Source: an uncultured Halobacteriovorax sp. (GTDB lineage: Bacteria > Bdellovibrionota > Bacteriovoracia > Bacteriovoracales > Bacteriovoracaceae). Taken from it: 64,000 nt of DNA. Below the pieces are notes generated by a model that saw only the letters and a program-made list of their open reading frames with translations, had not been told where the DNA came from and did no database searches. Shown here one piece after another: positions 1-64,000 of this stretch. Position 1 is the stretch's first letter; the number at the start of each line of letters is the position of its first letter. Location: contig CAJXVS010000001.1 of NCBI GenBank assembly GCA_913061265.1, positions 186,001 to 250,000 of the forward strand, written 5' to 3'. The position numbers and the translations under genes were made by a program.

Positions 1-248
1 GGGTTTGTTGAGAATCCAGAAAGGCCGGCTGTTCTCGCCTCCATTTCAAAGACAATCTTAGATCCTTTATGCCACATGCATACTTTCGTAAAATCTAACT
101 CACTAAGAGAGTTCAATCCACCAAAGATCCAATCATCTATTGAGTCGTTAATGCAAACCTTCTTACCTGGTTTAACATGGCATTTTGGGGCTTTGGCAAA
201 GATTTGCGTGCTAAAGATTAAGGCTAAGATAATAGCGGTGTTTTTCAT
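1..248 (-). CDS. Small secreted protein of unknown function, 3' end cut by the window
   Basis: The reading frame starts with ATG at 248, 8 bases after an AGGAG ribosome binding site, and runs off the left edge with 82 codons visible. Residues 1-19 form a typical Sec signal peptide (short Lys-bearing start, hydrophobic core, FAKA near the cleavage point). The mature part contains three Cys residues and a mixed polar sequence. I recognise no family. It lies just downstream of the sugar transferase on the same strand, 76 bases away, but nothing ties it to polysaccharide synthesis. The frame and start are well supported by the signal peptide and ribosome binding site; the function is unknown. Confidence 0.75.
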   Translation of the reverse strand, partial: MKNTAIILALIFSTQIFAKAPKCHVKPGKKVCINDSIDDWIFGGLNSLSELDFTKVCMWHKGSKIVFEMEARTAGLSGFSTN

Positions 249-324
249 AAATAGGCTCCTATCTCTCTATTGTCACAGATATAGAGAAATAATCAGCCGC
301 GTAATTTACTCTGGAAAAATAGTC

Positions 325-1059
325 TTAAACAAGCTCTGCTGTTCCCTTAAGGAAAAGCATCTTTTTAGCCGTATACCAAGCAATGAGAAGGTTTAAGAGG
401 TAGGAGTCTTTATGTAGGATATAAAGAAGGTCATACTTAAGCTTATCAGGGGCTTTTGCATCATAGACACAAGCAATCTGAGCAAGCCCTGTAATACCAG
501 GCTTTACGTTCTCTCTTACTTTATAGTTAGTGATGTCTTGAACATAAACATCAGTAAACTCAGGTCTCTCAGGACGAGGTCCAATAAAAGACATCTCACC
601 CCTAAGGATATTAAGAAGTTGTGGAAGTTCATCAATATGAGACTTTCTTAGGAAATCACCAAGCTTTGTAATCCTTGGATCCCCTTCCCAGCTTAAAGTG
701 ATCCCTGTGTGAACTTCTGCGTTTTGGATCATTGATCTAAACTTATAGATATTAAAATGTTCCCCATTCTTACCTACTCTTATCTGCTTGTAAAAGACTG
801 ATCCTTTAGAAGAGATTCTAATAGCAATGGCAGTAGCGATCATAATAGGCGCAAAGAGAACAACTAAAATGAGGGCACAAACAAATTCAAAGGCATCAAT
901 TAAGATATCTTTCTTATGCGCCGTTGGATTAATCTTGGCTGAATCAAAGAATGAGTTAAAAAGAGGGTTTCTCCATGAGATTGAATCATCAAGTTCTCTG
1001 AAGTTCTTACCCTTTAAAGAGGGAGAGATAATGTTTTCACCATCGATTATACTTTTCAA
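325..1059 (-). CDS. Undecaprenyl-phosphate sugar phosphotransferase (short, single-membrane-segment type)
   Basis: This enzyme should transfer a sugar-1-phosphate from a nucleotide sugar to undecaprenyl phosphate, the first step of building a polysaccharide repeat unit at the inner membrane. It has one membrane segment at about residues 56-80, followed by the catalytic domain of the bacterial sugar transferase family (PglC/WcaJ C-terminal type). Visible motifs are KFRSM near 106, DPRIT near 127, DELPQLLN near 143 and GPRPE near 160. At 244 residues it is the short form, without the multi-segment N-terminal half of WbaP/WcaJ. The start is a TTG at 1059, chosen because AAGGA lies 8 bases upstream; the nearby ATG at 1066 is out of frame. 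It is the only initiating transferase seen in the locus. The sugar cannot be read from sequence. Confidence 0.9.
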   Translation of the reverse strand: MKSIIDGENIISPSLKGKNFRELDDSISWRNPLFNSFFDSAKINPTAHKKDILIDAFEFVCALILVVLFAPIMIATAIAIRISSKGSVFYKQIRVGKNGEHFNIYKFRSMIQNAEVHTGITLSWEGDPRITKLGDFLRKSHIDELPQLLNILRGEMSFIGPRPERPEFTDVYVQDITNYKVRENVKPGITGLAQIACVYDAKAPDKLKYDLLYILHKDSYLLNLLIAWYTAKKMLFLKGTAELV

Positions 1060-1182
1060 AGTGCATCCTTATCTAATAATAAAATTGAGTTGGACGTCTT
1101 ATAATAGATTTATATAGTCGGATACAGAAAAAGTGAGGAACCGTGAAAAAAAGAAGCGAATTAGGCCCTGGCCGCTGCGTTT

Positions 1183-4100
1183 CTAGAAGTTATGGTCTAG
1201 GTGCTTTTGCAGCTGGGTTTTAAACTCGGCGTAGTCTTTACGCCCTTTTGCTGAAAAGGGCTCTTTGGAGCCTGAGATAGTATATGTTTTCAATACCTTA
1301 CGGAGCCACTTCTTAGTTTCATCAAAGTAGAGCTTATTCTTAGCGGATTTTCTCTTCAGAGAGTTCTCTAGAAGCATGAGAAGCCTATAATCTTGCAGGC
1401 CCTCCGCCGAGAGCTCAAACTTTAAGCTTGTTAATAGGCTACCATCGCTTTTAGGGTAGAACATGGCGACTTCGGTCTCTCGTCCGTCTAAATCGAAGTA
1501 AGGATAGTTATTATAAGCGGCCATATGCCAATCAAGATAATAAGAAAGTCCTTCTTTAGTGGTGCTAAACAGAGCCGGACCAAAGCCATGTCGAGGATCA
1601 TCGAGGGCCCTAGGGCTACCATTATAAGTCCCCCACTTTCTTTTTTTCTTCTTCACTGATGGGTTTAGATAAGCATAAAAGCCGTAATCAAATGAATCGT
1701 TTAACTTTTCAAGCTCCCCTGAACCAAGAGTTGAAAAGCCTCCGATTTGAAGGTCAGGGTACAGGCCTTTAATAAAGTTGGCTTTTTCTAAGTCATGACC
1801 CACCTTATCTGAATAACCTGAGGCTTCATCACTAAAGGTATAAACGATGTTCTTACTGCCAAACTCAATAAGCCCTTCTTTGAATTGAGTAGCGATTGCT
1901 CCGTGAGACTTGGCCCTTTGTTCTTTGTTCTCACTATCGAGCTCTTCAAAGTAGTCCTCGGGAAACTCTCCTCCATAAGAAAAATAAGGCCCCGTAAGAC
2001 CTGCTTTCTTGGCCATGACAAAGAGCCTCTCAAGAGGTTTGTAATTTAAGAAAAGTTGGTCTCCTTCTTTTATAATGGGAACCTTTGGCAATGAACTAAA
2101 ACTAGTAAAGCCTCGCTCGCCTAGGGCCTTAATAACCTTCTCTCTGTAAAGCCATCTTAATTTATCAAAGTCTCTTCCCTTAAAGTAAGTCTTCCCAATG
2201 GGGTCAAGCCCTAAGAACCCTACGGGAATCTTAACAAGAGGAAGTTTCTTATTCTTAACTTGAACTTCAATCTCAATGGACTCTACTACAGAGCCTTTTG
2301 ATATTTTTAAATAACCAGAATAGGTTCCAGGCTTTTGATTAAGGCTAACAGGAATATCAAGCATGATAAAACGGCTTTCATCTTTTGGAAAATGAAGAGT
2401 CCTTCCCTTTGCATCCTTGAAGAACTTTCCGGCTAAGAGGTAGGTTTCATGATTAAGGTTTTCTGAGACAAACGAGTTAACCAGCCTTAAGATTCGTGCC
2501 TGACTTGTGTCAAAGATCTTTCCTTCTTTATTTTTTAGTTTCGAGAGCTCTAGCTTAAAAGAAGTTTGCCCCTTTAAGTCGTGAAGCTGAATCATCTCTC
2601 TTACTCTCATACTTTTAAAGACGACTCTTTTTATAGAGGACTTTACCCCTTCAAAGTAATCAGTAGGCTCAAGGTGAGGCCTTAGCCTAATCAATGAGAC
2701 TTCTTTTTTTCTCAGGACTTTCTCACCAAGCTTTCGAGGCGAGATGGCCCTGGTTAGCTTTAAGTACTCTTCTCTTCTAAAGTTAACGAGCTCTTCTTTA
2801 AACACTGAAGCTTTCTTTGCGTCTTTGATCTTATAGATAAGCAGGCTGTTAAGAGAGATCCCTGAGGCGTCACCTTCAAAACCAATATCAAGATAGCCTT
2901 TTTCCACAAAGACATCTTGAACGATAGGTTTAAAAAGAGATTTTAAATGAGTATCAAAAGGGTTATCTCCACTGCCCGGCTCTACCTCTTCAAAACGTAA
3001 GTAGTCCCGAAGGTAGTCTTTAGCAAAAGCGCGGGTTTCCTTAAAGACGGGCTTTCCCCCTACGTAGAGCATGCGGTTTGTCCAAAAAGGAACATCCCAA
3101 TAGCCTAATTGATCCATCACTAATTCAAAGCGGTAGCGCCCATTAGGCAGCTTGACTCTAAAGTTTCCTTCTTTGATTCCAATTGAGTGCCTATGTAGAG
3201 TATCGACATAGACTGAATCTAGGAGACGCCAAAACTTAGGCCCTATAAAACCAAAACCTCTAGAGCCCCTATACTGGCTCTGTGTGGTGACGGGGATAAA
3301 GCCTTTCATGGCGTTATTAGGATGATTGGTAAAATCAAAGGCCCAGACTTCTTTTGGAGGTATAGGTGATTTTTCAGAAAAGAGTTTGATCTTATCGACT
3401 AAGAACTTTTTAGTCGTTGTATTTTCATTATCTGGGTCAACAATAATAAAGAATTGCTTTAAGTTCTTTAAGTCTAGATATCTCTTAACTTTAACTGAAC
3501 CTCTCTCCCCTACCCATCTTTTTAATTTGAAAGTTAACTTGTTCCAGCCCGGAGTGATCCTCGTTTTATGATTAAGCTTAGTCCAATAACCTTTTGAAAA
3601 TTTATCTGCAAGCACCAAGTAAAACGGAGTGCTTTTCTTCATGGGGTTATAAACATCAAGTTGAATATATTCAAAAGCAGACCAATCATTGAGCTTCATT
3701 TGATTATAATCAAAATTATAATACTCACCTTGTTCTAGAACTGCGGCTCTAAGCCCGTCTGTCTTTTTTGAAGTATCAAACTTTTGAAAGGGATGACCAG
3801 GCTCTATTTCTTCTTGAGATTTCTCGAAGCTATAAAGCCCTATCTCTCTTGATGCTGATCCTTGATTAGCTCTTTCAGACTTAATCGCCTTTAAAAGATT
3901 TTCCTTTTTTAAAGGAACCCGATTAAAGACCCTCTCACCCCCACTTGATCTTAAGACGGGCTCTAGTGAGATATCATCTAACCAGACTTGACCAGGAGTC
4001 TTTAAGCGAAACCAAATATCAAGTGACCCTTTTTTAGTGACAGTGACTTCGTGTTTTACGCGGGACCATTCCGTACTCCCCGAAAGGTCCCTAAAGAGAG

Positions 4101-4431
4101 TCTTGATTCCAGATCCATTATCGTAGAAGTGCCATAGGGAATCGCTGCCTTTTTCGGCTTCCCCTACTTCAAAGAGTTTTATCCAAGCAGTAAAACGATA
4201 AGTGCCTGGCTTTAACCCAGAGGCGTAGAGGTGAGCGGTCTTCTCATCACCAAACTGAGTTGAGAGATAAAGAGAGCCATCCCCTTTTCGTCCAACAGAT
4301 TGGTCCCAGCGTCCTTCACCTTGACCATAGAAGGCCCAGCCATTGGCGCCACTATCAAAGTTAAATCCTCCTGATGCGGAAAATGTAAAAAGACAGCTGA
4401 ATATGCTAAGATAGACTTTATATTTGAACAT
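1183..4431 (-). CDS. Large secreted carbohydrate-active protein, GH123/DUF4091-like C-terminus
   Basis: This 1082-residue protein has a short N-terminal signal peptide (to about residue 20) and should be secreted or periplasmic. Residues 21-160 look like a jelly-roll carbohydrate-binding module (repeated W/F, a WLDDISL strand near the end). About 210-350 is a second beta-sandwich resembling CIA30 or CBM-type modules. The last 150 residues carry FYPKSDG and LKFELSAEGLQDYRLL, very like the end of DUF4091/GH123 glycoside hydrolases. The family suggests a hydrolase acting on an amino-sugar polymer, so a polysaccharide-trimming or matrix-degrading enzyme is plausible; substrate and activity are inference. 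The gene is divergent from the deacetylase at 4462 with only 30 bases between start codons. A TATAAT hexamer ends 7 bases before the ATG, so the transcript may be leaderless. Confidence 0.72.
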   Translation of the reverse strand: MFKYKVYLSIFSCLFTFSASGGFNFDSGANGWAFYGQGEGRWDQSVGRKGDGSLYLSTQFGDEKTAHLYASGLKPGTYRFTAWIKLFEVGEAEKGSDSLWHFYDNGSGIKTLFRDLSGSTEWSRVKHEVTVTKKGSLDIWFRLKTPGQVWLDDISLEPVLRSSGGERVFNRVPLKKENLLKAIKSERANQGSASREIGLYSFEKSQEEIEPGHPFQKFDTSKKTDGLRAAVLEQGEYYNFDYNQMKLNDWSAFEYIQLDVYNPMKKSTPFYLVLADKFSKGYWTKLNHKTRITPGWNKLTFKLKRWVGERGSVKVKRYLDLKNLKQFFIIVDPDNENTTTKKFLVDKIKLFSEKSPIPPKEVWAFDFTNHPNNAMKGFIPVTTQSQYRGSRGFGFIGPKFWRLLDSVYVDTLHRHSIGIKEGNFRVKLPNGRYRFELVMDQLGYWDVPFWTNRMLYVGGKPVFKETRAFAKDYLRDYLRFEEVEPGSGDNPFDTHLKSLFKPIVQDVFVEKGYLDIGFEGDASGISLNSLLIYKIKDAKKASVFKEELVNFRREEYLKLTRAISPRKLGEKVLRKKEVSLIRLRPHLEPTDYFEGVKSSIKRVVFKSMRVREMIQLHDLKGQTSFKLELSKLKNKEGKIFDTSQARILRLVNSFVSENLNHETYLLAGKFFKDAKGRTLHFPKDESRFIMLDIPVSLNQKPGTYSGYLKISKGSVVESIEIEVQVKNKKLPLVKIPVGFLGLDPIGKTYFKGRDFDKLRWLYREKVIKALGERGFTSFSSLPKVPIIKEGDQLFLNYKPLERLFVMAKKAGLTGPYFSYGGEFPEDYFEELDSENKEQRAKSHGAIATQFKEGLIEFGSKNIVYTFSDEASGYSDKVGHDLEKANFIKGLYPDLQIGGFSTLGSGELEKLNDSFDYGFYAYLNPSVKKKKRKWGTYNGSPRALDDPRHGFGPALFSTTKEGLSYYLDWHMAAYNNYPYFDLDGRETEVAMFYPKSDGSLLTSLKFELSAEGLQDYRLLMLLENSLKRKSAKNKLYFDETKKWLRKVLKTYTISGSKEPFSAKGRKDYAEFKTQLQKHLDHNF

Positions 4432-4461
4432 TTCCTTTATTATACGGAATAAATTAAGACT
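4432..4461. promoter_or_regulatory. 30-base divergent promoter region
   Basis: Only 30 bases separate two divergent start codons. On the minus strand TATAAT (4439-4444) is followed by 7 bases and the ATG at 4431. On the plus strand TAAATT (4450-4455) is followed by 6 bases and the ATG at 4462. Both spacings would put transcription starts at or next to the A of the start codon. Neither gene has a normally spaced ribosome binding site; AAAGGAA abuts the 4431 start too closely. Back-to-back promoters with leaderless messages are the simplest reading. No clear -35 boxes are visible. Confidence 0.5.
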
Positions 4462-5505
4462 ATGTACAAAAGCTTAAAGATCTTCACTCTTCACCTACTC
4501 AAATACTCAGGAATCTTTGCCTTTGCGAAGTTTTACTACAGAAATAGCCCAAGGATAATCTGCTATCACGGATTCAATATCCTTGATGAAGCCGAGTTCA
4601 TTCCTGGTACATTTATTAAAGCTGAGACCTTTAAAGAGCGCCTTAAGCTTTTAGAGAAACTAGGTTCTGAGTTCATCCCTCTTGAAGATATAATCAAGAG
4701 TCATAAGCTTCCAAAGCTCCCAGTAGTCCTGACCTTTGACGATGGCTTTGTCTCCACCTTAACTGAGGGCCTGCCCATCCTAGAGGAAGCTAATATTCCA
4801 GCCACACTCTATGTAACTACTTACTATCATCTCAAACAGAACCCTATCTTTAGGCTTCACTTTAATTACCTTACATGGAAAGCAAATGACTTAAAGATCA
4901 CAAGTGAACTCTTTAGCCTAAAGCTTCCCATTGAAGGAGAGATTGATCTTAGCTCCTATAAAGAAAAATGGAAGATCATCAAAGAGTTTGAGAAAAATAG
5001 ATCTGAAACTGAGCGTCACCAACTCTTAAATGAACTAGAAGTAGCGCTAAAGGTTTCTCTCAGCGATGAGCAGCGAAAGAAGTCTTTTACCATAGCTAAT
5101 GCTGAAGAATTAAAGGACGCTCAAAAAAGAAAGCTAGACCTGCAACTTCATACCCACCGCCATGTTCTTCCTGTTAATAGAGAAGGCTGTAAGAGTGAGG
5201 TCTTTGAAAATAGAGAGATCTTAAAAGAGTTCACTAGTGAAGACCTCGTTCATTTTTGTTATCCAAGTGGGATCTATGACAGGGATCAATTTCCTTGGCT
5301 CGATGAAGCTGGAGTTCTCACCGCAACCACTTTAGTTCCGGGCCTTGTTAAGAAGGACACCCACCCGCTAGAGCTTCCCCGTATTCTTGATAATGAGCAA
5401 TTAAGTTTGATTCAATTTGAGGCTGAAGTTTGTGGTGTAGGAGATTTTCTTAGATCTTTAAAAGCCCCGTTTTCTAAAACAGGGCCGAATACTAGTGCTA
5501 CTTAA
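4462..5505 (+). CDS. Polysaccharide deacetylase family protein (NodB/CE4 fold)
   Basis: The protein should remove acetyl groups from an N- or O-acetylated polysaccharide, or be a related CE4 hydrolase. The N-terminal 35 residues are hydrophobic and basic, then RIICYHGFN opens the NodB domain. TFDDGF near residue 93 is motif 1 with the catalytic and metal-binding Asp pair, and LQLHTHRH near 230 matches the metal-binding His motif 2. A Lys/Glu-rich helical insertion lies between them (about 160-215). At 347 residues it is longer than minimal NodB. Its stop codon overlaps the stop of the export lipoprotein on the other strand by 4 bases. The position inside the polysaccharide locus suggests it modifies the exported polymer, which is inference. 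Confidence 0.85.
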   Translation: MYKSLKIFTLHLLKYSGIFAFAKFYYRNSPRIICYHGFNILDEAEFIPGTFIKAETFKERLKLLEKLGSEFIPLEDIIKSHKLPKLPVVLTFDDGFVSTLTEGLPILEEANIPATLYVTTYYHLKQNPIFRLHFNYLTWKANDLKITSELFSLKLPIEGEIDLSSYKEKWKIIKEFEKNRSETERHQLLNELEVALKVSLSDEQRKKSFTIANAEELKDAQKRKLDLQLHTHRHVLPVNREGCKSEVFENREILKEFTSEDLVHFCYPSGIYDRDQFPWLDEAGVLTATTLVPGLVKKDTHPLELPRILDNEQLSLIQFEAEVCGVGDFLRSLKAPFSKTGPNTSAT

Positions 5506-6515
5506 AGAGCGATAATAAGAACAGCGATAGTTGAGATTAAACTGGCCACTTGCAGTGTTCTCTCCCAAAAGCGGTCCCAGAAAGTTCTTTTCTCAGCATT
5601 TAGGTAGACTATATCACTTGGATAGATAGCAGGAATGCTCTTCATATCAGTGATATTAAAATGAATCTTAACCAGCCCATTAGGACCTCGGCGGATAATA
5701 TAAGACTCTTGATAGTCTAAATTAGAAATGGTTCCACCAGTCTTAGAGAGGTAGTAAAACAACGAGGCATTTTCTTGGTAAAGAGTTTTCCCCGGCTGAT
5801 TCACACCCCCAAGCATAGTGACAAAGGGAAGCTCACTATTATTTCCCCCTTCACTCATTCTCGTCACAAAGATTGAATCCCCGCCAGTCCAGGTAGGAGA
5901 CTTTCCAAAGAACTTTGATTGAAAGTATTGGTTTAATGAAATAGTGTATTTTTTATTTTGTTGTTGAATGGCCGCAACAAAGAAGTCTTTTTGAAGCTCC
6001 CCTTTTAATCCGCCGGCTTGATCGATAACCTTATCGATACTATCTTTTTGCTTAACTAAATAGCGGCCTGACTTCTTAACCAGCCCTCTAACTTCGACCC
6101 AGTAGTCTCTTCTCAGGAGTCTAAAGCGAACGTCCTTAACCCCTCTTTGAAAAAACTTGGAGTAACGGTCAATCACAGCGTCTTTTAGCTTTTGAAAACT
6201 CATTCCAGTAGCGTTGATCTTTACATTATAAGGAAGGGCCAGCATCCCATCAAAGCGAGTACGGAACTTTCCTCGTAATTTATCATCTGAAGGATGATAA
6301 AGAGAAAAGAGATGCCCTGGGGCGACTAATCCGTTTAACTTCTTAAAGCTTGGAACTTCATCGGGGCCCGCAAGTTTCGATCCAGTGCCAGCTGCAGAGG
6401 CCTTATAAACATTATTATAGCGTTCATAGGCAACATCACTTTTATTTGATGATCCGCATCCCACTAGGCCTATAATTAATAAAAATAATAGACCAACCCG
6501 TACCAACTGGTTCAT
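5502..6515 (-). CDS. Outer-membrane polysaccharide export lipoprotein (Wza-like, SLBB domains)
   Basis: This is a member of the polysaccharide export (Poly_export/SLBB) family that forms the outer-membrane channel for capsule or exopolysaccharide. The first 20 residues are a lipoprotein signal ending in the lipobox LVGC. A Poly_export segment follows (LPYNVKINATG near 95), then SLBB-like stretches (VEVRGLVKKSGRYLVK near 145; TMLGGVNQPGKTLYQ near 235). A hydrophobic C-terminal segment may be the transmembrane helix that closes Wza-type rings. An earlier in-frame TTG at 6530 lies inside the ribosome binding site itself. I chose ATG 6515, which has AGGAG 7 bases upstream and gives a clean signal peptide. 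It should work with the Wzz-like protein at 14096-15259. Confidence 0.88.
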   Translation of the reverse strand: MNQLVRVGLLFLLIIGLVGCGSSNKSDVAYERYNNVYKASAAGTGSKLAGPDEVPSFKKLNGLVAPGHLFSLYHPSDDKLRGKFRTRFDGMLALPYNVKINATGMSFQKLKDAVIDRYSKFFQRGVKDVRFRLLRRDYWVEVRGLVKKSGRYLVKQKDSIDKVIDQAGGLKGELQKDFFVAAIQQQNKKYTISLNQYFQSKFFGKSPTWTGGDSIFVTRMSEGGNNSELPFVTMLGGVNQPGKTLYQENASLFYYLSKTGGTISNLDYQESYIIRRGPNGLVKIHFNITDMKSIPAIYPSDIVYLNAEKRTFWDRFWERTLQVASLISTIAVLIIAL

Positions 6516-6675
6516 GACAAAACTCCTCAACTTTTAATTAATTTGGATTTGTTATAAGTTAAAACTTAACAGATTCATAAGAATTTTCAATACCTTATCC
6601 TTTTTACAGGGTGAATAATTTGACCTAGAGCCAAAGCCATTAGCTTGCTAGAAACAAAACAAACAAGGAACAACT

Positions 6676-7788
6676 ATGAAGATACTCCATCTTGTCCAAT
6701 TCTTAGGCGTAGGTGGCCTCGAGAAAGTTCTCGAGCTCCTGATCATCGAACAAAAGGCCATGGGCCATGAAGTGGAGCTTATGGTCTATGATCATAATCA
6801 AGATTGGGTGGAAGAATTTAGAACTATTGGAATCAATGTAACAACAGAGTTTCAAAAAAAGCCTGGCTACGATCTAAACCTAATTAAGTATCTTTCAAAT
6901 AAAGTTCAGGACTTTGACTTAGTTCATACCCATGATTTAAACCCAATGATGTACTTAGGCCCAGCCAGGATTCTAAGCAAGATAAAAGGTCATGAGAACT
7001 TTCCTAAGATCGTTCATACCACTCATGGAATGGAACATATAGACATTGAGCCGCGGACAATTCTTTATGAAAAATTTATCGCTACCATGACTGAAGCGGT
7101 CATAGGGGTTAGCCCAGCCATTTGTTCTTACTATGAGAAGAAGCTTAAGGTCGACCCTTCTAAAATCTATAATATAGATAACGGAACTCCCGTACCCACT
7201 AGCCTTCCTCTTTATAAAGAAGGAAAAGAAGCACTAGAAAAAAGGTTCTCACTTCCAAGGGGAAAAAAGATCTTTTGCACTGTTGCTAGAGTCGTTCCTT
7301 TAAAAGACCAAAAGATCTTAGTTGAGGCCATGAAGAATTACCCAGAGGCGCTCCTTTTAGTTATCGGTCCTTCAGGAAACGATCAGTACTACAAAGAACT
7401 AGAACTTATGAAGACAGCTAATGTTTATCTCTTAGGCGGACAATCAAAGATCAATGAAATCCTAAGTGGAGCAGATCTTTTTCTTTCTGCCTCTCATCAC
7501 GAAGGAATTCCTATCTCCGTCCTTGAGGCTCAGGCAGCTGGTGTGCCCTGCCTTTTATCTGATATTCCAGGCCATTTAACTTTAAAGGAAAACATGACAA
7601 AGGACGTCGCTCTTTATTTTAAAATGAAAAGCCTTAGTGAATTAAAGAACGCATTAAATAAGTTCTTAGACCCTAAGTTTAATTTAGAAGAAATTAGAGA
7701 AACCGCTTATAATATGGTCAAACAAGACTACTCTTCAAAGGCCATGGCCTTAAACTATCAAGCCGTCTATACAGGAAAGAAATGTTAA
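6676..7788 (+). CDS. Glycosyltransferase family 4
   Basis: A GT-B fold retaining glycosyltransferase likely to add one sugar to the lipid-linked repeat unit on the cytoplasmic face. The N-terminal acceptor domain begins ILHLVQFLGVGGLEKV, the usual glycine-rich GT4 start. A strand with THDLNP lies near residue 96 and the linker with ARVVPLKDQ near 205. The C-terminal donor domain carries the E-x7-E motif in HHEGIPISVLE near 275. Length (370) is normal. AAGGA lies 8 bases before the ATG. The next gene starts 7 bases before this stop, so the two are probably translationally coupled. Donor and acceptor sugars are unknown. Confidence 0.9.
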   Translation: MKILHLVQFLGVGGLEKVLELLIIEQKAMGHEVELMVYDHNQDWVEEFRTIGINVTTEFQKKPGYDLNLIKYLSNKVQDFDLVHTHDLNPMMYLGPARILSKIKGHENFPKIVHTTHGMEHIDIEPRTILYEKFIATMTEAVIGVSPAICSYYEKKLKVDPSKIYNIDNGTPVPTSLPLYKEGKEALEKRFSLPRGKKIFCTVARVVPLKDQKILVEAMKNYPEALLLVIGPSGNDQYYKELELMKTANVYLLGGQSKINEILSGADLFLSASHHEGIPISVLEAQAAGVPCLLSDIPGHLTLKENMTKDVALYFKMKSLSELKNALNKFLDPKFNLEEIRETAYNMVKQDYSSKAMALNYQAVYTGKKC

Positions 7789-9191
7789 AAAAACTTAAAG
7801 AAGGTCATTGGCCTATATTTATTCTTTCTAGTTTCTCATCCTTCATGAATCTTTTTCTACCTATCATTCTCGTTAGGATCCTAGCTCCGAGTGAAATTGG
7901 GCTTTATAAGATCTTCTTTATTCATCTAATGGTATTTCCTTTTCTCTTTCTTATTGGGGGCCCCGTTCAATCTGTTTATTATTGGGTGGGGAAAAAGGAA
8001 GAAGAACGAGCGGGCTACCTTCACTCTACATGGGCCCTTACTGCAATATTATCTCTTTTAGTTTTAATAGTAAGTCTTCCCTTTATTAATTTTATCTCAA
8101 GTTGGCTAGACTTCCCCACTAAGTATTCATTTCTTATGATCTTTTCAGGCTCTTTGTTGGTCTTATCAGGCCATTACGGGGAGGCCAAGACCGCTCTTGG
8201 AGATAGGATCACAGGAACCAGCTTTAACACTGGCTTCGAAGTAATAAAGGTTCTCTCAATTCTCATTACCGCATGGATCACAAAAGATGTAGGAAGCATC
8301 TTTTTCGCTTATACTATAGTGTTTTTAAGCAAACTTATTATCTCGAGCATACTAGGCTACAAAGCTAAGACTCTTAGCTTTAATTTTGATAAAGAAAAAA
8401 TAAAGGAAGTCTTTTGGTATTGCTTCCCGATTTCACTCTCAGCCTTACTTGGCTTCTTTGTAGATAAGATAGACCTTCTTATTCTTTCGAGCTACTTAGA
8501 TTCTGAAGGTTTTGCCTTTTATTCTATGGGCTGCTTAGTTGTTCCACCTCTTATCCTTCTAGACATGTCTGTACAAAAGGTACTTATCCCAAAGCTATCA
8601 ACTCTCTATAACGAAAAGAAATTTGAAGTGGCTAGTGAGCATTTTAGAAAGGCCATCAGTGATACAAGCTTCTTAATCATACCTGCCATCTTTGGCTTAA
8701 TCTTTTTTGCCGAACCCATTGTCACTCTCTTGTATACCGACAAGTATCAAAGCTCTGCTATCTTTTTAAAGATCTTTGCCATTGGATACCTTCAATACAC
8801 TATTCCTCACGATGCAATTCCTCGGGCCTCAGGAAATAGCGGTTGGATCTTAAAGATCTATTTAGTCACAACGCCTATTTCCTTAGTGGCGGTCTTCTTA
8901 GCCGCTAAATACAGCGGAGCAGAGGCTGCCTTAACAGCGGCTATTATCCTTAAGTTCTTTCCAAAGTTCTTCGGCATATTGTATTCAAAGAAGCTGATGA
9001 ACTGGGGTTGGAAGGATGTCTTTCCTTATTCAAGGATCTTACTTTATTCGATGGTGGCCCTCGCCCTTTCACTGATAAGCCTTTTTGTTAAGAGCTTTTT
9101 TACAACCGAGCTAATATGGTTCTTTGTTTGCGCCCCTATCTTTGCTGCTGTCTATCTTGGAACACTTTATAAGTTAAGGAGTAAGCTATGA
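7782..9191 (+). CDS. Wzx-type polysaccharide flippase (MOP superfamily)
   Basis: A polytopic membrane protein of 469 residues with about 12-14 hydrophobic segments spread over its length, opening with a short basic stretch and FLPIILVRILAPSEIGLYK, the characteristic first-helix region of the PST/MOP flippases. The family flips undecaprenyl-linked repeat units from the cytoplasmic to the periplasmic face. It overlaps the preceding glycosyltransferase by 7 bases and the following one by 4 (ATGA), a tight three-gene operon. The presence of Wzx plus a Wzy-like polymerase (12630-14093) and a Wzz-like protein defines the locus as Wzx/Wzy-dependent rather than ABC-dependent. Confidence 0.9.
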   Translation: MLKKLKEGHWPIFILSSFSSFMNLFLPIILVRILAPSEIGLYKIFFIHLMVFPFLFLIGGPVQSVYYWVGKKEEERAGYLHSTWALTAILSLLVLIVSLPFINFISSWLDFPTKYSFLMIFSGSLLVLSGHYGEAKTALGDRITGTSFNTGFEVIKVLSILITAWITKDVGSIFFAYTIVFLSKLIISSILGYKAKTLSFNFDKEKIKEVFWYCFPISLSALLGFFVDKIDLLILSSYLDSEGFAFYSMGCLVVPPLILLDMSVQKVLIPKLSTLYNEKKFEVASEHFRKAISDTSFLIIPAIFGLIFFAEPIVTLLYTDKYQSSAIFLKIFAIGYLQYTIPHDAIPRASGNSGWILKIYLVTTPISLVAVFLAAKYSGAEAALTAAIILKFFPKFFGILYSKKLMNWGWKDVFPYSRILLYSMVALALSLISLFVKSFFTTELIWFFVCAPIFAAVYLGTLYKLRSKL

Positions 9192-10276
9192 AAGTCATTC
9201 AGCTCTTCTTTCCAGGACCCATGGGCGGAGCCGAAAAGGTTCTTCTCTCCGGAGTAAAGGCCCTTCAAGAGAGCGGCTTTGAAACAGAGATCTGGGTAAT
9301 TCAAGAGCACCGTGTTCCTTATTGCGCTGATGACTTCTTAACAGAGGCCAATGAACTTGGTCTTAAGACAAAGGCCTATACTTGTTATTCAGTCTTTGAC
9401 CGAAAACTTAAAAAAGGATTAACAAAGAAATTACTTTCAGAGAAACCAGATATTGTTCATGCTCATGGTTTTAAGGCGGCCCTCTATGGTCACCTCTGTA
9501 CACCGAGCATGGCCCGCTTAATCATCACTCATCATGGAATCACAAGTCATACGCTTAAAGTTAAGATCTATGAGGCCATAGAAAAATGGACCATGAAAAA
9601 AGCTTATAAAGTTATTGCCGTCTCAGAGATGATGAGGATTGATCTCGAAAGAAGAGGCGTTCCGGTTAGTAAGATCAGGGTGGTTGAAAACCTACTCTCC
9701 ATGGCCGTTATCCCCCGTGAGATTCCAAGGAACGTTCCCCTGAGCTTAGTCTATGTTGGAAGGCTTAGTTTAGAAAAGGGAGTTCACACTCTTTTAACGG
9801 CTTTATCAAAGTTGCCTAAGCTTCTGCCTTTTAAGTTAGTTGTTGTAGGAGACGGAAGAGAAAAAGATAAGCTCATCCTTCAGGCCAAGGAACTTGGTAT
9901 AGAAGGATCCGTCGAATTTGTTGGCTTTCAAAGAGATGTTAAGAAGTTTCTTATCCAAGCTGACGCCCTCGTTATCCCCTCTCTTAGAGAAGGGCTTCCT
10001 ATGACTCTTATCGAGGCCTGCTGTATGGGACTTCCTGTCGTTGGATCTCGTGTTGGAGGAATTCCTCTTCTTGTTGAAGATAAAGTAAATGGAATCCTCT
10101 TCAAGTCTGAAGATGCGGATGACTTAAAGAGATGCTTGGCAGAACTTGATAATGATAAGAATCAATACTTACAGACTGCGGCGAAGATGAGTTCAACTTT
10201 CTTAAAGAGGTATAGTCCTGATAAGTGGGCAGAAAATACTTTAGAAGTTTATAAGAGCTGTTTAAGCCAAGAGTAG
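9188..10276 (+). CDS. Glycosyltransferase family 4
   Basis: A second GT4 glycosyltransferase of the same operon. The N-terminus has FPGPMGGAEKVL (acceptor-domain glycine loop), HAHGFKAA near residue 94 and THHGI near 117. The donor domain begins with LVYVGRLSLEKGVHTLL near 188 and has LREGLPMTLIEA near 274 as the E-x7-E motif, followed by GLPVVGSRVGGIP. It overlaps the Wzx gene by an ATGA junction. Its last 28 bases are also the antisense of the end of the convergent glycosyltransferase at 10249-11478, so both stop codons lie inside the other gene. It probably adds a repeat-unit sugar; the sugar is not predictable. Confidence 0.9.
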   Translation: MKVIQLFFPGPMGGAEKVLLSGVKALQESGFETEIWVIQEHRVPYCADDFLTEANELGLKTKAYTCYSVFDRKLKKGLTKKLLSEKPDIVHAHGFKAALYGHLCTPSMARLIITHHGITSHTLKVKIYEAIEKWTMKKAYKVIAVSEMMRIDLERRGVPVSKIRVVENLLSMAVIPREIPRNVPLSLVYVGRLSLEKGVHTLLTALSKLPKLLPFKLVVVGDGREKDKLILQAKELGIEGSVEFVGFQRDVKKFLIQADALVIPSLREGLPMTLIEACCMGLPVVGSRVGGIPLLVEDKVNGILFKSEDADDLKRCLAELDNDKNQYLQTAAKMSSTFLKRYSPDKWAENTLEVYKSCLSQE

Positions 10277-11478
10277 AAAGTCACACCCACTTCAACTTCA
10301 TCAAACTTCTCAGCGATCCTTTGACGGTTGGCCTGAAAGTCTGAATCGATTGTCTTTAATGAGCGTAGTCCATTTAGAAGTTCTACCCATTCTTCACGAG
10401 TTTCCGCTAGAAGGACCTTTGAGTCATCAAGGTCTGCCCCTTGAATTCCCATCTTAGTAGTTATGATAGGACGTCCCTTTGCATAGGTCTCAATAACCTT
10501 GATCCTAGTCCCAGAGCCATAGCGCATAGGAATAAGAGTGAACTCAGCCGGTGCATAAGCGTCGTCGATATCATCGATAAAACCCTGGATAAGAAGGCCT
10601 TTCATTCCCCTATAAGCTTCAAGCCAAGTGCCATTACCACTGCCTACGACTTGGAGTTCGTAGCTCGGATTTGCCCTAACAACTTCTTCCCAAACATTAT
10701 CTAAAAACCACTTCAGGCCATCTTTATTTGGGGGCCAGTCAAGCTTACCTACAAAGAGAAAACGCCCTTCGATGACCACCTCTCTTGAGAGTGGGTTATT
10801 AAAATCAAGCCCTAGAGGCGCTAAAGTAAGCTCTGTTTTAGGGGCAATCGTTTTTATTTCCTCTAAGTCTTCCTGACTAATGGCCGCAATGGCAGAGACC
10901 TCTTCTAAGCACTTATTTTCAAATTTTCGAACAAGATGAGCTTGGAACTTTAAGAGCAGCTTAAACGGGAGAAATGACTCCTCTATGGCCGCTTTATACC
11001 AAAGCTCTTGCTCAAAATTATGCTCGCGGAGGACAACCCTCTTAACCTCACTAGGCCAATTAAAGTTCTTACCATCATAAAAGCACGCGGCTAAATGAAG
11101 AGCGTCTAAGACAAGAATATCGTAGCTCTTTCCTTCTAATTCTTTTTTAACTTCAGAGCGGACTCTAGATCCGCTGAAGCTTGATATTGTAAGTGGCGTT
11201 AAAGGAGAGCAAAGAAAGTTCTTTAAGAAGTTGATAAGCCTTGGAAGTTTCTTACTAGGATAACTTCTGGTAACTCTAGAGACAGTGCCTATTTTCCAGG
11301 CGGCCTTGAGCTCTTCGATATTATAGGCCTCACCTTCAGGGTGAACAAAGAGGCAATCTACCTTTGCCCCAGCTCTCACAGAGTTCTTTAAGAGGCGGTC
11401 CGTTGCAACCCTTGCCCCATCAGTAGCTGGCAGTGTCCACTTGGGTATCATCCAAAGTATATTAAGTTCTTTTTCCAC
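10249..11478 (-). CDS. Glycosyltransferase (GT4-like, GT-B fold)
   Basis: A 409-residue GT-B glycosyltransferase. The N-terminal domain begins LNILWMIPKWTLPATDGAR, with an Arg/Asp-rich loop typical of exopolysaccharide GT4 enzymes. The donor domain includes FLFVGKLDWPPNKDGLKWF near residue 240, a strand pattern seen in GT4 enzymes of sugar transferase/PEP-CTERM-type loci, and GSGTRIKVIETYAKGRPII near 330 in the E-x7-E region. The start is a GTG at 11478, 3 bases after the upstream stop at 11482; translation is probably coupled because the ribosome binding site is weak. It is the last gene of the five-gene minus-strand operon starting at 15771. Confidence 0.85.
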   Translation of the reverse strand: MEKELNILWMIPKWTLPATDGARVATDRLLKNSVRAGAKVDCLFVHPEGEAYNIEELKAAWKIGTVSRVTRSYPSKKLPRLINFLKNFLCSPLTPLTISSFSGSRVRSEVKKELEGKSYDILVLDALHLAACFYDGKNFNWPSEVKRVVLREHNFEQELWYKAAIEESFLPFKLLLKFQAHLVRKFENKCLEEVSAIAAISQEDLEEIKTIAPKTELTLAPLGLDFNNPLSREVVIEGRFLFVGKLDWPPNKDGLKWFLDNVWEEVVRANPSYELQVVGSGNGTWLEAYRGMKGLLIQGFIDDIDDAYAPAEFTLIPMRYGSGTRIKVIETYAKGRPIITTKMGIQGADLDDSKVLLAETREEWVELLNGLRSLKTIDSDFQANRQRIAEKFDEVEVGVTFYSWLKQLL

Positions 11479-11481
11479 AAT

Positions 11482-12633
11482 CTATCTTTTAGTTTCCCAA
11501 GTCGCCTCGAGAGAACTTGTTAAGGTCTTTATTAATGCCATCAAAGCGGCAGAGTTCACAACAATAAAATATAAAGGTATTCCAAGGATCTTATTGTGAA
11601 TCCCAAGCTGTTCAAAGACAAGGGCCATTAAGGCGGTTAAATAAAAACCCAATTGAAGAACAAAGAGAATGCCTAAAAAAGCATTGCTAGAATCTATTGA
11701 AATACCAAGGCAAGTGATGAGAAAGAGCAGGCATCCAAAGACAGGAATAAGCCACCTTAAAACCTTGTGACTGATCAATTGTAATGCCGGAACAGGAAAC
11801 TTAAAGGGGTTTAAGATCTTTCTTGCATAAAGCATCCCCGTCATCCCGCCGCGAATAACCCGCACCCTCATTTGCCATTCACTTTGAGTCTTAGTGGTGG
11901 TCTCTTCGTAACAAACAGCATCTTCTTCAAAGACGACACGAAAGCCTTTTTGAACAAACATTAAAGGCTCTGTGAAATCTTCAATTATATTCGCCGGAAG
12001 CGAAGAATAATAGGCGCGTCTAAAGGCCGTCATACAACCTAAGGACCCCGTTAAGGTTCCCATATAGGTTTGCGCCCGCTTAATAGCGCATTCATATTTC
12101 CAGTAGAGAGTCTGTCCGGCTCCCATCTTGGTCTCCCCTTTATCTTGGTACTTTAAATGGCCAGAGACCATACCAACTTCAGGGTCTGCAAAATTTCTAA
12201 TAAGCATTTCAATGGCGTTTTCTTCAAAGACCGTGGTGCCATCACTAAAGACGATGATCTCCTCTTCTACTTTTGAGACGGCAACATTTCTAGCCTCAGT
12301 CTTTCCCACTCTTCCTTCAACACGAATAAGTTCGACTCCTCTATCTGAGTAAGAAGCAGTGATCTCATCTGTTTTATCTGTAGATCCATCGCTTACAACG
12401 ATGATTCTCAATAACTCTTTTGGATAAGTTAACTTGAGCGAGTTCTCTATCTTTTCTTTGATTCCAGTTTCTTCATTATAGGCCGCAATCATAAGGGCAA
12501 CCTTTGGCCTGATCTCTTCTTTAATCACTTTCTTATTACGAAGCTTTCCTAAGATAAGAACCAAGATCATATAACCAAAGTAAGTATAAAAGATAAGCCC
12601 TAAGATAAGAGCCGCTAGAATAGTTAAACTCAT
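11482..12633 (-). CDS. Membrane-bound glycosyltransferase family 2
   Basis: A GT-A fold enzyme anchored by one N-terminal helix (residues 3-25) and three C-terminal helices (about 285-370). The catalytic domain starts VALMIAAYNEE near 45 and contains VVSDGSTD near 80 (nucleotide-binding Asp), FSDGTTVFE near 132 (DxD equivalent) and a FTEPL acceptor-side motif near 222, followed by QMRVRVIRGG near 254, resembling the Q/RxxRW region of processive GT2 enzymes. This architecture is like that of hyaluronan- or cellulose-type synthases and of polysaccharide GT2 enzymes that work at the membrane. It overlaps the polymerase gene by 4 bases (ATGA). Whether it is processive cannot be told. Confidence 0.87.
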   Translation of the reverse strand: MSLTILAALILGLIFYTYFGYMILVLILGKLRNKKVIKEEIRPKVALMIAAYNEETGIKEKIENSLKLTYPKELLRIIVVSDGSTDKTDEITASYSDRGVELIRVEGRVGKTEARNVAVSKVEEEIIVFSDGTTVFEENAIEMLIRNFADPEVGMVSGHLKYQDKGETKMGAGQTLYWKYECAIKRAQTYMGTLTGSLGCMTAFRRAYYSSLPANIIEDFTEPLMFVQKGFRVVFEEDAVCYEETTTKTQSEWQMRVRVIRGGMTGMLYARKILNPFKFPVPALQLISHKVLRWLIPVFGCLLFLITCLGISIDSSNAFLGILFVLQLGFYLTALMALVFEQLGIHNKILGIPLYFIVVNSAALMALIKTLTSSLEATWETKR

Positions 12634-14093
12634 GCTGTTAACCTATCATAGCCAGGCATTCTTGGTTTTAGAGCTGCCTGCTCTGGCTGATTTAGCATAT
12701 GATGCTGAGTTATCGTTAAGGCCAAAAGAATAGGGCCGTATAATAAGTAAGCGTGAGATAAGAACGTAATAGTTATGCCATACCCCACCAAGGAGATGAG
12801 ATACTCTGGAGACTTTTTTCTAATCATAAAGCCGCAGTAAAGACCATAGCCCCAAAGAAGAAGATAGAGAGTAAAGGCGATGACTCCCCCTTCAGAGAGG
12901 ACTTGAAGCCAAGCCGAATGCACTTCTCTATGACCGGCTTCAGAGCCAGTTTCACCGTCAATGGCGTATTCACTAAAGTGTTCATGAAAGCCCCAAAAAC
13001 CAACTCCAAAGAGAGGATTTCTAAGCCCCATATTGATCCCTGCTTTCCAGTAGATAACCCTATTTCCAGTGGAGCCTTCAAGGTCGCTTGTTGACCTACT
13101 TAATTTCCCCATAACAAGGATTCCACCAAGCAAAGTCAGGATCATAACAATGGCAATGCTTTTTCTAGACCTAAGCTTAGTAAAGAAGAATGCCCCAATG
13201 AGACCCGCAAGACCAAGCACCGCTCCTCTTGATTGGGCCCCCATAATAAGGACCCCCATACCAGAAACTGCTATAATGGTAGCTATATAGTTAAAGGGTC
13301 TAAGCTTACTATTTAAAATAAAATAGGCGGTAAAAGGAACCGCCAAGATAAAGATGGCCGCAATATCATTTGAATTCTCTAAGATCCCAATACTAACTAA
13401 TCTCTCCTGCGCCTCGCCAAGTGTTCCTTTATCTTGAAGATAAGTTTTAAAAAAACTGATAACAGATTTCTCTAAAATAGCAGAAACTAAGGCAATCTTT
13501 GTTGGAAGGATATCCGTAGTCCTCTCGATTCCATTTTGAATCAAGATAAAGAGAATCACCCCTTTGGTGAAGATCTCGTTATACATAGATAAAGCATCCG
13601 CTTGATGACTAGCAAAGAAAGCAGAGAGGAACATCCATAAGGCAAAGAGGACAAAAAAGAAGGTTCCAAGATTGAACCTAAAATAAAACTGTCTGTTTAA
13701 GATTTTATGACCAACTAAAGATAACATGACGAGATAGGAGATATCCCGTGGCATGGAGCCCATCATCTGATTATCATAAGTCTCCCATGGTCTTGAGAGC
13801 AGGATATAAACAAAGAGTCCAACGGCGTACTTTGGCCTGTAAACGCTAAGACCAATAAGACCAGCGAAACTGATGGCCATAAAGACCCCTTCGATTCCCC
13901 AAAATGACAATAGATAGAGAAAACTTCCAAGAGTGATACCACCTAGGATGAGAGTCATCTCAACAATCTTTTTACGGTCTTTATTTCTAGAGATAGTTCC
14001 GAGGTCGTTAAATAAACAAGCCCCGAAACCTAGAAGTGTTAGGCAGAAGAAGAATTGGTGCAATTCAATGGTTAAGAGCTTAACTTCTTCCAT
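12630..14093 (-). CDS. O-antigen ligase/Wzy-type polymerase membrane protein
   Basis: A 487-residue polytopic inner-membrane protein with about 11-13 hydrophobic segments. A large periplasmic-type loop containing STGNRVIYWKAG, NPLFGVGFWGFHE and HREVHSAWLQVLSEGG (about 350-410) matches the Wzy_C domain of O-antigen ligases and polymerases, where Arg and His in this loop handle the undecaprenyl-linked glycan. GAQSRGAVLGL near 290 fits the preceding helix. In a locus with Wzx and Wzz it most likely polymerises repeat units (Wzy), but sequence alone does not separate polymerase from ligase. It lies 2 bases downstream of the Wzz-like gene and overlaps the GT2 gene by 4. Confidence 0.83.
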   Translation of the reverse strand: MEEVKLLTIELHQFFFCLTLLGFGACLFNDLGTISRNKDRKKIVEMTLILGGITLGSFLYLLSFWGIEGVFMAISFAGLIGLSVYRPKYAVGLFVYILLSRPWETYDNQMMGSMPRDISYLVMLSLVGHKILNRQFYFRFNLGTFFFVLFALWMFLSAFFASHQADALSMYNEIFTKGVILFILIQNGIERTTDILPTKIALVSAILEKSVISFFKTYLQDKGTLGEAQERLVSIGILENSNDIAAIFILAVPFTAYFILNSKLRPFNYIATIIAVSGMGVLIMGAQSRGAVLGLAGLIGAFFFTKLRSRKSIAIVMILTLLGGILVMGKLSRSTSDLEGSTGNRVIYWKAGINMGLRNPLFGVGFWGFHEHFSEYAIDGETGSEAGHREVHSAWLQVLSEGGVIAFTLYLLLWGYGLYCGFMIRKKSPEYLISLVGYGITITFLSHAYLLYGPILLALTITQHHMLNQPEQAALKPRMPGYDRLTA

Positions 14094-14095
14094 TT

Positions 14096-15259
14096 TTAAT
14101 GGACCCTTGCTTCCTTACTATCGTCAGTTTGAGCTATGGCTCCGTTTATCACCTCATTATTGATTCTTGGTAGTACACCTAAGACTAGGGCTCCAAATTC
14201 ATCGGCTTCTACAAGAAGCTGCTCTTCCCTATTTGGTGCCATGACTTCGTTAAAAAAGACAAAGATAAAGGCAAAAAGAAGACCTAGAATCAAACCTACT
14301 GCTGCGAACAACCTCTTTTTAGGAGATATTGGCGAGATTGGTAGTGAAGGCTGCTTTGTGATTCCAATATAAGATTCAAGAGACCTTTTCTCTACTTCTA
14401 GAGCAATCGTGAAGTCATGATACTTTGTATAAAACTTGGCCGATAAGGCCTCAACAGTATTCTTATCACTTGTAAAAGCAAGTGGTGCTTCAGCTGAGAT
14501 AAAGCCAGCACCTTTATTTTCAAATTCAATAAGCCAATTCTTAATAACATTTCTTCTACTCTTTAATGAAACCACCTTAGGATGATTCTGATTAAATTGT
14601 TTTGTAAGAGCGGCGATATTTGAGTTTAACTTTTCAAGCTCTGACTTTAAGACATCTGGATTCTTAGAAGCTAGTGCATTACTACTATCAGACTTTGAAA
14701 TATTTTGAGCAGCATTAAAAGACTGAAGCCTCTTAACCATGATCTCTTTAACCATTTCAATAGTGTCAATTCTTGTCTTGATAAAATGACCCTTAACTAG
14801 ATCAAGAGTCTTCTCTACTACTTTCTTAGCGATAAAAGGATCTGTATGAATAAAAGAAATCTTGTAAGATTGACCACCTGTTGAGAAATAAGAAAACCTA
14901 TCTCTTAGATGTTGCCTCTGTACGGCAAGCTCTCGCTCAACTAGATCTTTAGAGTAGATTCCATATTCAAAGGCCACTGAGTCGATATAGTCATCGCTAA
15001 TAGCTTCTTTAATCATCGAATCAATCGTAAATCTCATCTCAGGAATTTGATAAACCCCAGGGATGATCTCAGAGATCAATGGATTCTTAAAGTACTTCGA
15101 ATATACATTGATTTCAAAGTCTGCTTTATATTTTTTTTCCATCCAGAAAGTTAACTGAACGGAGAAGGCGGCCGTTAGAAAAACAGTCGCTATAATAGCT
15201 CTTTTATACTTTAAGATTATATTAACTAAATCTTTAATTGCTACTTTATCAGTTCCCAT
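14096..15259 (-). CDS. Polysaccharide chain-length/copolymerase protein (Wzz/GumC-like)
   Basis: The protein has an N-terminal membrane helix (about residues 19-40), a long periplasmic region with coiled-coil character (about 150-290) and a C-terminal helix (about 312-335) preceded by the proline-rich PSLPISPISPKKR motif typical of Wzz/polysaccharide copolymerases. The family controls polymer length and couples Wzy polymerisation to the Wza outer-membrane channel. The ATPase partner is a separate gene immediately upstream (15262-15771), with a 2-base gap. A GAGG ribosome binding site lies within the end of that gene. Length (387) is normal for GumC-like proteins lacking the fused kinase. Confidence 0.88.
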   Translation of the reverse strand: MGTDKVAIKDLVNIILKYKRAIIATVFLTAAFSVQLTFWMEKKYKADFEINVYSKYFKNPLISEIIPGVYQIPEMRFTIDSMIKEAISDDYIDSVAFEYGIYSKDLVERELAVQRQHLRDRFSYFSTGGQSYKISFIHTDPFIAKKVVEKTLDLVKGHFIKTRIDTIEMVKEIMVKRLQSFNAAQNISKSDSSNALASKNPDVLKSELEKLNSNIAALTKQFNQNHPKVVSLKSRRNVIKNWLIEFENKGAGFISAEAPLAFTSDKNTVEALSAKFYTKYHDFTIALEVEKRSLESYIGITKQPSLPISPISPKKRLFAAVGLILGLLFAFIFVFFNEVMAPNREEQLLVEADEFGALVLGVLPRINNEVINGAIAQTDDSKEARVH

Positions 15260-15261
15260 GA

Positions 15262-15771
15262 CTAGGCCTCGTTATATACAATTCCAATAACAGGAATTTC
15301 TTTATCTAGGATTTCTTCAGTTACTGGCTTTCTTTTGCTACCAACTGTACTCTTAGTTCTAACAAGAACGGCTCCATCAACAATGATCTTTGGAAGTCTT
15401 GTTTTCTCTGCTCGCTTTAAAGTCGAAGAGTCTACAAACACCACATCATAGTTCTTAGAGAGTTCAATCATATAAGCTTCTCTTTGAGCTTCTGATTCTT
15501 CTTTCTTAAGCCCTGTTAGAAAGGCGAAGTCTTTTGAGGAAAGGTTATCTATCCCTTCTATGGCATTTGCTGATTGATCAGTTATAAAAAGAACCTTACG
15601 GTTATAGATCTCACTTAATAATGGAAGACAATTTGCGGCGAAAGTAGACTTTCCTTCCCCTTGCTTATCTGAGGCTATCAAAACCCTTGATGCTCCACTT
15701 AACCTAAGTGAATAATCGAGGTTCTTAACCAGTTCGTGCACTGCTAACGAGGCACTGTCTTGTTGCTTCAT
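15262..15771 (-). CDS. Short BY-kinase/CpsD-like P-loop ATPase without tyrosine tail
   Basis: A compact 169-residue ATPase of the MinD/BY-kinase type. Walker A is SDKQGEGKST (34-43), Walker A' is LFITDQ (61-66) and Walker B is VVFVDS (110-115). Such proteins (CpsD, CapB, Wzc C-terminus) autophosphorylate on a C-terminal Tyr cluster and regulate polymer export with Wzz. Here the C-terminus ends VIGIVYNEA, with a single Tyr, so the usual Tyr cluster is missing. The protein is also about 50-60 residues shorter than CpsD. It may be an ATPase-only regulator. It is the first gene of the minus-strand polysaccharide operon and has an AGGGATGG ribosome binding site. Confidence 0.8.
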   Translation of the reverse strand: MKQQDSASLAVHELVKNLDYSLRLSGASRVLIASDKQGEGKSTFAANCLPLLSEIYNRKVLFITDQSANAIEGIDNLSSKDFAFLTGLKKEESEAQREAYMIELSKNYDVVFVDSSTLKRAEKTRLPKIIVDGAVLVRTKSTVGSKRKPVTEEILDKEIPVIGIVYNEA

Positions 15772-15860
15772 TTTTAACCATCCCTTTATTTGTATTAACG
15801 CATTATCCCATTAATCCGTGACCCAATATAGGTATGTTGTAAAAACTATAGCCCTGTTAT

Positions 15861-15888
15861 AAAAAAAAAGGGCCTCAAAAAGAGGCCC
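15861..15888 (-). terminator. Intrinsic terminator after the 15916-17184 gene
   Basis: On the minus strand, GGGCCTC pairs with GAGGCCC (15870-15888, 5-base loop) and is followed by a run of nine T (15861-15869). It lies 28 bases past the stop of the secreted-protein gene and separates that gene from the polysaccharide operon, whose own promoter must lie in 15772-15860. Confidence 0.9.
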
Positions 15889-15915
15889 TTATTATGTAAT
15901 TTCTAATACTTACGA

Positions 15916-17184
15916 TTACTTTAGAGGCGAAAACTTAGCTTTTGTAGCTGTTCCGTTCTTAGTATTAAAAGCAAAACCACTCCAGTTAATCCCTTCTTCA
16001 GTCTCTCTTAGAGAGATTGTAAGCTTAAGTTTTTCACCGTTAGTCAGTGATAAAACTCCAGTCTTAGGGAAGAACTTTCCTTGAAAATGAACAAGAAGGA
16101 TTCCGTTAGTTGATCTAAAAGTTGCTGAGTAAACATCTTTCTTAAAAGTCTTAATCTTAAGTGATCCTTTAACACCAGCAAGCTCACCTTTAAGTGATCC
16201 AAGGATATCAGCCTCAGAGAGCTCATAAGGAGTCTGACCACCGAAAACCTGGTTAGTTGATACATCTTGCTTTCCAGCGAAGTTGATCACAGGAGAATCA
16301 GTCTTCTCAATCTTTCCAACAATTGTTCTTGTTGTTCTATCAAGAGTGAACTCAAAAGTGTTTGCAACACTTGTATTACTAAGAAAACGACCTTGAACAG
16401 TGTTTCCTACTATTTCAGCATGAGTATAAGTATAAACTGTATTTTGAAACTTAGTATTGATAAAAGTCACAATCAAGTTGTCGCTGCTTGAAGATTCAAG
16501 AACAGTTACTTTATCAAATCCAAAGAAACCTTCTTCAAGGTTAGACTCGTCAATCTCTACTGAGTAAAGACCTTCGTGAGCAGGATCAAGTGCTGTTAAC
16601 TTAACAGTTACAGTTGAAACAAGTTCAGTAGCTGATCTTCCAACCCAAGCCTCATCTCCAAGCTCAGCTGAAATCTCTCTGGCCATGATACCAAAAGCAA
16701 CAAGCTCTTCTAACTCAGAGATTGTTTCAATTGTTTTAGCTTTTGAAGACCAGTATCCGATCATGGCAAATCTTGAGTTTTGACCTGAAAGCTCTTTGTA
16801 ATATCCAGCAAGCTTGTCAGCATCTACATCTGAGTTCTTTGAAAGAGCAGAGACGATCTCATCTTTAAGATCATAGATTGATCTTAAAACCCAATCAGAA
16901 TCACCAAGCTCTACATAAACTGGTGCCATAGCAATTGAAGCAGCATATAAGTTTTCAAGGGCCTTAACATCTGTAGACTTACTATACTTATTCATTAAAG
17001 AAATAGCATAAGTTCCACGCTTGTTATGGTCTACTTTCTTTAGCTCCTCAATTGATTCAGCTAAATTACATACAGGAACACCACAAACTTCGATTCCGTC
17101 GTCTAGTGGTCCTGCCATACTTACATTTGTTAAAGCAGCGAAAGCAATTACACCTACGGCCACTTTGTTTATCATTGTCATCAT
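15916..17184 (-). CDS. Secreted protein of unknown function with beta-rich C-terminus
   Basis: A 422-residue protein with a Sec signal peptide ending VSMAGP near residue 25. The N-terminal half (about 30-200) is alpha-helical. The C-terminal half (about 215-420) is rich in alternating hydrophobic strands and Thr/Asn, with GxxxGxLKGxLAG and ILLVHFQGKFFPKTG segments that suggest a lipocalin-like or beta-sandwich domain. No family is recognised. The start is ATG 17184 rather than the TTG at 17190, because AGGAG lies 7 bases upstream of the ATG and would be too close to the TTG. It lies 29 bases downstream of the TolC-like pair in the same direction, so it may be part of the same transcript and could be a substrate or accessory protein; this is inference. 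Confidence 0.75.
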   Translation of the reverse strand: MMTMINKVAVGVIAFAALTNVSMAGPLDDGIEVCGVPVCNLAESIEELKKVDHNKRGTYAISLMNKYSKSTDVKALENLYAASIAMAPVYVELGDSDWVLRSIYDLKDEIVSALSKNSDVDADKLAGYYKELSGQNSRFAMIGYWSSKAKTIETISELEELVAFGIMAREISAELGDEAWVGRSATELVSTVTVKLTALDPAHEGLYSVEIDESNLEEGFFGFDKVTVLESSSSDNLIVTFINTKFQNTVYTYTHAEIVGNTVQGRFLSNTSVANTFEFTLDRTTRTIVGKIEKTDSPVINFAGKQDVSTNQVFGGQTPYELSEADILGSLKGELAGVKGSLKIKTFKKDVYSATFRSTNGILLVHFQGKFFPKTGVLSLTNGEKLKLTISLRETEEGINWSGFAFNTKNGTATKAKFSPLK

Positions 17185-17213
17185 TTTCAAACTCCTGAAA
17201 TATATTATATTAG

Positions 17214-18707
17214 TTATTTAATTCTAAAATCTTTTCTAAGTAATTCACCGTTCTTGAAACGAATTAACGCCGTTCCATTAACTTCACCATAGCTCTTCTT
17301 AACCTTGATTTTTTCTTTAAAGTTGTTCTCACTTCTCTCAGATCGTGGTTGACCAAATCTTGAGTTATCAAAAGTATAACGAACACTTGAAATCTCATTG
17401 ATACTAAGGCTATTTTCGTCGATACTTAGGTAAGCTCTACGCTTAGTTCTCTTAACCTTTAAAGTTATTTGCTCAGTAGTATAAGTGCTTTTAGTGACAG
17501 AACCTCTAACGATTCTTTCCATATCAGCTTTCTTAGAAAGCGTTTGGTAGTGAACCATAACGGCACTTCTGAAATCATTCATATATACAAGTTGAGACTC
17601 TAGAAGCTCTTTAAGGGCAATATCTCCAGCATCAAAGCTAAACATATTTTGCTCTAAGTAAGTTCTAGTCCCAGCTAAGATCTCTTTTTCTAGTTCTAGG
17701 TACTCAAGACCATCTTCTAAAGTTTCTTTACCAATAGTTACCTGATTGATTAGATTCTCTCTCACCATGTTTCTTCTTAGGATGGCCTCATCAACTTGAG
17801 ATCCTGCGATTTGAACATTGGCCCAGTAACCAAAACCAATTCCAGAGAAGCTAAGGATAGACCAAACAGTGGACTTCTTATTCTTTCTAGCAGCTTTGAT
17901 CATGTAGTTAGCAGCAATGATTTCATATGAACGCCATAAAGAAGCGTCAACCATTTCCTGCGTTTCCATCTGGAAGTCTTCAATATTTAGCATCTCTGAT
18001 ACTGGTTGAAGAACTAGCTTCTTCCCTTGTTCAGGAGTCTTACCAAGCATTACGTTGAAGGCAGACTTTGTATAAAGGTGAAGTTGTTTGAAAGCTAGGT
18101 ACTCATCTCTAAGATCTAGGATTCTTCTGTCTAGCTTATCAACATCATCTTGATTAGCTAGTCCTGCTTCAACTTCAACTTCAGTTGCAACCATTAAGTT
18201 CTCAAGAAGTTCTAGTTCCATCTCTACAGAGACAAGAAGACCTTCTTCTTTAAGAAGTGAGTAATAAAGGTGAGCCACTTCATTTCTTAAATTCTCTTTA
18301 AGAGCGTAGAGACTAAAACGTTGAGAGTCTCTCACCGCTTTTACTGACTGAACCTGGTACCACTTACTAGGAAGGCTTGCTACAAGCTCAACTAGGATAA
18401 GTGTTCCAAAAAGTGCACTTGCACTATAACCAAAGACGATCCCTGTTCCGTAAGGAAAGAATCTCGACCTTGCTACCCAAATATCTTTTTGAGCTTGATA
18501 TAGTCTCTCGTAAGCTACTTTAAGATCAGTATTTCTATCGATCACTAATCTATTTACTTCTTTTAAATCAATTGCGTTCTCTTTCTGCTCTAGTACTTCA
18601 TCTGCCTTGTTTAAAAGGTTTAAATGAAGCCCAGTAAGCTCTGCAGTCATTGCTTGAAAAGCAAAGAGCAGCACTAGCATGGAGAATATTGTCTTTTTAA
18701 TAAACAT
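17214..18707 (-). CDS. TolC-like outer membrane protein with YEATS-like C-terminal domain
   Basis: A 497-residue protein with a signal peptide (to about residue 22) and two long helical hairpins (about 45-215 and 235-400) in the pattern of TolC/OEP channel proteins (QAQKDIWVARSRFFPYG; EAGLANQDDVDKLDRRILDL). The usual beta-barrel strands are weaker than in TolC. The last 90 residues form an extra domain: a strand, then SVRYTFDNSRFGQPR, a spacer with R/S/N, then GEVNGTALIRFKNGE. This order of motifs matches the prokaryotic YEATS domain pattern (V-x-Y-x-L, F-x-x-P-x-R, G-x-x-x-F, I-x-x-x-x-G). That assignment is inference. It is 22 bases downstream of a paralogue (18730-20163). There is no adjacent pump or adaptor gene. 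Confidence 0.72.
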   Translation of the reverse strand: MFIKKTIFSMLVLLFAFQAMTAELTGLHLNLLNKADEVLEQKENAIDLKEVNRLVIDRNTDLKVAYERLYQAQKDIWVARSRFFPYGTGIVFGYSASALFGTLILVELVASLPSKWYQVQSVKAVRDSQRFSLYALKENLRNEVAHLYYSLLKEEGLLVSVEMELELLENLMVATEVEVEAGLANQDDVDKLDRRILDLRDEYLAFKQLHLYTKSAFNVMLGKTPEQGKKLVLQPVSEMLNIEDFQMETQEMVDASLWRSYEIIAANYMIKAARKNKKSTVWSILSFSGIGFGYWANVQIAGSQVDEAILRRNMVRENLINQVTIGKETLEDGLEYLELEKEILAGTRTYLEQNMFSFDAGDIALKELLESQLVYMNDFRSAVMVHYQTLSKKADMERIVRGSVTKSTYTTEQITLKVKRTKRRAYLSIDENSLSINEISSVRYTFDNSRFGQPRSERSENNFKEKIKVKKSYGEVNGTALIRFKNGELLRKDFRIK

Positions 18708-18729
18708 AACTACCTCTTTATGGTTCTAA

Positions 18730-20163
18730 CTATCGTCTCATCTGAGTTTCGCGAGTTAAAACTTCTCCATTTAGCATTAGAATTTCAACAGTAACTGTCG
18801 TTGTACCTTTCTTCTTAACTTTAAAATACTTTGAAAAGTTTGAAGACCTATCAGTTGCACGAGATCCTTTAAAAAGGTTCGTCACTGAATACTTAACACT
18901 TACAATGTCAGCAAGAGCTTCAGCAGATCCAGTAACTGTAGCAGTTACTTTCTTGTTCTTAGCAACAGCTGAGTTCTTCATAGTAAGCTTAAGATCTAAT
19001 GAGCTATAGTCAGCATTAAGAGTGTTTAAGCTAGCATCAAACCCTAGCATTCTCTTAAGAGTGACCTTCTTAACTTCTTTTTCTGCTTCAAAAGAAAGAA
19101 GAGCTCTTTCTTCAGAAAGTAGAGTCGTTCTAGCAGAAACTAGGTCATCAAAGCTGATCTGATTTCCTTTAAAAAGGATTTCTTTCTCAGCTACGTCTTT
19201 CTTAGTTTCAAAGATGATTTCTTCTTGAATAGCGATTCTCTCATTGATGATCGCGATGTCTTTATAAGTTGCATAAACTTGATTTCTGATCTTAAGTTCA
19301 GTTCTTTTTCCCTGAAGCTCGATTACTCTTACTTTACTTTTTTCAATAGAAACTAGAGCTGGGTAATCAAATCCAATCCCTTCAAAGCTGATGAATGACC
19401 ATCTAGCTGATGCTTCCATATACTTAGCGCCTTCTCTCATGAAGAAGTTCTGAGCAAGTTCTGGTGAGTTATTAAGGGCAAGAACAGTTCCTTCTTCAAT
19501 TGAATTTGGAACCATATCAGTTGTCATCTCTGGTAGTTCGGCAAGAACATACTCTTGAGTAGGAACTCTACTTAAGGCCATGTTCATGGCGTATTTTTCG
19601 GCTCTAATGATGCTGTTAAGAGCGAATACTTGTTGCTTATGACTCTTAAGGTTCTTCTTAGCTACGAAGACTTGTCCACGAGTAGCAGCTCCAAGAGCTT
19701 CTCTAACTTCCATCGTCTTAACGATTTCAGTTAAAAGTTTAGTTTGCTCATCAGCTGATACAGCTAGTTTTTCTTGAAACTTAATCTTGATAAAACTCTT
19801 AGTAAGTCCTTCAAGGATGTTTAATCTTAAAGCTTCTGTTGCAAAAGATTCTGCTACTGCAAATTCTTGAGAGGCTTGGTACTCAAACCATTCAGAAGGA
19901 GTAGGAAGGAAAGCTTGAGCAACGCCAAGAGTAGTGTTTAGTCTTGTCATCTCAATGCTTAAACGCGGTAAGAACTGCCCAAGAGCAACTTGAACGCCCT
20001 TTTGAGCCTGGTAGTATTTTTCGTATTGAATCTTAATATCTAAGTTGTCACTTAGAACTTCTGATCGAACGTCTTCAAGCGTAAGCACATCGACTGCAAA
20101 TAGTCTAAATGACAGGGAAAAGATCCCTAAGATGAGTAATAATTTTAAGCCAGCGTTTTTCAT
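18730..20163 (-). CDS. TolC-like outer membrane protein, paralogue with YEATS-like tail
   Basis: A 477-residue paralogue of the next gene. After the signal peptide (about 1-23) come two helical hairpins of OEP type (YQAQKGVQVALGQFLPR near 47; REALGAATRGQVFVAKKNL near 155). The shared LPT/SxW-x-x-QA segment near 85 marks the two as recent relatives. The C-terminal 80 residues again hold the extra beta domain (SVKYSVTNLFKGSRATDR, then GTTTVTVEILMLNGE), equivalent to that of the paralogue. A GGGAGAA ribosome binding site precedes the ATG. It is likely the first gene of a three-gene transcript with 17214-18707 and 15916-17184. The export partner and substrate are unknown. Confidence 0.72.
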   Translation of the reverse strand: MKNAGLKLLLILGIFSLSFRLFAVDVLTLEDVRSEVLSDNLDIKIQYEKYYQAQKGVQVALGQFLPRLSIEMTRLNTTLGVAQAFLPTPSEWFEYQASQEFAVAESFATEALRLNILEGLTKSFIKIKFQEKLAVSADEQTKLLTEIVKTMEVREALGAATRGQVFVAKKNLKSHKQQVFALNSIIRAEKYAMNMALSRVPTQEYVLAELPEMTTDMVPNSIEEGTVLALNNSPELAQNFFMREGAKYMEASARWSFISFEGIGFDYPALVSIEKSKVRVIELQGKRTELKIRNQVYATYKDIAIINERIAIQEEIIFETKKDVAEKEILFKGNQISFDDLVSARTTLLSEERALLSFEAEKEVKKVTLKRMLGFDASLNTLNADYSSLDLKLTMKNSAVAKNKKVTATVTGSAEALADIVSVKYSVTNLFKGSRATDRSSNFSKYFKVKKKGTTTVTVEILMLNGEVLTRETQMRR

Positions 20164-20310
20164 TGTGTTCTCCCAAACCCTAATAAGTTTTGAATATTTT
20201 GTTACATTTTATATTTTTATAAGCTTCTTAAACTAAATCATATATGTGTGACTAACCACTTCATTGAGGTGACTCTGTAAAAAGGTAAGGGTTTTGAAAA
20301 ATGTTCTGGG

Positions 20311-23220
20311 TTATCTATCGAGCCAAGTGTAGCTGCCTGGATAAGTTTGCATTAAAACCCCACGTTTCAATTTCCTTAATCTATCTAATTTTAAATATTT
20401 ACCTGTTCCATCATCTTTATGGTGAACTGATCTTTGAAAGGTCACCGCTGGCACTTGCTCGCCCTTAACAGGATCAAGAATGAATCCACCCGTTCCTTGA
20501 AAGCCGCCATGAGAGCTATCATTTTCATAAGAGCTCCATCTTCCTATTGATTCAACCCAGACACCACTTGAGAGAGGTCCGTGAACTGAACCTGCTTCAT
20601 CCATTAGATGAATCATTCCATCAATCTCAATTCCCATTGTCTTCCCAGCAGTTCCGCTTAAAAGAGAACCTTTAGGAAGACCTATAGCTCTTAGGCCCTC
20701 TTCAATCTTGAAGGCCTTAAGAACATCATCTTCAATAAGAGTGACGTAATTGGACCCATGATTTACATAATCCACTTCGCCTTCGTAAAGAATATTTAGT
20801 CCCAGAGTGTCACCTACTCTTAACATTTGCGCATTTTCTTTATAGATCCAAAGACCATTTTCTAATGAAGTGAGAAATTCACGGCCTTCTGTGAGAACTG
20901 AACTGACAGTACTAGCTTCAAGGTTAAAGAGAAGCTCTACATTTTCATCATCACTATTAGTCCCTGCTATAATCGCCGTCTTAGAATCAATGCCTCTAAA
21001 GACTTGAGACCATAGTCTTTTTGCTCCAAGCTTGAACTCTTTAAGGCCTTCTTCGCTAAGGACATAATAAAAGTTAACATCCCCTTCTAGGAAAAAGATC
21101 TTCTCTCCAAGAACCTTAATAGGAGCCGACTTCTCTAGGTTTATAAGAAGTGAATCTCCTCTTCTTTCTACAAAAAGAATCGAATCATTATTCTTTGAGA
21201 CGATGGCCCCAAAAGCTCCAGTCCAATAGACTCTTGAGATCTCAAGAGCTGCCCTAAGAGTAACAGGGGCTCCAAGAGCTCCTTTAGAATCAACGGGGTA
21301 TAGTTTATCCTGAACCTTAATAAGGCCCTTTCCAAGATTGTTTAGACTTAAGAAGTCATTCTTTGGGAAGTTAACTCTAGATTGAGAGATAAGATCATAA
21401 GCTTGAGAGTTATCTAAGACCGCAACAGAATCATCTGTTATCTCTATATGCTTAGAGGCAGGAAGATGAAAGGAGTTGGCAAGAGCCTCGCCCCAACTAA
21501 AGTTCTTACTAGCTCTTGGATCACTATTAAAGAATGGAATCCGGTCATTCCAGGCCAGTAGTGACATCTCAAGGTTACTGGCCTTGATAATTTTAGCATT
21601 AAGGTCAATATCAAGATCATTCTGGCAGTTCTCACTTGGAAACATTTGGCAGAAGTTTCTTATTAAGTAATTATGCTGAGAGATCTTTTGATCAAGCTCA
21701 AAGGTATTAGCGTCCCAGAACCAATTTCCCTTAGGAAAACAGTTCTTCTCACAGCTGCCTCTTTCATTGACTCGCGCTTCTCGATCCTTAAATAAAGGAG
21801 TTAGTCTTGAGGCCATAAGTTCTGCCATGCCTTCAGTTGTAATAGTCCATCTTGCGTTCAGCGGATCTCTTGGATCAAAGGAGACCTGACCTTCTTTAAA
21901 GAGGTAACGGGCCTGATCCATATTGATAGTGATGCCCTGGACAGTGAACTTTTCTTTCTTTAAGGCCTCTAGCCAACGCTCTTTCATCTTAGGAAAGACG
22001 GGAACTAAGCTCTCAACTAAGAGATCAAGCGACTTAAAGAGTTTTCTAATCTTTCTATCTCGGCTGGGCGTTGAATAAGCATCATAAGCAGCGCTTCCTG
22101 GTGAGCAATCAACGATGAGGCAGGCCTCATAGCCTTCTATTACCACTGACTTTCTAAACTCTAGAGTCTCTAGGACATCTTTTAATCCAGCATTGATTAA
22201 GATCTCTTTTGAGAAGTCAGGCCTTACCGCTTTAAAGACGCCAAGAGCAAAGGATTCTCCAGGGCCTACAAAGTCATCATCATACTGATTAAGCCCATAA
22301 GAAGAATGACTCTTCTCTCTTTTTAATTCAAAGTCTCTTCCATCTTTCACGGCCCATCTCATAGCGCGAAAGCCGCTAGAATCAATAAGGGGTCTTTCAA
22401 AGTTTAAGAAGACTTCTTCACTAAGGCGCCTAAGGCCACGAGGTACAGTAGAGGCGCGCATAATAAGGGGAATTTCAGTTAGGCTAGAAAAGTTTGTCTC
22501 CGCCACAATCCGAACATGACCTGAGACGTCTTCTAGATTTAAGAAGAAGGTTCCCTCTAATAAAGTCTCTGAACTGATCTTAATAGGATAACTATCCTTC
22601 CAAACGGAATGAGTATAAGTATTGTTCATCAAGTAATTAAGAGCTGTCATAAAGAGCTTATCTTTATGCCATGTCTGATGAGTGGGGAGCTTCTTCCAGC
22701 TCTTCACCATATCTTCATTAGAGAAAATCTTACTTGATCCTGCCATAGTATTAGCGGCAGGCAACTTGTGAATTCTAGAGAAGATCCATCTAAGGCCAAT
22801 AATCACATCAGCGCAATCAGTTTCAATTCCATACTCAACAAAGAAATCAGTTGTTAGGTTATTCCTAAGCCACTCAGCGTACCTAGCTTCCCATTTCATA
22901 GACCAAGTTTCAGTCGCCTTCCATAGGCGTTTGTTCCTAGCTGGGTCCATATCTTCATAGACTTCGTAGTTGATCTTATCTGTTCTCGTAAATGATTTAA
23001 GGATTGTTTTAATTTCGGCCAGAGAATCAAACCTTTTTGACGAAGTCCTCTCTTGAAACTCACCAGTTTTGGCGGCAAATTGATCAAGCTGCCAAGAACC
23101 GTCAATTTCATAGGCGACGGCAAAACGGATCTTTCCGTCTTCTTTTAATTGCCATTTATACTCTGAAGCCGAAAGGCTCAAAGTGGCCATTAAACTTATT
23201 AATAATAAGAACGCTCGCAT
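20311..23220 (-). CDS. Large secreted protein, papain-like core and propeller-like C-terminus
   Basis: A 969-residue protein with a signal peptide (MRAFLLLISL start, cleavage near SAS). The start is ATG 23220 with GAGGG 10 bases upstream; the longer frame to 23256 would bury the signal. Near residue 145, YGIETDCADVI resembles the Cys motif of NlpC/P60 or transglutaminase-like enzymes, and SGHVRIV near 235 fits the downstream catalytic His strand. This suggests a cysteine peptidase or amidase core, a weak inference. From about 640 to 930 there are recurring beta-strand blocks (VYWTG, LFVERRGD, FYYVLSEEGL, LWIYKEN) that look like an irregular beta-propeller. No named family is recognised. It is alone between the TolC-like genes and uvrB. 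Confidence 0.7.
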   Translation of the reverse strand: MRAFLLLISLMATLSLSASEYKWQLKEDGKIRFAVAYEIDGSWQLDQFAAKTGEFQERTSSKRFDSLAEIKTILKSFTRTDKINYEVYEDMDPARNKRLWKATETWSMKWEARYAEWLRNNLTTDFFVEYGIETDCADVIIGLRWIFSRIHKLPAANTMAGSSKIFSNEDMVKSWKKLPTHQTWHKDKLFMTALNYLMNNTYTHSVWKDSYPIKISSETLLEGTFFLNLEDVSGHVRIVAETNFSSLTEIPLIMRASTVPRGLRRLSEEVFLNFERPLIDSSGFRAMRWAVKDGRDFELKREKSHSSYGLNQYDDDFVGPGESFALGVFKAVRPDFSKEILINAGLKDVLETLEFRKSVVIEGYEACLIVDCSPGSAAYDAYSTPSRDRKIRKLFKSLDLLVESLVPVFPKMKERWLEALKKEKFTVQGITINMDQARYLFKEGQVSFDPRDPLNARWTITTEGMAELMASRLTPLFKDREARVNERGSCEKNCFPKGNWFWDANTFELDQKISQHNYLIRNFCQMFPSENCQNDLDIDLNAKIIKASNLEMSLLAWNDRIPFFNSDPRASKNFSWGEALANSFHLPASKHIEITDDSVAVLDNSQAYDLISQSRVNFPKNDFLSLNNLGKGLIKVQDKLYPVDSKGALGAPVTLRAALEISRVYWTGAFGAIVSKNNDSILFVERRGDSLLINLEKSAPIKVLGEKIFFLEGDVNFYYVLSEEGLKEFKLGAKRLWSQVFRGIDSKTAIIAGTNSDDENVELLFNLEASTVSSVLTEGREFLTSLENGLWIYKENAQMLRVGDTLGLNILYEGEVDYVNHGSNYVTLIEDDVLKAFKIEEGLRAIGLPKGSLLSGTAGKTMGIEIDGMIHLMDEAGSVHGPLSSGVWVESIGRWSSYENDSSHGGFQGTGGFILDPVKGEQVPAVTFQRSVHHKDDGTGKYLKLDRLRKLKRGVLMQTYPGSYTWLDR

Positions 23221-23296
23221 CGAATTTACCCTCACAATAGGCCCGGAGTAGACCAAATGTGAGCTAGAATTTAAAGGTTAGTGAAAAAATGACAGG

Positions 23297-25291
23297 CTAA
23301 ATAAAGAGCTTAGCCTCTACAAGTTGCTTGATTTCATCTCGAATCTTGGCCGCTTCTTCAAAGTTGAGCTGCCTTGACTCCTCTTTCATGCGTATCTTGA
23401 GCTCAGAAATTTGAGCGTCGATATTCTCAACACTTAGAGCTTCGTACTTAACAGTCTTCTTATCTGATCTAGATTTCTTTCCTCTGAGAGTTTCAATAAC
23501 CCCCGAGCTTATAGACTTCGAAATTGTCGTTGGGGTAATTCCATGTTTTGTATTGTGGGCCTCTTGAATACTTCTTCTTCTGGCCGTTTCAGACATGGCC
23601 TTCGCCATGGATTTTGTTTCTTTATAAGCGTAGAGGATTACCTTCCCTTCACTATTTCTCGCTGCACGCCCAATTGTCTGAATCAAGGAGCGCTCTGATC
23701 TTAAGAAGCCCTCTTTATCAGCATCTAAGATTCCTACTAAGGAAACTTCAGGCAAATCGAGTCCTTCTCGAAGAAGATTAATCCCTACTAAGATATCAAA
23801 TTCACCGAGGCGTAAATCTCTTAGGATCTCCATCCTCTCTAGAGTCACAATATCACTATGAAGGTAACGAATCCTCATACCGGCGCTTCTATAAAAACTT
23901 GTTAATTCTTCAGCAAGCTTCTTAGTTAGAGTCGTGATCAAGACTCTAAAGCCTTTCTTAATTTCTTTCTTGGCCTCAACTAAAAGATCATCTACTTGGT
24001 TAGTGGCGTCTCTCACTTCAATCAAAGGATCAAGAAGACCCGTAGGGCGGATGATCTGTTCTACGTATTCTCCATGAGTATGCTCTAACTCATAATTACC
24101 TGGAGTCGCCGAGACATACATGGTCTGCTTAAGCTTCTTTTCAAACTCATGAAACTGAAGAGGCCTATTATCAAGGGCGCTAGGAAGCCTAAAGCCAAAG
24201 CCCACGAGGTTCTCTTTTCGAGACCTATCCCCTTTATACATGGCACCTACTTGAGAGACAGTTATATGAGATTCATCAATGATCATTAAGAAATCATCGC
24301 CAAAGTAATCAATCAAAGTCGGAGGTGGTTCCCCCTCTTTAGCTCCGGTTAAATGACGGGAATAGTTTTCAATCCCAGAGCAAAACCCCATCTCTTCTAA
24401 CATCTCAAGATCAAGCATTGTCCGCTGTTCTAAGCGCTGCTTTTCAACTAATTTTTCTTGCGCCTGAAGCTCTTGGAGACGGGCCCGAAGCTCTAACTTA
24501 ATCGCCTCTGTCGCTTTTTCTAACTTATCTTCACTTACTACGTAATGAGACTTCGGATAGATTGTCGCCTTCTTAAGCGTATAAAGAGTCTTCCCTCGAA
24601 GAGGATCAACCACAGAGATATTTTCAATCTCATCATCAAAGAATTCAATTCGTATAACATCACTATCTTCATGGGCAGGAAAGACTTCCACTAAGTCTCC
24701 TCTTACGCGAAAACAACCTCTAGAGAAGTCGATATCATTTCTTTCATACTGAATAGAGATAAGAGTCTTAAGAAAGTCATCCCTATCAATAGTATCCCCA
24801 ACAAAAAGTGTTTTCCTTTGATCCCCATACTCTGATGGTGAACCAATTCCGTAGATACAACTGACCGAGGCCACAACAATGACATCATCGCGCTCTAATA
24901 AAGAACGGGTGGCGCTATGGCGGAGCTTATCGATCTCATCATTAACTGAGGCGTCTTTTTCTATATAGGTATCTGATCCCACCACATAGGCTTCAGGCTG
25001 ATAGTAATCATAGTATGAAACAAAGTACTCAACGGCATTTTCAGGAAAGAACTCCTTGAATTCAGCGTAGAGCTGGGCCGCCAGGGTTTTATTATGGGCC
25101 AAGATAAGAGTCTTCTTCCCAGTCTTTTCAATAAGGTTGGCCATGGTAAAGGTCTTACCCGAGCCAGTTACTCCTAAAAGAGTTTGTTCTCTCTTTCCGT
25201 CTTTATAACCTTTAACTAAGGCCTTAATAGCAGCGGGCTGATCCCCAGTGGGGCTGAACTTGCTGACTAATTTAAAGACTGACTCACTCAT
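23297..25291 (-). CDS. uvrB: Excinuclease ABC subunit B
   Basis: UvrB, the helicase-like damage-verification subunit of nucleotide excision repair. Residues 39-47 give Walker A (GVTGSGKT). The beta-hairpin region [10 protein letters not shown] follows near 93, the DEAD-like motif DESH near 338 and helicase motif [10 protein letters not shown] near 540. The C-terminal UVR domain ([29 protein letters not shown] pattern) binds UvrC. Its length of 664 residues is standard. It is divergent from lysA with 40 bases between start codons. The minus-strand start lacks a clear ribosome binding site, although TACAAG lies just upstream. Confidence 0.98.
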
Positions 25292-25319
25292 AAATCTTGT
25301 ATCCGATTCGCTTTCGCGT

Positions 25320-25331
25320 TAAAATTTTTAA
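25320..25331 (+). promoter_or_regulatory. -10 element abutting the lysA start
   Basis: TAAAAT at 25320-25325 is followed by exactly 6 bases and the lysA ATG. No ribosome binding site is present. The spacing would place transcription start on the A of the ATG, so lysA is probably read from a leaderless message. No convincing -35 box is visible. Confidence 0.5.
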
Positions 25332-26576
25332 ATGACTATAAAAAACTCTTCGCCGCTCTCTTATAAAAAGGGCAAGCTTCACTTTGATAATATACCACTG
25401 GCCTCAATCGCTCAAAGGGTTAAAACCCCTTTTTATCTCTATAGCGAAAAGACTTTGCTCGACAATTACGGCCTCTTCTTAGACTCGGCCCTAGAGGCCA
25501 ATATAGAAAAGCCTCTTATCTGCTTTGCTCTTAAGGCAAACCCTAATTTAAAGCTTCTTAAGTCCCTGGCCCGTGCTGGCGCTGGCGCTGACATTGTTAG
25601 TCAGGGAGAATTAAAAAGGGCCCTTGATGCGGGAATAAAAGCTTCGAAGATAGTCTTCTCTGGCGTTGGTAAGACTGGTGAAGAGATAAAGAAAGGCCTA
25701 AAAGCTGGCATCTATTCATTCAATGTTGAATCCATTGAAGAGTTAGAGCTTATTAACTCTGAAGCTCGTAAACTTAAAAAGAAAGCAAGAGTGGCCTTTC
25801 GCTTAAACCCGAAGGTTCACGCTAAGACACATAAGCATATATCAACAGGCTTTAAGACGCATAAGTTTGGTCTCTTAAAAGAAGATATTCTTAAGTCGCT
25901 TAAAAAGAAGAGCCTCTGGAGCGATACTGATCTAGTTGGGCTCTCTATGCATATAGGCTCTCAGCTGACTTGTCTTAAGGCCACAAAGAAGGCCATCAAA
26001 GAACTTGGAAGCTTGGCCTTAGAAGTGAATAGACCTTTAGAGTTTCTAGATGTTGGTGGTGGGCTCGGCGTTGATTATGGGCCTGAGGAAGAAAAGCGTT
26101 TTTCTACTCCAAAACAATACATGGAGATTATCTCTTCTGAACTCGTTAGTAGTTTCTATAAGAAGTATTCCTTTGATCAAAAACCGAGGATTGTCTTTGA
26201 GCCAGGGCGGGTTATCGCAGCTCGGGCCGGGGCGTTTATTACGAGCGTAGTAAGAACAAAGAAGAGTGAAGATTGTCACTTTGCCATTGTCGATGGCGGG
26301 ATGAATGACTTTGTCCGCGCTTCACTCTATGGCGCTTATCACGATATCTTAACTGAGAAAAAAGCCGGAAAGAAAACTATCAAGACCGATATTGTAGGCC
26401 CTATTTGTGAAACGGCTGATTGCTTTGGAACTGCTAGGAGTCTTCCTTCATTAAAAGCTGGAGATCTAATTTCTGTATCTGATGTTGGAGCTTATGGGTT
26501 TTCAATGGCGAGTCACTATAATATGAGAAATCTTCCTAAAGAAGTTGTGATTAGTCTAAAAGGGAAGCTCTCTTAA
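25332..26576 (+). CDS. lysA: Diaminopimelate decarboxylase
   Basis: LysA decarboxylates meso-diaminopimelate to lysine, the last step of the pathway. The PLP-binding Lys sits in FALKANPNLKLL near residue 64. The GGGLGVDYG phosphate loop is near 240, EPGRVIAARAG near 296, DGGMNDFVRASLYGAYH near 331 and the substrate Cys motif GPICETADCFG near 357. The fold and length (414) are normal. The end (MASHYNMRNLPKEVVISLKGKLS) is about 10-15 residues shorter than usual, lacking the common Arg-Arg-Glu tail. Its last 26 bases overlap the 3' end of the convergent S41-like gene. I see no frameshift that would restore a tail. Confidence 0.96.
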   Translation: MTIKNSSPLSYKKGKLHFDNIPLASIAQRVKTPFYLYSEKTLLDNYGLFLDSALEANIEKPLICFALKANPNLKLLKSLARAGAGADIVSQGELKRALDAGIKASKIVFSGVGKTGEEIKKGLKAGIYSFNVESIEELELINSEARKLKKKARVAFRLNPKVHAKTHKHISTGFKTHKFGLLKEDILKSLKKKSLWSDTDLVGLSMHIGSQLTCLKATKKAIKELGSLALEVNRPLEFLDVGGGLGVDYGPEEEKRFSTPKQYMEIISSELVSSFYKKYSFDQKPRIVFEPGRVIAARAGAFITSVVRTKKSEDCHFAIVDGGMNDFVRASLYGAYHDILTEKKAGKKTIKTDIVGPICETADCFGTARSLPSLKAGDLISVSDVGAYGFSMASHYNMRNLPKEVVISLKGKLS

Positions 26577-27711
26577 GAGAATTACTCTCCCCCATAACTG
26601 TAGGCATAACACCTACGCCCTCATAGAGAGATCCATTTTGCCGCCAAACTAAGCAGCTAGGATAGGTTAGGATTGAGTTTGAAAACTCAGTTTTTAAAGG
26701 ATCTCCTGCTCCGCCGTGAGTTCTCTCACCCACAAGGTTTCTCGACTCAGCATCTTTTAAAACTCCTGCCACTACTTCACAGGCACTAAAACAGCCCCCA
26801 TTGATCAAGACAGTAATAGGCTTTTCTCCGAGGCTCGCTGGTAGTGGTTCGATGAATTCTGTGATCTTCTCTTTACCTACAAATTGATAGCTATAGAGAA
26901 AGGCCTTCTTAGAAATAAAATGACCTAAGAGGTAGCGCACTTCTTGATCAGCTCCCCCTCCATTATCTCGGAGGTCTAAGATAATTTTTTCATAAAAATC
27001 CGCAACTTCAACCTGCCTATCAAGAGCAATCTTAAAGTTATTAAAGATGTCCTCTCTCTTATCAGACTTTCCTTCGCACCAAAAGCTATTCACCTTGATA
27101 ACATAGATTGATTCATCAAAGGGATAACCCGTGATGCAAGCGGGCCTTGAAGGCCTCTTCTTCTTTTCTATTTGCAGAGAAGATTTATCATTTAGACCGA
27201 GACGGCCAACATCAAAGAGCCCCTCATTTCTTGATTCAATCATTTTAAGGGTTCTATATCTTTTTCCGTGAATTGATGAAGCGCTTACATGATGACTATG
27301 TTCTTCTACCCATTTCTCTACTGGTATTGAATCCACTTCAAGGACTTCTTTGAATTCTACTTCACCTGGAACCTTGGCGAAGACCTTCTTTTGAATCTTA
27401 AGTTCTACTTGAAAGTAATCCTCTTTGAATTCACGTTTTTCATTGAGGACAAGATGACCATCTCCCATCTTTTGAATAAGGCTTTGATAAAGAGGAAGGT
27501 GATCTCTTAACTTCTTATCCTTACTTAAGGCCTCAATTGAAGCGATAACTTGATCTTTATGACCTTGATTCACTTTAAGATTGGCGTACTTATTCTTTAA
27601 GGTATCAATAAGGACTGCTTCTTCAGATTTGAAGAAGCAGCCATTTAATAAAAGTGTTATTGTGAAAAGAATGATCTTCAACTTACTTATAAGACCATGA
27701 ATAAGTTCCAT
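26551..27711 (-). CDS. S41-family peptidase-like lipoprotein
   Basis: A periplasmic or outer-membrane lipoprotein of the S41 (C-terminal processing peptidase/IRBP) superfamily. The signal runs to the lipobox LLNGC. The S41 core includes YVIKVNSFWCEG near 210, ILDLRDNGGGADQEVRYL near 245 and VLINGGCFSACEVVAG near 290 with the nucleophile-position Ser. The position that holds Lys in tail-specific proteases (G-E-x-T-x-G-K-G) reads GERTHGGAG, so the Lys is absent, as in the IRBP-like group. Start is uncertain: ATG 27711 lies within the end of cysS. A TTG at 27681, one base past the cysS stop, would give the cleaner lipoprotein signal MKIILFTITLLLNGC. Both imply coupling to cysS. Confidence 0.8.
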   Translation of the reverse strand: MELIHGLISKLKIILFTITLLLNGCFFKSEEAVLIDTLKNKYANLKVNQGHKDQVIASIEALSKDKKLRDHLPLYQSLIQKMGDGHLVLNEKREFKEDYFQVELKIQKKVFAKVPGEVEFKEVLEVDSIPVEKWVEEHSHHVSASSIHGKRYRTLKMIESRNEGLFDVGRLGLNDKSSLQIEKKKRPSRPACITGYPFDESIYVIKVNSFWCEGKSDKREDIFNNFKIALDRQVEVADFYEKIILDLRDNGGGADQEVRYLLGHFISKKAFLYSYQFVGKEKITEFIEPLPASLGEKPITVLINGGCFSACEVVAGVLKDAESRNLVGERTHGGAGDPLKTEFSNSILTYPSCLVWRQNGSLYEGVGVMPTVMGESNSLKRASLLD

Positions 27712-29131
27712 CAGGATTATCTTTAACCACAACCCCAGCTTCATTTAACTTATCTCTGATCTCATCTGATTTAGCGAAGTCCTTACTGGCCCTCGCCGCT
27801 TGTCTTTCCTTTATTAGCTCATCAATTGAGTCATCTGATAAAGCTCCCTCTGAATCCCCTTGAAGCGCTTTTTTAGCGGCGTTAGCCTCTTTTAAAACGG
27901 CTTCAGGATTATCATGAACAAGTCCTGTTGAAGACTGTGTAAATAAAGCAACCTCTCTTAAGGCCGCCAAGGTCTTAGGTCCTGGTGCATTCTTAGAGAA
28001 CTCTCTATTAGATAATCTAATGATCGTAAAGAAATGAGACATGGCGCCTGGAACATTAAAGTCATTAGCAAGTTCCTCTTTCATCTTAGGAACTATAGAG
28101 TTTACTTCTTCAAGATGAGATTCATCACTTCCTTCTTTCATAGAATTCAGCTTAAAAGTAAACTCATGAATCCTTTCAAGATCACAAATAGATCTTTCAA
28201 TCACTTCTTCACTCCAGCCCATAACTGATCTGTAGTGCGTGCTTGAAAGGATCTGCCTTAAGACTTTACCACCATAAGTTTCAACGAAGTTTCTAATCGT
28301 CACAACATTGCCAAGAGACTTACTCATCTTGGTATCACCAAAATTGAGGAACTCATTATGAACCCAGTTGTGAGAAAAAGGACAACCATTGGCCGCCTCA
28401 GATTGAGCAATTTCATTTTCATGATGAGGAAACATCAAATCAATTCCACCATGATGAATATCAAAGGTCTCACCAAGAAACTTCTTACTCATAGCTGAAC
28501 ATTCAATATGCCAACCAGGACGACCCTTGCCCCAAGGAGAATCCCACGCAGGCTCTCCCTCTTTAGCGGGCTTCCAAAGAACAAAGTCTGAAGGATGTTT
28601 CTTATGAGTATCAACGTCGACGCGAATTCCATGCTGAAGAGAATCTAAGTCTTTCTTAGATAATTTCCCATAATCATCAAACTTAGGAACATGATAGAGA
28701 ACCTCTCCATTCACATTATAAGCAAAGCCCTTCTCTTCTAAGGTCTTAACCATTTCGATGATCTCATCCATGGTCTCACTGACTTTAGGGGTTTCAGTGG
28801 CTGGCTCCATACCTAGAGAGTTCATATCCGTAATACATTCATCAACATATTGTTGAGAATGCACTAGAGGATCTACTCCAAGCTCATTTGCTCGTTCAAT
28901 GATCTTATCGTCCACGTCAGTAAAGTTTCTAACAAAGGTCACTTTATAGCCGAGGCTCTTTAGAATACGGTGGATCAAATCCCCTACAACAAGGGCCCTA
29001 GCATTTCCTACATGAAGAAAGTCATAGGTCGTTGGTCCACAAGAGTAGAAACTCACACAATCCTTCTTCAAGGGTTTGAGAACTTCTTTACTTCTGGTCA
29101 GGTTATTAAAAACCTTGATTTCAACGGCCAT
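27683..29131 (-). CDS. cysS: Cysteinyl-tRNA synthetase
   Basis: CysS charges tRNA-Cys. The class I HIGH-type motif reads FLHVGNA near residue 38, preceded by the Zn-binding Cys in YSCGPT. WHIECSAMSKKF near 208 and HHENEIAQSE near 236 provide the other Zn ligands, and KMSKSLGN near 268 is the KMSKS loop. The length of 482 residues is normal. The ATG at 29131 has a strong AGGAGG upstream. The downstream S41-like gene overlaps its end. An intrinsic terminator separates it from the carD-family gene upstream. Confidence 0.98.
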   Translation of the reverse strand: MAVEIKVFNNLTRSKEVLKPLKKDCVSFYSCGPTTYDFLHVGNARALVVGDLIHRILKSLGYKVTFVRNFTDVDDKIIERANELGVDPLVHSQQYVDECITDMNSLGMEPATETPKVSETMDEIIEMVKTLEEKGFAYNVNGEVLYHVPKFDDYGKLSKKDLDSLQHGIRVDVDTHKKHPSDFVLWKPAKEGEPAWDSPWGKGRPGWHIECSAMSKKFLGETFDIHHGGIDLMFPHHENEIAQSEAANGCPFSHNWVHNEFLNFGDTKMSKSLGNVVTIRNFVETYGGKVLRQILSSTHYRSVMGWSEEVIERSICDLERIHEFTFKLNSMKEGSDESHLEEVNSIVPKMKEELANDFNVPGAMSHFFTIIRLSNREFSKNAPGPKTLAALREVALFTQSSTGLVHDNPEAVLKEANAAKKALQGDSEGALSDDSIDELIKERQAARASKDFAKSDEIRDKLNEAGVVVKDNPDGTYSWSYK

Positions 29132-29174
29132 AGGGCACCTCCTGCCCTTAACTATACTCGAATGAGGGAAAAAA

Positions 29175-29198
29175 AAAAGGCCCTAAAAGGGCCTTTTT
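29175..29198 (-). terminator. Intrinsic terminator after the CarD-family gene
   Basis: GGCCCT (29179-29184) pairs with AGGGCC (29188-29193) around a 3-base loop, extended by A:T pairs, with a T run on both strands. It lies 25 bases past the stop at 29223 and 44 bases before the cysS start, so it ends that gene's transcript. Confidence 0.88.
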
Positions 29199-29222
29199 AT
29201 ACTTTTAAATTTTTAGAATTTC

Positions 29223-29696
29223 TTACTGAAAGCAACTATCAATAGTTGTTTTGATCTCTGGAACTTCTCCGCCTCTCGCTAAAGAGATCTCTTCTGAGAT
29301 AAGTTCTTTACACTGATCAAGCATCTTCTTCTCACCAAAACTAAGATTCTTAGTTTCTTTTAAGAGAAATAGCGCTCGAAGCACGTCAGCAATCTCTAAT
29401 AAACTACCAGTCTTGATCTTACCCATATACTCTCTGTAACGACGATTCCAAGTTGAGTTATCAATCTTGATATCGTGCTCTTTAAGTAGGTCGTAAACTT
29501 GATCAATTTCTTCTTCTCCAACTAAACCTCTGATTCCTTCAAGAGAATCTGTTGGGACCATAACAGTCATTCCGTTTGCAATGACTTTTAGGATATAAAA
29601 GCTCTTACTCTCGCCCCCCAGGTCGCGCTCTTCAACGTCCACAAGCTGACCAACACCGTGGCCTGGACAAACAGCATAATCACCGATTTTAAACAT
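29223..29696 (-). CDS. carD: CarD-family RNA polymerase-binding transcription regulator
   Basis: A 157-residue CarD/CdnL/TRCF-N family protein. The N-terminal RNA-polymerase-interaction domain (residues 1-60) starts FKIGDYAVCPGHGVGQLVDVEE and includes MTVMVPTDSLEGI. The C-terminal helical domain (about 70-145) has STWNRRYREYMGKIKTGSLLEIADVLRALFLL, typical of CdnL DNA-binding helices. In other bacteria this family stabilises open complexes at rRNA and growth promoters. The ribosome binding site GGAGG lies 6-7 bases before the ATG. Upstream, a 26-base inverted repeat lies in the probable leader. The symbol carD follows the family; the direct CdnL role is inferred. Confidence 0.9.
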   Translation of the reverse strand: MFKIGDYAVCPGHGVGQLVDVEERDLGGESKSFYILKVIANGMTVMVPTDSLEGIRGLVGEEEIDQVYDLLKEHDIKIDNSTWNRRYREYMGKIKTGSLLEIADVLRALFLLKETKNLSFGEKKMLDQCKELISEEISLARGGEVPEIKTTIDSCFQ

Positions 29697-29730
29697 GGAT
29701 AACCTCCATCACCCTTAGGAACATACGTAC

Positions 29731-29756
29731 TGTGTAACCGCAACGCGGACTACACA
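29731..29756 (-). promoter_or_regulatory. Inverted repeat in the carD-family leader
   Basis: TGTGTA and TACACA flank inner arms CCGC/GCGG around AAC, a 26-base near-palindrome 35 bases upstream of the start at 29696. It could be an operator or form an mRNA hairpin in the 5' leader. The flanking 29757-29941 region holds no other gene. I found no convincing -35/-10 pair. Confidence 0.4.
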
Positions 29757-29941
29757 TTCTCAAACTATCGCATTGCGTCGCTTATTCATAGGGCCCTTGT
29801 ATTAATTACACGAATTTAGCTCGCCATGACCCGATTTCACCACATAATTTCGACTACTTAAACACATCTCTAACGGTTTGTCATTTAGGATGCGCCATGT
29901 TTTCATTTATCTTAAATTAATTGATTTTATCTGGAGAAAGA

Positions 29942-30442
29942 ATGAAGGGATTATTCTTTTTAGTAGCACTACTAACGTCTATAAACCTTTTCGCTATTGA
30001 TATTGAAATGGTGAGGATCTCTTCAGATATGCCTGGAGAAGAAGATGAGATCTTCCGTATGGTGGTTGAAGTAAAAGAGGATATGGAGATCGTCGGTTTC
30101 CATAAAGACAAGCTAGGCCCCTCTGGAGAAGTCGAAAATAGACTTACCTACGCCCTTGAAGATATGGAAGGCGGCTTTGTTATGGAGCACCAAGAGGGCC
30201 GAGATATTATTATTCTCTCCAGTTATAACTTTGATAGCTTTGTGGGCGGCGAACTTAAGATTGCTTATCTCTTCAATGGACTCAAAGGAAAATGGCGCTC
30301 TAAGAAGATCTTTCTTAGGTATATGAGTGGCAAATGGCGCCTACAAACTGATGATATTGAGATTGTGACTAAGATGAAGATCATCGTTCGTAAATGGGTA
30401 GGTAAAGTTGTTGGTATCAAAGATATCGAGTTATCTAAATAA
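29942..30442 (+). CDS. Small secreted protein of unknown function
   Basis: A 166-residue protein with a signal peptide to about residue 18 (LLTSINLFA). The mature sequence alternates acidic beta-like strands (IEMVRISSDMPGEEDEIFRMVVEVKEDME) with an aromatic, Lys-rich end. The start is ATG 29942 with GGAGAAAG 2-9 bases upstream; the longer frame from 29921 would place the ribosome binding site inside the gene. No family is recognised. It converges with the VTC gene at 30445, with a 2-base gap and no terminator. Its role is unknown; a link to the VTC operon is not supported beyond adjacency. Confidence 0.75.
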   Translation: MKGLFFLVALLTSINLFAIDIEMVRISSDMPGEEDEIFRMVVEVKEDMEIVGFHKDKLGPSGEVENRLTYALEDMEGGFVMEHQEGRDIIILSSYNFDSFVGGELKIAYLFNGLKGKWRSKKIFLRYMSGKWRLQTDDIEIVTKMKIIVRKWVGKVVGIKDIELSK

Positions 30443-30444
30443 GA

Positions 30445-31239
30445 TTATTTTCCAAAGTGCGGTGAGATATTATCTAATTTTGGAGCGTAGTAGTCAGGAA
30501 TCACTTCATTCACACCAGTCATATACTTAGAGAAACTCGTTCTCTCTAAGTTAAAGTATCCTATTAAATCGATCATCCACATGGGCATCCTAGAAGTACA
30601 CTTAAGTTCCAGAATAATATTCGCCCCTTCTCTATAATTTGTTTCAAAGTCATAAGCAGACATCTGTCCCTCTACAGGAGTTAGGTCATAATGCTCTTTT
30701 CTCATATAGCGGAGCTGCTTATCAAAGGTCACTCTTGCATAATCATCATAAACAGAAAGATAGGCCTTTCTTTTGTATTGGGTATAAACCTTAGGCCCAG
30801 CATTATAGGCCTGCACTAGGCGTAGAAAAGTATTCTTATAATCACTATTGAGCCCCTCCCCTTCGAATGTAGGATCCACAATACCATTAAGCTCATCGGC
30901 CCAGTTATCTCCCGAGACCTTGGCCCTTTTCTTTTTAATAAAACCACGGGACTTAAACTTAACTTCAAAGAAGTAAGGAGGAACAGGATTCTCTCCATAA
31001 GAGCGTATACGCAGGTTGAACCTATCATCCATACCGGCCTTTCTTCTTTCTAAGAAAAGGTAGTTTGGTGAATCAAGGTAGAGGTTGTTTACGCCATAGT
31101 ACTTATCAGGAGAGCGGTCACTATAAGGATCAAGCACACAGTAGGTCTCAGCGTACTGAGAAATAGGCTCAATCATCGATTCAGGGATTAGATACTTTAA
31201 CTCATATCTTTCAAAGAATAAGGGCGAGCTCGCTTCCAT
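30445..31239 (-). CDS. VTC-domain protein (polyphosphate-polymerase-like), cytoplasmic
   Basis: A 264-residue VTC-domain protein without signal peptide or membrane segment, so it should act in the cytoplasm. Yeast Vtc4 uses this tunnel-shaped fold to build polyphosphate from ATP. The conserved framework is present: RYELKY (R11, K15), NNLYLD near 51-56, RFNLRIRSY (R73, R77, R79), FFEVKFKSRG (E92, K94) and the late metal-binding strand LELK (E211). It is therefore probably catalytically competent, although product and activity are inference. It is last in the operon DUF4956 - HlyD-propeller - TolC-like - VTC, 3 bases after the preceding stop. Bacterial VTC genes often neighbour DUF4956 and CotH-kinase genes; here kinase-like giants are adjacent instead. 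Confidence 0.87.
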   Translation of the reverse strand: MEASSPLFFERYELKYLIPESMIEPISQYAETYCVLDPYSDRSPDKYYGVNNLYLDSPNYLFLERRKAGMDDRFNLRIRSYGENPVPPYFFEVKFKSRGFIKKKRAKVSGDNWADELNGIVDPTFEGEGLNSDYKNTFLRLVQAYNAGPKVYTQYKRKAYLSVYDDYARVTFDKQLRYMRKEHYDLTPVEGQMSAYDFETNYREGANIILELKCTSRMPMWMIDLIGYFNLERTSFSKYMTGVNEVIPDYYAPKLDNISPHFGK

Positions 31240-31242
31240 TTC

Positions 31243-32442
31243 TTAGTTGGCCTTCGTTAAGTGCGATAAGCTACACTCAGCTAACTTTCCTTGCTCGGCC
31301 AATGAATAGAGATAGTCCTTCGTGATTTCATAACGTAGGTCTAAGATCTTAATCTTTTGTTTTAAGATCTTCTCTCTAACTTGAACAATCTTATAAGGTG
31401 AGTTTGAACTAGATTTCTTTAAGAGTTCTAGGTAATTATTAAGGTCTTTTAAGTAACCTTCAGAGTTCAAATCAATATAGTTCTTAATCTTAATATTTAA
31501 ATTGGCCTTATTGAGATTTAAATCAGTAGCCCCTTCTCTTCTAGCAGCGCTAAACTCTGCCTGAGACTTCTGCCATTCAATCAACTTTCCTTGAGAGTTT
31601 GAATAAGAATTCCCTGGAAGATTAAAAGAAACTTCAATACTAAAGCTATCATCAGCAATATTGTTTTTAATTGCGTCGTCTTTTTCAAAGATGGTCTTCT
31701 TATGACTTAGTTGAAAGTGGCTAAAGATCTGAGATTCTTTTCTTCTCTCCGCTAAGTAATCAAGGTGCTTAATACGGGCTACAGCCCCAAGCTTTGAGAG
31801 CTCAATATTTTCCATCTTAATCGTTGTGATCTTTCTTTTAATATCGTCGACATCAATAAAGCCGCTAAAATCTAGTGAACCGATCTTTCTTGGCTTTAGA
31901 TTACGAGGCAGGTCTAACTGAGCTAATTGAGAGCGTGATCTTAAAACAAGCTCATTAAACTTAAGCTTTGTTTCAACTAGCTTCTCTTTCATATTAAGAA
32001 GCTCATTAAATTTAAGGATATCTCTTTTAACCCCGCGGTTAAGGACTCGAGTTAAATCTGTATAAGAGAGTTTTAGTTGATGATGTAGCTTGATTGAGTC
32101 TTTAGCATAGAAGAGCTCAAGAAAGGTTAGGTTCTTATCTAAACATTTCTCAGCATTCACTTCCGAAGAGTAGGCAGATCCAAGCTTATTTCTTTGCTCG
32201 ATCAATTCTACTTCATGCGCTTTTTGCCCAATGGCAAGAGGCTCGATTCTAATCGTATTAGTGACGGCTCCGTCATTATCGCCCTTAAGACGCCATTGAA
32301 GAGAGTTATAAGATGGTGCTTTGTAGTCTCTCGACTCCGTCGGTTTAACTTCGACATCGATTTCTTTATAAATCGTCTTAAAGTTAATTGCCGCTGAGGC
32401 ATCCGTCGAAAAGATAAATAGGCCTATTAAGTAAACGATCAT
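31243..32442 (-). CDS. TolC-like outer membrane/periplasmic coiled-coil protein
   Basis: A 399-residue protein with a signal peptide (to about residue 18, TDASA) and long Lys/Glu/Leu-rich helices at about 75-175, 200-235 and 290-385. SIEVSFNLPGNSYSNSQGKL near 265 resembles the beta strand and turn that separates the two helical hairpins of TolC/OEP proteins. It lies directly between the HlyD-type adaptor and the VTC protein, 3-base gaps each side, which supports an outer-membrane channel role. The sequence is divergent and the TolC assignment rests on architecture plus context. No adjacent ABC or RND pump is seen. Confidence 0.68.
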   Translation of the reverse strand: MIVYLIGLFIFSTDASAAINFKTIYKEIDVEVKPTESRDYKAPSYNSLQWRLKGDNDGAVTNTIRIEPLAIGQKAHEVELIEQRNKLGSAYSSEVNAEKCLDKNLTFLELFYAKDSIKLHHQLKLSYTDLTRVLNRGVKRDILKFNELLNMKEKLVETKLKFNELVLRSRSQLAQLDLPRNLKPRKIGSLDFSGFIDVDDIKRKITTIKMENIELSKLGAVARIKHLDYLAERRKESQIFSHFQLSHKKTIFEKDDAIKNNIADDSFSIEVSFNLPGNSYSNSQGKLIEWQKSQAEFSAARREGATDLNLNKANLNIKIKNYIDLNSEGYLKDLNNYLELLKKSSSNSPYKIVQVREKILKQKIKILDLRYEITKDYLYSLAEQGKLAECSLSHLTKAN

Positions 32443-32445
32443 TTC

Positions 32446-34218
32446 TTAAAGCTTATCTGTTACAAGTATTTGGGCCGTCTTTTTGCCTTGATCAAAAGAG
32501 ATGATGAAGTTCTTAGTCTGTGAATTAAAAGTAATCCCTTCAGGTTTAAGCCCTCTAAAAGTCTTAACTTCTTGAAGGTGATTAGAAGGATCTTCAAGAA
32601 CAGTCTTTAAAACTCTTCCGCCTTCTTTACCATTATTGTTAACGGTAAGAACATAAAGCTCACCATCAATCATGGCCATGTCTGAGACACCTTCATTCTT
32701 AAAGAAGTGATCTCTAGGAAAAGCGCTATTGGCCTGTATTGAAACTTGGTCTGCTTGAATCTTCTCTGTTTCAAGAACTGAATCAAGGTCGTTGATTCTG
32801 ATAAGAACAAATTGATCCTTAAGCTTTGAGCTTGCACTACGAAGACCAAAGAAAAGAGTGTTCCCTTTAACAATGATCCCTTCGATATTGATCTTAACCT
32901 TTGATTTTGAAGGATTAAGTAAGATCTGTGCCCAGTCTTCTTTTTGATTCTTTAAAGCTACTTTATTAAGAGCATCATAAAGATTGATATCAGCAACTGC
33001 TGTAAACTCAAAATTACTTCTCTTCACCTTCAGAAAACGCTTTCTTCTCTTAGATACTTTTCCGTCTTTTTTCTCAGACATTGATGAAGCGATATAGATA
33101 AAACCATTTTCATCTTGAGTGATCGCTTCCATATCAGCGATCCCCTTAACTCCAGCGATCTCGATTTCTTTATCGATTTCACCTTTATTATTCATTGTAT
33201 AAATATAAGGACGGTCTTTCTTTCCTGTATCATCGCTTATGACAAGAGTTTGATTTAGGTCTTTAATAAAAAGTAGTCCTGAAGGCTCAATGTTTACATT
33301 TTCAATATCAACATCAATGCTTAGGTCAAAGTAGTTCTCAGTATTTGGTGAAGGAACGGTATCAGCATGAGCGGCCATAATGCTTTTTGATGATTTTTCA
33401 AATGACTTGATCTGAACCTTCTCACCGATAAGAAAAGGATTATCTTCAGAAACGAAGATCACAACTTCTCTACCATAAGCGATAATATTTTCAGACTTTC
33501 TTAGTCTTACTGGGTACTCAATGATTCTGTTCCCAACACTGGCAACAACCGCGTTCATCGTCTTTGTTCCATCAGAGATAGAAGTCACGACAACTTTTTG
33601 TCCCTTAAATGTCTTATTATAGATGCTTTCGTGAACAAAACCTTTAATAAGTGAAGGTGAACTATCATGCATTGTAATAAGAGGAGTAAAAGGAGAAGCG
33701 TCTTCGCCTACTTTTACATTAACTGAACCAATAACACCGGCTCTCTTAGAGAAAACAAAAAGATCACTCTTCTTACGGTTAAGTAGCTCAAGCTGCTTAG
33801 CAATGCTATCGATCTTGATCTGAAGAGGACTGTTCTGTCCTGTTCCTGATTTAACTTTAACGCTCTTAAGCTTCTTGTTCATCTCTTCGTTAAAAGAGTT
33901 CTCGGCCTTAAGCTCGTTTAGTTGACTCTCTAATTCATAGATACTCATCTCAAGATCTGGTCTTTCAAGTTCAAGAAGAAGTTCATTCTCAGCAATCGTT
34001 TGCCCTGAGATGACGTGAATATTTTTAATCTTCACAGCATGCGAAGAATTAATATTGATCTCTTTAGTATCAGCAATACCTAAGTATTGAGTTGAGACAA
34101 CATTTGATGATTGAATTTTTAAGATAGCAATTAAACAAACAAGAATAGCAGCTGAGAAACGCTTGTTCTCTGTGATTGCCTTAATGAAAATTGTCTTTTG
34201 CCTAGCTAATTTTCCCAT
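32446..34218 (-). CDS. HlyD-type membrane fusion protein fused to a beta-propeller (DUF3616-like)
   Basis: A 590-residue fusion. A short cytoplasmic start and one membrane helix (about 19-37) are followed by an HlyD-like adaptor: barrel-sandwich half IHVISGQTIAENELLLELE, a coiled coil (about 85-150), then RAGVIGSVNVKVGE and a beta-barrel up to about 275. From about 290 to the end a beta-propeller-like domain appears, with LFIKDLNQTLVISDD, DMEAITQDENGFIYIASS, NIEGIIVKGNTLFFGLR and LKPEGITFNSQ repeats. The NIEG and GLR blocks resemble DUF3616 and SdiA-regulated/esterase-like propellers. Start ATG 34218 is preferred over GTG 34227 because AGGTGG is properly spaced. The adaptor should link inner and outer membrane in the export system; the propeller's job is unknown. 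Confidence 0.8.
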   Translation of the reverse strand: MGKLARQKTIFIKAITENKRFSAAILVCLIAILKIQSSNVVSTQYLGIADTKEININSSHAVKIKNIHVISGQTIAENELLLELERPDLEMSIYELESQLNELKAENSFNEEMNKKLKSVKVKSGTGQNSPLQIKIDSIAKQLELLNRKKSDLFVFSKRAGVIGSVNVKVGEDASPFTPLITMHDSSPSLIKGFVHESIYNKTFKGQKVVVTSISDGTKTMNAVVASVGNRIIEYPVRLRKSENIIAYGREVVIFVSEDNPFLIGEKVQIKSFEKSSKSIMAAHADTVPSPNTENYFDLSIDVDIENVNIEPSGLLFIKDLNQTLVISDDTGKKDRPYIYTMNNKGEIDKEIEIAGVKGIADMEAITQDENGFIYIASSMSEKKDGKVSKRRKRFLKVKRSNFEFTAVADINLYDALNKVALKNQKEDWAQILLNPSKSKVKINIEGIIVKGNTLFFGLRSASSKLKDQFVLIRINDLDSVLETEKIQADQVSIQANSAFPRDHFFKNEGVSDMAMIDGELYVLTVNNNGKEGGRVLKTVLEDPSNHLQEVKTFRGLKPEGITFNSQTKNFIISFDQGKKTAQILVTDKL

Positions 34219-34230
34219 ATTTCCCACCTA

Positions 34231-34914
34231 TTAAATTTCAACTGTTGATTCTTGCAACAGCAAACTTAAACCTTTTATTGTTTCGATTTCCCTAAGATGA
34301 TCAATGAACTCCGCTTTATCCTGTCCCTTGTTCAGCTTAATCTGGTATGCATAATCTAATCTTGTCCCCTGAGCCACTTCTCTTAAAGTAACTAAGGCAA
34401 AATATTTGCATTCATCTTTAAGTATTTTTTGAAGCTTATTCTTATCCGTATCATTGCTTTCCATGTTGAACTTTAAAAGCCCATCAAAGTGAGACTCCTT
34501 TGAAAAAGGAACTGATTGAATAGCAAAAGCTGTAGCTGAAAAAGCAAAAGCCCCAATCACTGCGATTTGGTAACTATAAACACCACAGGCCATGCCAATT
34601 GATAAAGTTGAAAAGATAAAGATCATATCTCGCGGATCTTTTAGAGAAGATCTAAATCTAATGATCGCTAGAGCCCCCATCATTCCCATACCACGAGCAA
34701 CGTTGTCACCAATGGCCTGCATAGCAAGAGCGGTTACCAGTGAACTTAAGATCATAGCTTGTAAGAAGCTTCTCGAATAAGAGAGACCTTGAAAGGTCTT
34801 TTTATAAGTAAAAGCAATAACGCAAGACAATAAAAAACTAAGGCATACTGAATATAGTACGGACAAAGTCGTTGGATTTTTTACGGTCGCCTCTAGTGCG
34901 AAAATATCTAACAT
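34231..34914 (-). CDS. DUF4956 inner-membrane protein
   Basis: A 227-residue protein with four to five membrane helices (about 16-145) followed by a cytoplasmic alpha/beta domain of about 75 residues. The signature GMMGALAIIRFRSSLKDPRDMIFIF is split across helices near 79-102 and is the hallmark of DUF4956. This family commonly sits beside VTC-domain genes, and a role in channelling or sensing the polymer is often suggested but not shown. Start ATG 34914 has AAGG 6 bases upstream; the earlier ATG 34959 would add 15 residues with poor support. It is the first gene of the four-gene operon, with 142 bases upstream before the giant secreted paralogue. Confidence 0.88.
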   Translation of the reverse strand: MLDIFALEATVKNPTTLSVLYSVCLSFLLSCVIAFTYKKTFQGLSYSRSFLQAMILSSLVTALAMQAIGDNVARGMGMMGALAIIRFRSSLKDPRDMIFIFSTLSIGMACGVYSYQIAVIGAFAFSATAFAIQSVPFSKESHFDGLLKFNMESNDTDKNKLQKILKDECKYFALVTLREVAQGTRLDYAYQIKLNKGQDKAEFIDHLREIETIKGLSLLLQESTVEI

Positions 34915-35056
34915 ATCTACCTTCTGTTTGAGCCATATACTTATCACGAAAAGTGTCATTTCCTAACACTTGTCTAACAATCGGGTAAAGGTTTTATGGC
35001 ATTAAATTTAGAAAAATGGCCCCTTAAGTTCCTGAAAACATAAGAGGCTTCGTAGA

Positions 35057-38000
35057 TTAATGAAGAAAATGCATTTTATATAGGTCTAGTGCGTCAGAAA
35101 TGTTAAGGAGAACCCTATCTTTTTCAACATAGTCCTTCTTAGTGCCTTGCGTAAAATAAGGTTTCATCCTCGCCGGAAGCTTATTTTCAAGTTCACGGAC
35201 AGTTGGGATATTCATCTCAGCCACCATATAGAAGTTCTTCTTCCCGATGGCCTTATTGAAGGCCCTAATAAGGACAGGACTGTAGTAGCCGCTCTTATTA
35301 GGCACAAGATGACTTAAGGCCTTAGTAAGCTTCTCCATCTTCTTCTTACGAGAATCCTCTCTCTTGGCCTTTCTGATATGCCTTAAGACTTTCTTAGCCC
35401 CTCTAACGATGGAGCTTATAGAGTATTTCTCTCCAAAGTAGTTGATAACCTTAGATCTTCTATTGCTATTATTAGCGCTAGTAGAAACTGATGAGCTCTT
35501 CCAAGCTTTTGTAACGTCTTTAGAAGTGCTCTTGGTGATCTTAGCGATCTCTTTAATAAGATCATCCTCGGTAAGCTCAAGAAGCTTCTCAATACCTTTA
35601 CGGTGAATCTGAAGAGTTAAAAGAAACTCTATCTGTCCCCATGAATCTGTATAGATCATCATCTCTGGGCTAAAATCAAAGAACTTATCAGAACCTGCCG
35701 CTCCATTGAAAAAAGGAAGGTAAGTATTCTTAATCTCTTTAGTCTCAGTTAAGAGATCATCCACTCCCACCTGAAGCTCAACATAAGGATTCACAAGCTC
35801 CCCTGTTTCAGCGTCATATGAAGAGTCTAATTGAACATCCTTAAACTTAGTTTCCCCATTAGAAACAAAGCTCCAGCGCTTCTCTTTACGAAGCTTTGAG
35901 CTCATCTGAAGATCCTGGCCAATAATCTTACCGTCTTCGTCAAAATTAAAGATTTTCAAATCATCAATACGAAGTTCCTTAGACCAGCTACGAAAACCAA
36001 AGAGGCTCACCGCTGATTCTTTGGCGATAAAGTCTGAAGTGATCTTCTGATCAACCTTAAACTTCTTTAACTTATCAAAGTTGTGGTTAAAGACAGCATC
36101 ATTGATGGCCCTTTCCATGTCTTCACTTTCAGTATTACCTTTTAACTTAGTCACAAATCTTTCGATCTTTCCTATTTCAGTACTTGAAGAGAATTGATCA
36201 ATCTTTATAAGACCAAGCTGCATATAAAGACGCATCTTCTTCTCATTTGACTTAGATTTATCTTCATAAAGAGTAATATTTCCGTCTTTATCATGACCTA
36301 GAACAGTTCTATTTAAGAGGATTCTAGAGACTGAGGCTTCAGTTCCAGGACCAACTACTGATGCTCCTAAAACGGCTTTGATTCTTCCTCTGCCCTCAAT
36401 AATATTCTGAGAGATAAAGATATGCTCTTTAGGTAGACCCTTCTTTAAAATTGTATAAGGCATCTTAAAATCTACGATGAACTTCTTCCTTTTTCTCACT
36501 TCTTCTTTACTAGCAGCAGGGTAGATAAGTGAATATTCTTTAACGTAAGCTAGGTCCCCTACTGTCTCAATACCAAGACCAAGGCCCTTACCAAGCCTAA
36601 TTCCAATGGAGAAATCATCTCTAACGATAAACTGATCATTCTCCCCTTTGGCATCGGGGTTCGCTGTAAAGGTTCTGTTAACATGAGTTAGGACTTCAGT
36701 GACGACGCCACCAGAGTCAATCCCAAACCAGACAGGGTTAACGCTAATCTTTTGAATACCAACGATAATAGCTTTAGCGCCCATAACGATCATATCGTTT
36801 AAGGCCTCAAGGGGAGCACTGACAAACATCATCCTGATTTCCTTACGAAAATCAACGGTCTCCCCTGGTAAGTAATCATTAGTTGGTTTTGCTTCTTTTT
36901 CAATTCCTTTATTAAAAGAGATAAGTTCGATCTTTTTCCCATTAGGAAGAACTTCTCCTAAAAGGCCAAAGTTAACCACCATATCATTTCTTCTAGAAAT
37001 CAATTTCTCAATAAGGAGCTGCTCGTAATTATAAGGAGCGACTCTTGGCCACTTACCTAGTTTAACAGCAGCCGTGATCTGAGCTCGGCTAAGTTGAGCG
37101 ATCTTTCTTGTGAACCATTTTCCATCACTCATTGTGACATGATCCCAACCAGCGTGAAGAACGGCAGATCTAAAGTTAAAGACTATCTCATCTTTCTTAT
37201 TCTTATGAATCGCCTTCCATTTATAATCAGTTGGCTTCTCTCTTCTCCAATTACCAAAAGCAAAACCAATATCATGTTGAAGAGCAAATAGTTTTGATCC
37301 GCCTTCAAAGTCACGTCTAATAAGCTTGTTGTTTTCACCTTTTTTCAGGTTGGTATTATTGATCCAGATATTAAAGATCTGCCAGCCTCTTACTTCCCTT
37401 TTACCTTTCTTATGGGCAGGGTAATAAGGTCCAACTCTAGTGATACTCTTATCGTCAAAACGAGCTTCTAGCATTCCCTCTTCAAAGATTATGAATTCAC
37501 CCTTTTCATCAGATCCTCTGCTCTTCACTAACCTCTTAAGATCTTCAGGCTCAAAGTAAGAAGTAAAATCAACATAGAATTCATCCCAAGAGACTTTACC
37601 TAGGTAGATCTTAAAATCATCCACATGCCTAGAGAGATCCGTGTACATCCCAAGAGCCGTTCCAAGAGCGGCAGCCGTTGGTTCAGAGTGAATCTCCATT
37701 CCCATCTTAAGCTTCCACTCACGAACATTTCCGTCCTTGTCAATTCCCTCAAACATGATCTTTGGTCTTGATTGAGTCTTTCTAATCTTTACGAACTTTC
37801 CTTCATTTAAGGCAGGCCAAGAAACCTTTAGACCAGCATGAAGCGCTTCTCTTCCATTATAGAAAGTATCAGTCACATCAACAGATCCAATATCAGCCAC
37901 TTCGCCGATAACACCATTATTAGGAAGTGGGTTCAGAAGAGATAGGTCAAAGCCAGCCTTCTTCATCTTTTTAAGTTCTTCTTGAGATAAGACCTTACCA

Positions 38001-38509
38001 GTTTCAGGGTGCACAAGATTTGAGGCCTCTCCATAAGGAGATCTGTCATCTTTATAGATCTTATATAGACTTAGGAACTGATTAAAGGATTCAAGCTTAC
38101 TCATCACTGAATTTACAGGCGTGATCTCTGATAAAAGAGCTACGTCTTGATCAAGCATAAACTCAGCCACCTGATATTGCTCAAACTTAGTTGACAGAGC
38201 TTTCATGCTATCAGCTAGTGGAAGTAAGCTTCTAAGACCAACAACTGTATCGTCTTTATTGGCCTTCTTCTTTGCTTTTTTCTTAGAGTCGCCTTTATCA
38301 TTGATTCTATAGTTATAGATTATATTAAAGAGCTGATCCGCCCTTTTAGAGATCTGTCCTTTATAGGCCTCGATCTTAGTCTCGCTAAGAACGCCTCCTT
38401 CATAAAAGGTCTTCTCTATCTTCGCCTTATAGTCTTTACCAAAAGGTAAGTTCTCACTAGCAAAGGCCGTTGAACCAAGCACTAAGCAAACCAGTAAAAT
38501 AAGCTTCAT
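35057..38509 (-). CDS. Giant secreted protein with kinase-like motifs, variant catalytic loop
   Basis: A 1150-residue protein with a signal peptide (cleavage near AFASE). Residues about 45-150 are Lys-rich and helical. A kinase-like pattern follows: a basic strand with EWKLKMG near 264-270 and an acidic helix EIHSEPTAAALG near 272, then a loop NNTN-x7-NK (385-395) and HDIGFAFG (412-419). This order is reminiscent of the catalytic N-x-D...N and D-x-G motifs of HipA/CotH/Fam20C-like kinases. The key Asp of the paralogue (NTD) is Asn here (NTN), so this copy may be inactive. From 500 onward no domain is recognised; beta-rich repeats with GxGLGxE occur near 640. It is divergent from its paralogue (38702) and follows the VTC operon on the same strand. 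The kinase call is inference. Confidence 0.7.
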   Translation of the reverse strand: MKLILLVCLVLGSTAFASENLPFGKDYKAKIEKTFYEGGVLSETKIEAYKGQISKRADQLFNIIYNYRINDKGDSKKKAKKKANKDDTVVGLRSLLPLADSMKALSTKFEQYQVAEFMLDQDVALLSEITPVNSVMSKLESFNQFLSLYKIYKDDRSPYGEASNLVHPETGKVLSQEELKKMKKAGFDLSLLNPLPNNGVIGEVADIGSVDVTDTFYNGREALHAGLKVSWPALNEGKFVKIRKTQSRPKIMFEGIDKDGNVREWKLKMGMEIHSEPTAAALGTALGMYTDLSRHVDDFKIYLGKVSWDEFYVDFTSYFEPEDLKRLVKSRGSDEKGEFIIFEEGMLEARFDDKSITRVGPYYPAHKKGKREVRGWQIFNIWINNTNLKKGENNKLIRRDFEGGSKLFALQHDIGFAFGNWRREKPTDYKWKAIHKNKKDEIVFNFRSAVLHAGWDHVTMSDGKWFTRKIAQLSRAQITAAVKLGKWPRVAPYNYEQLLIEKLISRRNDMVVNFGLLGEVLPNGKKIELISFNKGIEKEAKPTNDYLPGETVDFRKEIRMMFVSAPLEALNDMIVMGAKAIIVGIQKISVNPVWFGIDSGGVVTEVLTHVNRTFTANPDAKGENDQFIVRDDFSIGIRLGKGLGLGIETVGDLAYVKEYSLIYPAASKEEVRKRKKFIVDFKMPYTILKKGLPKEHIFISQNIIEGRGRIKAVLGASVVGPGTEASVSRILLNRTVLGHDKDGNITLYEDKSKSNEKKMRLYMQLGLIKIDQFSSSTEIGKIERFVTKLKGNTESEDMERAINDAVFNHNFDKLKKFKVDQKITSDFIAKESAVSLFGFRSWSKELRIDDLKIFNFDEDGKIIGQDLQMSSKLRKEKRWSFVSNGETKFKDVQLDSSYDAETGELVNPYVELQVGVDDLLTETKEIKNTYLPFFNGAAGSDKFFDFSPEMMIYTDSWGQIEFLLTLQIHRKGIEKLLELTEDDLIKEIAKITKSTSKDVTKAWKSSSVSTSANNSNRRSKVINYFGEKYSISSIVRGAKKVLRHIRKAKREDSRKKKMEKLTKALSHLVPNKSGYYSPVLIRAFNKAIGKKNFYMVAEMNIPTVRELENKLPARMKPYFTQGTKKDYVEKDRVLLNISDALDLYKMHFLH

Positions 38510-38701
38510 TTTTGCTCCCCAAAAAATTTCATCTAAGGATCGGACATTATCAAAAACTGACTATATAGATAGGACAGTGAAAACTTTATACTTACGGCCT
38601 AAGTACTAGGATTCTAATGATTTAAGACCCTATCCAATTTATCGCTGTAATAACTACACAAACTCTATGAATAATTTTGAGCTCTGGTACTTTGCTCTCA
38701 C

Positions 38702-41700
38702 ATGAAAAACATAAACAACTTGATTATTCTTTTAGGATTTCTCCTCTCTGTGCAAGCTTGGGGTTTTTCTTCAATATCTAACTCTACTGGTGAAGTCTCG
38801 AGAATCAATAAGATCTTCTTCGATGCTGATAATTCTTTAGACTCAGAGAAGGTCGCTGTTTACCGCGCCAAGATTAAGAATATGAGAGATGAGATCTATG
38901 ACATCTCATATAACGAAAGAGTTAAAAGAAAGGGGCAATCTAAAAAGAAGGCCCGTAAAAAGGCTCTAGAAGACGTGGCGAACTATGATCTTCTTGTTGG
39001 AATGATTGATAGCTTAAAAGAAGTTAAAGGCTATGCCTCACAAATAGAGTACTTACAATCAATTGAATCAATTTCTTATGCCCTTCTTAAAGAAGGAAAC
39101 CCTCTTTTTATTGCTGACGTTTTAGAAGCAGCAAGAGGTCTTCTTAAGAAATACGCCGTACAAATCACAAACTTACCTCTAGGAGAAGCTAAGAACTTAG
39201 TCGCTCCTTCAGGTTCAAAGGTCTTTTATCAACAAAGTGAACTTGAAGAGCTAAAGAAAGCTTCTAAAGATATATCTTTGTTAGAGCCACCCATTAACTC
39301 TCCTTTTATCTTTCAACGTGAAGATATCTCTAAGGTTGATGTTAAAGATTCTTATCTTGGCGGAAAAAATAAGCTTTATGAAGGTCTCGATGTTTGGTGG
39401 CCAGCGACTAATGTCTTCAAGTTCAAAAAGATTAAGAAGACTCAATCAAAACCTAAGTTAGATGTTCTTTATGTTAATCCTAAGACCGGAAAAGAAGAGG
39501 TCTTTAAGATTAAGCTTGCTGAAGAGATTCATTCTGAAGGAACCGTTGCGGCCCTGGCCAATACAATAGGGATCTATACAGATCTTTCTAAGAACCTTCG
39601 AGATATCAAGGTTCATCTTGGAGAGACATCTTATAACGAGTTTAGAAATGATTGGTATTCATACTTTGATGGCTTTGATCTTGACCGATTGGTTAAAGAG
39701 AAAGGATCTGACGAAAATGGTGATTACCTTATCTTTTATGATGGGCTGATTGAGCAAAAATTAAAAGAAGAAGATTCTTATAAGAGAATTGGTCCTTGGG
39801 CCTGGGGTGGAAATGATCATAAGCACCTCCGTGAGGCGAGAGGGCTTTTCCTTTTCAGTGTTTGGATTGGTAACACGGATTTAAAAGAAGCAGAGAATAA
39901 TAAGTTAATCGTTAGAACGAAGAAGGACTCAATTGAAACCTTTAAGGTCATGCATGATATCGGATTCTCTCTTGGAAACCTTCTTAGTGAAAAGCCGCTT
40001 AACCTAAAGTGGAACCCAATTAAAAAGATTAAAAAAGATGAGATCGTTTTTGATTTTCTAAATATTCAAGATAATTCTGGCTATGAGCATGTAACTTACT
40101 CAGATGCTAAATGGATGATTAGAAAGATCGCTCAACTAACTCGTAAGCAAATCGAGGCTTCAGTCGATATTGGCGGATGGCCTAAGACTGAGCCTTATAA
40201 TATCCACCGTCTTTTAGTAGAAAAGCTTATTTCAAGAAGAAATCACTTTGTTAAGACCTTTGGTCTTATTGGAGAAGTTCTTCCTAATGGAAAGACTATT
40301 GAGTGGATGGAGTTTACGAAAAAAGATATTGAAGATGTTCCAGAGTATATTGGTGAATACACTGTAGATTTTAGCCGTGAGATTAAGGCGCTTGTTCGCG
40401 ATCCTTTTAGGGAAATCCCTCATATGATCGTCAATCTTATGAAGGTTGGTGTTAGCGCTATTCAAAAGTTTGAGATCGATCCCCTTGAATTGGGTCTTGA
40501 TGCTGGCGTCATCTCTCAGATCATTGTTAGTGTTACAAGAGAGATCATTAGAAACCCTAATCCAAAACATGAAGATGAAACCTTTCTTATTAAAGATAAG
40601 TTTCTTATAGGAACAAGACTTGGAGCTGGTTATGTCGTCTCTGGCGATGTCGCTAAATACAGAGAGTACAATTTAATCCGTACTGCTAGAACTGAACATG
40701 ATGCTAAATACAAAGATAACTTCTTCTTAAACCTAAGGCTTCCTTTTCAAGTAATGTTAAAGAAGCTACCAAAGTCGCATATACTCTCTATTGCTGATTA
40801 TTTTGAAACTAGAGGTAGAGTAAAGCTACAAACTCCAGGGGCGACCCTTATTGGTCTTGGAACTGAAGGCACTATCTCTAAGTTAAGTCTTGGTAGAACA
40901 ATCATCTCAAAGAATGAGTCAAAGGATTTAATCTTCTACGAAGATAAGTCTAACTTTAATAAACTAGCATGGAGGGCCTTTGTCACTGCTGGTCTTCTCA
41001 AGATTCCTTTTTCGACTCTTAATGTCTCTAAAGGAAAGATCAACCGTGAGATCTATACTGTCTCAACTGATAAGTTACTTGATCCAGCCGCCATTGCAGC
41101 CGTTAAGGCCGTTATTGATAATCAAGATCATGAACAGATTAAAAAGATTGCTACTCCGACAAAACTCTCTAGTGATTTTGTAGAGAAGAACTTTAAGCTT
41201 AATGTTTTAGGCTTTATCGGAAAGACTTCTTACACAAGAAGAGACTATGTAACAAACTATGGAACGACTGCTTCTACTGAAGATGATACTACCATCTTTC
41301 AAATGGAAAGAGTGAAGGGATCATTTTGGTATTCAATGCTAGGGTCTAGAGTCTTCGAAGAATTCTCACAGATTGTTACTGAAAAAGATAATCAAGGTAA
41401 CGTAACTGAAAGCGTTCTAAAACTAAACTATCTTCATGATGATGACAGAGTTACAAATAAAGACCTTAAAAATGTTTACTTAAATTTTCTCAACGCTGTT
41501 GGTAAAAATGGTGAGATGATCAACTTTACTCCTGAAGAGCATACTTCTAACGGAGAATGGGGACATCTTGATATTAGGCTTAGCTTAGATATTTATAAGA
41601 CTGGTCTTGATAAGATAGCTACTTTAAAACTTAGCACTCTTATGAAAGCCGCGACTAAGATCACGGGGGACAGTTACCCTAAATTAGTTGGTCTTTATAA

Positions 41701-42142
41701 AAGCCTTATGCGTGCAACTCACTCAAATAGAAATACAGTGATCAAGAACCCAAGGTTTAGCTATAGAGGAAAGAAGTATTACTATAAGAATCTCTTTAGA
41801 GACCTAAAGAAGTTTGCCCTTAGAATCAATAAGATAAATAAAACGGCTAAGGATGAAGAAGAAGTTTCAGCAGGAATCCTGAATGCTTTTTATAAAGGTG
41901 TTAAGAAAAAAGAAGGCAGCTATAGCCCACTTATCTTAAGAGCCATTATTGAAGATCTTAAGAAAGAAGATTACTTCCTCGAAGTTACCTTTGTTCCTCA
42001 TGCAGGCTCAGAGAATAAGCTTCCTGAAAGAGTAATTCCTTATAATAACGAGGGGCAAAAGCGCGAAGTTAAGTCTTTTGATTTTCTAACCAGCATGGAT
42101 GACACTCTTAACGTCTTCGAACATTTTTCAAATCTTAGATAA
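38702..42142 (+). CDS. Giant secreted paralogue with complete kinase-like loop
   Basis: A 1146-residue paralogue of the divergent 35057-38509 gene, co-linear over almost its full length. It has a signal peptide (cleavage near AWGFS), a Lys-rich helical N-terminus and the block EIHSEGTVAALANTIG near 275. The catalytic-loop-like WIGNTDLKEAENNK (389-401) retains Asp393 and Asn399/Asn400, followed by HDIGFSLG (418-425) in the place of the DxG metal motif. Both paralogues share KLISRRN and GEVLPNGK segments near 490-520. If the kinase reading is correct this would be the active member and would work outside the cytoplasm. Start: ATG 38702 without an obvious ribosome binding site. An intrinsic terminator follows. 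The family is not one I can name. Confidence 0.7.
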   Translation: MKNINNLIILLGFLLSVQAWGFSSISNSTGEVSRINKIFFDADNSLDSEKVAVYRAKIKNMRDEIYDISYNERVKRKGQSKKKARKKALEDVANYDLLVGMIDSLKEVKGYASQIEYLQSIESISYALLKEGNPLFIADVLEAARGLLKKYAVQITNLPLGEAKNLVAPSGSKVFYQQSELEELKKASKDISLLEPPINSPFIFQREDISKVDVKDSYLGGKNKLYEGLDVWWPATNVFKFKKIKKTQSKPKLDVLYVNPKTGKEEVFKIKLAEEIHSEGTVAALANTIGIYTDLSKNLRDIKVHLGETSYNEFRNDWYSYFDGFDLDRLVKEKGSDENGDYLIFYDGLIEQKLKEEDSYKRIGPWAWGGNDHKHLREARGLFLFSVWIGNTDLKEAENNKLIVRTKKDSIETFKVMHDIGFSLGNLLSEKPLNLKWNPIKKIKKDEIVFDFLNIQDNSGYEHVTYSDAKWMIRKIAQLTRKQIEASVDIGGWPKTEPYNIHRLLVEKLISRRNHFVKTFGLIGEVLPNGKTIEWMEFTKKDIEDVPEYIGEYTVDFSREIKALVRDPFREIPHMIVNLMKVGVSAIQKFEIDPLELGLDAGVISQIIVSVTREIIRNPNPKHEDETFLIKDKFLIGTRLGAGYVVSGDVAKYREYNLIRTARTEHDAKYKDNFFLNLRLPFQVMLKKLPKSHILSIADYFETRGRVKLQTPGATLIGLGTEGTISKLSLGRTIISKNESKDLIFYEDKSNFNKLAWRAFVTAGLLKIPFSTLNVSKGKINREIYTVSTDKLLDPAAIAAVKAVIDNQDHEQIKKIATPTKLSSDFVEKNFKLNVLGFIGKTSYTRRDYVTNYGTTASTEDDTTIFQMERVKGSFWYSMLGSRVFEEFSQIVTEKDNQGNVTESVLKLNYLHDDDRVTNKDLKNVYLNFLNAVGKNGEMINFTPEEHTSNGEWGHLDIRLSLDIYKTGLDKIATLKLSTLMKAATKITGDSYPKLVGLYKSLMRATHSNRNTVIKNPRFSYRGKKYYYKNLFRDLKKFALRINKINKTAKDEEEVSAGILNAFYKGVKKKEGSYSPLILRAIIEDLKKEDYFLEVTFVPHAGSENKLPERVIPYNNEGQKREVKSFDFLTSMDDTLNVFEHFSNLR

Positions 42143-42144
42143 AA

Positions 42145-42173
42145 AAAGGCTCCTATAAAGGAGCCTTTCTTTT
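42145..42173. terminator. Bidirectional intrinsic terminator
   Basis: GGCTCC (42148-42153) pairs with GGAGCC (42160-42165) around a 6-base loop, extended by A:T pairs. A run of A precedes it and a run of T follows, so it can end both the giant-paralogue gene on the plus strand and ndk on the minus strand. Confidence 0.9.
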
Positions 42174-42193
42174 ATCATCATTTTAATTTCTTA

Positions 42194-42616
42194 TTAGAAA
42201 CGATCACAAACTTCGTTCTTGTCGAAGAAGTAAGCAATTTCTCTTTCAGCAGATGCTTTTGAGTCAGACCCATGAACAGCGTTTGCTTCAAGTGACTTTG
42301 CATAAAGCTTACGAAGAGTATTCTCATCGGCTTCAGCTGGGTTAGTCGCACCCATGATTTCTCTATTTCTAGTAATGGCATTCTCGCCTTCAAGGGCCAT
42401 AAGTAAAACTGGTCCTGAAGTCATGAAGCTTACAAGTGAACCAAAGAATGGTCTTTCTTTATGCTCAATATAAAAACCTTCTGCTTTTTCTTTTGATAGA
42501 CGCGTTAGTTTTGCAGCAGCAACTCTTAGTCCTTCTTTCTCAAAACGACCTACGATATTACCGATGTTGTTGTCTTCTACAGCGTTTGGCTTAACAATAC
42601 TTAGTGTTCTTTCCAC
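42194..42616 (-). CDS. ndk: Nucleoside diphosphate kinase
   Basis: Ndk transfers the gamma phosphate between nucleoside triphosphates and diphosphates through a phospho-His. The catalytic His is H115 in NAVHGSDS. The start SIVKPNAV and the Kpn-loop region [15 protein letters not shown] near 55 are standard, and 140 residues is the normal length. The start codon is GTG at 42616, fixed by AGGAG 7 bases upstream. It follows sucD by 22 bases in the same direction. An operon with sucCD is likely, which makes sense because succinyl-CoA synthetase produces nucleoside triphosphate. Confidence 0.97.
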
Positions 42617-42638
42617 AATATTCTCCTTAAAACGAGGC

Positions 42639-43517
42639 TTAACCTCTAGCTTTTAATGCTTCTTCCATTTTTTCACCAAGTTCCGCAGGTGATCTCGCGA
42701 TAGTCACTCCACATTCTTCAAGAATGCGAAATTTTGCTTCGGCCGTATCATCTCCACCAGAGATAATAGCTCCTGCGTGACCCATTCTTTTACCAGCTGG
42801 AGCAGAAGCTCCTGCGATAAAACTAACAACAGGTTTTGTCATATTCTTCTTGATCCAATGAGCAGCTTCAGCTTCTGCTGAACCACCGATTTCACCAATC
42901 ATAATAACTGCTTCAGTATCTGGGTCTTTTTCAAATAGCTCTAACATATCAATAAAGTTAGTTCCGTTAACCGGATCTCCACCAATACCAACACAAGTTG
43001 ATTGACCAATTTCTCTTGAAGTTAATTGATAAACCGCTTCGTAAGTTAGAGTTCCTGAGCGAGAGATAACTCCCACTTTACCTGGCATATGAATATGTCC
43101 TGGCATGATTCCGATCTTACACTCACCCGGAGTAATAATTCCTGGGCAGTTAGGTCCAATCAATCTAGAGCTTGATCCTTTAAGAGCTGCTTTCACTTTA
43201 ACCATATCAACAATAGGGATTCCCTCAGTGATAGCGATAATAAGTGGCATACCTGCATCAATACATTCAAGGATTGAATCAGCTGCAAACGGAGGTGGTA
43301 CAAAGATCATGGCCGCATTGGCTTCTGTCTTTTCCATTGATTCCGCGATTGTATTAAAGACTGGAAAACCTTCATGAACAGTTCCACCCTTTCCTGGAGT
43401 TACTCCTCCAACAAAGTTTGTTCCGTAATCACGAGATTGAAGAGAATGAAATGTTCCCTGCTTTCCAGTAAATCCAACAGTAATAAGTTTTGTGTCTCTT
43501 CCAACTAAAATGGCCAT
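42639..43517 (-). CDS. sucD: Succinyl-CoA synthetase alpha subunit
   Basis: SucD binds CoA and carries the phosphorylated His for the TCA-cycle step that converts succinyl-CoA to succinate with NTP formation. [11 protein letters not shown] near residue 15 is the CoA-binding Rossmann start. [12 protein letters not shown] near 120 and the active-site [10 protein letters not shown] near 246 (phospho-His) are intact. The length of 292 residues is standard. Its ATG overlaps the sucC stop by one base (TAATG) and a GGGGAGG ribosome binding site lies in the end of sucC. Confidence 0.98.
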
Positions 43518-44689
43518 TATGCCTCCCCTTTAGCTGCGGCCACTGCTTTTCTAGCAGCGTCGCCTAAATCTTCGGCAGCAATAATATCTAGAGTTGATTC
43601 ACTTAAGATCTTCTTACCAAGATTTACGTTTGTTCCTTCTAGTCTCACGATAAGAGGAACTTTTAATTCAAGTGATGCAGCAGCGGCTACAACACCTTCA
43701 GCAATAATGTCACACTTCATGATCCCACCAAAGATGTTCACAAGAATAGCTTTAACATTTGGATCTGATAAAATAATAGAGAAGGCTTTTTCAACAGCTT
43801 CTTTAGTAGCTGACCCACCAACATCTAAAAAGTTTGCCGGCGATCCGCCTTCAAGCTTAATAATGTCCATAGTTCCCATAGCAAGTCCGGCACCATTAAC
43901 AAGGCAACCGATGCTTCCATCAAGAGAAATATAAGAAAGTCCGTACTCAGCAGCTTCAAGCTCAAGAGCCGACTCTTCCGTCTCATCCTGCATAGCAAGA
44001 ATATCTGGGTGTCTAAAAAGAGCGTTATCATCAAAGTTAAGTTTCGCGTCTAGGGCGATAACATCACCTGACTTTGTCGTCACAAGAGGATTAATCTCAG
44101 CGATCGTACAATCAGTTGCTACATAAAGATCATAAAGACCTTTAAAGAACTTAGAGGCTTTCTTAACCATCTCTTTATCTTTCATGCCAATACCATAAGC
44201 AAGCTTACGTCCGATAAACGGAGTAAAACCAGCAGCTGGATCAACAGATACTTTGATAATTTTTTCTGGAGTTTCTTCAGCAACTTTCTCGATCTCAATC
44301 CCACCCTCAATAGAGGCCATGAATGTGATCTTTCCCGTTGCTCTATCTAAAACAAGACCGGCGTAATATTCGTGATCGATATCACAGCCTTGCTCGATAA
44401 AGAGGCGGTTAACTTGCTTACCTTCCGGTCCAGTTTGGTGAGTGATAAGAGTTGCACCTAAGATATTCGTAGCGTGCTCTCTTACTTCATCAAGACTTTT
44501 TGCAATCTTAACTCCGCCAGCCTTTCCTCGGCCACCAGCATGAATTTGGGCCTTAACAACCCAAAGGTTCCCACCAAGTTCTTCAGCAGCTTTAACTGCA
44601 TCATCAACTGAAGTGGCCATTTTCCCGTCTAGGGTCGCGATACCAAAGTTTCTCATCAATTCTTTGGCCTGATACTCATGGACATTCAT
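43517..44689 (-). CDS. sucC: Succinyl-CoA synthetase beta subunit
   Basis: SucC provides the ATP-grasp nucleotide-binding domain and the succinate site of the same enzyme. [16 protein letters not shown] is the classic start. [17 protein letters not shown] near 46 is the nucleotide-binding loop, [12 protein letters not shown] near 195 supplies metal ligands, and [11 protein letters not shown] near 290 and [15 protein letters not shown] near 320 form the C-terminal CoA ligase domain. At 390 residues it is complete. AAGGAG lies 8 bases before the ATG. It is first in the sucC-sucD-ndk operon; the 157-base gap upstream, shared with a divergent gene, should contain the promoter. Confidence 0.98.
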
Positions 44690-44846
44690 CCAATAGTCTC
44701 CTTAATAGAGGTTATCATTTGATTGGAAAATTAAGTGTTTTCCTATCTTTCAACTAGGTATAAATTAAGCGTCATATTAATGGCTAAGCCCTCAAGTTCA
44801 TAGGAGCATCGCCCAATAATTACTTGATATTATTCAAAGGTTTTTT

Positions 44847-45725
44847 ATGGAAGTTTCAAACTATATTTTAGAGTCTGGCCTGTTTATGCTCGATGGTGGC
44901 GCCATGTTCGGAATCATCCCTAAACCCCTCTGGTCACGGGTACACAGCGCTGACGAGAGTAATCGTATAGACCTCTCTCTTCGTTTGTGGTGCATCAAAA
45001 CTGAAGATAAACTCATCGTAACCGACACCGGAATTGGTGATTATCACCATGATAATTTTAATACTATGTTTAATGTCAGAGTTTCTAACTCTCCCTTAGA
45101 GAAGTCCTTGGAGGAAGTTGGCTTTAAAGCCGATGACGTGACGGACCTCATCATTAGTCATCTCCACTTTGATCATGTCGGCGGTCTTGGAAAAAAAGCG
45201 GGAGACGCTTTTAGCCCCGTCTTTAAGAACGCTATTCTTCACCTTCATAAAGATCATTATAACTACGCTCTTAATCCAACAGAGCGAGACTCAGGAAGCT
45301 TTCACGTTAAGAACTTCTCTTCCTTAATAGAGTTTTATAAAACGGAGAAAAGACTTACATGGCACCAAGGTGAGGAAGGAACTCTCCTCAGCCTTGGAAA
45401 AACAGATTTAAAATTTAAGTGCTCCTTTGGTCATACTCCTTATTTGATGCATCCTTATTCAGATAAATACATCTACCTCGCGGACCTTATCCCTACTAGT
45501 AATCATGTTCATGTCCCTTGGGTCATGGGCTATGATATTGAGCCTGGGGTCACCACTAAGTACAAACGCGAGTTTTTAGACTTTGTCATAGAGAAAGATT
45601 TAAAGATCATCTTTGAACATGATCCTAAGTTTTGGGGTTCTAAGATCGAAAAAAATGAAAAGGGTAAGTATATCTGTAAGGATGCGGACTCAATGATTGA
45701 GAAAGGCGCTTATCTAATTAGCTAA
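44847..45725 (+). CDS. Metallo-beta-lactamase-fold hydrolase
   Basis: A 292-residue MBL-fold protein with no signal peptide. The zinc motif SHLHFDHVGG (H105, H107, D109, H110) is complete; further His/Asp ligands are likely in GHTPYLMHPYSDKYIYLADL near 200 and FEHDPKFW near 262. Substrates in this superfamily range from quorum signals to lactones and thioesters, and nothing here discriminates. AAAGG is 6 bases before the ATG. It is divergent from sucC. Its last 12 bases overlap the 3' end of the convergent GYF_2 gene. Confidence 0.88.
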   Translation: MEVSNYILESGLFMLDGGAMFGIIPKPLWSRVHSADESNRIDLSLRLWCIKTEDKLIVTDTGIGDYHHDNFNTMFNVRVSNSPLEKSLEEVGFKADDVTDLIISHLHFDHVGGLGKKAGDAFSPVFKNAILHLHKDHYNYALNPTERDSGSFHVKNFSSLIEFYKTEKRLTWHQGEEGTLLSLGKTDLKFKCSFGHTPYLMHPYSDKYIYLADLIPTSNHVHVPWVMGYDIEPGVTTKYKREFLDFVIEKDLKIIFEHDPKFWGSKIEKNEKGKYICKDADSMIEKGAYLIS

Positions 45726-47366
45726 GAAGCTCGCCATCTCTGCTTTAATTCGAACAACATCGCTGCTACTTCTTTGTAAGATCTCTTCAATCCTTGGGGC
45801 AAAGATGCCTTCAAGCTTGGCCCTCTTCTTATTGGTAAGATTTGAATAGCGCCTGGTTCTTGTCACAATATCACTGACGAGAATCCCTATATCCTTTCCT
45901 TCATCAATAAGTTTTTGGTAGTCCTCAGTTTTTTTCTTATCTGTATTTAAGAACTTACCTTGCTGCTTAATTGAATCTAATAAGAGATCACTTAAGATAG
46001 GCTCCACTTCAAGTCCGTAGCGTTTTACAAAGAGAGTAACGTCCCTGCCTCTCTTCATTTTCTTTAAAGATTCAGAATAAAGGATCTTGATATTAGAAAG
46101 AAGTCCAGCAAAGGTCTTATGCCTTTCTATTAATTCTTTGAATGGTTTTAACTGAGTCTTTCTCTTATCCTGTGAGAGCTCCACCAGCTCTTTTTCAAAG
46201 ACCTCACTCCTCTTAGTTGAATAGAGAAACCTTAGGTTTAACTTAAACTCTGGTTGAAACTTTTTGACGATCTTAAAATCTTTGAAAAAAGGATACTTCT
46301 TCATTAAGTTTACAAGACGGCTCTTTAAACCAGTTGCGTAACCAACTATCACCGCTTCATATTCGCCTTCCGCTAGAAAGTGACCCTTAACTAATTCTAA
46401 TTCCCTAAATTTTGCTCCCCCCGCACGCAATTGACCTACTGAGCGCAACTGAATAGGCAGGTTTGAAGTCGAGTTAATCCTTCCTTCTATTGAATTCATG
46501 GTCAGATAGACGCTTGCTTCACCGGGCTGATTCGTTGCCAGCCAAATCTCATTACCTGTATTGGAGAGGGCCATCTTCGCCTTAGTTCCTCTTTTAAAGG
46601 AGTTCGTTAAGACCACTTCCATCTCTTTTCTTTTATCTATAGTCAGGCCTGAGAACCTCTTAGATTCATAATCGTCTCCTTCCCATTCAAAGAAGTAGAG
46701 GCTCATTAAAACCCCTACGATAAGGGAGAAGACCATGGCCCCTTTTTGCCACTTAGGCGCTTCTTCCCACAGGCTCTCTGGATTGATTGTATGTTCACCT
46801 GTTTTATCAGAGGCGTCTTCTTCAACTTCATCTTGATAATCTTCAATAGCAAAGTCATCAAAGAGGATCTTCTCTTCTTCAACCTCTATTTCTACTTCTT
46901 CTACTTCATCAACAAGATTTGGCTCACCTAGCTCAACGGGAATTTCTTCTTCTTTAGGAAGATCCGGGAGCATGGGAGGCTCATCAAAGTCCTCTCCCCT
47001 GTGCTGAGCTTCAACTTCTTCAAAGCTAGGCAGTGGTTCAATGACTTCTTCGTTGATTTCTATTTCTATAGGAAGTGGCGGTAGCGGAGGTGGCATCTCA
47101 TCAACTGGTGTTTTCTCCACTGGTATCTTTACTGGCCTAGGCTTTGCTTTTATAACAGGTTTAGGAGCTGGCTCTTCTTTCTTAGGCGGCTCAAAAAAGG
47201 CCAGAAGCGCCGGATGCTTTGTCATGGGCAACCAGTCGGCTTCACCTTCTTTCCAGATTAAGTCATCCGGAAGAACTTTTTCGTGCTGAAGCATTTTGAC
47301 TAGCTCTTCGCTCGAAAAAGGTCCTAGGTGGTGATCACCTTTAAAAATAAACCAGTTTTTTTCCAT
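45714..47366 (-). CDS. GYF_2 (DUF4339) domain protein with one membrane helix
   Basis: A 550-residue protein in three parts. Residues 3-55 are a GYF_2 domain (WFIFKGDHHLGPFSSEELVKML, then DDLIWKEGEADWLP), a small protein-interaction module. A Pro/Glu-rich, strongly acidic linker runs to about 205, then one membrane helix (about 208-228). The rest (about 240-550), outside the cytoplasm in the simplest topology, is mixed beta (FRELELVKGHFLAEGEYEAVIVGYATG) then helical and has no recognised family. The function is unknown; it may tether cytoplasmic and periplasmic partners. A TATCAT hexamer lies 8 bases before the ATG and no ribosome binding site is visible. Confidence 0.82.
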   Translation of the reverse strand: MEKNWFIFKGDHHLGPFSSEELVKMLQHEKVLPDDLIWKEGEADWLPMTKHPALLAFFEPPKKEEPAPKPVIKAKPRPVKIPVEKTPVDEMPPPLPPLPIEIEINEEVIEPLPSFEEVEAQHRGEDFDEPPMLPDLPKEEEIPVELGEPNLVDEVEEVEIEVEEEKILFDDFAIEDYQDEVEEDASDKTGEHTINPESLWEEAPKWQKGAMVFSLIVGVLMSLYFFEWEGDDYESKRFSGLTIDKRKEMEVVLTNSFKRGTKAKMALSNTGNEIWLATNQPGEASVYLTMNSIEGRINSTSNLPIQLRSVGQLRAGGAKFRELELVKGHFLAEGEYEAVIVGYATGLKSRLVNLMKKYPFFKDFKIVKKFQPEFKLNLRFLYSTKRSEVFEKELVELSQDKRKTQLKPFKELIERHKTFAGLLSNIKILYSESLKKMKRGRDVTLFVKRYGLEVEPILSDLLLDSIKQQGKFLNTDKKKTEDYQKLIDEGKDIGILVSDIVTRTRRYSNLTNKKRAKLEGIFAPRIEEILQRSSSDVVRIKAEMASFLAN

Positions 47367-47520
47367 ACTTATAAATGATATCGCCTCCGCCTTAGCTTCT
47401 CAAGCAACTAATGACATGGGCCTTCATCTGATTAAGACCAAGTGCGAAATTATGCTTTTTCTTCTCGAAGGCAAATGGCCCGTGTTAGCCTGCCCAAAAT
47501 TTTTTAATCCTTGGACTTTA

Positions 47521-48297
47521 ATGAAACTAATATCTGGAAAGAAATATATCTTCGCCGTCTCTCACTTACCTGCTCTTCTTGGTAAGCCCCACTACAAAGG
47601 GCAAGAGGGGATAGATGCACAGGCGATTCAAGAAGCTCGTGATATGAAAAAGGCCGGACTGGCGGGGATCTTATTAGAGAATGAGAACGATCACCCCTAC
47701 TCCGTTCTGGCGAGTATTGATCAAAAATCTTCCATGACCATAGCCGCTAAGGCCGTGAAAAAAAATTCACTCGACTTCAATCTGGGAGTGGAATTTCTTA
47801 TAAACGATCCTAAAGCATCCCTCGAAGTCGCTTTTCAAAGCAGCTGCCAATTTATCCGCACAGATTACTGGGTGGATAAGATGCACCGTGAAGAGTACGG
47901 AGATCTTGAAGTCGACACAAATGAATTCAATGCCTTTAAAAAAAGTCTCGGTGCGGATAAGGTCCAGGTCTTCGCAGATATTCAAGTTAAGTACGCTACC
48001 ATGAGAGAGAAAAAATCCATCGCCACCTCGGCCGTTGAAGCTTTTGAAGCAGGGGCCAGTGCGGTTGTTGTTTCAGGATCTCAAACAGGAGAGATGTCGG
48101 ACCTTCGAGACTTAGAAAAGGTCCGCGCTGCTGTTGGTGATAAGATGATCTTTGTAGGGAGTGGTTTTTCTATTGAGAATGCCCGCGAGACTTTAAGCCT
48201 TGCCGACGGAGCTTTAGTGGGAACAAGTTTAATGGAGAACTCAATCTTAAATTATGAGCGCGCCTCAAGGCTTATGGAAGTGGTTCACTCAGTATGA
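47521..48297 (+). CDS. BtpA-family TIM-barrel protein
   Basis: A BtpA/SgcQ family protein of 259 residues: KYIFAVSHLPALLGKPHYKG is the family opening, followed by GLAGILLENEND near 50 and AGASAVVVSGSQTGEMSDLRDLEKVR near 190 with the phosphate-binding end FVGSGFSIENARETL. Cyanobacterial BtpA affects photosystem I, but most bacterial members have no known reaction. They resemble nucleoside or sugar-metabolism barrels. I chose ATG 47521 because the family begins just there; the frame continues upstream to 47416, but those residues look unlike the family. No clear ribosome binding site supports either. It overlaps the PfkB gene by 4 bases. Confidence 0.8.
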   Translation: MKLISGKKYIFAVSHLPALLGKPHYKGQEGIDAQAIQEARDMKKAGLAGILLENENDHPYSVLASIDQKSSMTIAAKAVKKNSLDFNLGVEFLINDPKASLEVAFQSSCQFIRTDYWVDKMHREEYGDLEVDTNEFNAFKKSLGADKVQVFADIQVKYATMREKKSIATSAVEAFEAGASAVVVSGSQTGEMSDLRDLEKVRAAVGDKMIFVGSGFSIENARETLSLADGALVGTSLMENSILNYERASRLMEVVHSV

Positions 48298-49112
48298 ATA
48301 TTCTCTGCCTAGGGGATCTAAGCCTCGATCATTATTTAAAACAAGATAAGACTTTCTTTGGAGGCTGCTCCCTAAATGTGGCGCGCCAACTCTATGAAGT
48401 CATAGGCCATAAGCAAACTTCTCTTTATGTTCCCCTTGGAAATGATGAGAACTCAAATAAGGCAAAAGCTTATCTAGAGAGTCTTGCCCTCGAAGTTCGC
48501 TATAAACCCTACTCCGGCGCCTTACCTTCTCAGCCCATTACGGTCGATGAAAACGGTGAGCGTCACTTTGAAGAATATATCGATGGCGTCCTGCCTGAGT
48601 TTAAAGTCTCAGACCTTGGTGGTTTCTATTTTGATTCTAAAGACCTGATTGTCTTTCCTTACTTTAAGCAAGTTGAATCCATGGTATCGAGCCTTCTCAA
48701 ACTCAATCCCAAAGCCAAGCTGGCCTGTGACTTTGGAAACCTCTCAGACTATGACGGAAAATTGACACCTATAAATAAGATCCTTCCTTTTTTAAGCTAC
48801 GCTCAGTTCTCAGGAACACCAACATGTAAAAAGAGAGACGAGTTTTTTTCAAAGGCCGTGGCAGAGCAGGACTTGATCATCGTTGATACTTTTGGATCAG
48901 ATGGGGCCCGCGCTTATCAAAAAGAGAAAACCTATAACTCGGCAGCTCCTCAAATACTTCAAGTCACAGACACTACAGGAGCCGGTGACGCCTTTATGGC
49001 CCACATATCTTACTCCTTATTCGTTTTAGGCAAAGACCTTCAGAGCGCCTTAAACTTCGCTTGTGAAGGCGGATCGAAACAAGTCTCACATCTAGGACCT
49101 GGACCTTTATAA
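48294..49112 (+). CDS. PfkB-family sugar kinase, fructoselysine-kinase-like
   Basis: A 272-residue ribokinase-type kinase. The N-terminal GDLSLDHYL and GGCSLNVARQL (substrate-binding lid region) and the C-terminal DTTGAGDAFMAH near 228 (anion hole and catalytic Asp) are intact. ENGERHFEEYIDGVLPEF near 85 closely resembles the lid of FrlD-type fructosamine kinases. The likely reaction is ATP-dependent phosphorylation of a sugar or sugar derivative, with the exact substrate unknown. Overlapping start and stop codons (ATGA) with the BtpA gene indicate co-translation, so the two probably process the same compound in order. A bidirectional terminator follows. Confidence 0.88.
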   Translation: MNILCLGDLSLDHYLKQDKTFFGGCSLNVARQLYEVIGHKQTSLYVPLGNDENSNKAKAYLESLALEVRYKPYSGALPSQPITVDENGERHFEEYIDGVLPEFKVSDLGGFYFDSKDLIVFPYFKQVESMVSSLLKLNPKAKLACDFGNLSDYDGKLTPINKILPFLSYAQFSGTPTCKKRDEFFSKAVAEQDLIIVDTFGSDGARAYQKEKTYNSAAPQILQVTDTTGAGDAFMAHISYSLFVLGKDLQSALNFACEGGSKQVSHLGPGPL

Positions 49113-49141
49113 ATTTCACTTGGGATTTTAAAAATAAAAAA

Positions 49142-49172
49142 GCCCAGTTAAGGGGGACTCAACTGGGCCTTT
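49142..49172. terminator. Bidirectional intrinsic terminator
   Basis: GCCCAGTT (49142-49149) pairs with AACTGGGC (49161-49168) around an 11-base loop. A short T run follows on the plus strand, ending the BtpA/PfkB transcript. On the minus strand the stem is followed by a stronger T-rich tract, so it could also end a long 3' extension of the gene at 49366-49608. Confidence 0.85.
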
Positions 49173-49189
49173 TCGAGAGACATTTTTAC

Positions 49190-49258
49190 GGAGTCAGAAA
49201 AAATCCTTTTTTCGAAACTCCTACACACACACACTTATTCTTATTGCACGAGTCGTGC
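49190..49258. repeat. Hairpin and palindrome in the 49113-49365 gap
   Basis: Two structures lie close together. First, GGAGT (49190-49194) and ACTCC (49217-49221) enclose a perfect inner stem GAAAAAA/TTTTTTC with loop TCC. Second, GCACGAGTCGTGC (49246-49258) is a perfect palindrome of 6-base arms around one G. An AC-repeat run lies between them. Further on, TTCGG/CCGAA near 49306-49328 can also pair. The stretch has no plausible protein frame; it could be a long 3' UTR of the minus-strand gene, an sRNA, or an operator region. Confidence 0.45.
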
Positions 49259-49365
49259 CAACTTTTGATTTTATGTAAAGTTCCCTAAGCATGGGGTATT
49301 CGGTTGTACGCGGAGAGCCGAAGACGTTAAAACTTTGACAGGCCACCCGTGTCATTACGTCAGGG

Positions 49366-49608
49366 TTATGACTTTTTTAGGTATTGCGTCAGACCATGGA
49401 CGCCCATTTCGGTGGCTTCGTGTTCATCAATTAAATTACTCAAGAAATCTACATGCTGCCAGATCTTCATTGTTTCTTTTTGCACGATATCAATTTCACA
49501 AGTAAAGCCTCGGCTGTTTTTATTTACAGTAAGGCGACCAATGCGAAACTCATCTTTATTGATCTCTACGAAGAATTCTTTTGGAAAAACATCTTTGTTC
49601 ATTTGCAT
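49366..49608 (-). CDS. Small 80-residue protein of unknown function
   Basis: A small acidic cytoplasmic protein without signal peptide or membrane segment. Its sequence has the composition of a real protein (FFVEINKDEFRIGRLTV strands, then an amphipathic helix with DFLSNLIDEHEATEMGVHGL). The opposite-strand frame over the same bases is Cys/Ser-rich and looks spurious. Two in-frame starts are possible, ATG 49608 and ATG 49602; AAAGGCGG lies 13-19 bases upstream, nearer the first, and the spacing is long. No family recognised. Divergent from the YceI-like gene with 60 bases between starts. Confidence 0.6.
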   Translation of the reverse strand: MQMNKDVFPKEFFVEINKDEFRIGRLTVNKNSRGFTCEIDIVQKETMKIWQHVDFLSNLIDEHEATEMGVHGLTQYLKKS

Positions 49609-49668
49609 GACTTGTTAAGCCGCCTTTAAACTAGCGTTGTTTTAAAATTAACTTCAGGAGAATGCCCT

Positions 49669-50226
49669 ATGAAATTCCTTTTAAGCCTAGTTTTTCTTTT
49701 AAGTTCTAGCCTAGTTTACTCAGCCTGTCTTGAAACAAGTGCTGACAAGATCATGGTTAAGTTCACGGCCTATAAAACCCCTCTTAAATTAGGTGTTAGC
49801 GGAACATTTCCAAAGAAGACCCTAGCAAAAGCCGCTAAGGGAGACTCATGGGATAAAGCCACCTTAAACAATAAGATCACTATCGACGCTTCAGAGATCG
49901 AAACTGGCGATAAGGCCAGAGATAAGAAGATTGCTAAGTTCTTCTTCGAAAATAAAAGCCTAGAGGCAACTGTCACTAGGATCAGTGAAAAGAAAAAACA
50001 ATTAACTCTGGCCGTCACTATGAATGGCAAGATGGTTAAGAAAGTTCTTATGACTTATACATTTAAGAACAATAAATTAATGGCAAGCGGTCATGTTGAC
50101 GCTTTAGACTTCGCCATGAATAAGCAGCTCGCCGCTCTTAATAAGGCATGCCTAGCAAAACACGAAGGTAAGACTTGGTCTGATGTTCAGATTGACCTAG
50201 CTGCTACCTTTGGAAGTTGTAAGTAA
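49669..50226 (+). CDS. YceI-like periplasmic protein
   Basis: A 185-residue protein with a signal peptide ending VYSAC near residue 19. VKFTAYKTPLKLGVSGTF near 30-47 matches the start of the YceI lipocalin-like fold, which binds isoprenoid-type lipids in several structures. TLAVTMNGKMVKK near 115 and SGHVDALDFAMN near 140 continue the barrel strands. The C-terminal WSDVQIDLAATFGSC is typical of the family's end. AGGAG lies 10 bases before the ATG. It shares one base with the following QueD-like gene (TAATG), so the two are co-translated; the functional connection is not obvious. Confidence 0.8.
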   Translation: MKFLLSLVFLLSSSLVYSACLETSADKIMVKFTAYKTPLKLGVSGTFPKKTLAKAAKGDSWDKATLNNKITIDASEIETGDKARDKKIAKFFFENKSLEATVTRISEKKKQLTLAVTMNGKMVKKVLMTYTFKNNKLMASGHVDALDFAMNKQLAALNKACLAKHEGKTWSDVQIDLAATFGSCK

Positions 50227-50681
50227 TGAAAGAAGAATACTTCACCTCCACTAAAAGATTCTCTGGTTTTCCCTGTACTCACCGTCAATGGAAAGCAGAC
50301 TCTCATTGTAAGTTCGTTCATGGCTATAGCCGCGAGTTCTATTTTGAATTCGCCTGCACAACCTTCACAAGAGAAGGCTGGGTGGTAGACTTTGGAGGAC
50401 TCAAAGAAGTCAAGGCCTGGCTTGATCATATGTTTGATCACACCTTCCTCGCCGCTGACGATGATCCTTACTTAGAGAAATTTGTTCAAATGGAAAAAGA
50501 TGGCATCATCCAGCTTCGTACCTTTGATAATATTGGCATGGAAGGAACAGCTCGTTACGTCTTTCATCATGTAAATAAGATGATCAAAGAAGGAAGTGAT
50601 GATAGAGCGTGGCTACAAAAAATTGAAGTTCGTGAAAACGAAAAGAATTCCGCTATCTACGAGCCTGTTAAAAGAGCTTAG
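50226..50681 (+). CDS. QueD-like 6-carboxytetrahydropterin synthase family protein, HGY variant
   Basis: A 151-residue member of the PTPS/QueD family, which makes 6-carboxytetrahydropterin for queuosine or handles related pterins. FPCTHRQWKADSHCKFVHGYS (split here: Cys17, His19, Cys28, His32) carries the zinc and catalytic region, and GWVVDFGGLKEVKAWLDHMFDHTFL near 52 is the central family motif. Standard QueD has HGH as two zinc ligands. Here the second is Tyr34 (HGY). Other variants of this type exist in proteobacteria, to my recollection, so it may be a specialised subgroup. The queuosine genes queE and queC are not in the window. Its stop directly abuts the stop of the next gene on the other strand. 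Confidence 0.82.
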   Translation: MKEEYFTSTKRFSGFPCTHRQWKADSHCKFVHGYSREFYFEFACTTFTREGWVVDFGGLKEVKAWLDHMFDHTFLAADDDPYLEKFVQMEKDGIIQLRTFDNIGMEGTARYVFHHVNKMIKEGSDDRAWLQKIEVRENEKNSAIYEPVKRA

Positions 50682-51626
50682 TTACTTTAGAATTATGCTT
50701 TCCCAGACCGCAGCTTCAATCTCAGGGCTTGTTTCTTGTTGAAAAAGAAACGGCTCTAGAGGCTTTGAAAGCTCTGAGACTTCTGCCGCCTCTTTAATTG
50801 ATTCAATCGTCGAATTCTCTCTATCAAAATTTGGAAGATGATCCGTATAATAATAGACCTTCTCTTTTTTCACGCGCTTCTTTAACCATTTATGAACAGT
50901 ATTGGTATCAGCAATTTCATAAGGAACAGTTTCAACGCCTTTTTTAACCCATCTAAAACGAGTTAGGATCCTCGTAAAAGGAACTCTTACCTTATCACCG
51001 TCACCAATTAAATCTTTTGGTACATTGAGGTGAACGCTCCACTCTTTAGGAGGAAGCTTTCCCGTCACGACTTTAAAAATTGAAGACATAAAATGAGCGC
51101 AGCCTCCGCCTTCTCCGCGAAGAGAATCCCGGCCGCCACCATAGATATTATAAGAGCCATGCTGAATCCATTTTTCAACAAAGAGAAGTCCCCTATGACA
51201 ATCAACCTTCGAGACCGGAATAATAATCGTTCTCAAACGCTTTTGCTTAGTCGCCTTCTCTATTTCCCACTTAGAAAGCTTCGCCGTCGTAAGGGCGCCT
51301 CTAAAGGGATAAAACAAACTCCCAAGGCCTAGCTTTTCTTTAAGCGTGATTCGTTTACTTTCTTTCTTACTAACCCGCTCCATACCAGTAAGAACCTTAC
51401 TCACGCCATTACTAAGAGTCTGGCTACAGTTAAGTTCAACAGCAAAGTGACCAATAGGAGCATAGTCCTTTCTCAAAGAATTAAGCGCCGAAGTAATTCC
51501 TAGAGTCGCAGGAGAGCTCCAGTTGATTTTAATTCTAGGCTTGATGACATAGATCTTTAATTCATCTGCTTGAAGCAAACTGCACTTTAAGAAGAGAATA
51601 GTTAAGATAAAAGCCCTAAACTTCAA
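50682..51626 (-). CDS. Secreted protein, permuted papain-like (NlpC/P60-type) candidate
   Basis: A 314-residue protein with a signal peptide to about residue 21. GHFAVELNCS near 59 and GGGCAHFMSSIFKVVTGK near 176 give a His-then-Cys order, as in circularly permuted NlpC/P60 (YiiX/LRAT-type) proteins, in which the Cys begins a helix. This is a motif-level guess. The rest is Lys-rich with many aromatic strands. The start is TTG at 51626, chosen because GGAG lies 7 bases upstream. It is a single gene, convergent with the QueD-like gene with no gap. Confidence 0.68.
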   Translation of the reverse strand: MKFRAFILTILFLKCSLLQADELKIYVIKPRIKINWSSPATLGITSALNSLRKDYAPIGHFAVELNCSQTLSNGVSKVLTGMERVSKKESKRITLKEKLGLGSLFYPFRGALTTAKLSKWEIEKATKQKRLRTIIIPVSKVDCHRGLLFVEKWIQHGSYNIYGGGRDSLRGEGGGCAHFMSSIFKVVTGKLPPKEWSVHLNVPKDLIGDGDKVRVPFTRILTRFRWVKKGVETVPYEIADTNTVHKWLKKRVKKEKVYYYTDHLPNFDRENSTIESIKEAAEVSELSKPLEPFLFQQETSPEIEAAVWESIILK

Positions 51627-51730
51627 GGTGTCTCCAATGGATTATTAGTAAAGCAATCTTATCGCGGCTTAAATAAAATAGGGAAATTCCCCTATGAAAT
51701 GGATAAGTTTTATATGTCTAAGAACTAGAC

Positions 51731-51983
51731 AGCTACTTGGTTACTTTTGGAAGTTTCAGGTATTTAGAAGCCATCTTCACGGCTCTAAGCTAACTTTTTA
51801 CTGCAAAATGCCAATATTTCTTTATGGAAAGCCCCATACGGCTCACAATTGAGATCCAATGGAGAAGAATTCATAAATCAGAGCTATTTTTGGAAAAAAC
51901 CTAAAGAAATTTGTATTTAGAATAGCATTTGAACTGCCTACAATGCCTAAGTTACTGTAACTGCCAAAAGTAACCGCGTACCT
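51731..51983. repeat. 253-base element with 29-base inverted ends (MITE-like candidate)
   Basis: This occupies most of the 366-base gene-free stretch 51627-51992. Its left end (51731-51759) and the reverse complement of its right end (51955-51983) agree at 24 of 29 positions, including a perfect core GGTTACTTTTGG. Just inside the right end lies the palindrome AGTTACTGTAACT (51950-51962). The interior is AT-rich without an open frame. No target duplication is obvious at the flanks. It could be a short non-autonomous mobile element or a long-range hairpin; copy number elsewhere cannot be judged here. The remaining bases of the gap, 51627-51730, show only a loose inverted repeat (ATAGGG/CCCTAT). 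Confidence 0.5.
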
Positions 51984-51992
51984 TCATATTCA

Positions 51993-52895
51993 TTAAAGCT
52001 TAAAAAATTCTGAGATCTTTTTAGTTAGATTAGGTCCATCTTTACTGAAAAAAGGAACTACTGTTGGCGTTTTTGCTGAAGGTCCAACAAAGCTATTCTT
52101 TCTAAAGTTGTTCCCATATCCTGCCCAAGTATGGCCTAAATCTTTAATGAGAATAAACCTCGCTCTTAAAACATTGTCTTTTTTATAATCAGTTTTGGAA
52201 TACTTCTTAGAGTTCTCAAATCTATTAGTGATAGAGGAATCATAGTTTTTATCGAGAATTTGATCTATGTTTCCAAGGGCGTGCTTATAGTTTACTACTG
52301 TGTCAATCTCACCATGAGATACGAACAACAAACCTTTGTAGTCAGTAGTTGAGCAAGGTAGCTTTCTTGTATCATTATTCATAGGCCCTTTCTTTAAGAC
52401 CCCCTCCAATTCATAAACATTACTTGCAGAGGCGTAAGTTGGTGAAGAGATAAGAGCAACTCCTTTAAATTGATCTGGAAAACAGGCGACTAATCCTGCC
52501 GCACTTGCTCCTCCTGAAGACATTCCAATTAAATAGACTGAGGAGTCTTTTAGGGACAACTTATTTAAAGTATCCTGAATTTGAGTACTTAATTCGCTAA
52601 GCTGCCCTTTCTTACTTCCATGATTTTCTTTTAAAAACCAATTCCAACAATCAAAGTAATTACTTTCTGCTTCGACTTGAGGGTAAATGATGACAAAATT
52701 CTTTTTATCTGCCATTTCATTAAAACCAGATCCTAAAGAGATTGATTCTGCAGACTGAAGACAACCGTGAATAACGACTAAAACCTTAGTCACTTTTTTA
52801 GAAGAAAAGTTCTCCGGTAGGTGAATCAGCATTGCCTTTGCACTAAGAAATGGAAGCAGCCCAGTCAAAAGAATGAGAATTATTTTATTTTTCAT
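51993..52895 (-). CDS. Secreted PHB-depolymerase-family esterase
   Basis: A 300-residue alpha/beta hydrolase of the PHB depolymerase/LpqC-like esterase family, with a signal peptide to about residue 21. VLVVIHGCLQSAESI near 39 is the oxyanion strand. The nucleophile Ser126 is in GMSSGG, with FVSHGEIDTVV near 195 supplying Asp and DLGHTWAGYGN near 253 supplying His. The family acts on short polyesters, feruloyl or acetyl esters; the substrate is unknown. No strong ribosome binding site. Its end lies 10 bases from the inverted-repeat element at 51731-51983. Confidence 0.87.
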   Translation of the reverse strand: MKNKIILILLTGLLPFLSAKAMLIHLPENFSSKKVTKVLVVIHGCLQSAESISLGSGFNEMADKKNFVIIYPQVEAESNYFDCWNWFLKENHGSKKGQLSELSTQIQDTLNKLSLKDSSVYLIGMSSGGASAAGLVACFPDQFKGVALISSPTYASASNVYELEGVLKKGPMNNDTRKLPCSTTDYKGLLFVSHGEIDTVVNYKHALGNIDQILDKNYDSSITNRFENSKKYSKTDYKKDNVLRARFILIKDLGHTWAGYGNNFRKNSFVGPSAKTPTVVPFFSKDGPNLTKKISEFFKL

Positions 52896-52919
52896 TATTC
52901 AATCCGTGTTTGTTTTGGA

Positions 52920-52947
52920 CATGGACAAGGTGCCATGGACAAGGTGC
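52920..52947. repeat. Tandem 14-base duplication
   Basis: CATGGACAAGGTGC occurs twice in direct succession at 52920-52933 and 52934-52947, 24 bases upstream of the esterase start. It may be a slippage duplication or a repeated binding site. The rest of the 52948-53078 gap shows nothing clear. Confidence 0.7.
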
Positions 52948-53078
52948 CAGTAGACTAGTACGTATTTTATTCATCTATTAATTTTACAACGAGTTAGGGC
53001 TTTAGCCTAATGAATAACCTAAAAGTGTGGATGAGTCTGCTGGCGCCATTTCCCCCCTATATCCGCATATCCAAGACA

Positions 53079-53855
53079 CTATTCTTTGTAGAGAAATGAG
53101 TCATCAATTGGATCGTGCTCTCCAAGAGCCTTCTCTTTCTCAAGGATTTTTCTGAGTTGAGAAACTGTAACCTTTCCAAGTCCTCCGAAGAATGAGCTGA
53201 GTTGATGAATATTAAAGAGATTCCATTTCTCTCCTTCTCTAATAAAAACCCAATACTCGACGGCCTGGCTCTTTTCTTTTTTAGATCTAGATTCGAACCA
53301 AATATCTCTCTCGAATCTCCCTTGAACAAGTTCAGAATCAATAAAGTCCTTAGTCTTCTCATTTATAGTGTAGTCAACTAGTTTAAAATTAAACTCTAAG
53401 ACAAACATATCTCCGTCTTTTCCTTGAACGTCCAAAACAGACATCAACTCTATTGATTTAATTTCTATATCTTTTAAGATATTAATTTTATCTTTAAGTT
53501 TTGTATTAAGAATATCATTCGCCTTACTAAGATATCGGATATCGAAGTCTTCCAATAGAGGGCGTAGATCTTTTTCCATCCAGGCTTTTTGATAGTTGCG
53601 AAAGATTCTCTCTCCGTTTTCTTTAAAGTCTTCAATATTCCATGATGGATCTTTTGTTGTTGCCTCTGAAAACTTTCGTTTCGCCTGATTCATCATCCTT
53701 ATTCGGCGTATCTTATATATGGCCATTAATAATCCAAAGACCCCAATAGATACAACACTACCGGTTCCACTACCTTTTCCTCCTCCACCAGCGCGAGCAA
53801 GAACTTCAAAAGAGTAGAACAAAGACAAATTGATATAAAAAATATTTTTTAGCAT
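53079..53855 (-). CDS. Tim44-like domain membrane protein
   Basis: A 258-residue protein with an N-terminal hydrophobic helix (about 5-20), a Gly-rich linker (GGGGKGSGTGS) and a second helix (about 35-48) followed by a basic RKIRRIRMM stretch. Residues about 65-235 form a Tim44/MRPL45 fold: FRNYQKAWMEKDLRPLLEDF near 90 and EYWVFIREGEKWNLFNIHQL near 200 are typical. Bacterial Tim44-like proteins attach to the membrane and have no settled function. ATG 53855 is chosen over GTG 53870 because a TATAAT lies exactly 6 bases upstream (leaderless arrangement); no ribosome binding site exists for either. Confidence 0.78.
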   Translation of the reverse strand: MLKNIFYINLSLFYSFEVLARAGGGGKGSGTGSVVSIGVFGLLMAIYKIRRIRMMNQAKRKFSEATTKDPSWNIEDFKENGERIFRNYQKAWMEKDLRPLLEDFDIRYLSKANDILNTKLKDKINILKDIEIKSIELMSVLDVQGKDGDMFVLEFNFKLVDYTINEKTKDFIDSELVQGRFERDIWFESRSKKEKSQAVEYWVFIREGEKWNLFNIHQLSSFFGGLGKVTVSQLRKILEKEKALGEHDPIDDSFLYKE

Positions 53856-53867
53856 AGGGCTATTATA
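53856..53867 (-). promoter_or_regulatory. -10 element abutting the Tim44-like gene start
   Basis: On the minus strand TATAAT (53862-53867) is followed by 6 bases and ATG 53855, the same spacing as at lysA (25332), the 4462 gene and 62572. The A of the ATG would be about +1, a leaderless message. No -35 box is clear. Confidence 0.5.
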
Positions 53868-53930
53868 CACAAGATCCCTTTCGAGAGAGGTTCGCGAAGG
53901 ACAGTTCTTCTTTTAAGATTGGAAATACCC

Positions 53931-54659
53931 TCAGTACTTCACATAAAACTTCTGTTTCCTAAACTTACGACGTTCATCCTCAAAGGTTCTTCTGAGGGCG
54001 TAGAGTTCAAGGTCATGCTCTTCTTTAAGTTTTCTAAAGCTCGACATATTAGAGGGATTACTAAGATCACTAGCGTCTACGAACTTTTGTTCGCGAACTC
54101 GTTGGAGTTCTTTTAGGCGCTTTACCTTTTGGTTATGGGCGTAGCGGAGGATGTCTAGGTTCTTGTAGGAGTACTGGATGACCTTTTTTGAGTCCATGAT
54201 GGAGCCAGGTTTTCTTATGACCTCTTTTGCGTCTCTGTATTCAAGCTCGTCTCTTAGATCTTGGATCTGTTGGTTCTTTTGACTGAGCGTTTTTTCTTGT
54301 TCAAGAGTTAACTCGTAGAGCTTATCGTCTACCTTTTTCTCAATGGAGCCTGCCACGTACTTTACTCTGGCGTTATAGGTTGAGCCCATTCTGTTGGCCT
54401 GCTCTTGACTCTCCATGCGGAGTCTTTCAAATTTCTTCTCTAGGTCAGTAACTTTCTCTGCGCTTATGCTTCGGTCCATCGTCATCTTTACGCCGCCAAT
54501 AAAAGCGATAAAACCCCAGAGGCCTAGGACGAAGATCTTCCCAAAGCTATTGAGTTCTTTTCTGATGGTGGGAGTGAAGTTTGATTTCGCTGGCGGGTCC
54601 ATCATCTCTTTAGGTCCGTTACTAACACTCTTCACTTTCTCTTTTGCTACGACTTTCAT
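53931..54659 (-). CDS. Membrane-anchored coiled-coil protein of unknown function
   Basis: A 242-residue protein. After a basic N-terminal tail (about 1-38) comes one membrane helix (about 42-60, FVLGLWGFIAFIGG). Almost all the remainder is predicted coiled coil rich in Lys, Glu, Gln and Arg (about 68-235), presumably periplasmic. No family recognised. AGGGG lies 7 bases before the ATG. It is preceded by a lipoprotein gene on the same strand; the gap includes inverted repeats (ATTAGG/CCTAAT near 54690-54712) without a T run. The function is unknown; a cell-envelope structural role is only a guess. Confidence 0.78.
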   Translation of the reverse strand: MKVVAKEKVKSVSNGPKEMMDPPAKSNFTPTIRKELNSFGKIFVLGLWGFIAFIGGVKMTMDRSISAEKVTDLEKKFERLRMESQEQANRMGSTYNARVKYVAGSIEKKVDDKLYELTLEQEKTLSQKNQQIQDLRDELEYRDAKEVIRKPGSIMDSKKVIQYSYKNLDILRYAHNQKVKRLKELQRVREQKFVDASDLSNPSNMSSFRKLKEEHDLELYALRRTFEDERRKFRKQKFYVKY

Positions 54660-54763
54660 TTTATCCCCTAGATACTCTTATTTTAAGAGTCTATTAGGCT
54701 GAGACCTAATTTAAGAGTAAAGTTAATGATTTGAGGGGTTTAACTTAGAGGCGACTGCCCATT

Positions 54764-55768
54764 TTACTTGCTAAGACCACCGGAAGTCTTTGAATCTTGA
54801 GGGGCATTTAAAGAGTCTCCGCCAGAGCCCTCTCCGCCTTGATGACTTGAATCATTTTCACTACTTTTAGAATCTGTATCGATTGATTTTTGCCCCTTCG
54901 TTTGAGACCTATCAAGGCCCTCAAAGACGCGGTCTTTTGATTTAACTGTGCAGTCCTTTGATACTTTTTCTCCTTCAACATTAGAATTAACTAAAGCTTC
55001 CGGCGCTTCAAAACCTTCGGTGCAAAAAGAAAACTGCGGGGCCGCGTGAGCGCGAAAGAACTTAAAGAACTCTCCCCTATTATTTCCCGTTAAGGCCTTT
55101 AGTAAAAAATTCTCAGATGGAGCTGGCCCAAAGAGTTTCCCGGTGGTCTTAATTTGTTTCTTTAAAATCTCTAAGACGCAGCTAAAAGAATAACTCGGCT
55201 CCATAAAATCCCATTCGTCTTTATCAGCGCAGGCGCCACCGACTGGTCCTACTATTGAGGGGTCTAATCCAAACAGACCGCGGCCGCTTCCCTCTTTAAA
55301 GGATGGATCAAAGCCACTTTGAGATCTAGCAATAGAGGCCATAAAAAGCGCCCAGAATCTTTTCTTATCGGCCTTGCCGGCGCTTTTTAATCCACGGCAA
55401 CCAAGATCAGATAACTCATCACCTGAGAGGCCTAGGTCATCGTTAATGAATTCAGGATGATCTTCTTCTAAGCTCTCCCCAATAGATTTATTCCAACTAT
55501 CATCCCACCTATAAGAGATATCTCTTCCCACAAGATTGGTTGAGATCTTGGCGTAACCATCGTGATAAAATTTTTTCTCATTTTTGGGAGTTGCTGCTTG
55601 TTCTTCTAAGCAGTGAACTGACTGAGGTGTTACCGCTCGCTCTAGGTAATTATTCACTTGAGCAGAACCAGGAATGCCGGCCCTTTTATCAGGAAGGGGC
55701 GCTTTAGCAAAAGGATTGCAAGAGGCCATTAGTAAAATAAATGGTAGAATTAGATAAGCAGTTCTCAT
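54764..55768 (-). CDS. Lipoprotein resembling a lytic transglycosylase, catalytic Glu missing
   Basis: A 334-residue lipoprotein with lipobox LMASC (Cys17). WALFMASIARSQSGFDPSF near 139-157, then GRGLFGLDPSI near 163, aligns with the SLT lytic transglycosylase pattern (A-x-x-E-S-x-F-x-P, G-x-x-G-L-x-Q). The catalytic Glu position is Gln150, and the GLMQ motif reads GLFGLD. Family membership is inferred from this pattern and not certain; if right, it is probably an inactive, glycan-binding relative. Eight Cys outside the lipobox suggest disulfides. The last 75 residues are a low-complexity Ser/Gly/Asp/Lys tail. It is followed on the same strand by the coiled-coil gene. Confidence 0.65.
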   Translation of the reverse strand: MRTAYLILPFILLMASCNPFAKAPLPDKRAGIPGSAQVNNYLERAVTPQSVHCLEEQAATPKNEKKFYHDGYAKISTNLVGRDISYRWDDSWNKSIGESLEEDHPEFINDDLGLSGDELSDLGCRGLKSAGKADKKRFWALFMASIARSQSGFDPSFKEGSGRGLFGLDPSIVGPVGGACADKDEWDFMEPSYSFSCVLEILKKQIKTTGKLFGPAPSENFLLKALTGNNRGEFFKFFRAHAAPQFSFCTEGFEAPEALVNSNVEGEKVSKDCTVKSKDRVFEGLDRSQTKGQKSIDTDSKSSENDSSHQGGEGSGGDSLNAPQDSKTSGGLSK

Positions 55769-55819
55769 AGTTCTCTAGAGCTTATCGGTTAGTTGATAAA
55801 TTTACTTTAGTATTAAGAA

Positions 55820-56494
55820 TTACTGATACTTAGCGTAGTCATACCAGAGGGACTTGAGCTCTTCGGCCGCTGTTCTCTGCTTAGCTTTGAGATTTCTTCT
55901 GTTTAGATAATCAAGAACGCTCTCTACTTTTCCACTAAGCTTCTCTCTTCTTACCCAAACTGATTGAAGAAATAATCTTTCATCTTCAAGCCATAGGTCA
56001 TAAAAAAGTGAGATGGACAGAAGTCTATTTCTGCCAAAGTTAAAAGTAGGATGATTGGCGTAATCCATATCATCACTGATAATCATGCCTGTTTGGTCAA
56101 GGTACTCCATAGATTTTTTAAAGATATAATAATCCATCTCAATCATATGAGGCAGTTTTACTCCCCCAAGCTTTTTTTCTAGGTCGTATCTAACAAGGCC
56201 TTGAAAAAGAATCCATGAGATATACTCATGACCTGCTGCTCTAAGGGCCCAGTTTAGTCTCAAGATCTTTTTTCCAAAAGAACTTTTGATCTCATACTCT
56301 TCTTTCATAGTTCCAAATTTAATCAGGTCTGCGCCGTGAACATTCTCATAAAAGCCAGCGTGAAGTCTTCCAAGCTGAGTTGATTTAACAAAGTTTTCTT
56401 TAGCGCGAAGAATCTTATAGTGAGGGCCCTGTGCAAAAGAAGATGCTGCTATGAAAAAGATGGCAAGCGCCGCTAATGATCGTAGGAAGAACAT
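55820..56494 (-). CDS. Secreted protein of unknown function
   Basis: A 224-residue protein with a signal peptide ending SSFAQG near residue 22. The mature part is alpha-helical and rich in aromatic residues, with a WALRAAGHEYISWILFQGLVRY segment near 82 and a MDYYIFKKSMEYLDQTGM helix near 124. It has one Cys-free fold and a basic end. No family is recognised. AGGGG is 9 bases before the ATG. It lies 51 bases upstream of the lipoprotein gene on the same strand; the two may form a transcript. Confidence 0.72.
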   Translation of the reverse strand: MFFLRSLAALAIFFIAASSFAQGPHYKILRAKENFVKSTQLGRLHAGFYENVHGADLIKFGTMKEEYEIKSSFGKKILRLNWALRAAGHEYISWILFQGLVRYDLEKKLGGVKLPHMIEMDYYIFKKSMEYLDQTGMIISDDMDYANHPTFNFGRNRLLSISLFYDLWLEDERLFLQSVWVRREKLSGKVESVLDYLNRRNLKAKQRTAAEELKSLWYDYAKYQ

Positions 56495-56569
56495 ATTTTA
56501 GACCCCTCTAAAAAGTAGTTATAGTAAAAGTTTTACGTAAAAGGCAGGCCTGCGTCAAGAAAGCGGGGA

Positions 56570-57442
56570 CTAGATGTCGCGTAGCGCTTCTTGAATCAGT
56601 GCAGTAAGTTGTCGACTTGCCGTACTCTTTTGAATATCAGCGCGATAAATTAAGCACAAACGATCTGAGAACTTTGGAAACTGGCTACCTAAGACTTCCA
56701 TCTTCTTAGCTTCATCCCCTACAACTCTCCCGGGTAAGATCCCTACTCCTGCTCCACTTAGAACAAGTTCCTTAATCACTTCTAAGTTACTCGAGGTGAT
56801 GATTCTTTTAAAAGTAATCTTCTTCTTAGCTAGCTTTGCAAGGAGGTCTTGAGATTGACTTAGATCAGGTTCTACGATCAAAACCTTCTCATCACTATTC
56901 ATATCATTGGCAGAGGTCTTCTTTTTACTCTTCCAAAAAGAGACTTCGTCTTTAAAGAGCTCTCTAATTACTAGATCTGGATGAGAAACGGGGTTGATCA
57001 CCAAACCAAAGTCGAGCTTAAAGCTAATAATGTCTTCTGTTAGTTTTCTAGAGAGGTCATGAACAAACTTAAACTCAAGACCTGGGTATTGATTTAATAA
57101 CTGAGGCACAAAATGCTTAACAGTATAAAGAGCGACGGAGCTATGAAGACCAAGACTATAGCGTCCTCTTAAGTTCTCTGCGTCCTTAGCAGATTCTTCT
57201 TTAAGAGATTCCCAATCATCAAGGAGAGCCCGGGCCCCAGTGAAGAGTTTTTCACCAGACTTGGTTAAGGTCACTCCGCCCTTTCCTCTTAAAAGAAGCT
57301 GCTGGTCAAAAGCGATCTCAAGTCTTTTCATACTTTGACTAAGAGCGGGTTGAGTTACGCCGAGTCTTTCTGCTGCGCGGCTCATATTTCCTGTATTCGC
57401 CACTTCAAGAAAGAAACTTAGATCTGCTGCATTAGGTAACAT
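56570..57442 (-). CDS. LysR-family transcription regulator
   Basis: A 290-residue LTTR. The winged helix-turn-helix occupies residues 6-65 (LSFFLEVANTGNMSRAAERLGVTQPALSQSMKRLE), and the effector-binding domain, two periplasmic-binding-protein-like lobes, covers about 90-290. GGGAG is 6 bases before the ATG. It is divergent from the sdhCAB operon with 176 bases between starts, the usual position of a regulator that acts on its neighbour. A link to succinate dehydrogenase control or to an organic-acid effector is plausible but unproven. No LTTR box could be confirmed by eye. Confidence 0.9.
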   Translation of the reverse strand: MLPNAADLSFFLEVANTGNMSRAAERLGVTQPALSQSMKRLEIAFDQQLLLRGKGGVTLTKSGEKLFTGARALLDDWESLKEESAKDAENLRGRYSLGLHSSVALYTVKHFVPQLLNQYPGLEFKFVHDLSRKLTEDIISFKLDFGLVINPVSHPDLVIRELFKDEVSFWKSKKKTSANDMNSDEKVLIVEPDLSQSQDLLAKLAKKKITFKRIITSSNLEVIKELVLSGAGVGILPGRVVGDEAKKMEVLGSQFPKFSDRLCLIYRADIQKSTASRQLTALIQEALRDI

Positions 57443-57618
57443 ACTGACTCCCGTCTACTTATCACAAACCGATTGGTGATAATCAAAACTTATATATCAA
57501 CGCATAGGGCAAGTCTAGCTTTTTTTAGGCCAGCCCATCTTTATAGTTAACTCCCTGAACGCTTAGGTGTAATATGAATCTGTTTGAAATTACTAGAAAT
57601 ATGAAAAGGAGTTTTCTC

Positions 57619-58296
57619 ATGAGCACGAGTCTGGTTGCTAGATTTAGCACGTCAGTCGTTAAGAAAGTGGCTATGGGTATTACAGGTCTTCTTCTGTGCG
57701 GATTTTTAATCAGTCACCTTACCGGTAACTTTTTAATCTTCGTCGGCCCAGATGCATTTAACCTCTATGCCCATACACTAACATCTAACCCTCTCATCTA
57801 TGGAGCAGAAGCTATTTTAATGGCCATCTTCTTAGGTCACTTATTTATGGCCGTAAGATTAGTCATCGAAAATAAATTAGCTAGACCGACTCCTTATTAT
57901 GTGAAAAAGCCTACAGGCCACGGAGCAACCTTTGCTTCGTCGACGATGCCTTATACGGGATTAATCATTCTTATCTTTCTTGTTCTTCACTTGATTCAGT
58001 TTAAGTATGGAACTTATTTTGAAACCACAGTTGATGGCGTCACGATGAGAAACTTATATAAGACTGTGATTGATTTCTTCACAAGCCCAGTAAACGTAGT
58101 TCTTTATATCGTGGCCATGGCAGCCTTATCTCTCCATGTTAGTCACGGTTTTTGGTCTGCCTTTCAATCGGTTGGTTTTAATCATCCAAAGTACACTCCC
58201 TGTATTAATACTCTCGGTAAGATCTTTGCCGTAGTTGTATTTCTTGGATACTCATCTTTACCAATCTTCTGTTTTCTTCAAGGAGGTCAGTCGTGA
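57619..58296 (+). CDS. sdhC: Succinate dehydrogenase cytochrome b subunit (type B)
   Basis: The single membrane subunit of a type B succinate:quinone oxidoreductase, which carries two hemes b and the quinone site. Five hydrophobic segments span about residues 15-36, 60-82, 112-130, 155-180 and 192-215. His residues that can bind heme lie in SHLTGNF, GHLFM, VLHLIQF and LHVSHGF. At 225 residues it is of the b558 class with no separate SdhD. The start is ATG 57619 (AGGAG 7 bases upstream); an upstream in-frame ATG at 57574 would add 15 residues without support. It overlaps sdhA by 4 bases. Confidence 0.92.
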
Positions 58297-60221
58297 GCAT
58301 TAAGAAACTAGACGGAAAAGTTCCAGCAGGTCCTATTAAAACAAAATGGGATCAGTATAAGTTTGATATGAAACTGGTTAACCCAGCTAATAAAAGAAAG
58401 TTCAAGGTTATCGTTCTTGGAACGGGCCTGGCCGGAGCTTCTGCTTCAGCTACACTTGCTGAACTTGGTTATCATGTTGACGCTTTTTGTATTCAAGATT
58501 CAGCCAGACGTGCCCATTCAATTGCGGCTCAAGGTGGGGTTAACGCTGCTAAAGCTTACCCAAATGATGGGGATTCAATCTGGCGTCTTTTTTACGATAC
58601 AGTAAAAGGCGGCGATTATAGAGCTAGAGAGGCCAATGTTTATAGGCTTGCTCAAGTTTCAAATAATATTATCGATCAATGCGCGGCTCAAGGTGTTCCT
58701 TTTGCTAGAGAGTATGGCGGAACTTTATCAAACAGATCGTTTGGTGGAGCTCAGGTTTCAAGAACTTTCTATGCTAGAGGACAAACAGGTCAGCAGCTTC
58801 TTCTTGGGGCCTACTCGGCCATGATGAAAGAAGTAAATAAAGGCAAGATCACAGTTCATACAAGAAGTGAGATGGTTGAACTTGTTATGGTTAACGGTAA
58901 GGCCCGTGGAGTGATCACAAGAAATATCATCACTGGCGCCTTTGAAAAACATGCGGCTGACGCTGTTCTTCTTTGTACTGGTGGATATGGAAATGTTTAT
59001 TTCTTATCAACTAATGCCATGACTTCAAATAGTTCTGCTGCTTGGAAGTGTTATAAAAAAGGCGCTTATTTCGCCAACCCTTGTTACACTCAGATTCACC
59101 CTACTTGTATTCCTGTTCATGGAGAAGGTCAGTCAAAGCTAACGCTTATGAGTGAGTCTTTAAGAAACGACGGAAGAGTTTGGGTTCCAAAAGAAAAAGG
59201 CGACTCAAGAAAACCAGCTGACATTCCTGACGAGGAACGTGATTACTATCTTGAAACTAAGTACCCTTCCTTTGGTAACTTGGTTCCAAGAGATGTCGCC
59301 TCGAGGAATGCTAAGTTAGTTGTTGATGAAAAGCGTGGTGTTGGAGCAACTAGTGTTGCTGTCTATCTTGACTTCAGAGACGCTATTAAGCGTGATGGAA
59401 AAGATCTGATTAAAGAAAAGTATGGAAACCTCTTTGATATGTACAACCGTATCACGGATGCTGACCCCTACTCAGAACCTATGATGATCTACCCTGCTGT
59501 TCATTATACTATGGGCGGAATCTGGGTTGATTATAACCTTCAAACTTCAGTAAAAGGTCTCTTCGCTCTTGGTGAAGCTAACTTTTCTGATCACGGTGCT
59601 AACCGTCTTGGTGCTTCTGCTCTTATGCAGGGACTCGCTGATGGATATTTTGTTGTTCCTTATACTCTTGGTAACTACCTAGTAACTGAGAAGCCTGAGC
59701 AAGAAAATGTAACCGCTGATAACAAAGAATTCGACGAAGCTCTAAGTTCTGCGAAAGCTCACTTTGATAAGCTTATGAGCATCGGTGGAAACCGCTCTGT
59801 TGATAGCTTTCATAAGGAGCTTGGTCTTCTTATGTGGGAATATGTGGGAATGGGTAGAAACGAAGCCGGTCTTAAGAAGGGCATCGAGGAGATTAAGAAA
59901 CTCCGCGTTGAATTTTGGAAGAACGTTAAAGTCACTGGAACTATCGAGGGCATCAATGTTGAGCTTGAAAAAGCAAACAGAGTTGCTGACTTTTTAGAAC
60001 TTGGTGAGCTAATGGCAAGAGACGCACTCGAAAGAGTTGAATCTTGTGGTGGTCATTTTAGAGAAGAATCTCAGACAGAAGAAAATGAAGCTAAACGTGA
60101 TGATGATAACTTTGCTCACGTTGCCGCTTGGGAATATGCTGGCGAGAACAATGACCCGATTAGAAACATTGAGGAATTAACATTTGAAAATGTTGCCCTC
60201 ACTCAAAGATCTTATAAATAG
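58293..60221 (+). CDS. sdhA: Succinate dehydrogenase flavoprotein subunit
   Basis: The 642-residue FAD subunit that oxidises succinate to fumarate. [20 protein letters not shown] near residue 37 is the Rossmann FAD site. [15 protein letters not shown] near 71 holds the His for covalent FAD. Active-site regions include [26 protein letters not shown] (catalytic Arg) and [12 protein letters not shown]. The large size and insertions ([18 protein letters not shown]) fit the type B enzyme of Bacteroidetes and Bdellovibrio relatives. GTG start at 58293, preceded by AAGGAGG. Middle gene of sdhCAB. Confidence 0.97.
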
Positions 60222-60233
60222 GTGGAGTGTTAG

Positions 60234-61001
60234 ATGAGTAATGCAAATAATATGTCCCTTAAGTTAAAAGTTTGGCGTCAGAACGACGAGAAATCAAAAG
60301 GCAAGATGGTTGATTATAGTCTTGATGATGTCTCTCCTGATTCTTCTTTTCTTGAGATGATTGATCAACTCAATGAAAAATTAATTGATAAGGGTGATGA
60401 GCCGATCGCTTTTGATCACGATTGCCGTGAAGGAATTTGCGGAATGTGCTCAATGATGATCAATGGTCAGGCCCATGGTCCTGAAGCGGAGACAACAACT
60501 TGTCAGCTTCATATGAGAAAGTTCAAAGACGGCGATACCATTGCTATTGAACCCTTTAGAGCGAAGGCCTTTCCGGTTCATAAAGACTTAATGGTAGATA
60601 GATCATCTTTTGACGCTATTATTCAAGCTGGTGGTTACGTCAATGTGAATACAGGGAACGCTCAAGATGCCAACGCTATCTTAATCCCTAAGGTGGACGC
60701 AGATCTCGCCATGGATGCAGCAGCTTGTATTGGTTGTGGCGCTTGTGTCGCTAGTTGTAAGAACGCTTCAGCGATGCTCTTTGTATCAGCTAAGGTTTCT
60801 CAACTCGCTCTTCTTCCGCAAGGAAAGATTGAACGTGAGCAGAGAGTTCTTGATATGGTCGATAAGATGGACAGCCTTGGTTTTGGAAACTGCACAAACG
60901 AAGCAGAATGCGAAGCTAGTTGCCCTAAAGCGATTAGCATTTCAAATATTGCTAGGTTAAACCGTGAGTTTCTTTCAGCGGCGGTTAAGAGTAGATCCTA
61001 A
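60234..61001 (+). CDS. sdhB: Succinate dehydrogenase iron-sulfur subunit
   Basis: The 255-residue electron-transfer subunit. The [2Fe-2S] cluster is bound by [10 protein letters not shown] and a later Cys in TTTCQ (residues about 64-93). The C-terminal domain has the [4Fe-4S] motif [11 protein letters not shown] near 163 and CEASCPKAI near 228, with the [3Fe-4S] region shared. It passes electrons from FAD in SdhA to quinone in SdhC. It lies 12 bases after sdhA and its stop codon overlaps the next start (TAATG), so the SprT-like gene is read on the same message. Confidence 0.97.
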
Positions 61002-62089
61002 TGCGGGTCTACTCCTCAACACTGAATGCCTTTTGCACTCGTCTTAAGGCAGAAGTAAAAACTATCCTCATCACTGAGATGGGGATAGAGGTCAAGCGGA
61101 GCCGTTTTCTTTTTAACGGCTACCTCTACCCCTTTAGTATCATCACCTTTGAATCCCCTAAGCAGCTCGGCTATTTTAACGGGGAAAATTATCAAATCGG
61201 AATTAATAAGAACTTAGTCTACCTGGCCAAGCCAGAAGTCTTAAAGAATATCCTTCGCCATGAACTGGCTCATCTTTATATCTTTTTAACTAAAGGCCCG
61301 ACTGAGCAGGCCCATGGCACTTCGTTTCGTGAAGTCTGTACCAAGTTTGGCTGGGGCACAGAAGTCTCTAGCGCCTACGCGGATATCAAGGAAGAAAATA
61401 AGCTAACCTCAGCCCCGGAGTTTGAGAAGATCCTCTCTCGAATAGAGAAACTCTTGAGCCTAGCAAAAAGCGCCAATCAGCATGAGGCCACGGCCGCCAC
61501 GGCCAAGGCGAACGAACTTCTGATGAAGTACAACTTAGAGCTTTTTAAGAAAGATCCCAGTGAGGCTGAAGAGGAAGTCTTTGTTAAGAATATCTATGAG
61601 GCGAAAAGAACAAATGTTCAAATGAACGCCCTCTATGAAATCTTAATTCATTTTTATATCCAGCCTGTTCTCAATAGAACAAGTAAGAAGGTCTATCTTG
61701 AGGCCATAGGTTCAAGAGTAAATGTTGAAATGGCCGATTACCTGGCCAAATTCTTTGTAGCAGAATTTGAAAGGCTCTATAAAGATTCAGGACTCAAGGG
61801 GGTTTCAGCTAAGAATTCTTTTATAAAAGGAATAGCTGAAGGCTTTAGTTCTAAGATCATCGCTCAAAAGAAATCTGACCCAGGGCTTAGTAAAGAGCTT
61901 GTTAAGTTAGATAATGTTCTTAAGTCTCAAGTGAAAATGGTCTATAGCCGTATGGGAAGTTCTGCGAGTTCATCTAAAAAGGTAGATCATGAGGCCCGCG
62001 CCCTAGGGCTTAAAGCGGGAAAAGATTTAAAGATTAAGAAAGGTTTAAACGAAGCTAAGAAACCAAAACTCCTAGGATTTTTAAAATGA
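61001..62089 (+). CDS. SprT-like metalloprotease domain fused to DUF2786
   Basis: A 362-residue cytoplasmic protein. The N-terminal 120 residues are SprT-like: HELAH at 87-91 gives two zinc His and the catalytic Glu, and H105 in HGTSF is the third ligand. About 140-180 is a DUF2786 segment (KILSRIEKLLSLAKSANQHEATAATAKANELLMKYNLE). The remaining 180 residues are helical and Lys-rich. DUF2786 proteins are seen with prophage and metalloprotease contexts but have no defined role. It is coupled to sdhB (one-base overlap) and to the thioesterase (4 bases). The operon linkage to succinate dehydrogenase looks coincidental. Confidence 0.85.
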   Translation: MRVYSSTLNAFCTRLKAEVKTILITEMGIEVKRSRFLFNGYLYPFSIITFESPKQLGYFNGENYQIGINKNLVYLAKPEVLKNILRHELAHLYIFLTKGPTEQAHGTSFREVCTKFGWGTEVSSAYADIKEENKLTSAPEFEKILSRIEKLLSLAKSANQHEATAATAKANELLMKYNLELFKKDPSEAEEEVFVKNIYEAKRTNVQMNALYEILIHFYIQPVLNRTSKKVYLEAIGSRVNVEMADYLAKFFVAEFERLYKDSGLKGVSAKNSFIKGIAEGFSSKIIAQKKSDPGLSKELVKLDNVLKSQVKMVYSRMGSSASSSKKVDHEARALGLKAGKDLKIKKGLNEAKKPKLLGFLK

Positions 62090-62529
62090 GCCCATCTGAG
62101 TTAATTGAACTTTATAAAAAGATTAATCAATTTGATAAGCATATGGATTTCTCTTTAAAGATTGAAGATGGAAAAGTGACTTATGAAGTGCTTATTGAAG
62201 ATAAGCACCTCTCAAGCCCTAATACCTGCCACGGCGGTGTCTTAGCGGGGCTTATGGATAATGTCCTTGGCGTGACGGCCCTGGCTTACGCCGTCACTGA
62301 GGATAAGCTCTGTTCAACAGTAGAATTTAAGATAAATTATTTAAACCCGGCGCTTAAAGGCGATAAGATTTTTGGGGAAGCAGTAATAGACTATAAAGGT
62401 CAAAGACTGGTTGTAACTAGTGGAACCCTTAGAACCAAGGATAAGCTGATTGCTAAGGGACTTGGGACCTTTAACCTCTACCCTGCCTCAAAGAAGGACT
62501 TTTTTTCTCTGGAAACAAAGACCACCTAA
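62086..62529 (+). CDS. PaaI-family hotdog thioesterase
   Basis: A 147-residue hotdog-fold acyl-CoA thioesterase of the PaaI/YbgC-4HBT type. LSSPNTCHGGVLAGLMDNVLGVTALAYAV near 44-73 includes the family's H-G-G-x-x-x-x-L-x-D active-site helix, and TVEFKINYLNPALKGDKIFGEA near 82 is the following beta strand. It should hydrolyse a CoA thioester; the acyl group is unknown. It overlaps the SprT-like gene by 4 bases (ATGA), so it belongs to the same transcript. Confidence 0.9.
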   Translation: MSPSELIELYKKINQFDKHMDFSLKIEDGKVTYEVLIEDKHLSSPNTCHGGVLAGLMDNVLGVTALAYAVTEDKLCSTVEFKINYLNPALKGDKIFGEAVIDYKGQRLVVTSGTLRTKDKLIAKGLGTFNLYPASKKDFFSLETKTT

Positions 62530-62559
62530 ATAAAATTTTCTTGAAACACTATTTGTTGA

Positions 62560-62571
62560 TATAATTTCCCT
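62560..62571 (+). promoter_or_regulatory. Extended -10 element abutting a GTG start
   Basis: TGATATAAT (62557-62565) is an extended -10, followed by exactly 6 bases and the GTG at 62572. A TTGAAA sits only 13 bases further upstream, too close for a normal -35. No ribosome binding site is present, so a leaderless message is likely. Confidence 0.55.
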
Positions 62572-62970
62572 GTGTCAGATTCAAAGAAGATAATTAAAAC
62601 ATTTATTGCCAGTTGTGCGGGGACCTTTAAGGCCTTCAACTATAAGTGTGAACTCTCTAAGTCTCAATCCACTATCTGGAACTTTGTGGCCAAGAACGAA
62701 GAAGGTGACAAGGTCTACGCGGTCTTTTGCGCTCCAAAACTAGATACTTCAAAGTCCCTTATCAAATTGGCCGTTAAAAAAGTAAGCGATATGCGCCTTG
62801 TGGTAGTAACGGCTCAGCATACTGAAGAGCAGCTAGAGGCCTCAAGAGAAGAGGGCTACGCTCTAGTCACACTAGATGTCTTAGCTAAGTTTGGGGATGA
62901 GATGATTGATCTGCGTTCTAAAGAAATTAACTCAGATCCTCTAGCATCCACCCGTGAAAAAGTATTCTAA
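62572..62970 (+). CDS. Small cytoplasmic protein of unknown function
   Basis: A 132-residue protein with no signal or membrane segment. A mixed alpha/beta sequence with KVYAVFCAPKLDTSK near 48 and MRLVVVTAQHTEEQLEASREEGYALVTLDVLAKFG near 74-108 resembles a nucleotide- or restriction-endonuclease-like sheet, but I recognise no family. The start is the GTG at 62572, supported by the -10 element just upstream. It is 42 bases after the thioesterase and 18 before the DUF2914 gene. Confidence 0.7.
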   Translation: MSDSKKIIKTFIASCAGTFKAFNYKCELSKSQSTIWNFVAKNEEGDKVYAVFCAPKLDTSKSLIKLAVKKVSDMRLVVVTAQHTEEQLEASREEGYALVTLDVLAKFGDEMIDLRSKEINSDPLASTREKVF

Positions 62971-62988
62971 TTCTATTAAGATCCTTTA

Positions 62989-64000
62989 ATGCAAGACTCA
63001 AAGATATATAAGAAGGTTCTAGAACTCCATAACAAGTATGAAGATTGGGTTGGTCCCTTTTTCTTTCTCTTCGGATTCCTCTTTGATGTTCTAACCTTAG
63101 GACGAATTGACGATCCTCTTAATATAATCTCTCAGGGGATCTATCTTATAATCCTTTATAGTTTTCTCTACTTTGAATTCACGGGGACACCTGAACATAA
63201 AAAAATAGAGAAGCTCTTTAAGTTTAAAGATGAGATCTTTCACTTCTTGTTAGGGGCGCTCCTTTCGGCCTTTACTCTCTTTTATTTTAAATCAGCAAGC
63301 CTCTCAGCTTCCTTTGTCTTTATGCTGACCATCTTTATCTTATTGGTCATCAATGAATTACAGATCTTTCAAAAGCTTGGTCTCTTAATTAAGTCGACTC
63401 TCCTCTTCTTATGCCTAGTAACTTACTTTCTTTATATTATTCCCTTGATCATTGGAAAGGTTGGCTTCTTTCCTTTTATTTTTAGCCTAATCACTCCTGT
63501 TTTAATCCTCTTTGCCTTCGCCTCTTTTTTAAGAAAGAAAGGCTGTGATCAAAAAAGAATCGAAAAAGGAATGGTCTATCCCTCGTTGGGACTCGTGGCT
63601 CTTTTTATCGTTTTCTATCTCTTTAAACTCATCCCCCCGATTCCCCTCTCGGCTCAGCATCTTGGGATCTATCATAATATTGAAAAAGATTTTCCTCACT
63701 ACAGACTCTCCCATGAAAAACCGCGTTGGAAGTTTTGGGAAACAGGGGACGAACATTTTAGGGCCATGCCTGAAGATAAGATCTTTGTCTTCACTAGGAT
63801 CTTTGCCCCAGGGGGCTTTGAAGATAAGATCGTTCTTCACTTTCTAAAAGAGACTAAAGACGGTTATAAGACTTCAGATAAGATCCCTCTCAATATCACT
63901 GGTGGTCGCGGCGAAGGCTTTCGCGGCTTTGCCTATAAATCAAATTACACTCCTGGAAGCTGGCGGGTACAGGTTGAAACTAAAGATGAACTTGAGATTG
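62989..64000 (+). CDS. DUF2914 membrane protein, 3' end cut by the window
   Basis: The frame starts ATG 62989 and runs off the right edge with 337 codons visible. After about 20 polar residues come some six to seven hydrophobic segments (about 20-225) in a polytopic N-terminal half. A soluble domain follows with FVFTRIFAPGGFEDKIVLHF near 264 and GGRGEGFRGFAYKS, then PGSWRVQVETKDE near 322, which matches the DUF2914 pattern (G-x-R-G-x-R, P-G-x-W-x-V). The function of DUF2914 is unknown. There is no clear ribosome binding site. It is co-directional with the 62572 gene. Confidence 0.8.
   Translation, partial: MQDSKIYKKVLELHNKYEDWVGPFFFLFGFLFDVLTLGRIDDPLNIISQGIYLIILYSFLYFEFTGTPEHKKIEKLFKFKDEIFHFLLGALLSAFTLFYFKSASLSASFVFMLTIFILLVINELQIFQKLGLLIKSTLLFLCLVTYFLYIIPLIIGKVGFFPFIFSLITPVLILFAFASFLRKKGCDQKRIEKGMVYPSLGLVALFIVFYLFKLIPPIPLSAQHLGIYHNIEKDFPHYRLSHEKPRWKFWETGDEHFRAMPEDKIFVFTRIFAPGGFEDKIVLHFLKETKDGYKTSDKIPLNITGGRGEGFRGFAYKSNYTPGSWRVQVETKDELEI

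Follow-up and report, generated by a model that had tools for sequence, protein, structure and literature searches.

A VTC-DUF4956-HlyD-TolC-fold operon that may make and export a phosphate polymer without a separate pump in a predator-type bacterium

Introduction

How could a phosphate polymer made in the cytoplasm leave a diderm cell? Surface polyphosphate occurs in diderm bacteria, for example in the gonococcal pseudo-capsule, and we know of no genes responsible for its passage through the outer membrane. On this point, PMC10237660 goes no further than to suggest that additional gene products could take part. A locus within a 64,000-nucleotide stretch of an uncultured Halobacteriovorax sp. 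genome (contig CAJXVS010000001.1; here, the window), the host of which is a predator-type bacterium, raises this question. Four genes of the locus encode a VTC-domain polymerase, a DUF4956 membrane protein, an HlyD-type adaptor, and a predicted TolC-fold channel, and their products together may both synthesize a phosphate polymer and carry it out of the cell, with no separate pump.

Results

Organization of the locus. The features are listed below by position in the window, strand, and identity, with the basis of each assignment in parentheses.

29921..30442, plus strand: small protein, hydrophobic at its N-terminus, encoded convergently with VTC
30445..31239, minus strand: VTC-domain polymerase, 264 aa, soluble (Pfam PF09359)
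31243..32442, minus strand: predicted TolC-fold outer-membrane channel (OEP), 399 aa, with a signal peptide (predicted fold)
32446..34227, minus strand: HlyD-type periplasmic adaptor, 593 aa, with a putative fused C-terminal beta-propeller (Pfam, RND_mfp, hydropathy, alignments)
32446..33315, minus strand: putative phytase-like propeller domain of the adaptor, about residues 305-593 (PF13449, alignment)
33373..34110, minus strand: adaptor core, a barrel-sandwich with a short hairpin, about residues 40-285 (HlyD_D23 at residues 51-232)
34231..34959, minus strand: DUF4956 inner-membrane protein, 242 aa, four transmembrane segments, MgtC-like (PF16316, hydropathy)
35057..38509, minus strand: giant A, secreted, 1150 aa, kinase-like domain and beta-barrel-like C-terminal half (AlphaFold, VIA-align, alignment)
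35204..36706, minus strand: predicted outer-membrane-type beta-barrel region of giant A, residues 602-1102 (VIA-align, low model confidence)
36950..37861, minus strand: kinase-fold region of giant A, residues 217-520 (VIA-align)
38702..42142, plus strand: giant B, 1146 aa, paralogue of giant A, 35% identical (open reading frame list, alignment)
42145..42168, plus strand: strong terminator-like hairpin after giant B (10-pair stem, 5 G-C pairs; consensus match alone)

By rising position, the four genes are VTC, OEP, adaptor, and DUF4956, all on the minus strand with intergenic gaps of 3 bases, and the coordinates, strands, and sizes bear out an earlier note on this DNA, which had described four same-strand genes with short gaps. 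That note also described two divergent giants, which holds for giant B only: giant A is codirectional with the four genes and lies 97 bases upstream of DUF4956, so that a five-gene operon probably begins with it. The small convergent protein matched no Pfam or NCBIfam family; a similar-sized open reading frame (166 aa) occupies the equivalent place in both genus relatives (L049 and L050).

The VTC polymerase and DUF4956. The polymerase scores far above the curated PF09359 cutoff (E=5e-43; 147.8 bits versus 23), and its profile aligns with yeast Vtc4 (3g3q, E=8e-17), although the single sequence gave no useful phmmer match in the PDB. All of the motifs ERYELK, RIRSYG, FEVKFK, KKRAKV, YKRKAY, RVTFD, LELKC, and FSKY were found. 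Alignment with 3g3q and the invariant columns show that the Arg-x-Arg, Glu-x-Lys, and Lys/Arg catalytic set of Vtc4 is kept, as had been claimed from the window alone, and K15, R77, R79, E92, K94, K103, R157, R169, D173, E211, K213, and K238 are unchanged in 15/15 sequences. Hydropathy revealed no transmembrane segment. By this residue-level likeness, the product would be polyphosphate made from ATP. Neither PPK1 nor PPK2 was found in the genome.

The DUF4956 protein exceeds the PF16316 cutoff (E=3e-13; 50.3 bits versus 30.6), and its match to MgtC is weak. A basic loop, RFR..KDPRD, is invariant, with R101, R103, and D111 unchanged in 20/20 sequences. We know of no case of pore formation by DUF4956.

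The adaptor and the channel. The third protein combines the two hallmarks of HlyD/MFP adaptors, a single N-terminal transmembrane segment (residues 26-44 by hydropathy) and a barrel-sandwich/beta-barrel adaptor domain. It matches HlyD_D23 (E=7e-7), HlyD_3 (E=1e-4, above the cutoff), and RND_mfp (1e-8); a phmmer search of the PDB with the single sequence returned no useful match. G75, G174, E175, H199, E200, G252, and R253 are invariant in the aligned core. The putative propeller, which the earlier note did not notice, matches PF13449 at E=3e-4 with 21.2 bits, under the curated cutoff of 27.6. It carries repeated acidic motifs (EPSG, DMEA, EG, and PEGI), D37, D70, E72, E154, and E268 are invariant across 15 aligned propellers, and the propeller occurs in 47/80 related loci (see below).

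The identity of the channel as a TolC-type OEP is decided by its predicted fold alone. Its AlphaFold model (pLDDT 89.6) resembles TolC, a fold of two beta-hairpins and long barrel-forming helices per protomer, by Foldseek (2e-11) and by VIA-align (Z 21.4 over 376 aa, compared with Z 8.9 for the next unrelated fold), which agrees with the earlier reading of 31243-32442 as OEP-like and supplies the structural check suggested for it. The sequence has no significant Pfam match, PF02321 included, and nothing significant in the PDB; its profile matches the other OEPs of its own genome weakly (hhalign probability 23.5%), and a Desulfonema homologue matches PF02321 at E=0.0087.

The kinase-like giants. 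The description of the giants as kinase-like draws support from fold comparison. The kinase region of giant A aligns by VIA-align with CtkA (Z 11.8), Fam20C (11.6), and CotH (5jd9, 10.2), in a model with a mean pLDDT of 63.8. Alignment places an Asn (N387) where the catalytic Asp of giant A is expected, while giant B keeps the catalytic Asp (IGNTDLKEAENN) and an HDIG metal-binding motif. In giant B, the positions of beta3 Lys, alphaC Glu, catalytic Asp, and metal-binding Asp all carry the residues of an atypical kinase. The barrel region of giant A, another domain that had gone unnoticed, resembles OmpG (Z 11.5) and CymA (Z 11.0), with a block pLDDT mostly of 30-80. The giants look like Fam20/CotH/CtkA-fold kinases fused to a predicted outer-membrane-type beta-barrel. 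Foldseek with the full-length giant found nothing under E=0.001 in the PDB, profile comparison with CotH gave no match (hhalign, 0.1%), and CotH (PF08757) is absent from the genome.

Conservation of the four-gene set. A locus scan seeded with this VTC subfamily alone yielded 80 loci, in which genes were counted by six-frame rescanning. An HlyD gene is present in 75/80, DUF4956 in 73/80, and all four genes share one short stretch in 56/80. The loci span at least eight phyla, including cultured Desulfonema, Desulfoluna, and Bdellovibrio strains, and show three gene orders, with a median spacing of -1 base. Since the scan was seeded with VTC only, the adaptor count and the 56 full sets in three orders place the combination far beyond chance. 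A neighborhood search had been suggested within Bdellovibrionota; the combination does recur, over a range far wider than that group.

All 80 loci belong to one VTC clade. Other clades of the family pair VTC with DUF4956 and mostly CotH and lack the adaptor and channel; the VTC-adaptor link is therefore specific. The earlier note would have counted against its proposal any relatives that retain VTC and DUF4956 without the other two genes: such relatives exist in the other VTC clades, while in this clade the adaptor is essentially always kept. Those other clades could also indicate that VTC merely supplies energy or a phosphate donor in the cytosol, its proximity to an ordinary efflux system being fortuitous or regulatory, but persistence across these phyla in rearranged order already disfavored that explanation, and we consider it very improbable. 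Other diderm loci also have VTC, DUF4956, and CotH without adaptor or channel, which means that neither component is required in every case. In G026, a DUF4956-HlyD-OEP run has no VTC gene beside it.

Pumps, regulators, and surface proteins. The operon contains no ABC, RND, or MFS pump, and none recurs among 90 operon neighbors (25 commonest of 143 families), in line with the claim that no ABC or RND pump is linked. With no pump linked, the adaptor as an ordinary RND partner was dropped as the leading idea; it could pair with an unlinked pump. In one such scheme, VTC and DUF4956 would act together as a sensor or regulator (MgtC-like, with an ACT-type tail), and polyphosphate made on demand inside the cell controls an exporter of other cargo through that pump. 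MgtC, to which DUF4956 is related, regulates phosphate metabolism (discussed in PMC12345266), and genes of two-component systems are repeatedly found in the vicinity (5 response regulators, 4 kinases in the same 90 neighbors and 25 families). However, no pump gene recurs in that set of neighbors and families, the four genes stay united through three orders, and an adaptor invariant in 75/80 loci would be superfluous to a system that only regulates, which leaves this scheme unlikely.

CotH genes adjoin the operon in about 20 loci, and CotH, LTD-domain, and beta-helix surface proteins adjoin the cassettes. These neighbors, and the Gram-positive trio that sits with pel genes, would suit a phosphate-decoration module akin to the accessory genes of streptococcal pel clusters. 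Its product would be a different anionic polymer or phosphate chain from plain polyphosphate, or short phosphate chains attached to a protein or polysaccharide of the surface. In streptococci, deleting the homologues of DUF4956 and CotH affects Pel polysaccharide (PMC12345266), and the product of the operon may therefore only modify another polymer. Against this, no glycosyltransferase family recurs among the 25 commonest of 143 families in the 90 neighbors, and the VTC active-site residues agree with a polyphosphate enzyme; we would be surprised if decoration were the answer.

Discussion

We infer the product, export route, energetics, and roles of the propeller and kinases as follows. Cytosolic VTC would polymerize phosphate from ATP, and the growing polyphosphate would pass through an inner-membrane oligomer of DUF4956, the basic loop of which would lie on the cytosolic side, by analogy with yeast VTC, in which synthesis is coupled to membrane translocation (PMC9911596). 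The adaptor would span the periplasm to the TolC-type channel, from which the polymer would exit with its own synthesis as the driving force, and the phytase-like propeller may bind, gate, or trim the chain at the periplasmic port. A surface kinase (here the putatively outer-membrane-anchored giants, and CotH in other phyla) would use or anchor the product. We give this ATP-driven synthase-translocase, which would supply surface kinases with polyphosphate by way of adaptor and channel, about an even chance of being correct.

Several known systems come close to the scheme. HlyD/TolC tripartite exporters (type I secretion and RND efflux) likewise combine an HlyD-family adaptor with a TolC-fold channel, but the operon has no linked ABC, RND, or MFS pump, fuses the adaptor to a putative propeller, and has DUF4956 in the inner-membrane place. 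In synthase-dependent exopolysaccharide secretion, such as that of alginate by Alg8/Alg44/AlgE, the polymerase drives its product across the inner membrane; the self-driven product, adaptor-like periplasmic part, outer-membrane channel, and lack of a separate pump are alike, whereas the operon has a phosphate polymerase instead of a glycosyltransferase and a predicted TolC-fold channel instead of a porin-type barrel. The eukaryotic VTC complex (Vtc1/3/4) shares the VTC (TTM) polymerase domain, down to its catalytic residues, and likewise has a separate small transmembrane partner, and its coupled synthesis and translocation is our model. In contrast, the operon lacks an SPX domain, its partner is DUF4956 rather than the VTC transmembrane domain, and it adds an adaptor, a putative propeller, and a predicted outer-membrane channel in a diderm envelope rather than a vacuole.

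The Gram-positive pel accessory genes (PMC7112168, PMC12345266) offer the same trio of VTC-type polymerase, DUF4956/MgtC-ACT protein, and secreted CotH kinase, but they serve a single membrane, are tied to Pel, and come without an HlyD adaptor or OEP, as expected if adaptor and channel serve the outer membrane. The 2025 paper on pel clusters (of the pair PMC7112168/PMC12345266) found no such synteny outside pel. Our literature search on VTC with HlyD, TolC, and CotH, on VTC in Bdellovibrio, and on DUF4956 returned only pel, C. perfringens, and incidental contexts; the four-gene system is apparently undescribed, as the earlier note had also judged.

A broader reading is possible but doubtful: an undescribed, widespread polyphosphate secretion system in which VTC-DUF4956 replaces the pump of an HlyD-TolC exporter, and secreted kinases draw on the exported polyphosphate or fix it, as a phosphate donor for an ATP-poor surface. 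In this genome, those kinases would be a new class of Fam20-like enzymes anchored in the outer membrane, working as a pair of one active and one Asn-variant member. The four-gene set is a concrete, testable candidate for polyphosphate secretion by diderms. If the proposal is true, VTC-coupled translocation operates in bacterial envelopes as well as in the vacuoles of eukaryotes, tripartite exporters gain a class that has no pump, and a phosphate source is suggested for extracellular kinases where ATP is scarce.

Organization and encoded proteins of the cassette

The earlier note placed genes for a VTC-domain protein, DUF4956, an HlyD-type adaptor and a TolC-like protein beside two secreted kinase-like paralogues (giants A and B). 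All of its gene positions were correct, and Pfam confirmed the VTC, DUF4956 and HlyD identities. The four-gene set reads from 34959 to 30445 with 3-base spacing:

30445-31239, minus strand, VTC
31243-32442, minus strand, channel
32446-34227, minus strand, adaptor
34231-34959, minus strand, DUF4956
35057-38509, co-directional with the four-gene set, giant A
38702-42142, divergent, giant B
42145-42168, strong terminator-like hairpin at the end of giant B

Since giant A is co-directional and lies 97 bases upstream of DUF4956, the transcription unit is likely giant A-DUF4956-adaptor-channel-VTC.

A profile of 15 bacterial VTC homologues matched yeast Vtc4 structures (E=8e-17), and the alignment shows no variation at the basic or acidic positions of the active site. 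Mutation of R264, R266 and E426 inactivates Vtc4 in yeast (PMC9911596), and the invariant Arg-x-Arg and LE-x-K motifs are taken to hold the counterparts of these residues. Neither PPK1 nor PPK2 was found in the genome at the thresholds used; VTC is therefore its sole recognised candidate polyphosphate polymerase. DUF4956 has four transmembrane segments and a strongly conserved segment, GALAIIRFR..KDPRD, in which R101 and R103 are invariant. The C-terminal tail of a streptococcal homologue is stated to be cytosolic (PMC12345266); if the same holds here, the basic loop would be cytosolic and on the VTC side, which is compatible with polyanion capture but not proof of it.

Sequence methods were almost silent on the channel. 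Its AlphaFold2 model, built with 38 homologues, has TolC topology (pLDDT 89.6); Foldseek retrieved TolC (E=2e-11, prob 1.00), and VIA-align gave Z 21.4 across 376 of 399 residues, with every TolC-family row above the first unrelated row (Z 8.9). Because both comparisons place the model with TolC, the channel is predicted to be OEP-like, and the objection the earlier note had foreseen, that it might not be, falls away. Two tandem genes at 17214-20163 encode other TolC-family proteins (497 and 477 aa) that carry extra C-terminal stretches and show no close kinship with the cassette channel.

The adaptor has a single transmembrane segment near its N-terminus, an HlyD core and a C-terminal domain resembling phytase-like propellers (Pfam match sub-threshold). 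Across fifteen aligned propellers, the acidic residues of several repeated motifs are invariant. We infer that the domain binds or hydrolyses phosphate chains in a metal-dependent manner. Free-standing relatives, unfused to HlyD, also occur (L059 5169-6107; others, e.g., in genomes G136 and G163).

Distribution of the cassette

Among 129 genomes of the order, the set occurs in the window's genome and eight others; a giant adjoins it in six of those eight, and in one it spans two contigs. With the VTC subfamily as the only query, a scan of ~85,000 species genomes yielded 80 loci. In a six-frame profile scan, 75 of these had HlyD and 56 had the complete set of four. Of the five loci lacking a nearby HlyD match, L088, L111, L114 and L145 have VTC close to a contig end; in L154, about 2.5 kb separates VTC and channel from where that locus's sequence stops. 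Going by record titles, the set is present in Bdellovibrionota, Thermodesulfobacteriota, Fibrobacterota, Delongiibacteriota, Pseudomonadota, Myxococcota, Verrucomicrobiota and Lentisphaerota, in the orders DUF4956-HlyD-OEP-VTC, HlyD-OEP-VTC-DUF4956 and VTC-DUF4956-HlyD-OEP. This rearrangement without break-up of the cassette is strong evidence that its parts function jointly. The propeller is present in 47 of 80 loci, mostly as an adaptor fusion, and is not essential, as L093, L096, L108 and L113 do without it.

In a tree of 97 VTCs, whose long branches among the other clades make deep clade order unsure, the 62 adaptor-linked sequences all lie within one group of 69 (support 97/94), with 8 adaptor-label changes versus 28.9 in shuffles. 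Most of the seven adaptor-less members are contig ends or ORF-calling misses. VTCs of other clades in the family sit beside DUF4956 and either CotH or beta-helix proteins, and neither adaptor nor channel accompanies them.

CotH genes adjoin the set in about 20 of 80 loci, often with lamin-tail domains. Among the 25 commonest families of 90 other close neighbours, we found no recurring transporter or glycosyltransferase family; two-component genes and LTD proteins do recur, and one locus (L123) has an ABC protein adjoining. In Desulfonema magnum, a CotH kinase-lamin-tail-dockerin-like fusion lies directly upstream of the cassette (L094 4130-6535). At 11 rumen or gut UBP6-type loci (L114-L137 group), a conserved 303-321 aa protein without a Pfam match follows DUF4956.

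The kinase-like giants

The giant A model is weak overall (pLDDT 63.8) and fairly good at residues about 160-520. By VIA-align, its kinase part matches CtkA (Z 11.8), Fam20C (11.6), actin-fragmin kinase (10.6), PI4K (10.3) and CotH (10.2), and the low-confidence residues 602-1102 match outer-membrane barrels such as OmpG (11.5) and CymA (11.0); for these predicted folds, such Z scores show a shared arrangement, not function. By sequence, the giants do not belong to CotH. The motif N-x-D...D-[IVLM]-G is conserved across the giant family. In giant A, as in both of its orthologues within the genus, Asn (N387) replaces the catalytic Asp, which is kept in giant B and nearly all other members; L213, a distant copy outside any cassette, aligns poorly there. 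The family is not confined to the cassette locus, since the window's genome holds three further members, none beside VTC (L211, contig C8; L212, C5; L213, C9). A 500-aa relative of the kinase part lacking the barrel half (L076 10348-11856, and L077 13287-14807 with 12412-13293) occurs in an operon with DUF4956 and VTC. Further genes of this operon specify UbiA-like membrane proteins and a protein that, judged by eye, resembles a second CYTH/TTM-type protein.

A proposed model of synthesis-driven secretion

Each cassette part is known, as is the principle of synthase-driven polymer secretion. In the literature searched, which excluded most subscription journals and all bioRxiv preprints, what appears to be undescribed is how these parts are combined, how widely the combination occurs, the fusion of adaptor to propeller, and giants that join a kinase-like part to a predicted barrel anchor.

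We consider polymer export driven by its own synthesis the leading model, with about an even chance of being right as a whole. A regulatory model for the cassette is improbable, and a decoration model equally so. The main doubts about export are that DUF4956 is not a proven pore, that adaptor-less diderm loci exist, that the streptococcal phenotype concerns Pel, and that genome G026 has the membrane parts without an adjacent VTC; a pump may also be encoded elsewhere, unlinked. The G026 operon (L052, contig C8, 6967-10717) reads DUF4956-HlyD-propeller-OEP, and the two VTCs of this genome, both of other clades, lie away from it.

Under the export model, VTC would polymerise, DUF4956 would conduct the polymer, the adaptor and channel would lengthen its path, and a surface kinase would use or fix the product. 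The Gram-positive VTC-DUF4956-CotH trio has neither adaptor nor channel (PMC7112168, PMC12345266), as expected if these two parts serve outer-membrane crossing.
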